From Hysterangium stoloniferum (taxonomy: Eukaryota; Basidiomycota; Agaricomycetes; Hysterangiales; Hysterangiaceae): 64,000 nt of DNA. This document shows positions 1 through 64,000 of the stretch, piece by piece; the stretch's first letter is position 1; every line of letters begins with the position of its first letter. The notes under the pieces were generated by a model. The model ran no database searches. It had not been told where the DNA came from and saw only the letters and a list, made by a program, of their open reading frames with translations. The translations under genes and the position numbers were made by a program. The stretch lies in assembly GCA_015178975.1 (NCBI GenBank), contig WHVD01000038.1, forward strand, positions 372,001 through 436,000. The letters are read 5' to 3'.

Positions 1-290
1 CTAACGGTTCATCTCTGGGTGTAGTTGAACCTGAAGGATTACACGAGAGGGAATCTTCCTCTACATCCGTAGTGCCGCCTCCTGACCCACCGGCGCCTGC
101 CATTGATCCTGCCGTCACCACATCAACTACTGTACCTTCAAGTCAGCCATTGCAGCATATCCCGATCCAACCACTACGTCAATCTCTGGTACAGAGCCCT
201 CGATCATCAAGGCCACCACTACTGCTTGATGGCGCCATCGCAGTTTGCTTTACTATGCTCGTGGCAATCTTATGGAAGAGGCTCCTTTAA
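1..290 (+). CDS. C-terminal tail of a tail-anchored membrane protein (Ubc6-like?), partial
   Basis: One frame is open from the left edge (frame starting at base 3) to a stop at 288-290. The visible 95 residues are a Ser/Thr/Pro-rich linker followed by a hydrophobic segment (about residues 74-91) and a short basic end, WKRLL. This is the layout of a tail-anchored protein with the N-terminal body in the cytosol. A low-complexity linker plus a C-terminal anchor is typical of ER ubiquitin-conjugating enzymes of the Ubc6/UBE2J family, but no catalytic domain lies in the window, so that identity is a guess. The gene is convergent with its neighbour, whose stop is 60 bp away. Confidence 0.4.
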   Translation, partial: NGSSLGVVEPEGLHERESSSTSVVPPPDPPAPAIDPAVTTSTTVPSSQPLQHIPIQPLRQSLVQSPRSSRPPLLLDGAIAVCFTMLVAILWKRLL

Positions 291-350
291 TGTCATATTG
301 TCATCACATAAAAGACGTTCCTAATGTTATTTCCCAAGTTGTACCTCTAT

Positions 351-1294
351 CTATATCAATTGTAACACGTGCTCGGGGGGAGATATCTTGCAGAATTCTG
401 AAGGCTGAGGCGGTCCAACGACCTTGCTAACCGGGACAACGCCTGTCCAAACATTATTCATGAGGTCAGCATCCTGTAAATCCTAAAATTGACGAGGTGA
501 AAATGGATCCGGCATGCGAACCAAAAGTGTATGCTACCTGACTATTTTCATTCGCAGGTCCTTTGCGGATCTTTGCGCTTTAATAAAAGTTTAGGGTGTT
601 AGTTATTACACCAATATTGATGGAATTCACGTTACCTTGCACTGTCCACCACGACACGGACGACAGCCGTGCCTTTAAATTCTGTTGGGGTGGGTTGTCT
701 GGCATAGTCCCATCTCCCTGGTATAGTCCTATCAGTGATACGTATAAATGCGTCCGTCTTTGCCTTGACTGCATCTTCGCCCTTGTTCCGTCCGAGTGGC
801 ACAGTATACCCATGTAAGACTGCCGACCGATAATTCATGCTCGTACCAAAGCTAGAGAGGGCCAGGACGTAGCCATCCAGAATGGTGCCCGTAGCGACAA
901 CTCGAACGTTGGGCTCATTTAATCGTTTGTACACGCGAGAGGAGGGATGGCCTGAAGAGATGATATGTGATCAGCGAACGTTGCACCTGGTGTGATATAT
1001 GCAGCAGAATGACCATGGAGATAGAGGGTCAGGTCACCCTCTTCCGTGTCTTCCAATGCACCTATCATCGGGACACATTGAGGCATTCCGTCGTCGTCGA
1101 CGAAGGCCACATGTAGCACCTTAGCCTCGCGAATGATCGCAGAAACGGTTGCCTCGGATTATCGATTAAGTGGTGCAGACGGCCATGCAAGCTCCGCATA
1201 CCTTATCATAATGACCTCTTTCTTTATGGCGACCAATCGTGTTTAATTCGGTCTTCTCATAGATGTCTTTCACTTGAGAGTCTTCGCTCGTCAT
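351..1294 (-). CDS. FMN-binding split-barrel (pyridoxamine-phosphate-oxidase-like) protein
   Basis: Five exons (1294-1202, 1152-987, 951-636, 577-538, 473-351) splice at GT-AG sites into 245 residues. The order of conserved blocks is RGHYDK near residue 30, VLHVAFV near 43, then LYLHGHSAA, SMNYRSAVLHG, IPGRWDYAR and a closing WTGVVPVS. These are the hallmarks of the Pyridox_ox_2 family of flavin-nucleotide-binding proteins, which bind FMN and are relatives of 5-nitroimidazole reductases. The natural substrate of fungal members is unknown. The gene lies 226 bp downstream of SF3A1 on the same strand and appears complete. The second intron was placed by the fit of GHPSSRVYKRL across the junction. 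Confidence 0.87.
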
Positions 1295-1519
1295 CTTGGT
1301 TGGGACTGAAAGAGTAACTCGGTTGAAATCTCGTACATTCTACTAGTATCCCAGCATCTTATAAATGATAACCAACTTTATAAATAACTAACATTATTAA
1401 CGCCACTGCTCGAGTCATAACCACCAACTGGTAAATGACTCACGACGGGTAGTTAATTGTACTAACCGCTGACATACAACGTACAACCGAAAAGTAGAAA
1501 ATCCTCTCTTGCGATCATC

Positions 1520-4118
1520 CTACTTTTTTTTCACTTCTCTGACATCCAGAACAACCGTGTCACCATCTTCTAGGTTATAAACCGCGATAGTCTGTTGATT
1601 CGTGAGCAATTTTCCCATATACGTCAACTTAACACGTCCAGGCGGAAGAGTCGAGTCTATATGACGAACGATCCTATCACGTAGTGTAGAAACAAGAAGA
1701 TTGAGGGGTAGATCGGGAACAGTGGCAACGGTGCCATCCAGTTTCCAATCAGGGTGGTCAGGCATGTTGGGAAGCTGAATGAATAGAGATATTGGAATCG
1801 GATGCATATTAATCCAATCTTGCTCAGGGTAATACACCCCACCGGGTAATTTGGCTACGCGTTGTCGTTTCGCAGATGGGGCTTCGCCATCACCTTCACC
1901 AGCAAGCATTTCATCAGCGGAACGAACGCTTCCAGCCCCGCCGCCTGCTCCTTGGAGAGCAGCAATTCGCGAAGGATGCATACCTACAGCAGGCGGCGGT
2001 TGATACCCAAAGGGTTGAGCAGGATTCGGTTGATAGTGCAAAGGTGGCAGCATCATAGGTTGTGGGAACATGGACGCCGGTTGAGGTCCTGAAGCAATTG
2101 TCGCAGCATTGGTGTTTGTCGCGGCATTAGAAGCCGCCTGGGGGTGCATTGGCAACGATGGCGGCGGGGGCGGTAATCCAGATGAAGAGGCGAAGGAAGA
2201 GATGGATGGTCCAATGCCAGGACCAAGAGCAGCCGTGTCGACACTGACAAACACAAATGAGTAACGCAGGGGAAAATGAAGAATAGCCTATACTCACGGT
2301 CCCAATCCTTTACTCTTATGAATGGCAGCGATCTGCTCGTCAAGATTGACATTGGTTTGAAATTTGTCTAATATACCCGCTTTCGACGCTGTGTGTCCAT
2401 CCCATACAACCTTCTCCCGTTCTCGCCGTCTGGCAAGTTCCGCCTCTTCCTCCTGCTTTCGCTTTTCTTCATCGGCTTCGGCACCAAATATATCTACACG
2501 GGTGCGAGCCAGGTGTTTAAGTGACGATACAATATTGGCGCCACGCTGCAACTCGGAGGCTTGAGCCTTCCTGGCTTCAAGCATATCACGCTGGCTTTTC
2601 CAACGAGGATCCAATAGCTCAATACGCATATGTTCTTGAAGTTCGTCAACGGGGATCTGTTGGTTACAAACGGTACAAGTAGTCATAGCAGCTTTAGTAT
2701 TTTTTGCCCCTACTACAAACCCAGTGAGTTACCGATGACCAAAAACAATCTTCACTTACGTTTTGGAACATAGTCACTGCGAATCTTCATGGGTCCTGCT
2801 GCGTCCAAAGAAGTAGCCTGAACAGCCTTTGCCCTTTCCAGCTCTTTGATCCGTTCAGCCTCTTCACGTTGTTTGCGTTCTCTCGCTTCGTCATCCTCGG
2901 CACTTGTCTGATCCGTGTTCATATCAGTGCTTGCGACGCCTGCACCCCCAACTGCAGCAGCAGCTTCTCTTTCAGCGGCAGCTTGTTTCGCTCTGTGAGC
3001 CTCTACATCCTCGACAGTATTTTCCATAATCATGGCAGCCATTCGTTTTTGTGAGAGGGTCATGCTTTCCACCTCTTGGACGCTCATCGGAAGAGGTAAT
3101 TCAGCATTGGCATCTGCGCTACTAAACTCGATAGTTTGTACAATGGCATAGTCATGCCAATCGATCTCGGCGAATGCAACTGTAAAAGGCATCCATATAT
3201 CAAGAGCGGGCATGGAGGATAAAGAAACTTACTTCGTTCAGCTTCCTTCTCATCTTCTTTTCTCTGCTCACGTTCTCGTCTATGCTTCTCCCATTCCGCG
3301 TGTTCCCTCGCTTCTTCCAGTACTTTCCACCTCCCTTCTTCGCTTGCCAGTACTTTCAGGCGTTCGAGACTGTCTTGATTGGATAATAGTATCTTCGTGT
3401 ACTGTTCCACCAGCCGATTGAAATACCCATATAATGAATGACTTGGATGTAAGAATTCAAACTGATGGTTACGACCCTCACGCCCAGAGAGTGACTGCAG
3501 AAAGGATGAACCTCGAAGAGCGGTGAACAAAGCTGTCAATTTGATTATGTCCCTGTGTAAACGGTTAGACAATGCTAGACACTAAAAAATATTGACTCAC
3601 AAATCAACGCCGCTGATATTCGGTAGGTCCAGGTGAAACTCGGATGGTGGAGGTTCTTTCCCATAGGTCTTGACCTTGCTCAACAAGTCGGACTCATCAA
3701 TCTGCATTTCCTGGCCTGGACCTTTGGCACCTGGTGTCGCTTCTTCCATAATATCACCGTTCATCACGCCTTCCATCCTATGCCTGTAATAAGCATGGTA
3801 AGGATCCGCGACATTCAGAAATGAGAATTTGGGATCGTGACGTTGATTTTCGCGAATCTTGTCCTCGAATTGTGGAGGATTTGCCGACCTCGCCACAAAT
3901 CCAGCAGTTCTATCAATTACAGCTGTCGAGTGTATTAGGTTCTGCAAAGTTGGGTAAGAGAGGAAGCACTCACACTTGATTTCTGGTGGTGGCAGAATAA
4001 GCCCGCTCACGAACCTGGCGGCGCCAGCAGGTCTCGGTGTACCATTTTCAAATGTAGAACCATTCTTGTCAATGCCATTTTGACCATTTGACGTGTGCAT
4101 GGTGGTGGTCTGAGCCAT
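1520..4118 (-). CDS. SF3A1: Splicing factor 3A subunit 1 (Prp21/SF3a120)
   Basis: This is a core subunit of the U2 snRNP SF3a complex, needed for prespliceosome assembly in the nucleus. Six exons (4118-3974, 3922-3601, 3552-3233, 3179-2760, 2712-2298, 2243-1520) total 2,346 nt, which is 781 residues in frame. Visible domains, N to C: SURP1 with FLNVADPYHAYYRHRM, SURP2 with FEFLHPSHSLYGYF, an acidic/Lys-Glu coiled region, the PRP21 block with QEHMRIELLDPRW, VWDGH and IAAIHKSKGL, a Pro/Ala-rich linker, and a C-terminal ubiquitin-like domain ending DTVVLDVREVKKK. I chose the ATG at 4118, which gives MAQTTT. The upstream ATG at 4148 in the same frame would run into the divergent neighbour's 5' region. 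It shares a 71-bp promoter with mL60. Confidence 0.95.
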
Positions 4119-4189
4119 GGTTATGGAGAGCAGTCTGGGGAGCAGCAAAGCCTGCGTGGGAAGGAAATTTCGGCTCCGACACTTCGTTC
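4119..4189. promoter_or_regulatory. 71-bp divergent promoter, SF3A1 / mL60
   Basis: Only 71 bp separate the start codons of SF3A1 (minus, 4118) and mL60 (plus, 4190), so both core promoters and 5' UTRs must overlap. I see no clear TATA box. Confidence 0.6.
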
Positions 4190-4669
4190 ATGTTTGGTGC
4201 TTTTCGAGCCTCCGGAGTGAATTTAGGTGGACTGCTTTGGTAGCTGTTCATTTTTTTTATGTGACGAAATTGTTTAGTGAAAGAAATTATAGGAAAACAC
4301 CTTGGAAATTATCCCCTACCCGAAAGGCAAATCAGCGGAAACGTCTCAAACGCGTTGATGCTGTAATTGAAGCAGTGAAAGAGAGTGGTTTGCAATGTTC
4401 TTCTTTGGTAAATATAATGTAAAATTTTGAAACGGCATACTTACTTCTTCGCCTTGTTTATAGACGGATGCTTTACAATTGCCAAAAGAATCGGAGATGC
4501 TCCCTCGAGACAAATACACTGTGTTTAATGCGAAATCTGTGGGGTACCGCAAGGGTATTCATAAAGTACCGAAGTGGACTCGAGTATGTCACAAATTCTC
4601 TCGAGTATGCATTTACTAAATTTGTCTGCACGATAGATAACACAACGTGTCAACCCCCGGGGTTTCTAA
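4190..4669 (+). CDS. MRPL31: Mitochondrial large-subunit ribosomal protein mL60 (Mrpl31)
   Basis: This structural protein of the mitochondrial 54S ribosomal subunit is encoded by four small exons (4190-4239, 4293-4407, 4464-4583, 4637-4669) giving 105 residues. The spliced protein starts MFGAFRASG, reads [17 protein letters not shown] across the first junction, then [23 protein letters not shown], and ends TQRVNPRGF. This pattern runs end to end along the fungal Mrpl31 family, and the length is the usual one. All three introns are GT-AG and 50-56 bp long. The gene is very easy to miss because no exon exceeds 120 nt. Its stop lies 50 bp from the CMS1 stop (convergent). It is divergent from SF3A1. 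Confidence 0.94.
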
Positions 4670-4719
4670 GTCGCTAGTTGGGGCTTGTCTTGGGGTGACT
4701 CCCACTAGACGCCAGATCC

Positions 4720-5800
4720 TTAAAACAAGACTAGCTGTGTTTTTGTCGAATTAAGAGCTTCTCGAATGTTATCTCTACCAAGCACACCACGAAATAACTC
4801 CTCTCGAGTCTCTGGGATGTCAATCATAGTGCGCTTCTTGGCGTCTCGATAGGTAGTGTCCACGAAAATATGGGTCAGCGCAGTCAAAGACAGCGCATCT
4901 GTGATGGATGTTTAGCCAGGGCAGCCGCATCATATAACACATAACAACTACCTGCTTCTAGAAGTTGTCCGAGCCGTCCCGGGGTGCCAACCGCAACGCC
5001 AATTTTCGTCCTTTTAAGATATGCAATGTGATCTTGCAGTTTGAAATGCTTTGCGAAAAGTTTCGCCACGTCACCTCCTTTATCGCCTCTGAACCTTTTC
5101 AGCACTCGCGTTACGTCTGCTACACGCAGCGCAGCACCTGCAACAAAAATAAGAGTTGGAGCCCCATTGTTCCGTGGCTTTTGGCTTAGTCTTAGCATTA
5201 GCCGGGGAATACCTGTAGATCCATTCAGAAAACACTACTGCAACGATCACTGTTTCACTGACTATGGTTAATAAAATCGCCGATATTGTCTAGCATGCGA
5301 GAGCCAGTGTATGAGGTCGTGTCTACGATGCAGTTAACTAAATAAAGCTGGTTAATGCATGCTCTGCGCAAGAACATGGCCGGAGCCTACCGGGGATAGC
5401 TAAGTCTTCTAGTTCCAATACTGACAATTTCGGGTATGCTTTGACTTGTACCAACGATAAATAACGCGCGATATCGCCAGGTGGTAAACAGGCGACCGAA
5501 GACTCCACACCTTCATCTCTTTGCGCTACGAGTTTCCGCTTCTGAAACATGAGTAATTATTGAGGAGAGTATGTACGGGCATAGAGAGATGGTTACTTTT
5601 GCCCTTTTCTCCTTTTCCTTCTCTCGTCGTTTCCTCTTCTTCGAGGCTGCCTGGGTATCCTTAGTGGCTGTGGTTGCGTCTTCACTGACATCTTCAGCTT
5701 GGTTTTCGTGTTCATCACCTGACAGTTCCTCGTCTTCTGAAGCAAGCATAATATTATCGTCAGGGATAAAATCATCCTCTAAGTCGTCACCACCAGCCAT
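4720..5800 (-). CDS. CMS1: Cms1, component of the 90S pre-ribosome / small-subunit processome
   Basis: Five exons (5800-5597, 5541-5391, 5337-5263, 5212-4952, 4898-4720) give 221 residues. The N-terminus is acidic (residues 5-40), followed by a Lys/Arg-rich stretch suited to nuclear or nucleolar targeting. The core carries the family blocks PTLIFVAGAALRVADVTR, RGDKGGDVAKLFAKHFKLQ, AVGTPGRL and the terminal DIPETREELF followed by TQLVLF. Cms1 resembles a reduced DEAD-box fold (note TPGR) but lacks Walker A, as is normal for the family. The third intron uses a GTCAGT donor. It is divergent from the ERI1-like gene (181 bp between start codons) and convergent with mL60. Confidence 0.93.
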
Positions 5801-5981
5801 TCTGAGCTGCTTGCTACCAAAGAAGATTATAATAGTATCTATAATTCAGACCCCGCACAACGTAAGTAAATTAGGAGATCGTGCTTTCGGCGTGTTTTAT
5901 GTGGACTCTACGGCTAGCGCTTGCTTATTCTTTTGTTCTTTTGTATAATATCCCCAATCAAGCCCTGGCTTACTTTTGACA
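5801..5981. promoter_or_regulatory. Divergent promoter, CMS1 / ERI1-like exonuclease
   Basis: The 181 bp between two start codons must hold both promoters. I recognise no specific motif. Confidence 0.4.
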
Positions 5982-7264
5982 ATGTGGTTGGTCTTGGTAT
6001 TGTTGGGCTTGTCTTCTGTTGGTTCTCTGTACTGGTACAAGGCGGCTCGAACTCTTCCCAAAGATCAAGACGTCGCTGCGGTTGCAGATGATCAAGGATC
6101 ACGTAGTAACCAATTGAAAGGTGCATCGATTCGGGTTCGCCAACCTTGGGAATACTTTTTGGTTTTGGATGTTGAGGCAACTTGTCTTCCCGGTACCGAT
6201 TTTACTTGGCCAAACGAAATTATTGTAAGAAGCCTGGAGCTTGTCTACCTAATCTATTAAGCTATCGGATAGGAATGGCCTGTTGTGCTATTAGCTTGGG
6301 AAGATAAGGACGATGAAGGTAGAGCTAGTCAATTGAGGGTTGTGGATGAGTTCCGATCCTTTGTACGGTTTCTTGTTCAACCAATCCAAGTCGATTCTTT
6401 ATAAATTGGCCTGCATTCAGGTACAGCCAACATGGAGGCCTAAACTCACTGAGTTTTGCGCTACTCTTACCGGGATCTCTCAGGCAAGTAGAGCTATCGG
6501 CTACTCCCCCAGGTCTTAGTGATTTTTTCTCTATAGGAAGATGTCGATGCCGCACCACCTTTCCCTAAGGTTATGGATGAATTCCACAATTTCTTATGTC
6601 GTCATGGATTGATCTGCGCGGTAACTGGTCAACGGTTGCGTAAGTTTGCTTGGGCTACTGATGGCCCATTTGATATACGTGACTTCGTTGTCAAACAATG
6701 CTTTATATCAAAGGTACGTTTACATCTAGAGTCTTTGCTACTGCTGAGCTATTCCGGCACAGATGAAGATGCCGGAGTGGATTAGAGGTGACGTTGTTGA
6801 TGTGAGGAAAAAGGTTGCTGCTTGGTTGGTGGCTACGGAAAAGATACCAGCGAAGAATGTGAGTGGTACAAAGGGGGTATACCCCTTTACTTGTAAATTT
6901 ATTGCACACTTAGCCTGGTAAATGGTCTCCTGGGCATTCGCTTAATATCTCACGGCAATTATCTGCTCTCTTATTACCACCTTTCCAAGGTATGTCTTTT
7001 GGATTAAATTTTGGTCTACATCGATTTATAACTCATGCTAGGACGACAACATTCTGGAATTGACGTCAGTGGTCATCCATAAAACACCTCAATATCTACT
7101 CATAGACTGTTTTTCAGGATTCGCGCAACATAGCTCGCATTCTAACAGAGCTTGGGCGGCGCGGGGTGAAGATAGAACCAAATTTGCGAATACATCCAAA
7201 TAGACGGTGGTATTGGATGGGTGATAAGTTGGGAGAGATTGTCGAGACTCACTTTGAGCCATAA
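5982..7264 (+). CDS. ERI1/KapD-type 3'-5' exoribonuclease with N-terminal membrane anchor
   Basis: Eight exons (5982-6224, 6273-6362, 6421-6483, 6537-6713, 6763-6858, 6914-6989, 7042-7064, 7118-7264) give 304 residues. The fold is DEDDh exonuclease: FLVLDVEATC (Asp and Glu of motif I, about residue 62), FAWATDGPFDI (motif II), and the motif III His-Asp pair in RQHSGIDDSRN, which spans an exon junction. Relatives trim 3' ends of small RNA, 5.8S rRNA and histone mRNA. The first 20 residues (from MWLVLVLL) are a strong hydrophobic segment, so the enzyme is probably membrane-anchored, which is unusual for ERI1. The third intron begins GCAAGT, a GC-AG intron, because the frame closes only with CAG followed by GAAGAT. 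Start chosen at the first ATG; a TTG at 5976 is in frame but unlikely. Confidence 0.88.
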
Positions 7265-7548
7265 GGTTGTTGCTCACATCACTATTGTATTTTTTCTCTC
7301 TCTGATGTGCTGTGCCAATCAACTGGCTAACATCGCCCCAGTCGCTGATACATATACATTTGGACATTTGTTGGAATGATGACAGGTTCAATAAAATATA
7401 AAATATGTGCTTAATTGGTCACAAGAGATATATCTAACACCTTCGAAGATGGAACATGAGTGGTACACATTAACAACGCAGAGCAACTCGGGGAAGTACA
7501 CAAATTGAGCATACAACATTACTGTGGTAAAACAAGGTCAACGAGAAA

Positions 7549-9882
7549 TCAATGTTCTTCCGCAAAATGTTGCAAGCTGTTTAATTGTTCAGAGACTTGT
7601 TCCTTGAACACACACATGTCATTCGTGCTTTTCACAATCGCTTTGACCGTTTCATCCCTTAATCGGTCCATTTTTTCCACTTGTTCTTGATACCTGATAG
7701 AAATTATAAGATGAGATGGGACGTACTTGTGCGAGAGACTCACGCAATTTCCAAAGCCTGCACTCTGAGCTTGACTCCAACACCACTAGATTTGGCGGCT
7801 GTTCGTGCCTGCGCCAGCTCTCTCTCCAGACGAGTAGCCTCAGTGTTGCTAACTAATGCATCATCTTGAGCAGCCTATGGAGAGTATTGGTAACGGTGAA
7901 ACACATTGCAATATTCGCATACCTTTCTTAGCGAATCAGCTTGTTCAGATAGCACGTTAGTGCGTACTTCTACATTACCGATAGTCTCTTCGAGATTTTC
8001 GCATTCCGTGATGAGCTTGTCTATACTAAAGTCAACATGGATGACCTGATCTTCCGCATCTCCACGTTGTCGCCTGCGTTCATTGGTAAGTTCGGTTATG
8101 GCAGGTGCGAGGACTCCCTTAAGGTCTTCGCCTACAATAAGCTGCTTTGGGTCGTCCTTTGCAACATCAAATGTAAGATCAAACTTGATGTGGGAGACAG
8201 GAGGGGGAGGTTGAGGGTGCAGCTCCAACTGCCAAAGATATCCCATATATTCGTCTATGGCTTTCTCCATATCAGCTGTGCGATTCGCCAGGGCCACTTC
8301 TAGGTTGTGGTAGACTTGTTGCGTCTCTGCTACTTTACGTCTGAGCTCCCCGAGAGTACGGTGCAAATTGTCGTGTTCAGTGTTCATACGTGTCACTTCT
8401 TGGGGTGAAAGGTTTTGTTCCCTGACTGTCTGCGACAAATGCTCATATTCTTCTTGTAATTTCTGTAGATTAGACTCTAAAGCACACAATGAATATTAAG
8501 AATAAGGTCAAGTACTGATATATCACCTTGAGTATTAATTTCTGCTTTGAGTGTTTTCACTGAATCACTATATTTTTCAACTTTGGCATGATGGTGCGCA
8601 ATCACGCTAGTGAACTTCATTTGATCTTTTCGCAGATTGGAGTTATCAGCTTTCAGTTTCACAATCGGTGGCTACAGTCGAGTGACATCGTCAGTGCAAG
8701 GGTGAATGACAGGGTGGAAACGTACAGGAGCAGCAGTCACACGATCATACTCTTTTTGCAGTTGCGATAACTCATCTTTGAGTCTGTCTCTTTCTTGGAA
8801 AATTGCCTGGTTGCGCTTGGCTATTCGATGAAGACATCATCGAAGGGTTCAAGGACGGAGTTGCGTACTCACCATATCTATCCTCTAATTCTTGGTCTTG
8901 TTCTGAAAAGTCATCGGAACCTTGTAGGAAGACGTAGTATGCATCGACGTAGTATTCGAATGCAAGTGTGCTGTTGTGTTCCTCGCCAAAAATGTCGGGT
9001 ACTAGATCTTTATTCTGAACGGTAGGATCATCACTAGAAGCATAAGACGTCTTAACCTAAATATGCTTCTCTTTCAGATATCGCAAGGTATATATGTTTA
9101 TGGAACAACTGACCAAGCAAAGGAGCGTCATCCAATGTAGTACTGCCAGCATGGATGGCCACGCATGCATACTTCCAACAGCTTGCATCCATTTGATATT
9201 AATAAGATCAGCTGATGGATATCTATGATATTTTAGCGTTGGGATGATTTCATCGTCAAACTTCTTATTCCCTTTGCACAGCACATAACAGGGATCAAGA
9301 ATTTCGAAAAGCCATCGAAAGACTGTTTGGAAGTCTTTGCTGGTTGGGGATTGGAGCGTTTTTAGGGTGATATTGCCAGGAAATTGGCCCTCTGTTAGAA
9401 ATTTGAGAATTTGTTTTTGCTCTAAGATCTGAAATTGCTTGTCACGAATAGGACGGCTATCCTTCACAGTTTGAGCCATATTAGTCAATACGGCTGCTGG
9501 CGCAATAGACTGACGAGACATAATGCCTCTTCGCGAGCTGTGAGAGACGCATGGTATCAACAGTTACTTTATCTTAACATGAGTAGCAAACCTACTGCTT
9601 TGCGCTGAGGGGTGTTCGTCCGAAGGGTATATCGTTAGCTTTCCGAGTACTAGCCAATATTGGATCAATGTTCTGAGATCCAGCGCGCATCGTAGATTGA
9701 CGAGGGTTTGGCATTCCAGATTGTGAGCCAAATATGGATCCCCGCGATGTCGTTGTTGGTGCCATGGACATGCGCATGCGTGCCAATTGAGTATTCTTCA
9801 CATCAGATGAAGGCATAGGTATGCCTGACCGTGCAATGTTTGCAGGATCCACAGTGGGATGCAATGTTTGACGACTTTCCAT
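7549..9882 (-). CDS. NDC80: Ndc80/Hec1, kinetochore microtubule-binding subunit
   Basis: Ndc80 is the long coiled-coil subunit of the NDC80 complex that attaches kinetochores to microtubules. The N-terminal tail (from 9882) is basic and Ser/Thr-rich, with repeated RMRMS and RGSIFGSQSG pieces, the usual Aurora-regulated tail. It is followed by the calponin-homology domain (about 9530-9130) with RPIRDKQFQ, DFQTVFRWLFEILDP, LKYHRYP and AVGSMHAWPSMLAVLHW. Downstream exons are heavily coiled coil (for example 8489-7875 and 7743-7549) and the reading frame stops after LQHFAEEH. There are seven or more short introns. SPC24 of the same complex lies at 24172-24948. It is divergent from MOG1 (143 bp) and convergent with the exonuclease. 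Confidence 0.95.
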
Positions 9883-10025
9883 GATAGAGGATGTCGAACG
9901 CGTTCTAATGTATTCTTCTTGTTACAAGTTGAACTTATCGAGGACGCGACCAGACTTCACGTGACTAACTGCATGATACGAACCGTAACGGTAGTCACAG
10001 CCATTACACAACGTGCTTGCTCAAG
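9883..10025. promoter_or_regulatory. Divergent promoter, NDC80 / MOG1, with CACGTGAC box
   Basis: The 143 bp between start codons contain CACGTGAC at 9958-9965, a bHLH/Cbf1-type E-box that recurs in other promoters of this window. Confidence 0.5.
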
Positions 10026-10692
10026 ATGAGTGCCCTGCGCGAACTTTTCGGGGGTGCTATAGTTATGAATGTGCCTAAATTTTTTTTGGATGCCTCGTAA
10101 GTCCTTTTTTTAATTCCGTTTGAAACAAGACCTTACTATGACTGTGACTATGAGTGATCTGCGTCAAGTTCCAGATACGCAGGAGGTATTCCTCGATCCC
10201 AACTCCAATTTCAGTCTGATTGTGGATATACTACAACGAGTTGATGCTGATGAGGATGAGCGTGCTGTCAAGTTCAGTCACAGTCATAATTCTAAAAAAA
10301 AGTTCACCGACATTTTCTTCAGGCTTCATTTCGACTGCTTAGCAGAAGATAACTCTGCTCACTCTCAACAAATCATCGGGATAACTGTCCCTTCTACCCC
10401 ACAACCAGAATGTCCCCCAGAAAGCCCATTCCCAATCATATTGCAGGGGGAGCAGACAATTCAGAAGTTCAATCAGAAGTTCAATCATAAGGACGACGAC
10501 CGAATTTGCATCCTTCTTGCTCTATATCGAATTAAAGCTAAAAAAGTGGACATACTACTGACGGCCAATATACCGCTGTCAATCAGTCCGTCTTCCTCGC
10601 AACCTGACGACTTAGCTGTTCGATTGGCTAAAGGAATTTTCAAGGCAGCTAGCCAGTCCCTTAAAGTTGTTGATTTCGAATTGTTTGCGTGA
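10026..10692 (+). CDS. MOG1: Mog1, Ran guanine-nucleotide release factor
   Basis: Mog1 binds Ran GTPase and aids nuclear protein import. Exon 1 (10026-10096) encodes MSALRELFGGAIVMNVPKFF. The next exon starts at 10155 and restores the family motif DASDLRQVPDTQEVFLD across the junction. A second, weaker intron (about 10273-10323, GTTCAG donor, ending TTCTTCAG) probably removes a Ser/Lys-rich insert and joins AVK to LHFDCLAEDN, as in homologues. Without it the frame also stays open, so retention would give a slightly longer protein. The rest has IIGITVPSTPQ and a C-terminal beta-rich part ending VDFELFA. It converges with the NRBF2-like gene, 200 bp away. Confidence 0.92.
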
Positions 10693-10892
10693 TTCGGCTT
10701 CATCTATTCACAACCGTTTATCTTGCCTGTAATGACGCTCGAAGGCGATCCGACTCGGGTTATTAACATGATTCTAGGAAAACACTAGGATTGAGAAAAT
10801 ATACATCTAATCAATACAATGACCAGTAGATCGAAGCTAAAACGATACAGAGTGGTATACAGGATGACTGCAATACCTTTTGTCAAGCAGAA

Positions 10893-12692
10893 CTAAGAGT
10901 CGGTATTCACTGAGCCAGGCTCCCCTTCTTCTGCTGCTAAATCTGCCTCAGCCTCTTCCTCTATTCGCTGATCCCTGATGTTATCGGTACCGGCATTGAG
11001 TTTCGCATTGCGCTTCCGTTTGGCTGACTCCTTCAGTTTTTCCCATCGCTCCCGAAACTTGGTTATCATAGCTCTCTGAAATATCCAGTATCAAAACATG
11101 ACTAGTTTCTGTGGCGATACATGACTAAAAACTCACTTGCTTCTCATTCTCTAAGCGGACAGTTCTGACTTCTTCTTCAAGGTCTTTGACTCGACGTGTG
11201 AATTGAGATTCTCGATCTCGGTTGCCAATTGTCTGAGGAAATGTGGGAATCGGCGGGATGCTTAAGACACTGAGGTCAGGCGAGGGATGTGATGGTCGCG
11301 GCGGTAGGAAACCGGAACTTTTGACGCGTTGCGCCTAAATTTGACAAGTAAATAAGACTAAAAACCCCTTCAAAGAAGTATTTTACCTCCCGTCGTGCAA
11401 TTTCTATACGCTCCCGAAGTTGCTCATCCTGCTCTATCCTCATGCGCTCGGCAATCTCAAATCTTCGTTGTAAAGCCACCAGTTGTAATTTCAGGGATTC
11501 GTTCTCTTTCCGAAGCTTAGTGGACAACGAAGTGCTTCCTGCGGAAGGGACAATAAAGAAGGCTTCATCCGTAGACGATCCTTTGGAGGCACTATCGGTA
11601 TTTCTTCCAGGAGAGGTCGAAATTCAAAACTGACCTTCATCCGCCGTTACTTCTTCTGAATCATAAGGATCAGATAGTGCTGTCACTGTGCTGGACAGGC
11701 GATCTGCCGATACCCTGTAGTAACAATGACATTGTGAGTGACTTGCAATGAAATTTAAGTAGTAATAGATGGACACGACACCGACCTTGATCGTATCGCA
11801 TCTCCCGTCCCACCAGCGTTGTCACGGTTTAAGTTGTTGCTCCTCCTAAGGCGGTCTTCCGAGGACAGACGTGCCAGTGGCGCAGTAGCAAATGCTACTG
11901 GTTGTGATAGATTATCCAACATCCCTTCTAAGTTCCTCCAGAACTGGGTAAATGTGTCTTGAGACTCAGACTTCATGCCGTTGAGGTTGAGTATTGTCTG
12001 GCCATAGGGAAGTCATAGATATACTTGCCTGTTGTCCAAGGACCATGTAGGACTCGTCGATGGGGTAGCTAGAGTCCCCCAATCGGCTCCGTGGTGGAAA
12101 ATATGAGGCAGATGCGTTTTGGGAAGGCTGATAATCCAAATTACGCTCTCGAAGATGCGTTGGAGACGCTTGAGGGAGACTTGGATCTTTTCCCTCCTCT
12201 GTGAGCTTTGCAATCTTCTTTTGAAGTTCTTTTCCGGCTTTGTTGTGTTCATTATAAAGCATGCGAAGCGTTCGTTTCGTCTAATCAACAGTACCACTCG
12301 TATAAGCAAAGGATTTCCGCTGTATAGCAGGTGGACAGACCCCCTCATCACTTGTTTGATCTACACACTGCAGAAATGCCTCTGCACTCTTGTAGTGTTC
12401 CTCCGCGGCTTGCACCTTGTCGGTCATTAGAGATTTAAAATCATCGTGGAGTATTACCTGATATGAGAAGGCCTTGACTTAGATATTCCTCGGCATTCGA
12501 CGCATATTGGTGGGCCTGTTTGCAGTTGCCACGTTCAAAAAAGCATGTATTCAAGGTACGAAATACAAAACGAACTTTGTTTAGAGGTGTCTCAGTTGGC
12601 ATAATCGATGGTGCGAACGACGAAAAGACGAGAGGAGGAGTGGATGTTCTGAGAGGTGACAACGCAATTACATAAGAATCAGGCTCCGACAT
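10893..12692 (-). CDS. NRBF2/Atg38-like protein: MIT-like helical domain plus coiled coil
   Basis: The N-terminal exons join to AHQYASNAEEYLSQGL, then AAEEHYKSAEAFL, then KRTLRMLYNEHNKAGKELQ, a three-helix MIT-like hairpin as in NRBF2 and yeast Atg38, regulatory subunits of autophagy PI3-kinase complex I. After it comes a Ser/Pro-rich middle (11990-12200), a block with TFTQFWRNLEGMLDNLSQP, and a C-terminal coiled coil built of Leu/Glu/Arg heptads (11527-11390 and 11230-11045). It closes with a Lys/Arg stretch and an acidic tail. MIT domain first and coiled coil last matches Atg38, but sequence identity to known Atg38 cannot be judged here. Start taken at MSEPDSYVI (12692). An ATG three codons upstream is possible. 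Confidence 0.6.
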
Positions 12693-13490
12693 ATCCCTCA
12701 ACTACGAAATCGTTGGTATTATAAGATCCCACAATTGATAGTACATTCACTGAATCTTACAGAATAACGTATGGAGTTGTGTGTGACTTATTTTCCAATG
12801 CTCTAGATAAACCATGCTGCTCAATCTACTGCAAGGTGAACTTGGAGGTTGCAGGAGAAAGGCGATTTTTATTTCCGCAACTCACATGCCTCCTAGGTAT
12901 ATGAGTTGCGGGAACTCGAGAGGCCTGTAGTTGCACCTTGTTGGATCCTGGATATGTTGTATATGATATACTGGGGGATACAAGGCGACGATGGTAGTAA
13001 CAGGACACACCCATGAGAAGTCGTATGGAGTTTCTTAGGGAGGTAACAACACCCTCAGGTACTACAGTTTCCAGACCATAAGCCGCCTGGCACCATAGAA
13101 AATACTGCTGAGACAGCTTGTACAAAATGGTAGTATTATGCCAGATTGCCCATCTCTCATCGGCGTGACCCTTGCTTCCTTGTCTGATCCGGCCCGGGGG
13201 GTACATCAACACGGTGGGCTGATTACTATCACTCGTACTTAACAACGAGTAGTGTAGAAAGATTTAGTGACTGGGATATGCACCAGATTCCGGAACATAT
13301 GGTGGTACTAGGAAACCAGGATCCCGGAATGAAAGCTAGAGCACGTGATCTTAACCTCAACCATGGAACTCAAAGGTTAAGCGCTGAGCATTCACAAGTC
13401 TCTCTAGATATAGAACTCCTAACGACATAGTCCGTCGATCCACATTGTTTTTTATGCGGTCTTGCTGAGACTATAGCACCCCATTGCCGA
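12693..13490. other. Divergent intergenic region, NRBF2-like / CDC27
   Basis: About 800 bp between two start codons. It holds a CACGTGAT box at 13342-13349. A minus-strand open frame at 12826-13245 (139 residues) has no recognisable motif, no intron signature and no supporting context, so I do not call it a gene. Confidence 0.4.
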
Positions 13491-16233
13491 ATGACTTCAA
13501 TCTCAAACCCATACTTGTCCCAACGATTTCGCTCCCTCATATGGTCTTGTCTAGATTTCGATCTTCTCAAGACCGCCACTTTTTTTGCTGAACGTTACTT
13601 CTATGTCGACCAGGAGAATCACGAGGCTCGCCATCTCTTTGCGGCGGCACTTCTCAAAAGTGGTCAATCGCAATCAGCTCTTCATTTGGTGGACTTGCCC
13701 GCGGAGACGCGTTGTAGTAGTTGCGTAGAGCTCTACGCTCAGTGTTGTGATTCTCTGGGACGCTATAGACAAGGTCGTGAGGCCTTAGAGACCTGTCTCA
13801 ATAACAGTGGCGCTTCACCAGACTTTGGTATGGGTATTATACGTCGGTGGAGTGGAGTTGCTCAGTTCTTTTTTTATGTAGCAATTCCATTGTCTAGGGA
13901 ATCTAGTATTCTTCCAGATGAAGCCATTCTACAATGCCGAGCTGGCACGCTTGCGTTGAAGACAAACCTTTCAGACCAAGCTGCCACTAACTTCAGACGC
14001 GCGCTCACGTTGAACCCATTACTTTGGGAAGCCTTCGAAGGGTTATGTTCTGCAGGTATATTTAATATTATTACCAGGTGGCTCCTGTCATGACATCTTT
14101 AGGATGTTTCCCGGATATCGATGAGATATTCCCAGTACGCGCCAAACCAATGGGAAGGTACCCCGACGAACCTCATCAAGTTTTCTCTCAGGACCGTCGA
14201 ACGGGCCCTGTTGCTACAGGTATGGGGTTCTTCACTCCAGAAGGGCCGGTGGGGCCTGGGCGTAGTTGCCTCCCGCAACCGTTTCGTATGAACCCACAGC
14301 CGAGGGACTCCATGTGAGTGAAAACCTCTATAACTCGGATAAATCAAGTTACTAGTGAAGGGTCAGAGGAACAGCGGAAACATCATTTAGCTCTGTAGAT
14401 AATTCAATGCTTGCGTATCCCCACCACGCCTGGGCGTCATCATTGCCGTCAAAGGCTGGTATCGGACCTCAGTCGAATACTCGCGTTTTATCATCTGCGG
14501 AAGAGAGTGGACCCGCCCTTAAAAAGGCTCGTGGTACAAAGCCGGAAGCACCTGGTTGGAAGCAATCTGTAGTGTCAAATGAAAAGGTACGCCCTAGTGA
14601 TCTGGCTGGAATTGTCAAGAGACACGAAGTCTTCGTCCCATTGGTGCAATTTCTCATAAGATAAACACGTCCAGCTTCGTCGATCTACGCGGTTACTGAA
14701 CAGTGGCGGTGGTGGCGGTAAACAAACTTATTCAGTAAAGGTTATGCATGGACGCAACTCGCTTTTTTTTCTGTTGGTCTAATTACTTGTACAGCATCCT
14801 CCCCAGCGAGACCGCCGGCGCGCGCACTACCGTGCGAGGTCGAATTCAGCTGGATCCGACATGGACGACGACATGGTCGCAGAATCACCAAATTCAGCAT
14901 CAGTATCCTCGTTGGCTCAATCGCCGCGTTCCGATGCATCACCAGCACCTAGCAATGTTACGGCAGCACAAGAACAAATCACACAAGAGGCCATCGAGTT
15001 TGAGGCAGCGGATAACTATATTTATGAACTCATGAAGATATTTGCCAAAGCAACTCAGAAACTAGCCTATTACCAGTGTCAAACGGCTATCGACGAGCTA
15101 GAGAGACTTCCCGAAGAGCAGCAAAAATCACCGTCAGCTATGATTCTTATTGGACGGGCTCAATATGAGTCAAATGACTACATGAAGGTCTGTTATAGAA
15201 AAATTTCGTGGCTACTAAGCGTCTAATGATGTATAGTCGGAACGTGTTTTTGAAGGAGTGCGAAAACTCGACCCTTACCGAATTTGGGACATGGAGACCT
15301 ATTCGACTCTTCTTTGGCATTTACAGCGGACCGTCAAGTTATCATTTCTTGCCCAAGAACTCATCAGCATCAATTCGCGTTCATCTCAGGCATGGATTGC
15401 TGTCGGCAACTGCTTTTCTCTTCAAAAGGAACGAGCACAGGCATTGACCTGCTTTGGACGAGCAGCGAAGTTAGACCCTCGCTGTGCTTACGCTTATACA
15501 CTGAGTGGGCATGAATGTATTGATGACGATGTGGATAAGGCAATTGGCTTTTTCCAGTCTGCGTTAAGAGCAGACCCGCGGCATTACAATGCTTGGTAAG
15601 CCTTTCCAGCAGCTTTGTGGCGCAGACCGTGTGATATATCTGACTCTCCAGGTATGGTCTGGGTACTTGCTATCTTCGGATGAGCAAACTGCGCTTGGCA
15701 GAATACCACTTCCGGAAGGCAGCAGATATACATCCCCACAATGCTGTCCTATTAGGATGTGTCGGAATGGTGGGAATAATTCGTCACTGGCACCATGCTA
15801 GACTAAAATGATGTGATGATAGGCTGTGGAGAGACGCGGTGCCATGTCGGAGGCGTTTACGCTGTTCGATAAGGCGGTGCAGATTGCGCCAGATAACGTA
15901 TTGGTACGCTATCGAAGAGCGAAGCTGCTTATTGGGATGCGGCAATATAATGTGATTGCACACACTGCGCTCGTGCTTCGCAACCAAACTGACGTTACTC
16001 GATCATAGGCGGCGATTGAGGACTTGAAGACGCTTCGGGATCTTGTTCCCGAAGAGGCCAATGTGGTTTTTCAACTTGCACGCGCTTACCGGCTGAAGGG
16101 ACAGACGCCAGAGGCACAACAAACCCTGTTGGTGGCACGAGACATCGCACCCAAGGATATGAACAAACTGAAGCGACTAATGGATCTCAGCAAGGACGAA
16201 GGGATGCCGGCAGAAAGCATGGAGGAAGGTTAA
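13491..16233 (+). CDS. CDC27: Cdc27/APC3, TPR subunit of the anaphase-promoting complex
   Basis: Cdc27 is a scaffold and co-activator-binding TPR subunit of the APC/C ubiquitin ligase. The N-terminal TPR block (13491-14055) contains DLLKTATFFAERYF and ARHLFAAALLKSGQ. The next exon continues DEAILQCRAGTLALK and LNPLLWEAFEGLC. A long low-complexity linker (14100-14900) is rich in Pro, Ser and basic patches and holds a RRSTRLL block typical of Cdc27. The C-terminal TPR superhelix starts near 14990 and includes SERVFEGVRKLDPYRIWDME, YSTLLWHLQ, SQAWIAVGNCFSLQKE, GRAAKLDPRCAYAYTLSGHE and YGLGTCYLR. It ends in an acidic tail, ESMEEG. Introns are about 50 bp and the gene appears intact. Confidence 0.95.
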
Positions 16234-16776
16234 AGTGTATGTAAATCGAGATAGCGAATAAATAAATAGATAAATATAGATAAGGCCTTATCAAAAAGCA
16301 ACATCTCTCTGACGGAGATTGCATTCATGCTAGTGTCTTTTTTTCGATCGTTTACAGACTCCGACAGTGACTCCGACTAACTCCGCACCCGCAACGTCTC
16401 CAGTCCGCTTCCAGGTATAAAGTCCGGTCGAGTCATACCCCTTTCTCCTTTTCTTATAAGAGTACCCCTCTTTAACGCAGCTATGCACTCCTGAGCAATG
16501 TCGTCCTTATAGTCATTAACCGGTCACCCCTTCTTCCCCTCCCCCACTTCACCATCCCCCCAACGGACAGACTGTCCCCCCCAGCATGGTTAACACGCAT
16601 CGCGTCGACGCGTTCTTTAACCCGTTCACAGAAGCCTATCGTATATCTTGATCTCAAGTCACCGTGTAAGCACTCTAAATGGTTGCGCATTGTGTTGTTC
16701 TTATCCTGCTAAAGTCTCCAGTCAGACTTCACAACCGCCTTCGCATATTGTGCACATCACCCCAGCGTCCATCTCT
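16234..16776. other. Intergenic, CDC27 3' end to acidic-protein gene
   Basis: About 540 bp without a supported gene. The first part is A/T-rich (AATAAATAAATAG near 16256), likely CDC27 3' UTR and poly(A) signal. The part after 16440 is C/T-rich, as is common in fungal promoters. Confidence 0.4.
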
Positions 16777-17583
16777 ATGCCCAGCATCTCTTCTTGGCTT
16801 TCAGACTTGTCCCGCAGAAAGCTGCATGTTGCAGCTTCAAGCCGTGATGGCTTGCGGGATACACTCAATCTTCGTCGCTTCGTACTACTGAAAAACTCTA
16901 TCACTAATGCTGAATCCACATCCCCACCGCCTTCCCCACCATACTCTCAACACTCGTCACTTCCGCCATCAGATAATGTTCCTGTTCATGCACCCGTTGT
17001 TTCCGACGCATGCATACGTTCCGCCTCAAACGACAGTCAACCCAGTTCCTCCAGCTCTGACTCGGAAGACAAGTGGTTGGAGAGCGTACTTGAGAATCTC
17101 GATGACTATGATTGTGATGTTGAAGTCAAAGTTACACCAGTTGAAGAAGAACTCGCATTCCTTCATTTTGGACTGGATGACCCGTTCGAATCCTGGGTGT
17201 CGCCTTACGACGACGAGTATGACGATGTAAACCCCCTCCCATTCTCCTTCCCTTCTAATGATTCTTCTGTACTACCATCCATGCGATCACCAACGTCTCT
17301 CCAGCTCCTTCTTGGTTCCCCTAAGTCACCATTTATGCAACCACTGATTGAATCGCGTTACCCCGAGGCCGATTTCGACTTGCCATCCTCAGAGGCGAGT
17401 TCGGACGGTGAGTCCGATGATGATGATGATGAGAGCCCTTTAACGCCCCATGGCGGCTCGCAATCGTCTCTTCGCGAGGAAAGTGATATCCGACCCGACG
17501 TATACGCGCAATCAGATTCGTATTTTTTGTACCCTTCCGAACTCCATCTCACTTCACCACCCCCGTATTTCAGGCAGTGCTAA
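16777..17583 (+). CDS. Uncharacterised acidic, Ser/Pro-rich protein
   Basis: A single exon of 268 residues starting MPSISSWLSDLSRRKLHV. The same frame is open from an ATG at 16648, which would add 43 residues; I prefer the downstream start because the sequence becomes clearly protein-like there. A basic amphipathic N-terminus (residues 1-40) is followed by Ser/Pro runs, the acidic block DKWLESVLENLDDYDCDVEV, a second acidic segment ending DDEYDDV, and a Ser/Asp/Glu patch with five consecutive Asp (about residues 214-218). It has no membrane segment and no known fold. Acidic Ser/Asp clusters suggest a CK2-phosphorylated regulatory protein, which is inference only. It converges with the SRR1-domain gene. 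Confidence 0.65.
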   Translation: MPSISSWLSDLSRRKLHVAASSRDGLRDTLNLRRFVLLKNSITNAESTSPPPSPPYSQHSSLPPSDNVPVHAPVVSDACIRSASNDSQPSSSSSDSEDKWLESVLENLDDYDCDVEVKVTPVEEELAFLHFGLDDPFESWVSPYDDEYDDVNPLPFSFPSNDSSVLPSMRSPTSLQLLLGSPKSPFMQPLIESRYPEADFDLPSSEASSDGESDDDDDESPLTPHGGSQSSLREESDIRPDVYAQSDSYFLYPSELHLTSPPPYFRQC

Positions 17584-17814
17584 ATCGTCATCCCTATTTT
17601 TGTAAATCCTTATTTACTTCCATGTATTACGTGTTAAAGATGATTGGCTCTTTGTGTTCTTCCTGCAAAGCTGTACGTGAGCAAACCGTCTTAGTGCGAA
17701 TACCTTGTTTTGGTTTTTATCCTATCGACGTCTAAAATAGCTGCCAATTGCAACGAGTCACAAGACCAGAGTTCTTGACTTCGAAGTTCGAACTGTCGAC
17801 ATGAAAATATCCTC

Positions 17815-18898
17815 TTATCTTACTTCAACACTCTCCCAATCGTCTGTATTTGGGTCAGGGAGTGTCCAAAAATTGTCATCCCCTGATAGCAAATTGAGCG
17901 CGACATATTGCACTGCCATATTGTTGAAGGCAGTAGGGAATTGATCCATCGTGGGAAGTATGTCGGAATTGAGATATCTCCCTATTGAAAAAATGTGTCA
18001 AAATCATGCAAATAAGATGTGCCAATGTTCTGGTGGTGGACGGCGATCCACGAGGCTCACATATGCGTGATAGGCACGGCGCTTGCATTTCAAGCTTCCA
18101 TTCAGGGATCCTGCGAGTCATTGCCGTGCTCAGACACGAATTTAATATCAAGGGTTCATGTAAGACTTGCCCTGTAACATAGTCCTGCAGGACATTCCCA
18201 AGAAGCATTAGCCGTGATAAAGCTTTTGCGCTCCAGTTATGCCGCAGCAGGTTCTCGTAGAGCTCGAGTCCGCAGTGCGGCATAAATATCAGAGTTCTGT
18301 CATGCAGTGGGTATTTGCCATGCTACGAAAACGACATGAGAATCGGTGGCGGCGGCGCGGACAGGGTATGCACAACCTTGTTTTCTGAGTGAACGTGGAA
18401 GCCCATCTCTTGCAATCCTCGCACATCCTCCTCGGAAAATTGTGGATCGAAAAAGGAAACCCTGTCGTGACCCTGCGGTGCTGTTTTCATATGCGGGGAA
18501 ATATACGTGTGAGGCCTAGACGTACGATCTCCAAAGCATCACATGTCGCATTAATTACAATTAATTGGGCGATAGAAGTTCTCGATTCCATTGGACTCCC
18601 AAGCCCGAGACAAAGGACTTCGGTCTGCGAAGGGTTCCAATGGATACTTTCGAAGGATTTCTGTATCCGTTCTGTTTCGTAGCAAGCTATAACTTTGGGA
18701 AATAACATGAGAAAAGCACCGACTTCGGTATTCAATTATCCAGCTTGAAGGTTCAGACCCCTCGAACTCTGCTTCGACAGCCTTTATTCGCGCAGCAAAG
18801 GATATTGGGGAATTCATAATACTTTTTTTGACTCTTCTTTTCTTTTTCCCATATCGGACAGGTCGGAAGGAATCGTCAGATATTTCGATGTGAGTCAT
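17815..18898 (-). CDS. SRR1-domain protein (SRR1/Ber1 family)
   Basis: The spliced protein starts MTHIEISDDSFRPVRYGKKK, with a basic N-terminal patch. It carries the family core: EVLCLGLGSPMESRTSIAQL (about 18655-18595), a SFFDPQFSEEDV-type strand (about 18475-18435), then FMPHCGLELYENLLRHNWS (18290-18230) and LLGNVLQDY. It ends DNFWTLPDPNTDDWESV. Plant SRR1 affects circadian and light signalling, and yeast Ber1 affects microtubule stability and heme-linked processes. The molecular activity of the domain is unknown. Four or five short introns. The stop is 232 bp from the end of the acidic-protein gene (convergent). Confidence 0.87.
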
Positions 18899-19195
18899 AA
18901 GACAAAGACCTTATAGTGAGTAGAGTACAAGGAGAACGCTTGAAGAAAACTGCATTTTTTGACAGAAGCTCAGCGTCTACAGAATGGTGTTACATAAATT
19001 TGACTAAGTACTAGACTAAAGTAGAGTTATAATCGTGCCCATATGCTATACAGTCTAAGGCATCTTAATTATTATATGGCTAATCAAAAACAGATTAAGC
19101 TTACAATATGACTTTGCGGTTACATTAACAGAGGGAACATGATAACAAAAAAAAGCAAGCGAAAGCGACGTCCACGGAACCCCAGAATTTCCATA

Positions 19196-22100
19196 TCACG
19201 CAATGTCTTCATCTTTGTCTTCCAGTTGGCTAGGCTTTAGCATACCTGGAATCCTACTGGCCGCCTCGTGTTCCATGCGTGCTCGCCATTGAGCCTCTTT
19301 TTCCTTCTCCTCCAAGTATAGTTCCGCATTGTCGCCAGAGAACTCTTTGAGCTGAACGAGAAAGTCGCGCATTGCCAGTTTGAATCGAGCTGCGTCGTTA
19401 TGGTACTGGAATAAATTGGCAACGAAGGCTTGTATTTGTGCTCTGTCAATTTTGCGAGGTTGAGTAGAGTGAGTCTGATGGGATAGAAACTTACAATTGA
19501 AGATGTGTAAATGCCGTCTGTAGAAGATTGATACAGTAGTCACGGAGGAATTCCGAATTGGACACGTTGGGGTCAGAAAGAGCTGTCGGATCAAATAATG
19601 GCATCTGCACTTGTCCCGTTTCTACCAATTCAAACATTCGCGCAAGTAATTGACTCTGTAGACGGAAACCTGTACACACTTGAGGGCTCAGCGTCAGTTT
19701 CTCTAACATTTGGACATACCGCTTTTATGATCCGCGTCCGTTACCACCCAAAATATGTCCTGTAGTATGCTGAGAAAGTACTGTTGATAGAACGCATTGG
19801 AAATGCTTTGACTTTGGCTTGCAAAGTTATCTACAATCTTGGCACATACTAGACGATCTGTCAAGAAAAGTACTAACAATCTATGGATTGGATTACTCAC
19901 AACTTAGGCCCATGTCGGCGATATCACGCATAGTATGCTTAATAGCCCAAATGATGCTATCCATAAAAAGTTTGAATTGAGGCGTGGGGATATTTAACAG
20001 GGCTGTACAGCGAGTTGAGAAAGTCATATGACGGTAAGTATATAGACATACCGTCAAAGCAGCATCTATTAATGACGCTCAACAGCCTATACAACCCAAC
20101 ACGATGCTCTGGATATTCCGTAAAGTCTTTGTTTATCATATTGAGGGTGGGTTCGAATACAGCATCCAAAGTCGGGATAACCTGTGGAATAAAGCGCGCC
20201 TGTTGTGACATGATATGTCAGAGAAATAAGACCTGGATAAGCAACGTTCCAAACCTCCAAACGATCCGTAATAGTGGCCACAACATTCAGTACCTCTGCA
20301 TCTCGTGCCCAGGGTGAATTACTCGCATAGTCCCCAAGAATGGCATCAAGCAGAGGGGGGATGAGGTTATCATTAACAGCGTCAAGATCCTCCGCCCGTT
20401 CTACTTTTTTGACGTATGTCTCCAACAGCCTCAATATCTCTTTTTTAATTGTTCGTAGATTCCGAATTTTGGGAGTTTTCGTCGCAATAGGTCCTTCTCG
20501 TAGGACAGTTTCGCCGATGATACTGCTGACAGCCTTGTAAAGACCGAGCATATCCAGATAGATGCGTCCTAATTGCGGAAGGTAAAAGCTGCCAATTGAC
20601 GTACATGCTGCCACATTAGTTTTCAGAACATTTCCTATGACTTTGAGATTGTCCGTGTTTCCCAGAATATCAACATTCGAACCCGCTTGAGCCATGAGAG
20701 AATCCCAAGCATTATTTGGAAGCTCCATAAGTCGAGAGATAAGTTTCTCTTGGATCGGCTTATTAGGTTGTGCAGAGATCATGTAGCCGACCGCTTCGTA
20801 AAAGGTATGGACCTATTGAACCTATTAGGATGTGATATGTGGCGTCCCAGTGGTCATACCTGCTGTGGCGAAAGATCCACGGTGATCCGATGCAACAATC
20901 TCAGAATTTCATCAACGAAAGGCTCAGTCTCACCCGATTGCTGCATAACGAAATGCCGTCGGCATTTCTGAGCAATTTTAATGAATGTGTCGCAGGCCAT
21001 ATCCTGCACTCCTGGAGGTAATTGTTAGTCAAGCTAGATAATCATCAAATAAGTACGAACCTTCGTGAGTCTCGTGCATAAACTCGAATAACTTATTGAC
21101 AACCGTTTTCAAAAATTTCCAGTGCGCCTTCAAAAATCTTGGATATTGCCCAACAATGTACATGATATTTGAGGCGACCACAGCCTTGTTATCCTTTCCT
21201 GTCTTCATCTCGCAGAGACCTAAAAGATCCTTAATAACCGTCACCAAGAATCTCTTCTCGGCTTCCTCGTCTAACAGAAGGCGAATGTAAGCTGAAAGGT
21301 GCAGGGGACAACGAAATAAATCAAGTACTCATAGCACCCGAGATTGAACCTATCGCCCAGCAGAGTGTATTGAGGCTATTCCAAGACCACTCGGACCCAT
21401 CAACCTGTTGAGATAACTTTTCCGTGAGAATCGACTCGGTATCGTTGACATCCAGATGTGTGAGATACACTAGCAGCTCGCGCATCGACTTGTATAATAC
21501 GATAGTGTCGCTCTCTTTCATGAATTCGCGGACAATTTCTCCTTCATCATTTTCCACTACTAATACCTGAGAAGATTTTTAAATCACTGGAAAAGAAGAC
21601 GAGAAGTAAACAAACCTCTTCTGGCTTTACCATCCTTTCAATCACTACCAAACGCAAGTTGGATAGAACGTCCACATAAAGATCTCGTCTGAGAGGGACA
21701 CCATCAAGCATTCCTGAAGTACCCCCGAGGCTTAAACTCTTGATAAGACCTTCTTCGCCTATGGGCAAATTCTGAATTTCGTCGTATAGTTCTGCCACAA
21801 GTCGAATCCAGTATTCCATACAAATCTTGAAAATTTCACGTTCTTCGACCTGGCTGATTTTCACCATATATAGATGTGCATTGAGCAGTACATCCTTTGA
21901 CCGCGAAGTTTCCACTGCACGAAGATGATAGGAAAGGAAATTAGAAAGGAAAAGCGCGAGATTGAGGACAAGCTCTTGGTCACTATCCCCAGAGCTTTCG
22001 TACGCTTCAGCGATATCTAGATGATGGTTAGCGAATTTACGATACCCTACAAAGGAACAAAACAGACTGGTACTGGGTGGTATCATGCGATTGACTGATG

Positions 22101-23260
22101 TCATGGCCATAGCGAAGAGGATTACAAATTTAGGGTCGTACTCCAGACCAACATTGAACGCCGCAATCTCAGATAAACATCTTAGCGTCACATTCCGAAA
22201 ATCAGGAGCTTCTAGAAACTGCTCCTACATGTGAATTAAACGACAACATACCTTTTTAAGTAGAACTCACCCTAGTAAGAAGCATGTCGATAATCGTGGT
22301 TTCGAACACATAGCCAAGTGGAATCCAGTTCAGGAACCTCAGTAAAGTCTCCAGAGTAGTCTTGATCAAAGAGGACTTCATAGCTTTTTCGAGGACCTCG
22401 GAACACAGCTGGAAGATCTCAGAGAATTCTCCACACATCGAATTCTTGAGATCTTTGATCTTTTTCTGTGTCATTTGATCTGCTGAGTAGTCGAAAATTT
22501 CTTCGCTGAGAAGTTTCAATATAACCATGTTATTCTCGCAAACGCTGAGATTGGTTTTTGAGGATTGGACCAGCTCTGGAATAAATGATGACCAATTATG
22601 CGGCCACTCGTGTTTCAAAATCTAAATGAGAGTGTTATAATATTTACCTCAAGACTTATATTTTCATACCTGCACAAGAATTAGGTTAAGTTTGTTCATA
22701 AACGCCTTTTCTTTGCGCATCTTGTTCTCATCAGAGGAGATATCCATAATGAGCCCAACAATAAAATGTCGGATTCCTGGAACGTCCTTAGTTACTGGGA
22801 ATATCTCGACCCTTAATGCGAATTACCTGTGCGCTGTCCATCTGGTAATGCCTTCCACCGAGTTTGTACAAGCTTGTCAAGAATCTGTAAGCCAAGATAC
22901 TGTCCAAAGAAGCCAGTAAGGATGCAGGCCGGGGATTATATAGCGTTTTCGCGGGCTTACTTTGGCCTGTGGAAATGTGGATTGCTCTAAGACTTTTGGC
23001 ACACGCTGCCATGAGTCTGAATTCTCTTGAAACTCTGTGAGAACTTGCTGCGCTACTTGACGCTGAATAGCAAAATTATTTGAAGAAGAGAATATGTGCG
23101 TAGTCATGTACCTCATCACCGGATCCGGTATAGAACACCGTGACTACTTTGTCGAACAACGGAACATCAATTTCGTTGGAAAAATCCAGTATCGCCTGTG
23201 GGACAATAGCGATCATGAAAGGGTGAGTTAAGAACATAATGCGAAATATCATACCTCCAT
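19196..23260 (-). CDS. CRM1: Exportin-1 (Crm1), copy A; Cys at the leptomycin B site
   Basis: This is the nuclear export receptor for leucine-rich NES cargo, working with RanGTP. The first coding exon is only ATG GAG (23260-23255), followed by [23 protein letters not shown] repeats follow: [49 protein letters not shown] and [20 protein letters not shown]. The last exon ends [16 protein letters not shown]. About 15 short introns, no break seen, roughly 1,070 residues as expected. The NES-groove loop reads DLLGLCEMK; the Cys codon (TGC) is at 21212-21214 and is the residue equivalent to human Cys528 and fission yeast Cys529. An extra intron lies after SGAM (about 21275-21333) that copy B lacks. 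It is divergent from TMA20. Confidence 0.97.
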
Positions 23261-23403
23261 GCTGTCCGATCTTATAAAGAAAAATTGTTAAGGGTATATG
23301 TGACACGAAGGACAAAGCGCGAAAGTCGTGTCTTGCGTGTGTTCAGTCCACGTGACCGCGATAATATCGACGACTCACCACATTTCATAACATCCTCTTC
23401 TGT
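23261..23403. promoter_or_regulatory. Divergent promoter, CRM1 copy A / TMA20, with CACGTGAC box
   Basis: 143 bp between start codons, with CACGTGAC at 23349-23356. Confidence 0.5.
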
Positions 23404-24119
23404 AATGTTCAAAAAGTATATCAATCTGACATACATATTTACTGCTCTATCTGACATATAGCACCCTAGGTTCGCTCCTGCCACAGATATTGCAGGACAA
23501 ACTATTCTAAAGTCTTCTGTCCAACGATCGATTAGGACGGGACTCCTCACACAACTTAAGCTTGATGCTGAAACACTTGAGCAAATCTGGCCCAAGAAAG
23601 AGCCTCTAGTTCATGTAAAATGGTGTGCACTCCCTTTACCTACAATTTCTCTGCTCCGATAATGATATTTAGAAGCAGAGACCATATTTCTGTATACACA
23701 TTGCATGGAGAACCTTTGTTTTTTCAACATTTTGATGGGCCCTACTTCCCAACCTTGAGGTTATTGCATAAGTGTACGTTGCACCATGTTGAATATCTAG
23801 TATTGCTGAGCATCAATTTCTTGCAGATCCCTTCCTTTTACCCTCGGTAACAATAGATCGAGGTGCAATCCGTTTCCTGCTCTCAGGGGCACACATGATG
23901 TGTCCGGGTTTTACTTCAGCAGGGGGACAGCTCCCACCGGCAGAGGAAGCCTTGCCAGAGAACACTGCTGTGTCTATTCTTGCGGAAGGCAAAGAACACG
24001 CCGTCGGTATAGGCATTACAAAACTCAGTACAGAGGATATTAAAGCAATCAATAAAGGTGTTGGAGTGGAGACAACTTGTTATCTTGGGGATGACTTGTG
24101 GAATATTGAAAAGTTGTGA
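23404..24119 (+). CDS. TMA20: Tma20/MCT-1, PUA-domain translation factor
   Basis: Tma20 acts with Tma22 in recycling 40S subunits after termination. Exon 1 is just MFKK (from 23404). After the first intron comes HPRFAPATDIAGQTILKSSV, then EQIWPKKEPLVHVK, RDHISVYTLHGEPLFFQH, DGPYFPTLRLLHKY, and the PUA domain FLLSGAHMMCPGFTSAGG, ending GDDLWNIEKL. The lengths and motif order are those of the family (about 180 residues). Three introns of about 50 bp. It is convergent with SPC24 (52 bp between stops). Confidence 0.95.
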
Positions 24120-24171
24120 TACATTTAGACATCGTAAACGTAATAATGTACAGAGTAGTATCTGGAATCAG

Positions 24172-24948
24172 TCAGTGGGAGGCCAGGTCCCAAAGCATCT
24201 GAGTATAATATGCATCGGACTGGTGTCCATCGAACGTGACAGAATGGACTTCGTTGGATTCCGAGCCTGACAACTATAAGTGTCTGGCATACAATAGCTA
24301 AATTTCGAGACTTACGGACAAGGATTTTAGCCACATTACCATGCTTATCCAGTATAGGCTCAAACCCTAAACTCCGGCAGATTTGAAGTCGTAAACTAAA
24401 CAGACTAGCATTAACTATTCAGATATTGAGCAAGCCCGCAATACTCACGCAGTAGAATCTAGTTCATGGTCGGATGTCACATCCATGTTCTCAAACGCCC
24501 GTTCTTCATCTCTTAACCGCAATAATTCGGCTTCTTTACTTGCCAATAGACCTTCCGCATCGTTTATGGCCTTTCCGAGGCCCATACGCGTATCTTCAAT
24601 ATCATTCATAGATGATAAATGCTCCTGTTCGGTTGGTATGTTCGAGGGACGACTAGCGGAAACCTTTGCTTGCTCCAGGTGCCGTGATAGAGCTTTTACA
24701 CTGGTCAGAGATTTGAGATCAACGCTCAAAGCAAATTACCTCGTAGCTTGGCGTGAGTTTCATCGGATACTTTCTGCCTAGCAGCTGCTTTCATCTTCAT
24801 ATGTTCTTCAGCATTTGTGATCACAACATAATCGTCCTCAGGATCCATATGCTCGTTCATAGTCGCAATAATAGGACTTATGTTAACAATAAGGTACTTG
24901 ATAGCAAAAGACGAGAAATAGTACGTACATTGGCCCTAGCCAGGACAT
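24172..24948 (-). CDS. SPC24: Spc24, NDC80-complex subunit
   Basis: Spc24 pairs with Spc25 to anchor the NDC80 complex to the inner kinetochore. Exon 1 (MSWLGP..., from 24948) joins after a 50-bp intron to IPIIATMNEHMDPEDDYVV. The middle is a coiled coil (24729-24445) rich in Leu, Glu and Lys. The C-terminal globular RWD domain reads LGFEPILDKHGNVAKILVR, then NEVHSVTFDGHQ and ends YYTQMLWDLASH, matching fungal Spc24 to its last residue. NDC80 itself is 14 kb away in the same window. Confidence 0.92.
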
Positions 24949-25316
24949 GATTGTACTTGATTGTGCTCAGAAACACGGTGTGACAAGGATCACGTGATGT
25001 GTCACAATAAATTAGTAAACATATTCTTTAGACAGGTTCAGGATAATTCGTATATGAAAGCAGTGTCAGTGTATCCCAAGTACAATGAAACCAAGGAAAA
25101 CCTGGAAAGACCAAGGTTATAACCGCTCATTAAATAATATGTTAAAATGCCCTCTTTTACAGTCGTTCATGGAAGCATATATGTATATTATTGTGGAAGA
25201 TGTCCGTCTCACTTATTTTGTAAACAATATGATCTGCCTAAGCTTGTCAGAACTTTCCACATACTATGGATTAGATGAGAATTATAGTAACATTTTTGTG
25301 CTCTGCGACTACTACA
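24949..25316. other. Intergenic, SPC24 promoter and CCT1 3' end
   Basis: About 370 bp, A/T-rich. CACGTGAT occurs at 24990-24997, within 50 bp upstream of the SPC24 start codon. A plus-strand frame at 25085-25465 overlaps the CCT1 terminal exons and looks like a chance opening. Confidence 0.4.
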
Positions 25317-27358
25317 CTAATGGCCGTGCTCATCACGCTCAGGTTTTGGTTCTAAAGATAAACATTAACAAACATGTACATATCGATGAAGCTGGATTGC
25401 TCACCAGGGATACAGTGTATCGCATCATCGATCCGCAAGAGGGATACAGCGGCTTCAAATGCTGACTTCAGGCTGCGTACCTTGCTCACTGTTGGTTCCA
25501 AAACACCAGCCTTTACGTTATCCCTAACCTCCCCGTTCATAAGGTCAAGACCGTAATGTAACAAAGCCTTTTTGGGATCACCAGCCGGTGCATTCTGAGC
25601 AGCATTGTGATATGAACGAAGTTTGGCGACCAATTCCGTGGAGTCTTTTGCGGCATTCACAGCCAGAGTCTTGGGGATAATGAGTAACGCATTGGCAAAC
25701 TCAGCAATAGCCAATTGCTCTCGAGAACCCTGAAGAAAAGGAGACATTAACAGCATATAGTAGAGTAGAGAATAACCACTTACGAGGGTGGTTGCGAAGT
25801 TTTCAAGATAAATACTTAAGGCTGTCTCTACAGCACCTCCTCCCGGCACCACAGCACCACTTTCCAACGTCCGTTTGATAATCGACAGGGTGTCGTGCAA
25901 AGCACGTTCCATTTCATCAAGCATGTAGTCATTGGCACCACGCAAGACGACGGATGATGAGCTGACTACTTTGGTCCCTTTGATCAGAATGAGCTCGTCA
26001 TCTGCGATTCGTTCTTGAACAACTTCGTCAGCTGTTCCTAAACTACTAGCTTCGAACGTTTCCTCTCCTTCGAGATTAGCCAAGCTAGACACCAAAGTGG
26101 CACCAGTTGCTCTCGCAATTCGCCTGAGGTCTTCTTTTTTACACCGTCTAACAGCCATAGCACCAGCCTCCACGAATTCTTTCAAACAAAGGTCATCTAT
26201 GCCCTTAGTGGTCAAAACAACATTGGCACCGGCTGCAAGAATCTTGTGAATGCGTTCAAGGGTGATTTCGGATTCCCTAGAAGTATGATTAACAAGGAAC
26301 AATCAAATCACATAACAAAATATACCTTTTGCGAATTTCCTCTAACTGGTTGGGATCGTCAATCAGGATTTGTACTCCCAGATGCATACGAGTTTTGTGC
26401 AAGTTGATATCCAGGCAAGCAATTTTTGCATTGGTGATGCGGGTTTTCATGGCTAGTGAGGGGGAACGCTAAGGATGATGTAGCAACTAAATAAACGGTC
26501 CGAACCCACCTTGGCTTGCCACAGTGCAATTCAGAGCATATCCTTTCACGAAAAGAGACTCCCGAGCGCTTTTGCCGTGAGCTTTCAGGACATTGACGGC
26601 CTTCACAGGATATTTTATTTCCCCCCGGTTGTTGATTGTCTTTACAGAAAGCATGGCCTCCACCGCCATAGGCGCAAATAGATCGTCGTCGCTGGAGAAT
26701 CATTAAATCCAAGAAAATATGTATGCACACGTATGTGTTCGTACCTTCCGATGATTTTGCTGGACATGGAGGTTTTTGCAGCATTGATCAAGGCTTCTTT
26801 TCCGAGAGCATCCACTTTAACACTAAGTTGATCAACCATAAATTTACACGCCTCTCTGCACGCCAGGCGATATCCTGTGATGATAGTCGTTGGATGAATC
26901 TTTGCCTTGACGAGTTCGTTTGCTCTGCGCAGCAATTCTGCTGAGATGATGACAACAGAGGTTGTACCGTCCCCTACTTCCTTATCTTGTTTCTGGGCAA
27001 GATCCACAAAAATGCGGCCAGCAGGATGTTCAACCTCAAGAAGACCGAGAATGGTAGCTCCGTCGTTCGAAATAGTAACTTCCTGTAATGACATGAGTCA
27101 TATGTAACCACGGCTATCTCATCATCTAATGTCGTACGCACACCGATGTTGTCTACCAGCATCTTGTCCAAGCCAAGAGGACCAAGTGAACTTTTGACGA
27201 TGTTTGCAATAGATTGTGCAGCCACAACTAATAGACATCAACTTCGGAGTCCACGCCAAATTTTTTGACATACCATTCTGATCACGAATCTCCTGGCCTG
27301 ACACACGATCTCCCCCAAGGAATGCACCTGCTCGTGGATCGCGTCCGAACATGGCCAT
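25317..27358 (-). CDS. CCT1: Chaperonin CCT/TRiC subunit alpha
   Basis: This is one of eight subunits of the cytosolic chaperonin that folds actin and tubulin. The start is [18 protein letters not shown]. The equatorial domain has [30 protein letters not shown] and the nucleotide motif [13 protein letters not shown]. The apical domain has [18 protein letters not shown], and the second equatorial part has [18 protein letters not shown] and [20 protein letters not shown]. An intron (donor GTGAGC near 25408) links [12 protein letters not shown] to a short final exon [11 protein letters not shown], so the true stop is at 25317-25319. The blocks SSKIIG, KIACLD and KAGVLEPT identify the alpha subunit. 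Eight or so introns and full length. ACGCGT lies upstream at 27439-27444. Confidence 0.97.
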
Positions 27359-27660
27359 CCTTAAAATCAAGAAGGGTAGTAAGCGCGCAAGTTCTAGCCG
27401 CGCGGACGTATTTTACTAGAACGAAGAAGATGTAGTTGACGCGTGTGTAACATTTGCTGTTGTATAAAAATAATACAGTTTCACAGTAAGACTGTGTGAT
27501 TGATGTAGAACTATATCCATAATATATGTACCAATTCGTCGTATTAATGCTGGAACAGATATGGCAAAATATATGTAGTAAAGTTATAGAATTGTCCGAG
27601 TCTACAGGCTACAGTATACAGTTACTACGCGGCCGAGAGTATGCGGATATCAACATGGGA
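27359..27660. other. Intergenic, CCT1 promoter / b561-type gene 3' end
   Basis: About 300 bp between two minus-strand genes. It contains one ACGCGT (27439-27444) 80 bp upstream of the CCT1 start. No other structure seen. Confidence 0.4.
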
Positions 27661-28442
27661 CTAAGCAAACCCTTGTTTCTCCATCCTCTGGCGATATTCG
27701 GCCTCTTGCTTAATCTGTCTAGGATATAAAGCGTAACCCAGTACATATAAGATAGGGAAGAGCTGTGTCAGTTTAAAAGTTAATAGACAGGACACTTCAC
27801 AGTGCGGAATAGCGTACAATGACTAATGCCATCCAGGCAGTATTCACGTTTGTGGGAACAGGCAAGCCGACGAATGTAACCCATTCTACAGTGTATCCGA
27901 GGTGGACCTGGTAGAAGGCAAGACCGAAGATAGCCAGGCCCAACATAATGTGGAGGATCTGGTGGGGAGTGCGGTGAAGGAAAATACTGCTCGAAGGTCG
28001 TTTGACGAAGTGCGAGAAGACTCCAAGGAGCACTTGTGCGAAATACAAGACGAAGAGAGTAAGACCTAGTTTCTGTAACGACATGAAGCCTTCTATCACG
28101 GATATGTGCTGTTGCTATTACAAACCGTATGAGTATCACCAAAATTTGTTGTGGCGTCTGTGGCCACCGTGCGTTGAGTAGCCTTAAGACCGTAGGCGAC
28201 ACCAGCCACAATGACTGGCCCGGAAACGAGAGTTTGGAAGATTGCATGTCCATAAAACCATTTATTGGTAAATGTGCGCGCATAGCGGGGGATAAGAATG
28301 CCAATAGGAATGAGCACAACGAAGCCTATTGAAGCAAGGGTGGCATGGAGTCGTGTCTAGACATCTTGAGGGACTGGATAGTATAGGGGAGTGGTGAGTA
28401 ACTAACCTCGTGTTGATATGCGTTGAAATTAAAGGAGGCCAT
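27661..28442 (-). CDS. Cytochrome b561-type transmembrane protein
   Basis: Four exons splice to about 190 residues starting MASFNFNAYQHE. Helices visible in order: RLHATLASIGFVVLIPIGIL, HAIFQTLVSGPVIVAGVAYG, LGLTLFVLYFAQVLLGVFSH, ILHIMLGLAIFGLAFYQVHL and WMALVILFPILYVLGYALYP, then a basic cytosolic tail. His residues at the start of helix 1 (RLH), in YGHA, in FLHRTPH and in ILH are placed like the heme ligands of b561/ferric-reductase-like membrane proteins. It has no DOMON domain, so it is the short form. The last intron was set by phase: GTC ATT joins CTC TTC. The electron donor and acceptor are unknown. Confidence 0.8.
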
Positions 28443-29844
28443 GGTGAACTTTTGCTGGTAGGGAGACGGAGGAAGGTGAGTGTGTCGGAACTAGCGGGGA
28501 GTGAGCTTATAGGTTACAAAGAAAATAGAGAGTGCGAAAAGACAGTTGATCAGATTGGTGAGGCAGACACTATGATCATAGCATTAAGCGATTGATCAGC
28601 CAATAAGCGTGTGTCAACTGTGTCAAAGGTAATGCGCAGTCAAGCCGTGTTGCCTGATGTCGGGTCGTGAGAGTCAAAGAGTTAAATAGGTATGACCACA
28701 TAGACATGAGAATTTTACTCTGAAATGTAATAGTACTGAAGATAGTAGACTCATGTAGTAGGCGACGGCTAGAAGACTTCCCGGGATGCTTTGAGCATTT
28801 GGCTGAAATATCAAATTTTATTCTTGCTGAGCGTCGCCGAAGTTGAGCCTAACTGAATCCTAATCGTGGTTGTTGAACTCGTATTCAGGTTCTTTGTTTA
28901 GACTCTCTGGAAACTTGAGCCTTGCCGCATGACATAAAGCCTATATATATTCAGCCGAGTGAGGCCATCAGGTATAAATAGAATAGCACGTCCTGGGCTG
29001 ACGAAAGAGGTTTTCCTTTTGATAGCTATCCAAGCTGAGGAAGTCAAATCATTCACTTTATCCCATTTTACAGAAATACGTAACTGTACACTGCAATAGG
29101 TTACCTGCATGAGTCTTGTTAACGAGTACCTATCTGAAATAACCGACATCAATTGTCAGGAGGGAGATTCTCGCGTTGAGAAGAGGCGGACCACAGATGA
29201 AAGGGGGAGAAAGAATATTTTGATCCATGCACTCTTGTATCGGACAGCATAGAAGAAAGTTGCATAAATATTAGCAATTTCCCGGAGGGCTAGGTGGAGG
29301 CGGGATAAAAATCTGGACGCACTTAAGATCCGTCTAAGTGAGTACAAACTATTTGACGGAATATAGACTCCAGCGGTCTTCAGGTATCTGAATGTCCATA
29401 GCAAACATGCAGTGGGTTGGCATGGACTACGTTGATATTAATAGTTACCGTACGGGTAAAATGAATCGATCATCATCATTGACAGCGAGTGTACGTACCT
29501 ATCACAAACAATCTATGAATCGTTAATCATAAACTTGCTTACTTGAAACAGAGACTTTTCAGCTAGAGGATTACTGTACTTGTTAGGACAGGTTGTGCTC
29601 CATAACTGTCCAAAGCCGTACTTCGTCATAAATCAAGAGTAACCGTAGTGTTGTACAAAAACAAAACATGCCTATAGTGTAGTCGATATAGCTTCTGCAA
29701 AAGACATATAAATCAAACGTTCAAAAAGTAAGTGCTAGTGATTGACGATTGACGAACCATGCTTCCCGAAATTTCGGCGGCCACAGCCACCTCGCTTTCA
29801 TCTGACTAATCACTTGTTGCTTGTGAACTACACCTCCCCTGCAA
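28443..29844. other. 1.4-kb divergent intergenic region, b561-type gene / CRM1 copy B
   Basis: I can support no gene here. Minus-strand open segments at 29156-29404 and 28898-29152 could be exons of an unrecognised protein, but I found no convincing splice chain or motif. A 12-bp perfect palindrome (CCGAAATTTCGG, 29766-29777) lies 67 bp upstream of the CRM1-B start codon. Confidence 0.35.
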
Positions 29845-32800
29845 ATGGAGGTGAGTGTGAACGCACCATTAGCAGCTTTGTTCATTGGCTTATATACTAC
29901 TCTTAGGGAATCCTCGATTTCTCAAAGGACATCGATGTGCCATTGTTTGATAGGGTCGTGACCGCCTTTTATACAGGTGCTGGCGCAGATGTGGGTACCT
30001 ATATATGTTTTGGTTCTCTTCATCGGTCTGACACGCTATTTTTATGTTAGCAACAACTCGCCCAACAAGTTCTTACGCAATTCCAAGAAAATCCTGATGC
30101 ATGGCAAAGAGTCCCGAAAGTGCTTGAAGAATCGCCTCATCCTCAGGCAAAGGTGATATGGCATTTCCACAGTTCCGCGTTTAAATTGATCCTTTATATT
30201 CGTCATAGTATCTCGGTCTCCAGATCCTTGAAAAACTTATCCAGACACGCTGGAAGACTCTTCCTGATTCGCAGCGGCAAGGTATAACATCCATCTCTCG
30301 CCCGGTGGCACTGTTACTCACAGGATGAATAGGCATTCGCAATTTCATAGTGTCACTCATCATGCGGATCGCGGCTGATGAAGCAGTTGTCCGGAAGGAG
30401 AAGACTTACGTGAACAAGTTAAACTTGATTCTTGTTCAAGTGCGTATTTGCATGTTTCATATGAAATTAGCATCTCACGTATTGTGCTCCAGATTTTGAA
30501 GCAAGAATGGCCGCACAACTGGCCTGGATTTATTCCTGAACTGGTGCAATCATCGAAAACTAATCTGTCACTATGCGAGAACAACATGATTATTCTAAAA
30601 CTTCTCAGTGAAGAGATATTTGATTATTCTGGAGAGCAGATGACTCAAACAAAGATAAAAAATCTCAAGTATCAAATGTGTGGCGAGTTCTCGGAGATAT
30701 TCCAGCTTTGCTCGGAGGTGTTGGAGAAAGCACAGAAGGCATCACTCATCAAGGCTACACTAGAAACTTTACTTCGCTTTTTAAATTGGATTCCTTTGGG
30801 CTACATTTTCGAGACTACATTGATCGACATGCTTTTGAATCGAGTGAGTGACGTTATTGATTTGTTTCTGGACCCTCATTCAAACACGTATGCAGTTCCT
30901 TGAAACCACCGATTTCCGTAATGTGACCCTTAAATGTTTGTCGGAAATAGCAGGTCTCAGTGTTGGACCCGAATACGATCCTAAATTCGTCGTACTGTTT
31001 GCCATGGTTATGACATCTGTTAATAGGATGATACCGCCTAGCACAAGTAAGAATTCCTTACTTTCATCCCCATAACACGTCCTGATATTATATAGATATT
31101 GCGGAGGCGTACGAATCAACCGGCGATAGTGGCCAGGAACTTGTTTTAAATTTAGCTCTTTTCCTCTGCAATTTTCTTTCAAACCATCTACGATCTGTAG
31201 AGACCCCCTCCTCGAAAGATGTGCTTCTTAATGCTCATCTTTACATGGTCAAAATAAGTCAGGTAGAAGAACGGGAGATCTTCAAGATCTGTCTTGAATA
31301 TTGGTTGAAACTTGTTGCCCCTCTGTTCGAGGAGCAACAGAAATTGCCAATTGGCGACAGTGGCTTATTAATGGGACTTAACCTCGGCGGTGCGTCAAGT
31401 ATGCTTCCGGGCCTTAATCTTCGGAAGACGATCTATAAGGACGTACTATCAAATCTGCGGCTTGTGGTTGTCGAAAGGATGGTCAAACCTGAGGAGGTAA
31501 GCAGCTTCGACGCTATGTGGAATCCATCGAAGTTGATTTCCTTCGTTTAGGTCCTCATCGTTGAGAACGATGAGGGAGAAATCGTTCGAGAATTTATGAA
31601 GGAAAGCGACACTATTGTCCTTTACAAATCCATGCACGACTTGCTTGTTTATTTAACCCATTTGGACGTCCAAGACACGGAGAACATTCTCACCGAAAAG
31701 CTACAAAAGCAAGTCGATGGCTCGGAATGGTCATGGCAAAACCTCAACACCCTTTGTTGGGCTATCGGTTCCATTTCGGGGGCAATGAACGAGGAGACAG
31801 AAAAGCGCTTCCTTGTTACTGTCATTCGAGAACTACTCGGTCTTACGGAAGCCAAACGCGGAAAAGATAACAAAGCCGTGGTTGCTTCGAACATCATGTA
31901 TATTGTCGGACAGTATCCTCGATTTTTGAAAGCGCATTGGAAATTTCTCAAGACTGTAGTGAATAAGCTCTTCGAATTCATGCATGAAACGCATGAAGGT
32001 ATGTCTCTTCAGAGTCTGACAAATGTCAATATGCATCCACTGAAACTTCTTTAGGGGTCCAGGATATGGCTTGCGATACGTTCATCAAAATAGCGAAAAA
32101 ATGTCGACGACACTTCGTCATTCAGCAATCTGGTGAAAGCGAGCCCTTCGTGGATGAAATTTTACGAACATTAGATCATATCACCGTAGATTTGTCGCCG
32201 CTACAGGTTGGTTATATCAAATAAAGCAGAGACATATGCTAATGTATACATTCATTAGGTCCATACATTCTATGAAGCAGTTGGCCATATGATTGCTGCA
32301 CAGCCTAATCGCACTACTCAGGAAAAGCTAATCACCAAACTTATGGAACTTCCAAACACTGCTGTCAGTTACTCCTCTTTGTGCTCTACATGTCTATTAT
32401 GCTAATTCTTTGTAGTGGGACGCGTTAATGGCACAGGCGTCCTCGAATGTCGACGTCCTAGGCACACAAGAGAATGTTAAGATTCTTGCTAACATCTTGA
32501 AAACAAACGTTGCAGCCTGCAGCTCAATCGGCCAATTCTATCTCCCTCAGATAGGACGGATTTTCCTGGATATGCTGGGCCTTTATAAAGCTGTTAGTGG
32601 TATCATAAGCGAAAGTGTAGCTCAGCAAGGCCTGGTATCGACCAAGACGCCGAAGGTTCGAAGTCTCCGAACAATTAAAAAGGAAATTCTCAAGTTGATG
32701 GATACTTACATCAAACGATCTGAAGATGCTGAGGGTATCAATAACAATTTCATACCACCTTTGTTGGATGCCATATTAGGAGATTATAACAGCAACGTCC

Positions 32801-33921
32801 CACCTGCACGTGATGCCGAGGTTCTGAATGTAATGACAACAATAACCGTTCATCAGAAGGTTTGTGGCACTTATTCTTCAGTCGCGTGCCTTGTCAATTA
32901 TTAATTTCTCAGGAGCATCTGGTACCCCAAGTCCCTGCTATCTTGGATGCTGTATTTGAAGCGACGTTAAATATGATTAATCAAGATTTTACCGAGTATC
33001 CCGAACATCGTGTCGGTTTCTACAGTATGTTACGGGTTATCAATCAGTTCTGCTTTGCTGGTGTGTTTGATACAATCCGCTCTTTACATTCTCGCTTACA
33101 ATGTTGTTCAGCATTACTGGCCATTCCCCCGGCACAGTTCAGATTATTCATGGATAGTGTTGTTTGGGCCATCAAGCATACTATGAGGGACATCGCCGAC
33201 ATTGGGCTGTATAGTGCGTACCTGAATTTAGTTCTGGCCAACTTGACTAATTTATCTTGTCAGTCTGTCTTGAGGTTATCAATAACTTTGCCGAGTCTGA
33301 CCCGGCGATAGCGAATGTCTTCTATCAGCAGTACACCCTCAGTTTATTGCAAGACATCTTGTTTGTTCTGTCTGACAGCGATCATAAAAGCGGTAAACAC
33401 ACACCTCATTGGATTCAACCATTTGCTGAATATTTTAATAGGGTTTAAACTGCAAAGCACTGTTCTTGCTCGTCTAATACAATTGGTCGAAGATGGCTTA
33501 GTTCAACAACCTTTGTTTGACCCTGCTACAATGTCAAACCCGGCCATGACCAATTCGCTGTTCATGCGAGAATATTGTGTGAATCTCCTTAAAACTGCAT
33601 TTCCTCATCTTCAACAGTAAGCGGATCGTTTTGATACATCATTGTTACTCACAACAGTCAATCAGTGCCCAAGTGGAACGGTTTGTCCAAGCCCTTGTCG
33701 ATCAGCATAAGGACTTTGCCCGCTTTAAATCGACTTTACGAGATTTCCTTATTACATTGAAGGAGTTTGCGAGTGAGGACGACCATGCCGAGTTATTCTT
33801 AGACGAGAAAGAGACAGAAGCTCAGCAACGCGCTCAAACTGAAAGAGAAATTGCTATGCGTATTCCCGGTATGTTGAAGCCGTCACTACTAGAAGATAAG
33901 GACGAAGATTTGGACGGTTGA
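29845..33921 (+). CDS. CRM1: Exportin-1 (Crm1), copy B; Thr at the leptomycin B site
   Basis: A second complete exportin-1. The first exon is again only ATG GAG (29845-29850), then [20 protein letters not shown] from 29907. Every exon I followed joins at GT-AG sites without a break: [67 protein letters not shown], and the end [19 protein letters not shown]. Intron positions match copy A except that [16 protein letters not shown] is uninterrupted here. The groove loop reads ELLGLTEAK, with the Thr codon ACG at 31845-31847 replacing the reactive Cys. Budding yeast has Thr539 here and is naturally leptomycin resistant. Acidic C-terminus is kept. It converges with the CAF-1 gene (231 bp). Confidence 0.97.
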
Positions 33922-34152
33922 AGAAAATTTACAATTGTTTTTTTGATGTGGGTTCACTTAATTCTTCATGCTTTCTTTTTACTTCTCTTTTTTGTATTCC
34001 ACCACCTCGCGGTACTTGTAGCCATATGATTATTTTCAAATTACACAAAAGATGAATCGCGATATGTGAAAAACAGTGGAATCGTGTCTAATAGAGACAA
34101 TTGAGATTTATCATGCTAGAAATGCTCCCATAAACAGATACAATAGGTAAGT

Positions 34153-37029
34153 TTACACAGGCTTCGATAATCCATGTTGCATCTGAAATGCGTTAGGAGC
34201 ACCATAATTTACAAGAGAAATCGCACATACCCATATGTGATCCCTTACTACCCAAATTTTCTTGGATTTATCCTTCTCAACAACTTCGCGCAACTTCGCC
34301 TCGAGCGCGTTCTTTTTAATACCGAACGACTTCAGATCTTGAAACATCGTATCGAGTAAAACAATAAAGGAACTAGTATTGCAGGCAGCGACCTTATTCA
34401 GGAGAAGAGGGACGTGCATCTCTGGAAAGCACGTTTTGGGCATGGTCTGATTTGTGGATTTACGTTTGACAAGTAAACCCTGCTGTGAAGCTTCTGCAGC
34501 GATGGGGAGAGCAGGTACAGCGAAGGTGGCATCCCTTGAAGAACACTGCACATCCTTTCCAGGCAAGACCGTACTGGTTGTGAAAGTAAAGGGGTCAAGA
34601 GGGAATGTAATGTCTAACAAGAATATGAATTAGCTCGTCCGCCGTGAGCGTGACAAAAGATACTTACCGTTGAAAGATTGAATTCGCATACAACTGAAAG
34701 GCTCGTAAGTACATGTTCCGAGTTCATACTCCCACGCGGGCCCTTTTTGGAATGGAATGAGAGGCACAACTCTCCGCCTTTTTATCAGAGCTTCACGATT
34801 ATCAATTGTCTTCCTCTTGCCGGTAATACTCGTCAAAGGTATGGTGCCTTCTTTCGTAGCCAAAGGCTCCACCTCCACCTCATCACCTTCCACGAGCCAA
34901 TCCACTAGATCCGAGGCTACACTTGAAATCTCATCATCGTCCAAAGTATCATCCACAGAATCGACTTCGTCGCCGATTTCCTCTTCCTCCCATTCAGCGT
35001 CACTGTCAAGTTCATAATTAAAAGCAGCCAAGTCACGGGCAAATGGTGTCCTAGGACCTATTGTGCTCGAAACCTTAGTCCACGTGCCTGTGACAATTGA
35101 GAGCCAGCCTTTGAGTATAAAATTTCTCATACCAAGATATCCGGGTCTGTTATTCTCCGCAAAAATGAAGACTTTCGCAGGAATAACACTCCTATCTTTC
35201 AACATCGCTGTTAGTTTCCGAACACTGCGGTGATTCCCCTGTACTTCAGCATCATTGAGTTCATGCATCAGTGAGCGGACACTACGTTGCAGTGTTGTTC
35301 GACGTTGTTGTTTGATAGTAAGGGTACTCTCTCGAAGACACGGCGTATCCAAGTCCAGGTGGTATTGTAATGTTTCTGTATGTCTTTAGATTTATCATAC
35401 AAACACCTTTTGAAGAAGCAGTACCTCGTGAGCTTAAGGATGAAACATCCAACTCCTCATCGTCCACGTCCATCTCACTGTGTTCAATGTCTGCCGTTGA
35501 AATTTGTCTGCCATCGTCATCAATTTCAATGACTGTCTTCCGCTCCGCAGAAACCTTTCTATTTCGGTGCTGACGTTGGGCGAGAAACCAATTGCAAGGA
35601 GCCATCTGTACATCCTTCTTGACAACAAACGGCTTAAATGTTGCGTCGTGATCGCTCACTGGCTTCGTTCCAGTGGAAGAAGATTGTGTATGTAATGAAC
35701 TTGAGCGTTTATGCGATTTTTCTGAAGTTCCCGCCTTGAAGAAATTCGCGAACACGACAGCAGATTTTTTATTGGCCTTTCATGAGGGTGAGTGATGTAA
35801 TCGTTTAAATAGACTGATAATAAATACGAACCTCTGCCGCTTTCTTTTCCTTTTGAGCTCTGATTGCTTTCTTCTCTTGCCTTTCCTTCTCCTGTTATAA
35901 AACATTGGGGTGGTGTGACATAAGGCTAGTGTGGCTTACCTTGGCAATAGCTTCAGGATCAGTACTCTTCTTCTGCCGTGGAGGCTGTCTCGAGCCCGAC
36001 TCAGCTATATCGGAACCCTTTCTCAAGGTTAGCGCGATGCATACAATTGGCAACTTCAACATACTTCATCTCTTGTGACTGAATCTAAGTTGCCTGTATT
36101 AGCAGAGGCAACCCTGAGTCCTGTATCTTTGTATTTGTCATTTTTCCCGAGGAATGCATTTCTCTCGTCATCTGAGAGGGCTTCGAACATCAGCCGAAGT
36201 TGTTTCTTGGCCTGGACAACGTCAACACGCTTATTTCCACCATGTTAAAAACAACGCTCACTACAAGTCGTTCATTGGAACGTTGGGTGGCTGTTTCCCT
36301 CACTGACTTGGGGAGCCATTCTATGTTTTTCACTTCCCACCGCCAGACTGACAACCCTGAGGGGTTTTTATCCGAGTCGATGATGATGCCATAGTTAACA
36401 CGGGTCGCAACCCCCTTGATGGCATGTTCTACTGCGGAAGGCGCTATAGAGATTTCCGTTGTAGAAGATTGTGATGACGACTCCAAGACCGGCGGTATAA
36501 GTAATGCTTGAAGTGATTTAGCTAAAGTAGCTGCAGTTTTGTCACTGTATTTTTCGTCACCTACACTCTATCGCACTGTAAGCTCAACAAGTCTAACCTT
36601 TCATGCACCAATTTTGCGATAAGAGGCAGATGTATATCCGGTATTTCTAGTATCTTTTGTCCTTGTAATGCTATGAAGTTGCGAAAATTCACGATTTCTA
36701 CGAGTATCCTGTTATAACGAGACGCGCATATTTGGTGATTATGATCAGATACCTTGCATCGTTTCTGACAGGTTCTCGAATGATAATGGCTTCTGTTTGA
36801 AGAGAACTTTCCCATTCTTTAATTCTGCAAGAGGTGATGCAAGCTTAGACTTGTCAAGTTTTCCTGCAGACGCGGCGGTTATGGATTCAGATATATAAAC
36901 ATAATATGAATAGACAAACCTGTCGCTATTGTCCCATTTTCTGGAGTGACTAGAAAATATATATAAGACGTTATTATAAGATGAATGTCATATCATACCT
37001 TGGTTTATGTCGGAACTAGTGAGATTCAT
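34153..37029 (-). CDS. RLF2: Chromatin assembly factor 1 large subunit (CAF-1 p150/Cac1)
   Basis: This subunit deposits H3-H4 behind replication forks and binds PCNA. The protein starts MNLTSSDINQ (short first exon). The middle has a Lys/Glu/Arg-rich KER region (about 35940-35820, EKERQEKKAIRAQKEKKAAE), followed by ANFFKAG, a possible degenerate PIP box. The core CAF-1 block (35160-34980) has NNRPGYLG, then ARDLAAFNYELDSDAEWEEE, the conserved acidic ED region. A winged-helix-like C-terminus with KKNALEAKLREVVEKDKSKK closes it. The last intron (donor GTATGTG near 34206) leads to MQHGLSKPV. It is divergent from RFC2 with only 75 bp between start codons. Confidence 0.88.
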
Positions 37030-37104
37030 AGTGGTGGAGTAGAAAGAGACGACGCGGTGTGACTACGCGTGACAGGGAATCTATTGTAATACTTCCCTTA
37101 CACC
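37030..37104. promoter_or_regulatory. 75-bp divergent promoter, CAF-1 large subunit / RFC2, with ACGCGT box
   Basis: The entire space between two start codons is 75 bp. It contains ACGCGT at 37065-37070, the MluI cell-cycle box bound by MBF/DSC1 at G1/S in yeasts, with a half-similar GACGCGG 15 bp away (37051-37057). Both genes act at replication forks through PCNA, which fits G1/S co-expression. Confidence 0.6.
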
Positions 37105-38533
37105 ATGTTTCTCAAACAGACGAACAGCAAGGATACTGTTAAGAAACCATTCGTTGACCCGGATTTGCAACCATGGGTTGAGAAATAGTATGTATCTAAT
37201 AGAAGAGTTCTAAAGTTGTCACCCTTTCCCATGTTATAAATGACAGTCGACCAAAGACAATTGAGGATATATCTGCGCAGGAGCACACTGTGGCTGTATT
37301 ACGGAAAACTCTTGGTTCATCTAACGTAGGCATATTTTAATGTTTATAGCACTCGTGTGAGAGCCTTCCAATAATAGTTGCCACATACATTGTTCTATGG
37401 ACCACCTGGCACTGGAAAAACATCCACCATCCTAGCTTTGGCCCGACAACTCTTCGGGTATGACACAGTCAAATATAAGCCACTGGAGTCACTAATCTGT
37501 TTAGCTAGGCCAGACAATTTTCGCAACCGTGTACTGGAGCTTAACGCGTCGGATGAGCGCGGCATATCCGTCGTCAGAGAAAAAATAAAAACATTTGCCA
37601 AGCAGACTCCGAGAGCAGCGGTATCTTCTGATGGACAGCAATATCCATGCCCACCCTATAAAATAATAATACTGGATGAGGCAGACTCGATGACCCAAGA
37701 TGCTCAAGCCGCATTGAGGCGAATAATGGAAACATACGCAACTATCACCAGGTTTTGTCTGGTCTGTAATTATGTTACCAGGTATACACGTTGTCCTTAT
37801 TTTAATGCACTTTTACATTTACAAGACATCAGGATAATAGAACCTCTTGCTTCTCGGTGCTCCAAGTTTCGGTTTACGCCGTTAGATGATGGGTCGGCGC
37901 GCACGCGACTTGAACATATTGCACGAGAAGAAGGCATTGATGTCTCCGCGGAGGTTAGCAGCGTCGCATCTTCGTTTATTTCCACAGCTGAATTCGACAT
38001 CTGAAGGTGATCTCTACTCTCATACAAACATCTGGGGGTGATCTGCGTCGGTCCATTACGTATCTACAGTCCGCACAGCGCCTTTCGACATCCACCTCAC
38101 CTCCCATTCCTATCACGAGTCGAGAGATTCAAGAAATTGCTGGTATAGTGCCAGATGACATTGTGGAAGCTCTTGCAAGGGTCTTAGGGGCGGAGGTAAA
38201 TGGAGGTAGTTTGATGGCAATCGATGGTGCAGGACGAGCAAAGCGATTTGATGGCGTTAGAAAGGAGGTTCGTCAGCTAATTGGGGGCGGGTGGGGTGCT
38301 GGCCAATTGCTATCCCAGGTAATATTATTTTGCTTGAGGATTTCCAGTTGGATTGATATATTTTTTTGACATAGTTGCATGATTTAATCATTCTTCATCC
38401 GACCCTAACTTCTTTACAGAAATCCAAATGTGCATTGGCATTCGCAGAGGCGGACAAAGCCTTATGTGATGGTGCCGATGAAGAACTTTGGATTTTGGAA
38501 GTGTGTCTAAGGGTATGGAAGGCACTCGAGTAA
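37105..38533 (+). CDS. RFC2: Replication factor C subunit Rfc2 (human RFC4 orthologue)
   Basis: A small AAA+ subunit of the PCNA clamp loader. Exon 1 ends QPWVEKY, followed by [18 protein letters not shown]. Then come [19 protein letters not shown] (Walker A), [18 protein letters not shown] (RFC box), [14 protein letters not shown] (Walker B) and [11 protein letters not shown] (SRC arginine finger). A further intron inside the apparent frame at 37458-37508 restores [14 protein letters not shown]. The C-terminal collar has [16 protein letters not shown] and [14 protein letters not shown]. The motif [17 protein letters not shown] and the lack of a BRCT domain place it with Rfc2. The gene is intact. 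Confidence 0.95.
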
Positions 38534-38744
38534 ACCTCATAGATTGTATTAGTTATGAATTATACCGGTATATAGTTCAATTTCCTAATATCTTTTCGTC
38601 TAAGGCATGTTAAAATATAGGGCTGTGCGAGCATGCTGTAAGGGAGTGAGACTCCCTACACTGCGATCGTGTCGTCAATACGCGTGACGTCATGGGTGAA
38701 TGCGAAACAGTTGAGATGGCACCAAAACCTCAACTTATGTTGCA

Positions 38745-39145
38745 GATCGTTTCTGGGTAAAAATGTCTCTGTTGTTCTAGCGCCTAGTGTGCCCACAGGT
38801 ATACATAGTGCTTTGAACTAAGGTAAAGGAAGATATTCTTCAAATATCTTAATTGAAATATATCAAAGAAATATAAAAAAATCAGAATAAAATATTAACT
38901 GGGCAGGAAGAGAAAATAAGTGTAGAAACAAGGGAAGATCACGACTACTTCCTCACACATTGTATCACACATTTCTTGTCTTTATATTTCTTTTGTTCTA
39001 TATCATTGTTCAACAATTATTGTTAAAATCTAAGCAAGGCAAAGGGGGCTCTACATCAGGGGGCTAATAATAGAGATCATACTAGTCAAGAGGTCCAACT
39101 ATAAAACAGGTGGAGCTTGGCTTCAACTGTGTGTGCCCTCCCAAC
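38745..39145 (-). mobile_element. LTR-like fossil segment, minus orientation
   Basis: Read on the minus strand this segment begins TGTTG, carries a run TTAGCCCCCT near 39065 and ends with a block (about 38822-38750) that closely matches the plus-strand block at 39685-39760 (shared core TTAGTTCAAAGCA, then TGTATAC and TGTGGG). Such blocks in opposite orientation fit LTRs of the same retrotransposon family. It is a decayed fragment and probably old. Confidence 0.4.
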
Positions 39146-39280
39146 ACTTGTGTCAACAGGTTTTTCTCCTTTTGTCATCCCATCCTGTCTCCATCTTGAT
39201 GCTCCATTTCATCCTTGTGACATGAATCAGATTTGTCAGACTGAGACAAGTTGAAGATGAATTGAAGAATCTCAAAAGAT

Positions 39281-39352
39281 AGTCAAGTTGGAAGTCAAGT
39301 TGGAAATTGAATTGAAAAGTCAAAGGAATGTCAAAGAAAGTCAAAGGAATGT
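39281..39352. repeat. Purine-rich short tandem-like repeat
   Basis: Repeated words AGTCAAGTTGGAA (twice) and GTCAAAG/GTCAAAGGAATG (several) make a 70-bp low-complexity tract. Confidence 0.6.
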
Positions 39353-39858
39353 TAAATTGAATATTATTGGAATTTGTGATGTATTAGCCTTATTTTAATA
39401 CTATCTTCTGAAAAAGGAGTCCAATGCTCTATCAAAATGTGCAAATACTCAATTCACTGCAAGGTAAAATAATTTAAGTATTTGATATTAATCAGTGGCA
39501 GTCTGAATAGACTTAGAACCCCTGAAGTCAAGAGTTTACTTGAATATATGCACCCTACTGTGAGGAGTATGCTTTTACCACAGTTTCATTGTGGTAAAAC
39601 ACTCCTTTTATTTTATTTATATTTTACACATTCTATTCATATTTATCTATCTTTTATATTCTTTGAATATTCCATCATTTCATTAGTTCAAAGCATTGTG
39701 TATACTTGTGGGTGCACTCGGCACCAATTAGAACTCAGACACACTTTTACCCAAGAACCACCACTCGTAAGACATAAACTAGGTCTACTATGAGCGGTGA
39801 TCAGGGTAACATGTCAGCTACTACATAGGTAGCATCATCTGAACTACTGAACACTTCA

Positions 39859-39884
39859 GGCCTCGAACTATAACAGTCGAGGCC
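39859..39884. repeat. Perfect 8-bp hairpin GGCCTCGA / TCGAGGCC
   Basis: Two 8-bp arms separated by 10 bases lie inside the retrotransposon remnant. Confidence 0.6.
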
Positions 39885-40415
39885 TCCACTCAATCCATTG
39901 CACTCTTTGACTACTGCGTCATCTCGTGCTCTCTCTCTCACTTTCTCTTATATTGCACCGAATAGGTCAATATTCTCCCATTCGACTCATTTCTTTGTAT
40001 ATAGAATGGTCAGAACTTATACCACTCTTCACACCTACTTCGCAAAGAAGGTTTTGAGAGCTGCTTGTGCAAGCTTGTTCTTTTTCTATGACAACAACTA
40101 TTAAAATAAGAATAACAATTCACTGATTCTGAAACTATATTTAAATTCAATTCCAGCTAGTTTATATATATTTTATACTATTTATCAAACAGTAAAAATA
40201 TTTATAAACAGGTCAAAAGATTAGATATAGAATAAAACACTATTTGGCTAATATATATACAGTAAAATCTAAGACATGGGAGAATGTTCTAGCTACTTGT
40301 TTTTGTTGGAGATATAAGTATGATTTAATCAGGAACACACCAAATGTTGGTTGCACCTGTATAGTTCGGAGTTGAGTACCCACACTATATAAATAGTTAC
40401 GAGTCAAGGATGTAA

Positions 40416-40447
40416 CCTCTTAGTGGAGTTGTTAACTCACTAAGAGG
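40416..40447. repeat. Dyad repeat, copy 1
   Basis: CTCTTAGTG ... CACTAAGAG flank a GTTAAC centre, giving a near-palindrome of about 30 bp. The same sequence recurs 115 bp downstream in the same orientation. Confidence 0.75.
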
Positions 40448-40530
40448 TATGCAAGGTTTCTTTTCTCTATTATAGTAATAGTCTCTTATTCATCTATCTA
40501 CAGGCATACTTAAGGTAGATAGCTAATACA

Positions 40531-40562
40531 TTCTTAGTGGAGTTGTTAACTCACTAAGAGGG
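40531..40562. repeat. Dyad repeat, copy 2
   Basis: Nearly identical to the dyad at 40416-40447: TCTTAGTGG, a GTTAAC centre, then CACTAAGAGG. Confidence 0.75.
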
Positions 40563-41125
40563 TTCCTGTTCAAGTAGCTTTAACAGTTTTTAGCTATTTT
40601 ACCTGGAATCTGTTGGAATATTCCAGGAGTTTCTACTACTTTCCATTGTAGCATATATGCTGATGTAATACTCTTGCACATCACAAGGTTGATGATTTTC
40701 GTGCACGCGCGGTGATTACATAATTTTCCCACACATGTCACAGTGTTTCCATATGTGACATAATTGTTATTCAGCCATTTGTGACAGCTGGGTGTACAAT
40801 CTCAACTATTGGCCCCCTCTTAACCCCTTTGCTTAAATCTTAACAAGTAGTATACTGTAATTTTGTTGCAATTACACTATCCACTTGCCTCCAGAGGTCA
40901 AACTATATTTATCTTTGTTTATGAATTTTGAAAATTTTAACAAGGCATAGGTACATTTGTGGGGCATAATTGTGGCAGTAGGAAAACAACAGTAAGGTAA
41001 TGGCGGTGGTAGTACAAAGGACAGAGGAGGGACGCATGGGGCATATGGCTAATGGCACAAGTCAAATGCAACGCAAAGCGATAAAACCAAAGAAGAATAA
41101 AGTCTAGTTAATCCTCGCCGAAAAC

Positions 41126-42161
41126 TTATTTCTTAGATGTGGGTTTTGCTGCGGCCTTTGACGCAGGCTTCGCTGGTGAAGCAGACTGAACAACTATCAG
41201 TACGAGTCAACAACCAACAATCGTAGTCAACTAACTTTACGCTTTGACGCTGTCGATGTGGTCTTCTTTTTCGAGGGTGCCTTGCCCTTAACTGTGGCTT
41301 TGGGCTTAGCCGTGCCAGTAGCCGACTAAAGGAGTCATTAGCGAGGATCAGCGGCCACTCAGGGGTAATCCTACCTTTTTGGCGGGGGATCGTTTCACCG
41401 ACTTCTTCTTCGCGGCGGGGGGTTTAGTGGTCTTTTTTACTGCAGCCTTCTTTGCAGGCTTACTCGGTTTGAGGGCGGCTTTCGTGGTTGCGGCTTTAGG
41501 GGCAGCAGCCTACGAGTATCGCATGAGGATCAAGGAATAATGCAACAGCGTGGCAGCCCACCTTCTTAACAGCCTTTGTGGGTGCAGCAGGCTTGACCGG
41601 TTTAGCGTTCTGAAGTGCTCGTTATTTTTAAAAGAGGCAATGTGCAAGATCTAGACTAACCTCCTTCGCTGCGTCGGAAGAGCTCCTCTTCGGTGCCAGC
41701 TTGACCTAAACAAAGCGTCAGCAAGAATGCTAACAGCAAGTGGAGAACAAACTTTGCCGGATGGCCCTATCGAGACAATACATCAGTTTCCCCGTCGACA
41801 AACGGTGGAGAAAGACGCACCTTTGGGCAACACGAAGACGCCTTTCTCTGCGCCATACGCTATCGACCGGTTGATGTTGCTGATAACGGTCGGAGTGGGC
41901 TGAAGTTTGTACTTTTCCTCCGCAAACTTCTTAATCGTAATACGGCTGACACCACTTCGGTCGCCAGCATCGATGATGCATTCCTATGAGGAGTTATTAG
42001 ATGTATATGCTGGACATAAAGAAAGTAGAGCGTACCTTGATTATATCTGCGAACGGGGGGTGAGCGATCCCCTTAGCGGCGGCAGTCTTGGACTTGGCAG
42101 CGGAGGCCTTAGTTCTGGTAGAAGCAGCCTTCTTGGTCTTTGTCTGGGAGACTGTAGACAT
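41126..42161 (-). CDS. Linker histone H1, copy A
   Basis: Exon 1 (from 42161) encodes MSTVSQTKTKKAASTRTK and the start of the winged-helix (H15) domain, HPPFADIIK. Exon 2 continues ECIIDAGDRSGVSRITIKKF, then NINRSIAYGAEKGVFVLPKG. Several tiny exons then build a Lys/Ala/Pro-rich tail (blocks such as KPAAPTKAVKK), ending AAAKPTSKK. A single globular domain with a long basic tail is typical of H1. Two CACGTG boxes lie 141 and 150 bp upstream of the start codon. A second H1 gene lies 3 kb away in divergent orientation. Confidence 0.92.
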
Positions 42162-42523
42162 ATTATGTATGGTTGATAATAGATGGAGCGATAGGGATGT
42201 GATGAGAAGATCGATGCTTTGGTGGCGTTCTCAAAGGGGTCCTGGTTAAGATCTGAAACCTGACAGTAAGACGCGACTGGATATGATATATACATGCGCG
42301 GTCACGTGGATCACGTGGTTCGGAACATGAACCTTAATGTGTTTCCTTCAAACCTTATCACGTTTCATTAAACTCCAGAAAAAGTATCTCACGCTCCAGA
42401 CCACTTGTAACATTCGTAGTAACAAATACATTACCTTGTAGTGAATCAAAAGTCTGATAGTCAGAACTAGTTGCAACATTCGATAAATCATTTTTATTTC
42501 ACGATTGCTCTATGTACGTTGTC
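42162..42523. promoter_or_regulatory. H1 copy A promoter with two CACGTG boxes
   Basis: CACGTG occurs at 42303-42308 and 42312-42317, the first followed by GGA and the second by GTTCGGA. The H1 copy B promoter has CACGTG at 45082-45087 next to the same GGTTCGGA word. Confidence 0.5.
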
Positions 42524-44773
42524 TTACAGGAATTTGAAAGTTCCGTTGGTCTGGATGAGAGCTTTTCGTCCAGTCGCTAGCCAGCTTTCTGAATCTGTTG
42601 CTGATTGTCCGAGAGACTGAGAGACCGATGGTCCACGGATAGACAACTGAATGAAACGTCAGTAGATGTCAGTGTGTATTGTGACCTTGGGGAGACATAC
42701 AAAGCCCGTGGGATCACCTCCCTGCTCTATGCTGGAATCTGTAACTTCAACAAGTTTAGCTTCAATATTTGGGGAAGGAGGGCCCAAGTGGGTGACCGAG
42801 TCTGCATTCGTAGGGAAAGACTGCAAGTCGAATGGATGGGACATCGTGATGGGCCCACAAACCAGGGGATGGCTGGAGGCAAAGACAATTGAGACAGATA
42901 ACGCAATCCTGGCTGTCTCTAATTCAGCGGAATCCAAGGCACCTAAAGTAAGAATTAGTTACATCATTGGCTTGCTATTCTATTGGACGAACCCTCGGAA
43001 ACAACGATTCCACGCAAGCTCAAGTCTATTTTATCCAAAACATGGGATCTGGCATGCCCCCACACCAAATTATCCCAGAAGGAAATCTTCGTGAGGAAAC
43101 CTTCACGGAGGGCAGATACCTTATGACGCCAGGCCAAATTATATAAGAAGTTGGACTTGGCGGCACCAAGAATACCATTGACCACAGGTTTCAAGTTATT
43201 CGAAGTTCTGGATAACAGTCAGAATAATGCCCTTTAGTTTCCATTTTTAAAACACACAGGAAAAGTAGTGTGGGTGAAGCGCTGGATTTCATACAAAATT
43301 CCAGAAGACGATCGGATTCAGACCTGAGGTCAGCTAGAAAAGGTCTTATTCAGTGAGCAGTAATTTCAATGATCCCACTTGCGTTTTTGGTCAAGCTGGA
43401 TGACCGTTGGAAAAGATGTATAGTTGGCACCTATAATCCGAATACCGATAAGGAAAAGACAAAAAATAGTACTATGTCCAGGTTACCTTGATAGAGCGCA
43501 GTATATGCGATAGAGCGCCCAAACGGGGTGCTCATAGGGAACATGGATAGCAAGGAATCTAAGGACGAGATGGGATCCGTCAAAGGAAAGAACATGCGGC
43601 CTGCAGTGATACCCGCAGTGACATTCTGGGAGAGGTTAAAGAATAGCTTCATTCCATTCTGCATAAACTTACTGCGTGTGTAACTTGCGCCCCGCGAAGG
43701 TTCTACAATGCTTTAACAACAAATATTACTTTGCATAGCATGAGAACGCACCCCATCGACACAGTCATAGAAGGAGACAGTGAATATGTCATCTGGTCCT
43801 GCAAAAAAAGTTAGGACGCAGGGGCCTTGCAATGGACCTCGAAAGCTATCCACCTGGAGGAGGAACGACGAGCTTTTGTGTAGATTTCCCTTTAGTCTCG
43901 AGGTCTTCCCATCGCAGGATTCGAATACCAGACTTCTGAGCTTGCGGAACACTGTTTTGTTTCTCGTCTCCAACGACTATAATAGAGTGGTGGGTCGATT
44001 GCTGCATGTCAGTAACACGCTCCAATAGATTCTCTAAGAGATTCTCCCTAATGATAATCGTAGTAGGGGTGTGGTTTTTGAGAATAGGTACGAGGAGAGA
44101 GATAGACGACAATGTAAACGAAGTTATTGAATTATTCGCAAGGGCCAAGTCCGTTACCAAAAATTCTACAAAAGGAAGCTTTAGAGAGCGGAGATGATGC
44201 ACGCTAAATTGACAATATACCAATACTATCATCCAGAAGCAAGAGGGCGGTAGATTCGCGGGGCACTAAGCCGACAACTTGAGTCAACCCCACGCCGAGT
44301 GCGTCTGCCCTTTCTTTCAGTTCCGCGTTGGTGGTCTGCGCGTTGGATATCGGCGACTAGTCGGGAAGGAAAGAGGTGACTTACTGTGGTGGACCAAAGT
44401 CTGCGAGGGGCAACGTTGTCATCTGGGAGAAGATCACTCAAAAGCTTTACTTCAGGCTTAGGCCTTTCTGGCAGCTATTCACCCTTAATACCCCTTTCTG
44501 GAGGAATAATTACAGCAACATACTCTACCGATGATTCCAGTCGCATAGTTTCTGTAAATAGCTGATTCGCCTGGCATACGAACGCGGCCTACATCGGCCT
44601 GGCGTCCCAGTAGGAGGGGGTGAACGAGACTACAGATGAACTCAGAACAAGACTGCTCGACAAATTAGCGCTGTTTGGTACCTTGCAGGCTTAAGAAACT
44701 TTGAAATGCCATAGACTGCCACAAAACAAACAGCCAGAACAACTGTCAAATCGTCGGTTTTGAGTAGATCCAT
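42524..44773 (-). CDS. Long-chain acyl-CoA ligase-like protein with degenerate catalytic motifs
   Basis: Many short exons (start MDLLKTDDLTVVLAVCFVAV at 44773, a signal anchor) give the fungal FAA-like order: HPLLLGRQADVGRVR, GESAIYRNYATG, TNAELKERADALGVGL, a Rossmann-like part with IIVVGDEKQ, DDIFTVSFYDCVDG, NVTAGITAGRMFFPLTDP, ARIALSVSIVF and SHPFDLQSFPT. Two key motifs are lost: the ATP-binding [ST]SGTTG...KG loop is replaced by SFYDCVDGNLRG, and the GWxxTGD motif reads SWLATGRKA. The frame stops 12 residues after that, so the C-terminal lid with the catalytic Lys is absent. Splicing looks sound, so it is probably an expressed non-enzyme rather than a dead gene. It anchors to a membrane, perhaps ER. 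Confidence 0.85.
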
Positions 44774-45250
44774 GCTGTTGAGGACGTTTGACCACCACTA
44801 GGCGTCTATTATATAATATGAACGATTTCCTGAGTTTCCCTGTTTGGACAATCGTGATCCTACTGGAAGTTGTGGGAGACCCAAATTTACTCAGGCGGAG
44901 TTAGTAATACATTCGGTAGATATACTGCTTTTTCATGAAATGTACATATGAGATAAACATTGTTGAGGTCACAGTTATAAAATGTGAATTTTATTTTACT
45001 AGAATATATTCGTTTGGGGATATCTAAATGCGTAGCTGGAGAGTTTTTCGCTATTTGATGACTGTAGTGTAAGGTTCGGATCACGTGACACAACTAGGAC
45101 GTTGGTTCGGATCGGGAACAAGCCCCTCTTATAAGCAACTGTTACCAGAACTAGACGCAACCAAACAAGGCTATCTCATCCCTGCTTAGCTTTATTCTCC
45201 TTCCCCTCCACCTTACACATTTCCTCTTCCTGTTCTTCATATCTACTACA
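44774..45250. promoter_or_regulatory. Divergent promoter, ligase-like gene / H1 copy B
   Basis: 477 bp. CACGTGAC at 45082-45089 lies in the word GGTTCGGATCACGTGAC. The last 70 bp before the H1 start are C/T-rich. Confidence 0.5.
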
Positions 45251-46573
45251 ATGTCAGCTGTAAAGAAGTCCCCCGTTGCAAGGAAGAAAGCTGCTGCTGC
45301 TTCCCATCCTCCCTTTGCGGACATGATCAAGGTGACACATCTCTCAACGTTTTGCGTTTATACCCCCTGTATTACAAGTAAACACAATTCGGTGCTTGAA
45401 TGATAGCTACATTCCGTCTTCATCCTCACGTCATCGTCGTTGTCACCTTATCTTACTGCTTTTTCCTTCTTCTAAACTCTGCATTCCGTATTCTCGTGCT
45501 AAACTCGGTGCTCTCTCGCTTAGGAATGTATCGTAGCACATCCTGGTGAAGCCCGCGCTGGTGTTAGTCGCCCCACAATCAAGAAGTACGCCGTCTTCAT
45601 TCTGATGTCATCCAGAATGTCTTAATTGACGTTTAAAAAGATTCTTAGAGACGCGATATCGTCTTGATATTTCTGCTAGTGCCGTTACCAACATTAACCG
45701 GGCAATTGCACATGGCGCCGAGAAAGGTCTATTCGTTCTACCGAAGGGTACGTCCGAGTGACGCCTCAAAAGGTTCGTTCTACCTATCTCTGATCATCCC
45801 AATCCAGGACCTTCAGGAAAGGTAAAGCTAGCTCCTAAGGCTCGCTCAGATGCTGGCAAAGAGGTAATGTCCTACACTATGCGTTTCAACGCAGTCGTCT
45901 CAAACCTGGCCATCGTCAGAATGCTGCACCTACGCCCGTCGCCGCGAAAGCGAAGGCTAGCAAGAAGCCAGTGGCAGAGAAAAAATCTGCTAATAAGCCG
46001 GCAAAGAAGACAGCCACCGCAGCAGCTCGTTCAAAGAAACCTGCTACCGCAGCCAAGAGGGCATCGGGTACTAAGAAGGTAGATGACCTTAAGCATGGCT
46101 ATTCACTAGTTTGACATTGCTCTAGACCGCGACAACATCTGCGAAGAAGGTAGGCAGCTGATCTCCTTTATCTGATGCTGTCACTAACATGGCAATTACT
46201 AGACTGCCAAGCCTAGTGCCAAGCCTAGTGCCAGATCCACCAAATCCACTTCCAGACCCGGGAAACCAGTAAAAAAAGCAACCAGCACAGTCAAGAAAAC
46301 CACGAAGCCTACTGCAACTAAGAAGGCTGCGGCAAAGCGCGCTCCCGCTAAGAAGGTATGCTCCCTGCCCCACCGCCATTCCACCCAACCACTAACCCTC
46401 TCATTGTAGACTCTCACCGGTACGTCTGCAAACAAGCCCAAGGCTTCAACAACAAAGACAAAGGCTCCTGTAAAGAAGGCTGCGGCACCACCGAAGCGCA
46501 AGGTTTGTTCCTCAGGTCACAGTTAATCGTCATAACATCTAATCTTCTTCAGGCCCCAAAAAAGCGCGTATGA
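45251..46573 (+). CDS. Linker histone H1, copy B
   Basis: Exon 1 encodes MSAVKKSPVARKKAAAASHP and PFADMIK. Exon 2 gives ECIVAHPGEARAGVSRPTIK, then YATRYRLDIS, NINRAIAHGAEKGLFVLPKG and GPSGKVKLAPKARSDAGKE. Short exons then encode a very Lys/Ala/Thr-rich tail, ending PKKRV. The H15 domain is clearly related to copy A (shared HPPFAD, GVSR.TIKK, NINR.IA.GAEKG.FVLPKG) but has diverged, and its tail is longer. The acceptor before TRYRLD was placed by frame (CTTAGAG). Two different H1 variants in one genome are plausible but uncommon in fungi. Confidence 0.92.
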
Positions 46574-46786
46574 TCACTTACATTATTTTTTCTGTGTTTT
46601 CGTATTCTTGGTTTCTGTTGTCTCGACGTGCTTCAGTGTATGCCACATGCTCTATCGCCACATGCCACATGCCCCTTCCCTGTGTCGTATCGTCGCTGTT
46701 TAGTCTCTCGATTTGTCCTCTGTTTGTATGTACCGGTACAAGATACGTTCAATGTCCCAATGTCTAGTTTGTCAAGTAAGAAGTTT

Positions 46787-47535
46787 TTATGTCTGCAGTC
46801 TTTCATCATGTTTCGTGGTGGGTTCAATCCACACTGCCTATTCATTATACATATTAGACAATATGGTGACAAAACGGTGTAGCAGCAGACCTCCATCGTG
46901 ATTCTCTCCGCCCCATTGTCTGAATTCACACTTCGCACCACTGTTCCTTCAGCGATGCTAGGAGAGTTCACAAATCGAACCAGATCATTCAATACCGAAA
47001 CATCAATTGTATAGCGGGTTGCGAGCTGTCCCAGATCGGGCGGCGCAACGATGTGTTTCCGGTCTTCGAGAAGATTTGACAGGGCGCCAGCTCCCAGATG
47101 ATTGAGCACGGGCCTCGACGACGCGGCCTGCTGCTCCGAAATATCTCGAGCACGATACATGTCCACGACCTGGTTTGCCTGTCAAGAGCGCAGTCAACTC
47201 AGCCCCCAGATTGGATAGTGAGACCGCCACGATGGCTTACGGCGCGGATGGTCGGTGATCCCGGGGGTACTTTCACCTGACCTATTACCCTCAAGTTGGC
47301 TAACAGTTGGGGATCTTTCCCATCTGCTTCAATAACTGCGAGACGTCTAATTATTATCAGTTGGACAGGGGCTGGTTGGACGACGAATCTCACCATGATC
47401 TTTGGTTGAGCGAAACGGTGGTGGCGAACGAAATGGTGCATTGCTACTTCCTGGTGTAGAACCATCATACTTTACCGCAGATCTGGCCGCCTTCGTAGGA
47501 AGACTCCGGCCAACCTTGGACGCTGAGCCACCCAT
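46787..47535 (-). CDS. Conserved fungal protein with N-myristoylation motif, function unknown
   Basis: Four exons starting MGGSASKVGRSLPTKAAR give about 180 residues. Gly2 and Ser6 fit the N-myristoyltransferase consensus MGxxxS, with Lys7 favouring membrane attachment. Exon 2 continues VIEADGKDPQLLANLRVIGQ, exon 3 starts ANQVVDMYRARDISEQQ, then LSNLLEDRKH and ATRYTIDVSVLNDLVRFVN. A last intron (donor GTCTGC after ITMEG-type codons, near 46900) gives the ending AVWIEPTTKHDERLQT, closer to homologues as I remember them than read-through to 46633. I know of no biochemical role. It ends 214 bp from the H1 copy B stop. Confidence 0.7.
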
Positions 47536-47832
47536 AATATTTTTTGAGTAATGAATGTGGCAGACGTGACAAAGGAAATGTCACACGTTCATAGAACAGG
47601 GCATCAACTTCTCTGTATTTCACTAAGAGTACAAATACTTAAAGCAAGGGTAAGAAAACAAGAACGGTGCGCTTTTGCGGCCGATAGCTGGAGATACGAC
47701 GTAACAACCCACGATATTGTTAGTTAAAGGGAGCGTGCGTGCAGGAAAGGATATGGATAAGAACAGTCATAAGAAAGCAATGAGAGATTTGTGTGAACGA
47801 GTGGCAATCATTATCATGTCGTGAATATATAT

Positions 47833-50800
47833 TTAATTGTGGAAGGTGGCCCCGACGTTCTGGGGATTTTGTCCACCGAACACTTGATACATGTACGCAT
47901 TATAAAGATGGGGGGGAATGGCGTTTTGTGGCACCCCATATTGGCCTTGATTCATTCCCATAGCAGCTCCAGCCTGAGCAAGACTCGGCGCTTGTGTATT
48001 GTATTGCAATCCACTGATGGGCGCGGGGGAGGCGTTCGCCGCAGCGCGTCGAGTGGTATTACGGGCCCCAGGTAGAGGGCCACCAGTAAATTCTGGGGAA
48101 CGCAAAGAGAACGGATTAAATGGGTCGCTAGTGGGTGAGAAGGCAGCGGCCGATGGTGCAGCCGACGACCGCATGCGGTTGGTATTCTGCCCATAGCTAG
48201 GGTTAATCTGTAGCTGGGGGGGACCATTCTGGGGAGAAGAAGGTGCGACCATCTGGCCGCCAGGACTACCAACTTGCATCTGCAGCGCTGCCATCATGCT
48301 TGCGAGTGACGGATCAGGTCCACCGTAACCCACGGGTGACATACCGAAGCTGCTTGTCGGGGGTAACGACTTTTGTTTTATGGGCTGTGGGATGTTTGTT
48401 GAATACTGAGGTTGGAAGTTCGGAATCGGCAGTCCAACTTCTTCAATGAGGCGACGGTATGCCTGTGTTGCAACAACTTTTAACTCGATCAAGACTCTCT
48501 TTGTGGCTTCAAGGAAAGCAGGTCTTTCGGCCTGATCAATGAATGTGCTCGTCAACACTTTATGAACAACCGCGACGCCGTTGACTTGATCCCCCAATAC
48601 ATCAGTCAAAACATGGTCGTTTGGAGAATTGAAGAGAGCTTGTACTATCTCTTTGGAGGCCTCCGGTTCCACCTTCTGATTGACGATCCTTAGGACAGTC
48701 AACGACGCGAGCTTGTGAGTGCACAAATGCGACAGGTGAGGTGTGAACCGTGGTGCCAAAAGCTTGTAACGTGCAGGAAAACCAGATGTGTCCAATAACC
48801 AGGTAAGCAGTAATGCACCGTTGGGGTTTGTCGCCAGTGGAATGGAGTTGAGGATTACTGCGGTCGCAAGGCGGCGCTGCAAATAGGCGTCAGGCACTAC
48901 GAGACAAAAACAAATGAGGAGTCGTACCTGCTGGCTCATTGTTACATGGGGATTTTCCAGACAGGCTCTGACACTCCGAGCACCAAATCGACCTTGTGCC
49001 ACTTCCCAAAGACGGTCGATCATGGCGTCGAAAACAAATTCATTAGCAGGTGCGCCAAAACGCAGACAGCATCTATAAAGAAAGCTTAGAAAACATAAGG
49101 TGTCAAAGATGTGAAAACGCACTGCACAACGTAATTGCCAAATTGATCGAGCAACAAAGGCGGTGCATATGGTCTCAAGTTTTGGGCAATCAAACTCATT
49201 TCTTCCGGAGAAGAAACGCACTCTATTATTTTTTGGGCCGCCCAAGTTCCATTCTTATGAATGCCAATTGCCGCAAGATGCGGCGCGATGCGCTCAAGCA
49301 TAGCGTATCTAGGACCATCGGAGCATTTCTCAAAAAGCTTTTGTACAACCTAAAAGATGGTATCAGCATGAGGGAAACATCCCCTTTTCGCAAGAAAATC
49401 TCACAGTATTTCCCAACCAGTCAGCAGCCAGATCGACAATCTCGCCGTCTAAAAAGTCCTTGGCAACCTCGTCGACTTCCTCACCAGTCATTCCATTAGA
49501 GTCAAGTCTCTTTCGCAATTCCCTCAGTTTAGAGGCATCCCAGCGCCTGCTCTGTTGTCTGTCTGCAACAGCCGGAATGGTAGTATAGTACATGGTAGGC
49601 GGCCGGAAATCTGCACGCAAGGTTAACTAGCTGTAACTCACTGTTAGATTGCGCTACTCACCAGAAAGTGCCTGTATATCCGCTTCAGCGTCCGCCGCTC
49701 CCTTCGTAATTTCCTTCATTATCATTTGCTGTTCCGTGATTGACGCTGTCCAACCTCCTTGTTTAGGGACTGAATCAGCTTGATTAACACCATTATGTGT
49801 TCCCTGTCCGATCATACTAAGCAACAAGTTGGAGCGATAATTTTCCACAGCTCCGCCTAGAACTTGCTGATCAGCAGGAATAGTCGACGCTCCTTTGACA
49901 CTGCGAAGTGCATGGATAGTAGCGCCAACACTAAGGTCGCCAACGCCCTGAACACCAACACCGATCATCTCCTCCGGAGTTTGATTCTCAGAAGCACCCT
50001 TTACGGGAACTTTTGCAAACCCAATTCGGATGGCACCGACGTCACTCCCGAGAACATCACGGCCGTTCAAGGCTTTACGAGCCCTAACCGCATCGTCCAA
50101 ACGCTCGAAATTAACTAGAATAAAATATCGTCACATCCAATTGTACAAGGGTATTAGTCAACGTACTGAAACCGCAATTTTTATGTGTTAGAACCCTAGC
50201 AGATTCAATAGGCCCATAGGGGCTAAAAACACTCAAAATAGTAGCAGGCGTTGTGGTCGAAGGAATGGAACCAATCCATAGTGCTCTTGTAGGAGTGGAT
50301 TGTAATTGAGCATCCATACCGCCAGGACTATTAGGTCCACCTGGAGAAGGTCTCGCACCACCGGAGGTGCTCGGGGAAACGATACCACCTGGTGACATGA
50401 TACCTTTTGCCGGAGCGACAGGGGCGCTATCGGCCTTGCCAAAACCGATACGAACGGTCTGGCCATTTTGCATGCCTATGTTACCTCCTAGTCGGTTCAG
50501 TACGTCCTCCTTGGCACGGATGGCATCCGCTTGTTCCACAAAGTTGACGAATCCGCATTCCTAAGACATAATAAACTCGTGTCAATCATCAAAATATCCC
50601 AACTAACCTTTTCAGGAAGTAGTCTCAAACTCTCTATGGCGCCGTATGATGCGAAAACATGTATTAATGCTTCTCCCGTCATGGTAGAATCCAAATTACC
50701 AATCCACAGCGACCTAGACGGGGTCTGAATCTGGCCAGCTGGCGTGTCAGTCTTGGGGGACGATGCACGAGCGGAGAGGGGACCTCCAGGGCTCATATAC

Positions 50801-52096
50801 GAGTTTTGCCGCTCAGTGCTGCCGTAACGGACAGTAGAGGATACGGCAGTTCGACCCATCTGAAGCTTTGTTGGTTGAGAGGGGTGGGAGCCAGGAACCA
50901 TACTGCCAGCAGAAGCCAGAGCAGTGGGAGATGCAATTAGATCTCCATACATGCCGCCCTCGCCGCTTGCGGTTGCACGGCGCAAGGGTGCGTTACGTGC
51001 GGCATCATCTAGATTTGCAGCGGAAACTGCGCGAGGGCGGTTCGCAGAAAGATGGGGAGCCTGGTTGAATCCTTTGTTGATCAGCGATTGTGGATAGAAG
51101 CCAGATCCTTGAGCCAAAGATGCTTCGTAGTCTATATTTTGCTGAGACTCGTAATGTTCGCTCATCTCTTCTTCTTCACCTCGAGTTGGCGGTAGCATTG
51201 TCCCCGTTGTCCTGCTGCGGTAGGGGTTTGAAACGGTATTGGCACGAATGCGAGAAGGATTTGCAAGGCTGCCAGCAATTGCGGCCTGGGCCTGGTTGCG
51301 AAGCTCAGACACGGTTACTGGCGGCGGGGGACGGCCGAAGTCATCGAGACCAAGATAATCAAGGGTATGAACGTCGAATTCTTCACCAACGACAGAGTCC
51401 ATAGACGTGGTGGACCGAATTTCATCTAAGGTGGGAATAGTACTCCCACGGGAATTGGTAAGCCAAGAGGAAGAAAAGATGGAAGGGCCAAACGCATTGC
51501 TCAAGCCACTAGATGGTAACGTAAGTGATCCTGAGCGGAGTCGACTATTGCGTTCGGACGCGACCGAGGAGGAAGAGATAGAAGCCGAATGACGAAGACC
51601 TGGACGGGTGGTGGGACTAGCAGCCACCGGGGATGAAAGTTGAGAATACGAGTCCCCATCATACACAGGGGATGCTGGGGTACTCTCTAGCGTGGATGCA
51701 AAGCGTTGGGCGGCGAGTGAAACATTAGACGGCAAGGTACCCGCCCTTGCTCTCCTGAAATTTTGAGGGTAATTGGTCGGCGGAAGCGGAGACTCATTCT
51801 CCCTAGGACCTGTCACAGAGGTATTCGGCGGTGTCTCGCCCGACGGCGACCCACCCTGCGCAAGGACACGTAAGGCTGGAGGTCGATAATGTCCGGGAGT
51901 TCCAGGGAGACCTTGCTCTGCCTGAATTTCCCTCGCACTTTAGAAGGCAAGCGGACAGAAGGGTAAGCAAGCAGTGATTGACAAGGCACGGGGCAGGTAC
52001 TCACCGCTTTGCGAAGGCAGCAGAGGGGGCGGGTGGGGGAGTTTTACCTGATGGAGCCCTAGGGTAAGAGGCCTGGTCGTTGGCAGAAAGGGACAT
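47833..52096 (-). CDS. Pumilio-family (PUF) RNA-binding protein with two RRMs
   Basis: The protein starts MSLSANDQASYPRAPSGK (52096) and has a long Ser/Pro-rich, probably disordered N-terminus. RRM1 (about 50745-50590) has RSLWIGNLDSTMTGEALIHV and the second RRM (about 50300-50030) RALWIGSIPSTTTPATILSV, with GFVNFERLDDAVRA. The PUF repeats follow from about 49500 to 48430: repeats such as FGARSVRACLENPHVTMSQ, NPNGALLLTWLLDTSGFP and DQVNGVAVVHKVL. The C-terminal part is Gln/Pro/Gly-rich, ending GGQNPQNVGATFHN. This RRM plus PUF layout is that of yeast Jsn1/Puf2, which bind mRNAs encoding membrane and mitochondrial proteins. About seven short introns. All intact. Confidence 0.93.
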
Positions 52097-53000
52097 GATA
52101 GAAATAAAAGGATTAGGTATTACGAATGTGAAGCTGCACAACGTAGTACGCCAGCGAGGACTATGCGACGAATATGGGGGATAGAAGATGAGCTGGCCAG
52201 TGCGCGGGACCGGACGAGCGTCGCAAAGTGGTGATGGGTTCCAAAGAGCGCCCGAAAAGATTTTAAGCGGACAAGATGGAGTACTTGTTAAAAGAGATCA
52301 ATGAGTAAAAGAAATACTGGTACTAGTTGGCTGTCTGAGCGTAAGTCGCCAAACAGCAAAGAGGAGAAATGGGTCAAAACTGAGGGAGACGCCGTGGGAA
52401 GACCGAGCGTCTAACGAGGTCAAGCAGTGAGACGCCTACAAGACAGGCCACAAATTATAATAACTATACGAACTGAGCTTCCCACTCTGTCTATTTCGAC
52501 GATCGATTATGATCTACGATTAGATATGACCGTACGAGCAGATTTCCCAGATTATCGAAATAACCAAGTAAAATGAGCCATGTTAGTGGGCGAGCACTGG
52601 TTCAAATATCTCACAGTCACGCTCAGCTTGTTCATACATTAAATATACACATATTCTGATCTCTTTCCTCCTTCTGATCTCTCGTAAAGCTGAGTCGCAC
52701 GTGACCCATGTTACAGCATTTTACTGCATATCTACTCGATGCCAGAAATCACGCCCGCCTTCACAGAGGTGATCCATCATGCAGTAATCGCCAACAAGTG
52801 TCACTGACTCTCTTCACTAGATCTTTGAGATCCGAAAAGTCAATAAGCATCCTCTCAGAGCAAATACTTCGTTCAAGGATGCCAGTCTCCCTGGTCTCAT
52901 ATCTTGCACGATGCCTTTCTGTCAGTGCTAATAATCAATACCTTTACCCGATGTTAATACTAATGTACCTTTACCCGAATCCTCACTGGCGCATAACCAG
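52097..53000. other. Intergenic region, PUF gene promoter and possible 5' part of the CNH gene
   Basis: About 900 bp. It must hold the PUF promoter and the start of the CNH-domain gene. CACGTGAC at 52698-52705. The acceptor for the first clear CNH exon is at 52999-53000, and ATG CCT TTC at 52910 could be a minimal first exon. I cannot find DH or PH domain exons here. Confidence 0.4.
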
Positions 53001-54354
53001 CTCTGGCTGACCGCCGATCCCTAGTGGCAATAGGCTGCTCCGAGGGCATTTGGGTCGTAGATTCGAGTAACCCCGACCGTGCGCTGTCCAATAGAAGCCG
53101 TTCCTTCTGTTTGTTCATCAATATGCTCATCCAGTCCTGCACCATGTTTTGGATATAAAGGGGACCACAGAGTTTGCAGTCATTGAAGAATATCGCATCC
53201 TCCTCGTTTTAGCTAACAAAGTAAGAAGCGCTTTTCTCCCAACTGCATATATTATAGACTTTGTCACCCAGGCATTACATTGCCTTAGTCTGGACGCTTT
53301 AGACCCGTCAAGTCCCCTGAAGAGGGTCCCACAGAAATTATCAATCCCTACAAATATCGATTTGTTCCGGGTCGGTATATATAAAGATTCCCTGGTTATA
53401 ATCCATAAGATAACCCGAGGCGTGGGTCTTGTTATTCATCGTATAGTCTCTATATCAATTTATGACCAACGGACAGATTGAAGGTGTTTTTACGATGCTT
53501 GAACCAATATGTGAAGAGCCTCCTCCAGAGAGCGTGGATCCAATAGTAGTAAACCTGGGTGACGGGCGGGTATTACATTTCAAAGAGCGTAAAGTAGGTC
53601 AAAGTTCCAGCTTCGTTTAATCATATCGTCAACTTGCGCTACTTCAGTCGTTTTTCCTTCCAGAGGCGTCGGATGGCATTACCTTTCTCAAGGGAAAACT
53701 AGCCATCTCTCATACGCGTGGCTTCGAAATCCTGGATCTGGACAAGTAAGCGGTTCCTCCCCGTCACTACACAATAATGTTGCAACAGGTATCCCGCAGT
53801 GCAAAGTCCCTCACCGTTCCAGACAAAGATAGTTTCCAAATGAATGCGCTCTATAAGCGGTGCAGGGCAAGCAGGGCACTGCATCTGTCTTATAGCGCAG
53901 ACCCCGGGTTTCTGCTTTGTTATGACAGTACGTGCGGCATCTCCCCGATCGACATATGCACATGTAGTCTCACTCTTCCCTAGCGTTCGGCGTCCTCGTC
54001 GACCGATTCGGGCAGCCCGTCGCTGGTGAAGACAGCATCATCGAGTGGCATGGGACCGTCTCCGCTGTTGTACCCATCGCCCCATACATAGTCCTGTTCA
54101 AAGCGCGTTCAATAGAAATAAGAGATGGGTCCACTGGACGCCTCGAACAGGTCATATTCGGTAACGGGATGTACTGTTCGTGGCAGGGGCCAGGGGCGGT
54201 GCGAGGAGGACTAAATGAAGATCATCTTGTTCCAGAGTTAGAGCATGAGCGGAGCCGCATTCAGGTTGTAATGAATGCGCCGCATGGAATGGGTTCCAAG
54301 GAGGTGGCTCAACATGTGTATGACCTTGTTCTCAAAAAATCTGACGAACAATGA
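53001..54354 (+). CDS. CNH (citron homology) domain protein, no DH/PH visible
   Basis: Six or seven exons splice in frame: ADRRSLVAIGCSEGIWVVDS, HHVLDIKGTTEFAVIEEYRI, LLVLANK, ALHCLSLDALDPSSP, LFRVGIYKDSLVIIHKIT, FLPEASDGITFLKGKLAISH, TRGFEILDLD, FQMNALYKRC, GFLLCYD, FGVLVDRFGQPVAGEDSIIE and YIVLFKARSIEIRDGSTGRL. This order covers the complete CNH beta-propeller found at the C-terminus of Rom1/2-type RhoGEFs and some kinases, where it binds small GTPases. The end GSKEVAQHVYDLVLKKSDEQ is short. There is no room for DH and PH domains upstream, since the PUF gene begins at 52096. The true start is uncertain. Confidence 0.75.
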
Positions 54355-54772
54355 TAATGTGGTAAGTAGGAGCCGTGATGGGCACAGGTTTGGAAAATCC
54401 TAAGGAATGGAGATGTTATACTTGTAATTTGTAGTTATATTGCATTGAATGTATATTCGTAGCAGAAGGACAAGAGCTTTAAAGCTCACACAATCGTACA
54501 GTACAAGTCAAAAAGAAAACGAAAATAGCGTGCAGAATGAACGAAGTTAAAGGAAGGATAGTGCGACGGTTGAGAGATGGCACGGTGTGTAGTATAGTCA
54601 AAAGGGGGAAATATAGAACAGGACGGAGTGGGGAGAATCATTGACATAACAGCAGGCATATCAAGTAAAAGACGGGAAAAAACGTCGTGAGTGATACAAA
54701 TCTAACGGAGCGCGTAAGGTGGGGGGTATTCGTCGTGATGTATAGTTAATTGAGGCCTTTTATATAGTCGGT
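54355..54772. other. Intergenic, 3' ends of CNH gene and APSES-type regulator (convergent)
   Basis: About 420 bp of 3' flanking sequence shared by two convergent genes. No further structure seen. Confidence 0.3.
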
Positions 54773-57747
54773 TCAATTCCCCCTCGAGCGTGATCGTGTC
54801 ATAGGAACCTTGGACGCCAAGCCTCGTTTTGACCGTCTAACAGGACCATCGGGTTTCTCTCGTTTGCGGCGAACAGGATGTGGTCTGTCAGCCGTGGCAT
54901 TCTCCTTCTCTCGTGAAGAGGACGGAACAGAAACTGCAGCAGGCTTGAGAATAGGTGAAGCTGGCGGTGTGGATAGCGGCGATGAGGATACAGACATCGA
55001 CATAGGTGGGCGAGCGGGAGTGGTAGTTGGAGGTACAGTTGGCGGTGTATAATCTGCTACACCGAAAACATCGACGAATGAATGGAAGAGTCGCTCCTCT
55101 TGCTCGCTGAGCGGTGCTGGGACGGATGCGTCACGAATTCGTTGCGTATCAATGATTAGCGAGGACGAAAATGATGCGCTTTTCGTCTGTGAATCGAAGA
55201 TGTCGGATTTAAACCGCGTGTGCTTGATCCCTCCGCACTCTGTCGTAGTAAACAGATCTTCGACTCGAATGCACGCATCCTTCACGACTCCGTGGAAAAT
55301 CTGGCGGTCGTGGGTAATAGCTGCCACCTGCTTGTGCTTTCTCTCTTGGCCATTTGAGGGCTCAAGTCTGTCCATTGCATCGGGAAATAAAAGGTCCAAG
55401 TCTGGACTTAGAAAAGTCTCCTCAATGCCGTGAGGCACGCGATCACTAAAATGGCGCATTATTGATTGTGCAACGGCAAGTGGCACCCATGTACCACCAA
55501 GGAGACCAGCAACACGTGAGATGGTCAAACGTGGGCTCGGAATATTACACAGGACAGTTGAAAGCGAGACCTGCAGAAATGACTGGAGTAATGTAATATT
55601 GACGTAGGAGTTATCCATTCGTCGGATAAGGGGTGCATTGGGTGTTATGAAGGTGCGATACACAGGGATGCCTAGCATACCAAAATTTAGCAGCTGCTCG
55701 ATAACCTTTAGTGGTCAAACATACCATCGATGACCGTAGCCTCAACCTTCGGTTCGCAAGGACGGAGCGAATAGACCACAACCGGCTCATCCGAGCCTAA
55801 ATCAAGTGTGATAGATTGTGGTGCCGGAGATGAACTAGACGTCTGCTGTGTTGTGGATATTGGTGGCAGACATTCATTGGCTACAAGGGACCTATCAAAC
55901 GGAGGCGGAGAACAAGACCGCACTACCATGTCCGCCGCGCTGTCCAAATCCATGCTGTCAGTCTGGCATTCTGTCACGCTCCAAGCAACATCCCATTCGC
56001 GGCTGCGGACACTTTCGGGACCAAGCACTTCTACATCACGGACAACATCGATGCGTACAGGGTCTGATTTCGACCCATTGCCCAGGTACGAAAAAGGCGG
56101 GTGAACTTCAATTTGATCGAAGACGGTTCGAACCTCATTCGACTGCTCCTGTTTGATGCTAAATATCTGGGCTGGAGGCAAGACGGCACTGTTTGGCTCA
56201 TCCTTGACAGAAATTCGACTCGATTCGGGCTCAAGGGAGAAAGGTACGAAACCTGTAAGCACCTCCAAAGGTCTAGCAGCAATTTCAACAGCATCTTCAT
56301 GTTTTGGAATGGGGGGATCCTCGATATCCCAATCATAAGTAGCTGGGTGGCAGGAACCTGGTGCAAATTTAGGACGAGCGGGTGGGAACCTAGATACGGA
56401 GGTCTCGTGCTCGTCTTCTTCCTTCTTTAAATAAAAGGGGAAGCTATCTCGACGAAGACCGACCATGGAATTATGGTAGTCTTCATCTTCATCCTCTGAA
56501 TCCGGAGGAGGAGATGCAGCGGAGAATGGAAGAGAAGAAGAGCGAGCACGATGGTCAGGCGGGGGGTTAGACAGCGCAGTACGGAAGGACGTGAAAGTGC
56601 TCTTTATAAAGTGGCTAGAACATAAATTTGGAGTAAGGTAAGCAGAAAACGGGTCAGAAAATGGTACAGAAGGGGAGGCCAATGAGGTCGAAGGCGTAGA
56701 ACAAGAGGTAGAGGGTATAGAATGGGCCTGGGGGTATGATTTTAAGCCGTCGGGGATAAGCTCGGGCTCATCGACATGGATGGAGGATTCAACCTCAGAT
56801 GAGTCGTCTGAGGAGATGCTGTTAGTATTCTGAGAAGGCATGCCAGAATCGGAATCAGATTCTGAATCCGGGTCGCTGAGGTCGCTTTCAGGCTCGGAAG
56901 ACTCTGGAGATGATATCGGAGAGAGGTTTTTCATCCGAATTGTGAGCTTTATTCGCGGCCGAGACATGGTGGCGCTACCATCCTGGTCCAGGTCTTGACG
57001 ATGGCGAGTTCCCATTGCAGGCCCTTGGGCCTGCAATTTGCGGGGGAGACTACGTCGGGAATCCCGTTTGCGCTTTATGCCGTTAGGATGACTGGTGGCG
57101 ATAGCATCGACAGAAAGACCAGCCCGGTTGAAAGGACAAGGGGCGCCCGCTGCTTCGCTGAGATACCATACCGTAGTACCCCTACGAAAGTTGGTGAGCG
57201 TACAACCTGGGGGCTTTGCGGATGTGGAAGTCCCGCCAGAGCGGGAATGGAGAGCGGGAGCTAAACGGTCATCGGCATCTGTGCCAGAGAGGGGCAAAGA
57301 GAGAAGCAAAGGCATTGAGCGGTCCTCTCGACAGCGATTTAGGTGGTTCCGAATGAATGTAGTGATGGCCTGGGAGGCAGCTGACGCGCTGGAACGAAGA
57401 TAAGGGCTCAGCGGCTAAAGGAACGCGACAAGGACATACTTTTGGCAGACGAGACCGTACTCAAGGGTGAGCTGAGAGAGGTCCTTGATTGTTATAGCAC
57501 GATTATCGACCGCGAGGAGAGTGCGCCCTATAGCGAGAAATGTTTTATTAACAGCATCGTCAGGGTGCAACAGGGTGTTTGGGGGTGGAAACTGGGGTGG
57601 CGGAACGAGATTTTGCGGGATATTTTTGAGCTTTGATGAGCGACGGTGCTGTGGGGGTGGTGAAGGTTCATTACGAAGACGACGAGGTAGTAGAATCTGA
57701 GCGTTAGTACGAAGACGAGTGTTGTAGTTCTGGGGGTTATCTGGCAT
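54773..57747 (-). CDS. Putative transcription regulator: GDS1-type winged helix plus APSES-like domain
   Basis: Three exons (57747 to about 57444, then to 55725, then 55680-54773) give about 930 residues. The first exon and start of the second carry NKTFLAIGRTLLAVDNRAIT, IKDLSQLTLEYGLV and SQAITTFIRNHL, the winged-helix-like module of basidiomycete GDS1-type proteins, followed by ALHSRSGG and NFRRGTTVWYLS. The middle (57000-55750) is Ser/Asp/Glu-rich and probably disordered. The third exon reads IPVYRTFITPNAPLIRRMDN, SYVNITLLQSFLQV and LGGTWVPLAVAQSIMRHFSD, the pattern of an APSES/KilA-N DNA-binding domain. A basic nuclear-targeting end (RRKREKPDGPVRRSKRG) closes it. Target genes unknown. Confidence 0.72.
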
Positions 57748-59226
57748 GGTTCATGGAAGGAGACAAGGAGAAACAGAGTGATGTGGGTCTAAAGGGGCGG
57801 CACTCTGGGCGCGCTTAATAAAATGTTTCATATCCCTGCAGGTCCCACAAGCCGGATTCCCCCGCCCCTCCTATCCACCGACATGCACAAATACCGCTAA
57901 GCACAGCCGAATAGCCGTATTGTCTGCGTCATCATTCCGTCCCCCAACATCCACCCAACGTCGCGTCCTCTTCTCTTTAGTACAGTCGTCGACTGGCATG
58001 TTCTCGATCGTAGCTGCAACAATGGGAACCTCTTATGGAAGGAACGGTGTCTATGGCGCCCCTTGATCACGAGCACTCAGTCTTATCTCCATATTGGGAC
58101 GCGTTCGCGCCCAGTGATGATATTCGTGTCTCACGTTAGTGGCGTTATTTTGTTGCCACTACTCTATAACGCGCCATTTGTTTTCCCACAGTCCACAAAT
58201 GTTGACTGCTCGCGTAATGCTGGTCCCGTTTGGGACAACCCCATCTCGTCGTTGTCTGTCTCAAGGCCTGGACACTGGATAGTCACTGCTCTCAACAAAT
58301 AACATCAGTATTGGCACTGAGCAACGGGAATGTTCGTCTCCTTGTTGACATAGGATACACCTCCCATCTTGCCTACTTATTACAACTACATTCATATCCT
58401 CGGTAGTTTATCTCAAAATCCCAGAACATTATCTTTCTGACCAGCTTTTCGATTCCTACAAGCCTAACCTAAAGACATACCAAGACACAGTGGCACATGT
58501 GTACGCGACAACGACTTCTGGGGTCTCCTCAATTTGATCGGCGATAAACATGCAAGATCTGAACAAATCAAAGATCTGTCGGCTATTTTTACCTTGTCGC
58601 GCGTATCAGGAACTAAATGTGGATTGTCATCAGCTTCCTTCCGGCTGTGTGATTTCAGGTGATTTCTGTTGGCTATAGCCTTAACGCTTGTAGTCGTCAA
58701 GGCGTGTAAACAACGAAGCAACAGTCACGTTGACGTCATTGCGAACTTGGCCACCGACATTCACAAGACAGAGACACTAAGTATAAACTATATCTGGCTC
58801 TGGCAGCGAGGTAGATATATTAATCATTAATCGTAGATCGTTTTTTGATCTCGTAAATAGAATCAATAATTGTATCAGTAACAATTAATCGCTTCTGGTG
58901 AGTTAGGCGACGAGCCCTTATTAACGCGGTTTCCGAGTATTCGGAGTTTATATAAGGGCGGAGATTGAAAAGTGCCTCTGAATAACGAAGTATCACTCTA
59001 CCTGCTGAAGTATCCACAATTATTCCATGGGCATCCGGGGCTGGCAGCGACTTCACAAGCTATCACTGATGGTCCAATGTCACAATCGTGCAGAGCTGCT
59101 TCTGGTCTTGTCAATAGCCAACATCCACACTCTACCTACGACTTCATCTAAACGTATTCTTTTACCTTGTGGCCCCACTAACTTGAAACTAATGTACAAC
59201 ATTATATTACACAAAACTGACATATT
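57748..59226. other. 1.5-kb intergenic region, APSES-type gene promoter / catalase 3' end
   Basis: No gene supported. Plus-strand pieces MAPLDHEHSVLSPYWDAF (from 58051), DNPISSLSVS (about 58240) and VLALSNGNVRLLVDI (about 58308) resemble beta-propeller fragments but no full splice chain emerges. The end near 58800-59000 is A/T-rich. Confidence 0.35.
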
Positions 59227-61901
59227 TTAATATGCAACTTGTTCCACCAGTCCGTCCAACTCCCTCTGATAGTTCCTATGCTTACTCAATGCCAACTCAA
59301 ACTTTCCCAAAAATGTCTCATCTCTGTCTATTAGCCTTATTGCATCGCTACCAGACAACCTGGTGGTCACCACACCGTAGTTATCGATAACAGCGTTAGA
59401 TCCCTCCGGTGCTACTTTGATGTTTGGGAGTTGGACAGCCTTCTCGAGGAGCGTAACAGCTATAAGATAGTTTTGTCAACACCAGCAATGGTAAGAATCC
59501 CAAAACACCCACCTTCTCCAATGGCGCCAATTGGCTTTAAATGCCCAAATGCTTCGCGAATCCAGTGTACAACACGACCCATTTTTGCAAGGGCGGTCGC
59601 ATGCGTGGCGCCTGACGGGATGATGACAGCGTCGAACATGGTTGAACGCATGCCTTCAAAGTGATGGTCGGTATGCAAACCAGAACTTCCACCAGCTGTT
59701 TGTCCGGCACCATAAACTATCCCACGACGGGGGCCAATTAACCAAGACGTCGCCTTGCCTCCTTCAAGTGCAGAGCAAATCCCTTCAACTTCTGTTACAT
59801 TCACCCCATCGGCAATTAGGATAGCGATCCTGCGGCCCTTGATTGTCGGCTCCTTTGAGATGCACTCCGTTTGCGACAAACCCTTGCTAGTTTCGCCGTG
59901 ATTACGTTTTCCCTTCTCTGGGATAGTCCCACCGACAGCCACCGCAACGCGACGTGCCAGTTCGGAATCGATGTTCTCTAGCCGCTCACTCATTCGCTTG
60001 TAGACGACGGGATCGTCACAGTGAGAGAGCTCGAACGAAAAAGCTTGTATAACATGTTCCTTTTCATATGGACTTAAGGAATTGTAGAAAAGCTGCGCTT
60101 GCTTGTAGTGCTCCTGGAATTTAGGGCTGCGGATACGCTCTTTCTTACCATCGACCCTGTCGGGATGGCTAACCATAGTGCTATGAGCTGGGTACCCATC
60201 ACATCACACTGAACTCACGAAGCGTAACCTCCTTGAGCCTTCGGGACTGGCAGCACTTGTTCGAGTCGATTCGGATAATAGTTGACTAGGCCTTTACGGA
60301 TAGTGTGCCTCATCTTGCCGTCGCGGTTGAAGTTCATGACTGGACACACTGGCCGATTGATAGGAAGCTCCTCCCAGTTTATTCCTAGCCGTGAGATCTG
60401 AGTGTCGAAATAAGAGAAGTTCCTGCTTTGAAGCAATGGGTCATCCGAGAATCCAATGCCAGGTACAACGTGACTCGTGCAAAATGCAACTTGCTCCGTC
60501 TCAGGGAAGAACTCGTCCACCATACGGTTGAGTACCATCTTGCCGACCGGTGTAAGAGGGACCGACTCTTGTGGCCAAATTTTGGTCGCGTCCAATATGC
60601 TACAAGTGTGGTATGAGGTAGTTCGTAAGCGAGGCTTTCTCTCAACTCACTCAAAACCAAAATCATGCTCTTTTTCTTTTTTGATGATCTGCACTGCGAG
60701 GGTGTACTCGGCATACGCCCCGCAGGTAATTGCCTCTTCCATGTCCTTCCTATGGAAATCTTTTCAAAAACATTAGCAAATGTGATGGCTTAGTGAATAA
60801 ATATAAAACGTATACCGGGATCCTGTCCAGAAATCTTCAAAGCTTCGTCCCATGCCAAGCTGTGAACGCCAAGTTCGGGAAGCCAATGGAACTTAACGAA
60901 AACAAGTTCGTCTTGCGCGTTCGTAAGCGTAAACGTGTTCACGCCAAAACCTTGCATCATCCTGAAGCTTCGTGGGATTGCCCGATCGGACATGATCCAG
61001 CAAAGCATATGGGTCGTTTCGGGCTTCAGGAAGGAGAAATCCCAAAAATTATTATGCTGGGTACGGCGTTAGGTATGCATAACAAGGGGAAGCATGTGCA
61101 TACAGCAGTTTGACCTTGAGGTACCTTTTAAAATTGACAATCAGTTACCATACACATTTTAGCGTGATAGAACATGCCTCATTGTGGGGCTCAGGCTTCA
61201 CAGCATGAACAAAATCGGGAAATTGTATGCCATCTTGAATGAAGAACACGGGGATGTTGTTTCTATCAAAAACCAACAATCAGTAAGTCTCACTCGGACT
61301 CTGATAATTTGCCTACCCAACTAAATCCCAGTTACCTTCCTGCGTATAGAACTTTGTTGCGAATCCACGGACATCGCGAACTAAGATTGTCAGCTCAAGC
61401 CGCCTTGCAGACCAACACGAAAAAGGTCTCTTACCTGTATCCGCACTTCCCCGACTGCCCTGAACGGTGGAGAACCGCACAAACACAGGTGTAGTCCTCG
61501 ATGGATCGGTTAGAACCTTCGCCGTAGTGTATTTTTCCATGACAGCATCGAATACTTGGAAATAACCATGCACCCCAGTTCCACGCGCATGGACCACACG
61601 CTCGGGAATACGCTCGTGGTCGAATCGGTGGATCTTTTCGCGTGCAATCTGGTCCTCCAACAAAGCTGGGCCCGTTCCTTTTTCCCTAACTTCATCCTTA
61701 CCACCTACACCCTCATTCATCACACGCAACCTGGAACGGTGTCGTGAACAATGCAGCTCTGAGCGGTTACACATCAAAAGCCACATACCAATTCTCTGGA
61801 TCCTCAATTTTAACCCCGAAGTCCGTCGTCATCCTAGCATGCTCCCCTGAGGAATCCGCCGCATTGTACCCCGGGTCTTTGACTTCCTGCGTATCAGCCA
61901 T
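59227..61901 (-). CDS. Large-subunit (clade 2) monofunctional catalase
   Basis: It converts H2O2 to water and oxygen. The start is [16 protein letters not shown] (61901). Catalytic His lies in [15 protein letters not shown], the Asn in [12 protein letters not shown], and the proximal heme Tyr in [14 protein letters not shown]. The C-terminal extension is the DJ-1/PfpI flavodoxin-like domain of large catalases ([32 protein letters not shown]). An intron (donor GTGGGTG near 59513) links PIGAIGEA to [15 protein letters not shown], and the protein ends [17 protein letters not shown], so the stop is at 59227-59229. At least seven introns. No clear signal peptide from this start; an in-frame upstream ATG at 62060 would change that little. 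Confidence 0.94.
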
Positions 61902-62620
61902 ATCCGTGACAGTTTCAGAGTGGATGCAATCGCGCCAGAGATGTTTATAACAGCAGCCCGTGCAAAACTGTGGCTTAATACTCGCGACGTGGATAATATG
62001 AGACCCGCCATGACGAACAGGCAGAGAGTAGAAGCTGTGGAGAGATGTCTTTGCCCCCAAAAAATACCGGAAATCATAGATGACGATGGCGCAGTGGTCT
62101 TCTGATGCCCGTGTTTTCGCAGCGATGTCTTAGATCGTATTGGGCCCTTTCATATCCGCAGTTTATCTGAATCCATGGTCTAAGAGCGCGGATTTGGGAG
62201 ATTAGTATATTATGGGCAGATATTCAGCAAAGCTTTTCTGCATGTCCAATAAGATGCCATGCATGTCTTGCTACGTAGATACGACGGGTCCATCGATCAT
62301 GCCTAGTTGACCTCGAGCGTGAAGCGTACTTTGTGTGCTGCCGTATGATTGTATATATTCAATATGTTAGTAGGAGCCGGCGAGATACCTGTATTTCTCA
62401 AGTTATATATATGGAGATCACCTGCGATGCCGGACAAGGTTAGAACGTAGTACATATCCTCAACTCATCACACCACAGAATTTAGTCTAAGTAGATATAA
62501 TATATTACCCTACGCCTACACGATATGATAAACAACAGGCAAGATTAAGAGTCACGACACAAAGAAACAAAGAACAGAAGGGAAAATGAACCAGCACTAA
62601 AATGAAGTCTACAAGGCCCT
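61902..62620. other. Intergenic, catalase promoter and eEF3 3' region
   Basis: About 700 bp between two minus-strand genes with no supported gene. The stretch 62340-62530 is A/T-rich and is likely eEF3 3' UTR plus catalase promoter. Confidence 0.4.
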
Positions 62621-64000
62621 TCATAGCTCCTCGTCAGTAAACACTTCTTCGCCACGTTTACGACGGGCCATGCGGTCTTTCTTCGCCTTCCGTGCATCAG
62701 ACGCGGTCATCTTTTTCTTCTTCTTGTTGTCAATCTTGTTTCCCATTGCGTCGTATTGGACCTCTTCCTCACCATCGGCCTTGTCAATACGAGGACCTGA
62801 CCCTTGGCCTTCAACCCAGTTGTGGCCAGAGGCTTCAAGGTGACCGTCACGCATGGCCCACACTCTGTGATGACATGTTAAGAACAAACAAAATAGAAAC
62901 AAAGAATTATATTCACTCTTTGCAAAGCGACTCCGAGAAGTCACGGTTGTGGGTGATCACAAGCACACCGCCCTGGAAGTCCTTCAAGGCCTCAATAAGA
63001 GCAGCGAGCGACTCACGATCCAAGTAGTCTGAAAAGTTACAAGCCGTTTAGTAAAAACTTACAAAAAAACGAGGTAATAAACACTTACTAGTGGGCTCGT
63101 CCATGCAAACAACGTGAGGACGACGCCATGTCGCAGCGCCGAGGACAATTTTGACCTTTTGTCCTCCAGAGAGACCCCTCATGGTGTTATGTGATACGAA
63201 TTCCGGCTCAAGACCGAAGTCGGCAAAGTGTTTTTCAATCTCACGACGCACAAGGGGACGCATCAAACCAAGACGCTGTGCCTCACGGGTGTCGACCTCG
63301 ATGACCTTCTTCTCGAAACCACGCTTGATAAGTTCGTCTCGCGGGAGCCAGATGTTCTCGGACGAGCTGAGTGCTTTGAACGAAACCTCGTACTCGTACG
63401 ATTGCTTGAGCTTCTTACGCGAGATGATCTCATCAATAAGACGCTTCTGGCCCTCAATGACGATGAGCGCGCCGTCCTTCATCTTTTGTTGTTCCTCCTC
63501 ACTGATCTGGCGATTGGCCTTGCTCATCTCCTCAAGATCCTCACCGGTCTGGTAACGCCAAAGCATGTACTCAAGGGGGGTCTTGTCGAGATGGTGATCA
63601 ATGTGGTGGAAGGCGTGTTGAGCGATGTAACCTATGACCAAGTTAGGGTGTTTCCAGATCTCACCACCCTTATTTGGTTCCATATCACCGATGAGCAGCT
63701 TGACAAGAGTCGACTTGCCGGATCCGTTGGGGCCGAGGACGGCAACACGCGATGAGAGTGAGACTTGAAGCGTAATATCGTACAGTTGCTGGACGGGTTG
63801 TGAAGGGTATTGGTAGCCGACCTTGCGCATCTTGAGCAAACTCTTTTCCTTGGTCTTGACACCCTCAAGGAGTGGTGGGTCGGGGAGCTTAAACTTGTAG
63901 TCTTCGGCGGCCTCGAGCGTGTAGTACGACTTGGCTTCAGGAACAGCCTTAACAAAGGCCTCGAGGTTACCGCGGTAACGCCTGACCTTGAAACGGTTGA
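62621..64000 (-). CDS. TEF3: Translation elongation factor 3 (eEF3), C-terminal part, runs off right edge
   Basis: eEF3 is the fungal ABC-F ATPase that helps E-site tRNA release. The visible part is the second ABC domain: Walker [10 protein letters not shown] (about 63750), then the chromodomain insert (63600-63300) with [16 protein letters not shown] and [15 protein letters not shown], the signature [12 protein letters not shown] (63160), Walker [11 protein letters not shown] (63110), and after an intron [18 protein letters not shown]. The last exon holds [20 protein letters not shown] and the basic tail [20 protein letters not shown], ending FTDEEL. The N-terminal HEAT and first ABC domains lie beyond 64000. 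Highly conserved, as expected for an essential gene. Confidence 0.95.

Follow-up and report, generated by a model that had tools for sequence, protein, structure and literature searches.

An inverted pair of exportin-1 genes with Cys and Thr at the leptomycin position in Hysterangium stoloniferum

The genome of the basidiomycete Hysterangium stoloniferum holds two intact genes for exportin-1 (CRM1), which lie in inverted orientation with a chaperonin gene between them and of which one (copy A) encodes Cys and the other (copy B) Thr at the residue targeted by the antifungal leptomycin B. CRM1 is essential, and it serves as the textbook target for both leptomycin B and the SINE drugs. We consider it probable, at roughly 60%, that the pair arose by an ancient inverted tandem duplication and was retained through subfunctionalisation or dosage; tolerance to the drug by way of copy B would then be a consequence. 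Both genes lie in a 64,000-nucleotide stretch of contig WHVD01000038.1, referred to as the window in the following; the table lists their coordinates together with those of codons, introns and neighbouring genes.

Table 1. Positions within the window of the two exportin-1 genes, their distinguishing features and their neighbours
Feature	Position	Strand	Basis or remark
CRM1/exportin-1 copy A	19196..23260	-	spliced model, 17 exons, 1080 aa, Cys form
CRM1/exportin-1 copy B	29845..33921	+	spliced model, 17 exons, 1077 aa, Thr form
Intron private to copy A	21271..21328	-	comparison of spliced models
Intron private to copy B	32364..32415	+	comparison of spliced models
TGC, Cys524 of copy A (human Cys528, leptomycin target)	21212..21214	-	alignment and codon position
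ACG, Thr524 of copy B (human Cys528 position)	31845..31847	+	alignment and codon position
ACA, Thr528 of copy A (human Arg532 / yeast Arg543 position)	21200..21202	-	alignment
CGC, Arg of copy B (human Arg532 position)	31857..31859	+	codon position
TCP-1/CCT chaperonin gene, between copies A and B	25355..27097	-	PF00118 in ORFs 25355-26302 and 26645-27097
Ndc80, copy A side	9060-9563	-	Pfam; one genome match
Mog1, copy A side	10114-10689	+	Pfam; one genome match
CAF-1 subunit A-like ORF, copy B side	34630..35352	-	PF12253

The spliced models of both copies translate without a single internal stop, which confirms the original prediction of two intact CRM1 genes at these coordinates and on these strands. 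Each model contains 16 GT-AG introns of 43-61 nt, 15 of them at positions common to the two copies; as the splice junctions were picked by GT-AG and homology, this agreement is a sign of consistency and no independent proof. With copy B as the query, phmmer aligned residues 11-1072 to residues 12-1085 of the PDB chain 4fgv (E-value 0), which we take to be CRM1 of C. thermophilum, just as we take 3gjx to be the mouse protein. Over the aligned part (940-951 columns), copy A is 56.5% identical to the mouse and 57.7% to the C. thermophilum chain, and copy B 57.4% and 59.1%, respectively. Since the similarity to CRM1 spans their full length, these are no chance matches. Likewise, both copies score above the Pfam cut-off for the Xpo1 domain (PF08389), which has two more matches in the genome, on other contigs. 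In a CRM1 search of the 111-Mb assembly, in which all 10 first-look candidates were scored, 27 of 27 matches fell on copies A and B, and two short peptide patterns run against each of a prokaryote genome collection and a viral collection returned no homologue, as expected. Judged by their intact sequences and conserved groove, it is most likely that copies A and B both work as RanGTP-dependent exporters of cargo with leucine-rich nuclear export signals (NES).

The two proteins are identical at 812 of 1074 residues (75.6%), and their fourfold sites, of which 79 of 305 agree where 25.4% is expected, are randomised; copies A and B are therefore old paralogues, not alleles. With dN at 0.18 (NG86) despite this saturation, they are old and yet both constrained. 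An assembly error joining alleles or haplotypes, the case that was named beforehand as refuting the finding, is contradicted by the randomised fourfold sites together with the 24% amino-acid difference, by the private intron in each copy and by the single genome match of each of the neighbours Ndc80 and Mog1. We rejected such a join on these grounds and on the placement of all CRM1 matches at this locus. The near-equal GC3 of the copies (0.48 and 0.47) also speaks against an assembly artefact or contamination, and either appears extremely improbable.

In an LG+G4 tree, the branches of copies A and B measure 0.164 and 0.118 and their common stem 0.187. Under an assumed clock, the duplication would fall about 43% of the way back to the common ancestor of ascomycetes and basidiomycetes, a date that is too old if the copies accelerated after duplication. 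Mouse and C. thermophilum share the residue at 502 sites; of these, copy A alone differs at 21, copy B alone at 26 and both at 63. A looser count gives 73 changes in copy A versus 49 in copy B (p 0.037), with 27 versus 11 in the N-terminal third (p 0.014, uncorrected), and by this looser count the copies may be unequally constrained. In a look for recent gene conversion, 16 of 31 fourfold sites were identical in codons 601-700 (p 0.0016 for one of 11 codon windows).

The codons for Cys in copy A and Thr in copy B align to human Cys528, which bears out the predicted difference at the leptomycin residue; in the same column, the 3gjx chain has Cys and the 4fgv chain Thr. Among 31 selected NES-groove positions, copy A departs from the mouse sequence at a single one, 532, and copy B at two, 522 and 528. 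We take human 532, 537 and 568 to be the basic residues that hydrolyse the leptomycin lactone, and yeast Arg543 to belong to the group whose hydrolysis of the bound drug renders inhibition irreversible. Arg at human 532 is absent from copy A only among the four aligned proteins (A, B, mouse and C. thermophilum); here copy A has Thr, while Lys537 and Lys568 (human numbering) are kept. A comparable case is a yeast CRM1 construct presumably changed at 543, 548 and 579, whose triple change matched the PDB chain 4haz at 84 of 84 residues. Of its three changed positions, 543 is non-basic in copy A too, but unlike the construct, copy A still has lysines at the other two positions, and its Thr occurs naturally. 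According to the excerpt of PMC4588050, binding becomes irreversible through hydrolysis of the lactone by basic residues close to the Cys, and mutation of three of these residues stops ring opening; the triple mutant is the only such mutant described there.

Copy B, with its Thr, should escape covalent attack by leptomycin-type electrophiles and would, if expressed, maintain essential export. Copy A would be open to alkylation in principle, but because Arg is absent at human 532, its drug adducts may be reversible. The original prediction of a sensitive and a resistant exportin in one genome thus stands for copy B, which is predicted to escape, but is weakened for copy A, which is no plain 'sensitive' exportin because it alone of the four aligned proteins has no Arg532. 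Viable crm1-C529T cells of S. pombe were obtained by selection on 300 nM leptomycin, and three of the four mutants C529A/S/T/V resist high doses of the drug, the exception being unnamed in the excerpt of the source (PMC6008054). As far as the excerpt of PMC7221118 goes, S. cerevisiae lacks the Cys and is insensitive, and a heterozygous Cys528 mutation is sufficient for resistance to the SINE drugs, whose binding site is this same residue; because of this heterozygous resistance, one insensitive working copy would be expected to protect the cell. Loss of the Cys thus mostly gives resistance in these S. pombe and human mutants, for SINE drugs even when heterozygous, but they are alleles of one gene, whereas copy B is an ancient paralogue.

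The Cys/Thr difference would alter the response to inhibitors and possibly NES preference, and it need not have been selected by an inhibitor. That the target was duplicated for resistance, with copy B kept against inhibitors made by competitors (Streptomyces, Sorangium) or against the fungus's own metabolites, seems unlikely to us, even though yeasts without the Cys are insensitive and the excerpted text of PMC4588050 describes conjugation to that Cys for leptomycin B, anguinomycin A and ratjadone A. In a Pfam scan of 30 ORFs, no biosynthetic family appears among the 13 with matches (17 were unmatched). Furthermore, none of the 16 ketosynthase matches in the genome lies on this contig; within this Pfam scan and this ketosynthase search, the earlier suggestion of self-protection finds no support. 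A lineage can also alter its only copy, as in C. thermophilum, which has Thr in what is presumably its one CRM1 gene, and the age and broad constraint of the pair point to two general functions.

A division of cargo by the groove residue, in which the Cys and Thr forms favour different NES-like signals and thereby serve separate cargo sets, is possible, though we would not bet on it. In S. pombe, according to the excerpt of PMC6008054, wild-type and C529A cells show Mto1 at nuclear pores and C529S/T/V cells do not; residue 529 thus tunes signal recognition. The concentration of A-only changes in the N-terminal third (uncorrected) agrees with such a division, but a single CRM1, be it the Cys or the Thr form, is enough for S. 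pombe to live. The viability of both residues there, and their occurrence in natural CRM1, would suit plain redundancy or dosage, with the residue difference as neutral drift after duplication. This account, too, we hold only tentatively: redundant duplicates are usually lost, and the synonymous saturation shows that this pair has been retained for long. Finally, the copies might share the work of electrophile sensing, with copy B as a constitutive, attack-proof exporter and copy A as a reversible Cys sensor, whose adducts are releasable without Arg532 and whose cargo stays nuclear during exposure to quinones and lactones from plants or from the fungus itself, a split that we regard as quite improbable.

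The ancient duplication with retention by subfunctionalisation or dosage can be set against known CRM1 systems. S. pombe (Cys529), S. cerevisiae and C. thermophilum (Thr) share the family, the groove and the residue types with the pair, but unlike in these species, each of which we take to have one CRM1 copy, both residue types coexist in this genome. We assume Thr539 at the drug site of S. cerevisiae. Against this, the yeast change is written S539C in the excerpt of PMC4588050. In the titles and abstract openings of the PMC literature, among the matches listed, we found no description of a duplicated fungal CRM1. Duplication of XPO1 within a lineage likewise occurred in Arabidopsis, which has XPO1B as well as XPO1A, and in Trichomonas vaginalis, but these are not fungi. 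The excerpted sources mention AtXPO1A (PMC9699179), fifteen XPO1 members in T. vaginalis, and more than one member per karyopherin-beta subfamily in many species (PMC3083441); the excerpts on Arabidopsis and T. vaginalis make no mention of the drug-site residue.

Long kept in one genome, the Cys and Thr forms constitute a natural experiment on the role of this residue beyond drug binding. The pair could reveal the signals carried by each form, a possible redox role of the cysteine and the effect of a duplicated target on susceptibility to exportin inhibitors. In such a fungus, a block of export by leptomycin cannot be assumed.

As for the surroundings of the pair, the window contains no match to an Rfam family at or above its gathering score, and a DNA search with the 940 bases upstream of copy A matched only the query itself. 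As a separate observation, seven matches to the class II peroxidase extension suggest an Agaricomycete, the best PDB match being a manganese peroxidase.

The two exportin-1 (CRM1) genes, copy A and copy B, are most likely an old, retained inverted tandem duplicate. Their exon junctions were picked via GT-AG boundaries and homology, so that the consistency of the junctions is not an independent test; 15 of the 16 introns in each copy lie at common positions. Both genes open with a six-base first exon encoding Met-Glu (23255-23260 in A, 29845-29850 in B), with the same intron position and phase. At the leptomycin target residue, the read-out of both sequences agrees exactly with the Cys and Thr codons of the original prediction.

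Hand-spliced gene models, private introns and target codons of the two CRM1 copies
Feature	Position	Strand	Description
CRM1 copy A	23260-19196	minus	17 exons, 1080 aa, full-length reading frame
CRM1 copy B	29845-33921	plus	17 exons, 1077 aa, full-length reading frame
Intron private to copy A	21271-21328		
Intron private to copy B	32364-32415		
Target codon, copy A	21212-21214		TGC
Target codon, copy B	31845-31847		ACG

Copy B matches the CRM1 chains in the PDB almost from end to end (query 11-1072), best of all chain 4fgv, which we take to be from C. thermophilum, as we take 3gjx to be from mouse. In a four-way alignment, copy A is 57.7% identical to the C. thermophilum part and 56.5% to the mouse part, and copy B 59.1% and 57.4%, respectively. 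The Pfam Xpo1 domain scores above cut-off in both copies and has two further matches in the genome, on contigs C35 and C2. A search of the genome with CRM1 protein yielded no match on these two contigs; all 27 matches (10 of 10 candidates scored) fall inside A or B.

The copies share 812 of 1074 residues (75.6%). Identity at fourfold sites is 25.9% (79 of 305), close to the 25.4% predicted from base composition, and the synonymous sites are therefore saturated; NG86 dN is 0.18, NG86 dS is undefined, and the maximum-likelihood dS of 23.6 is meaningless beyond saturation. The neighbouring genes Ndc80 and Mog1 have one genome match each; together with the saturation, this marks A and B as old paralogues rather than alleles, and the assembly as haploid-like. 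In a four-taxon LG+G4 tree (925 columns), the branch lengths are 0.164 for A, 0.118 for B, 0.187 for their stem, 0.396 for C. thermophilum and 0.486 for mouse. Assuming a clock, the age of the duplication would be about 43% of that of the ascomycete-basidiomycete ancestor, or less if the copies sped up afterwards. Codons 601-700 exceed the other windows in fourfold identity (16 of 31, with ~25% expected), a weak hint of past gene conversion or constrained bases.

Neither copy looks to be decaying, judging by its sequence. C. thermophilum and mouse have the same residue at 502 sites; 21 of these differ in copy A only, 26 in copy B only and 63 in both copies. Relative-rate tests between the copies are not significant (63 versus 49, chi-square 1.75; 51 versus 42, chi-square 0.87); a looser count finds more change in A than in B (73 versus 49, uncorrected p 0.037), with the excess mainly in the N-terminal third (27 versus 11, uncorrected p 0.014). 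Both products are probably working exporters, and retention of the pair is best explained by a general function that they share or divide.

The S. cerevisiae residue at the target position is taken to be Thr539, and all yeast PDB chains listed carry an engineered Cys there. Excerpts from the literature give the yeast change as S539C (PMC4588050) and describe S. cerevisiae without the Cys as insensitive (PMC7221118). In S. pombe, the excerpted text reports that changes of Cys529 to Ala, Ser, Thr or Val are viable, that all four mutants came from selection with 300 nM leptomycin and that three of them, the exception being unnamed, resist high doses (PMC6008054). Excerpts further attribute resistance to SINE compounds to a heterozygous human Cys528 mutation (PMC7221118) and mention A. 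nidulans studies employing the leptomycin-sensitive allele kapK1 (PMC4488483), suggesting an insensitive wild type. Going by the yeast Cys-mutant and Cys-less data, copy B should escape covalent attack by leptomycin and, by analogy, one working Cys-less copy should protect a cell. This is in line with the prediction that the Thr copy is resistant, although leptomycin can reportedly occupy the groove even when the Cys is absent (PMC4588050, in excerpt).

The companion claim that copy A is sensitive is weaker: the target Cys is present, but the position of human Arg532, which is Arg in B, mouse and C. thermophilum, is Thr in A. The lactone-opening basic residues are presumably yeast Arg543, Lys548 and Lys579, and copy A retains both lysines. 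A construct with these three positions changed matches the yeast PDB chain 4haz at 84 of 84 residues. The lactone ring is opened by basic residues close to the Cys, which renders binding irreversible, and it no longer opens once three of these residues are changed (PMC4588050).

Also in excerpt, an S. pombe Mto1 fragment is found at pores when residue 529 is Cys or Ala but is absent from them when it is Ser, Thr or Val (PMC6008054), so that a residue-driven division between A and B is plausible by analogy. It is also possible that the pair confers resistance to natural inhibitors, as self-protection or adaptation, for which the locus offers no positional support. Our Pfam scan covered 30 ORFs out of 418 stop-to-stop segments of at least 60 aa, a total that counts the CRM1 exons; it matched 13 (3, 8 and 2 in three sets of ten) and left 17 without a name, and there is no biosynthetic family among the 13. 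Likewise, none of 16 ketosynthase matches in the genome lies on this contig. To our knowledge, exportin-1 is normally single copy in fungi; in plants, an XPO1B exists beside AtXPO1A. XPO1 duplication as such is already known: in the excerpts, XPO1 is duplicated in T. vaginalis too (fifteen members), many species have more than one member per subfamily (PMC3083441), and AtXPO1A is present in plants (PMC9699179). No fungal CRM1 pair with Cys in one copy and Thr in the other at the drug site turned up in the PMC literature, going by titles and abstract beginnings among the matches listed.

Between the old paralogues sits a CCT chaperonin; Pfam also names SF3A1/Prp21-like pieces, Ndc80, Mog1, an APC3-type TPR protein, CAF-1 subunit A, an AAA ATPase, a long catalase and an ABC protein. 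The last (63051-63998) has, within one ORF, both an ABC transporter domain and a chromo-domain match that is weak and under the cut-off, and it resembles the fungal elongation factor eEF3. Two large minus-strand ORFs lack a Pfam match (55708-57315, 535 aa; 50497-51816, 439 aa). In the 111 Mb genome there are seven class II peroxidase-extension matches, and the closest PDB match to one of these genes is a manganese peroxidase, which we take as pointing to an Agaricomycete. With 39 of 2451 first-look candidates scored, there are at least five 5.8S rRNA matches, which differ in score and are spread over four contigs. By eye, locus L016 (C15:56248-56402) departs from L015 (C516:302114-302268) by numerous C-to-T and G-to-A changes, as if rDNA copies were decaying through a RIP-type or methylation-driven process.
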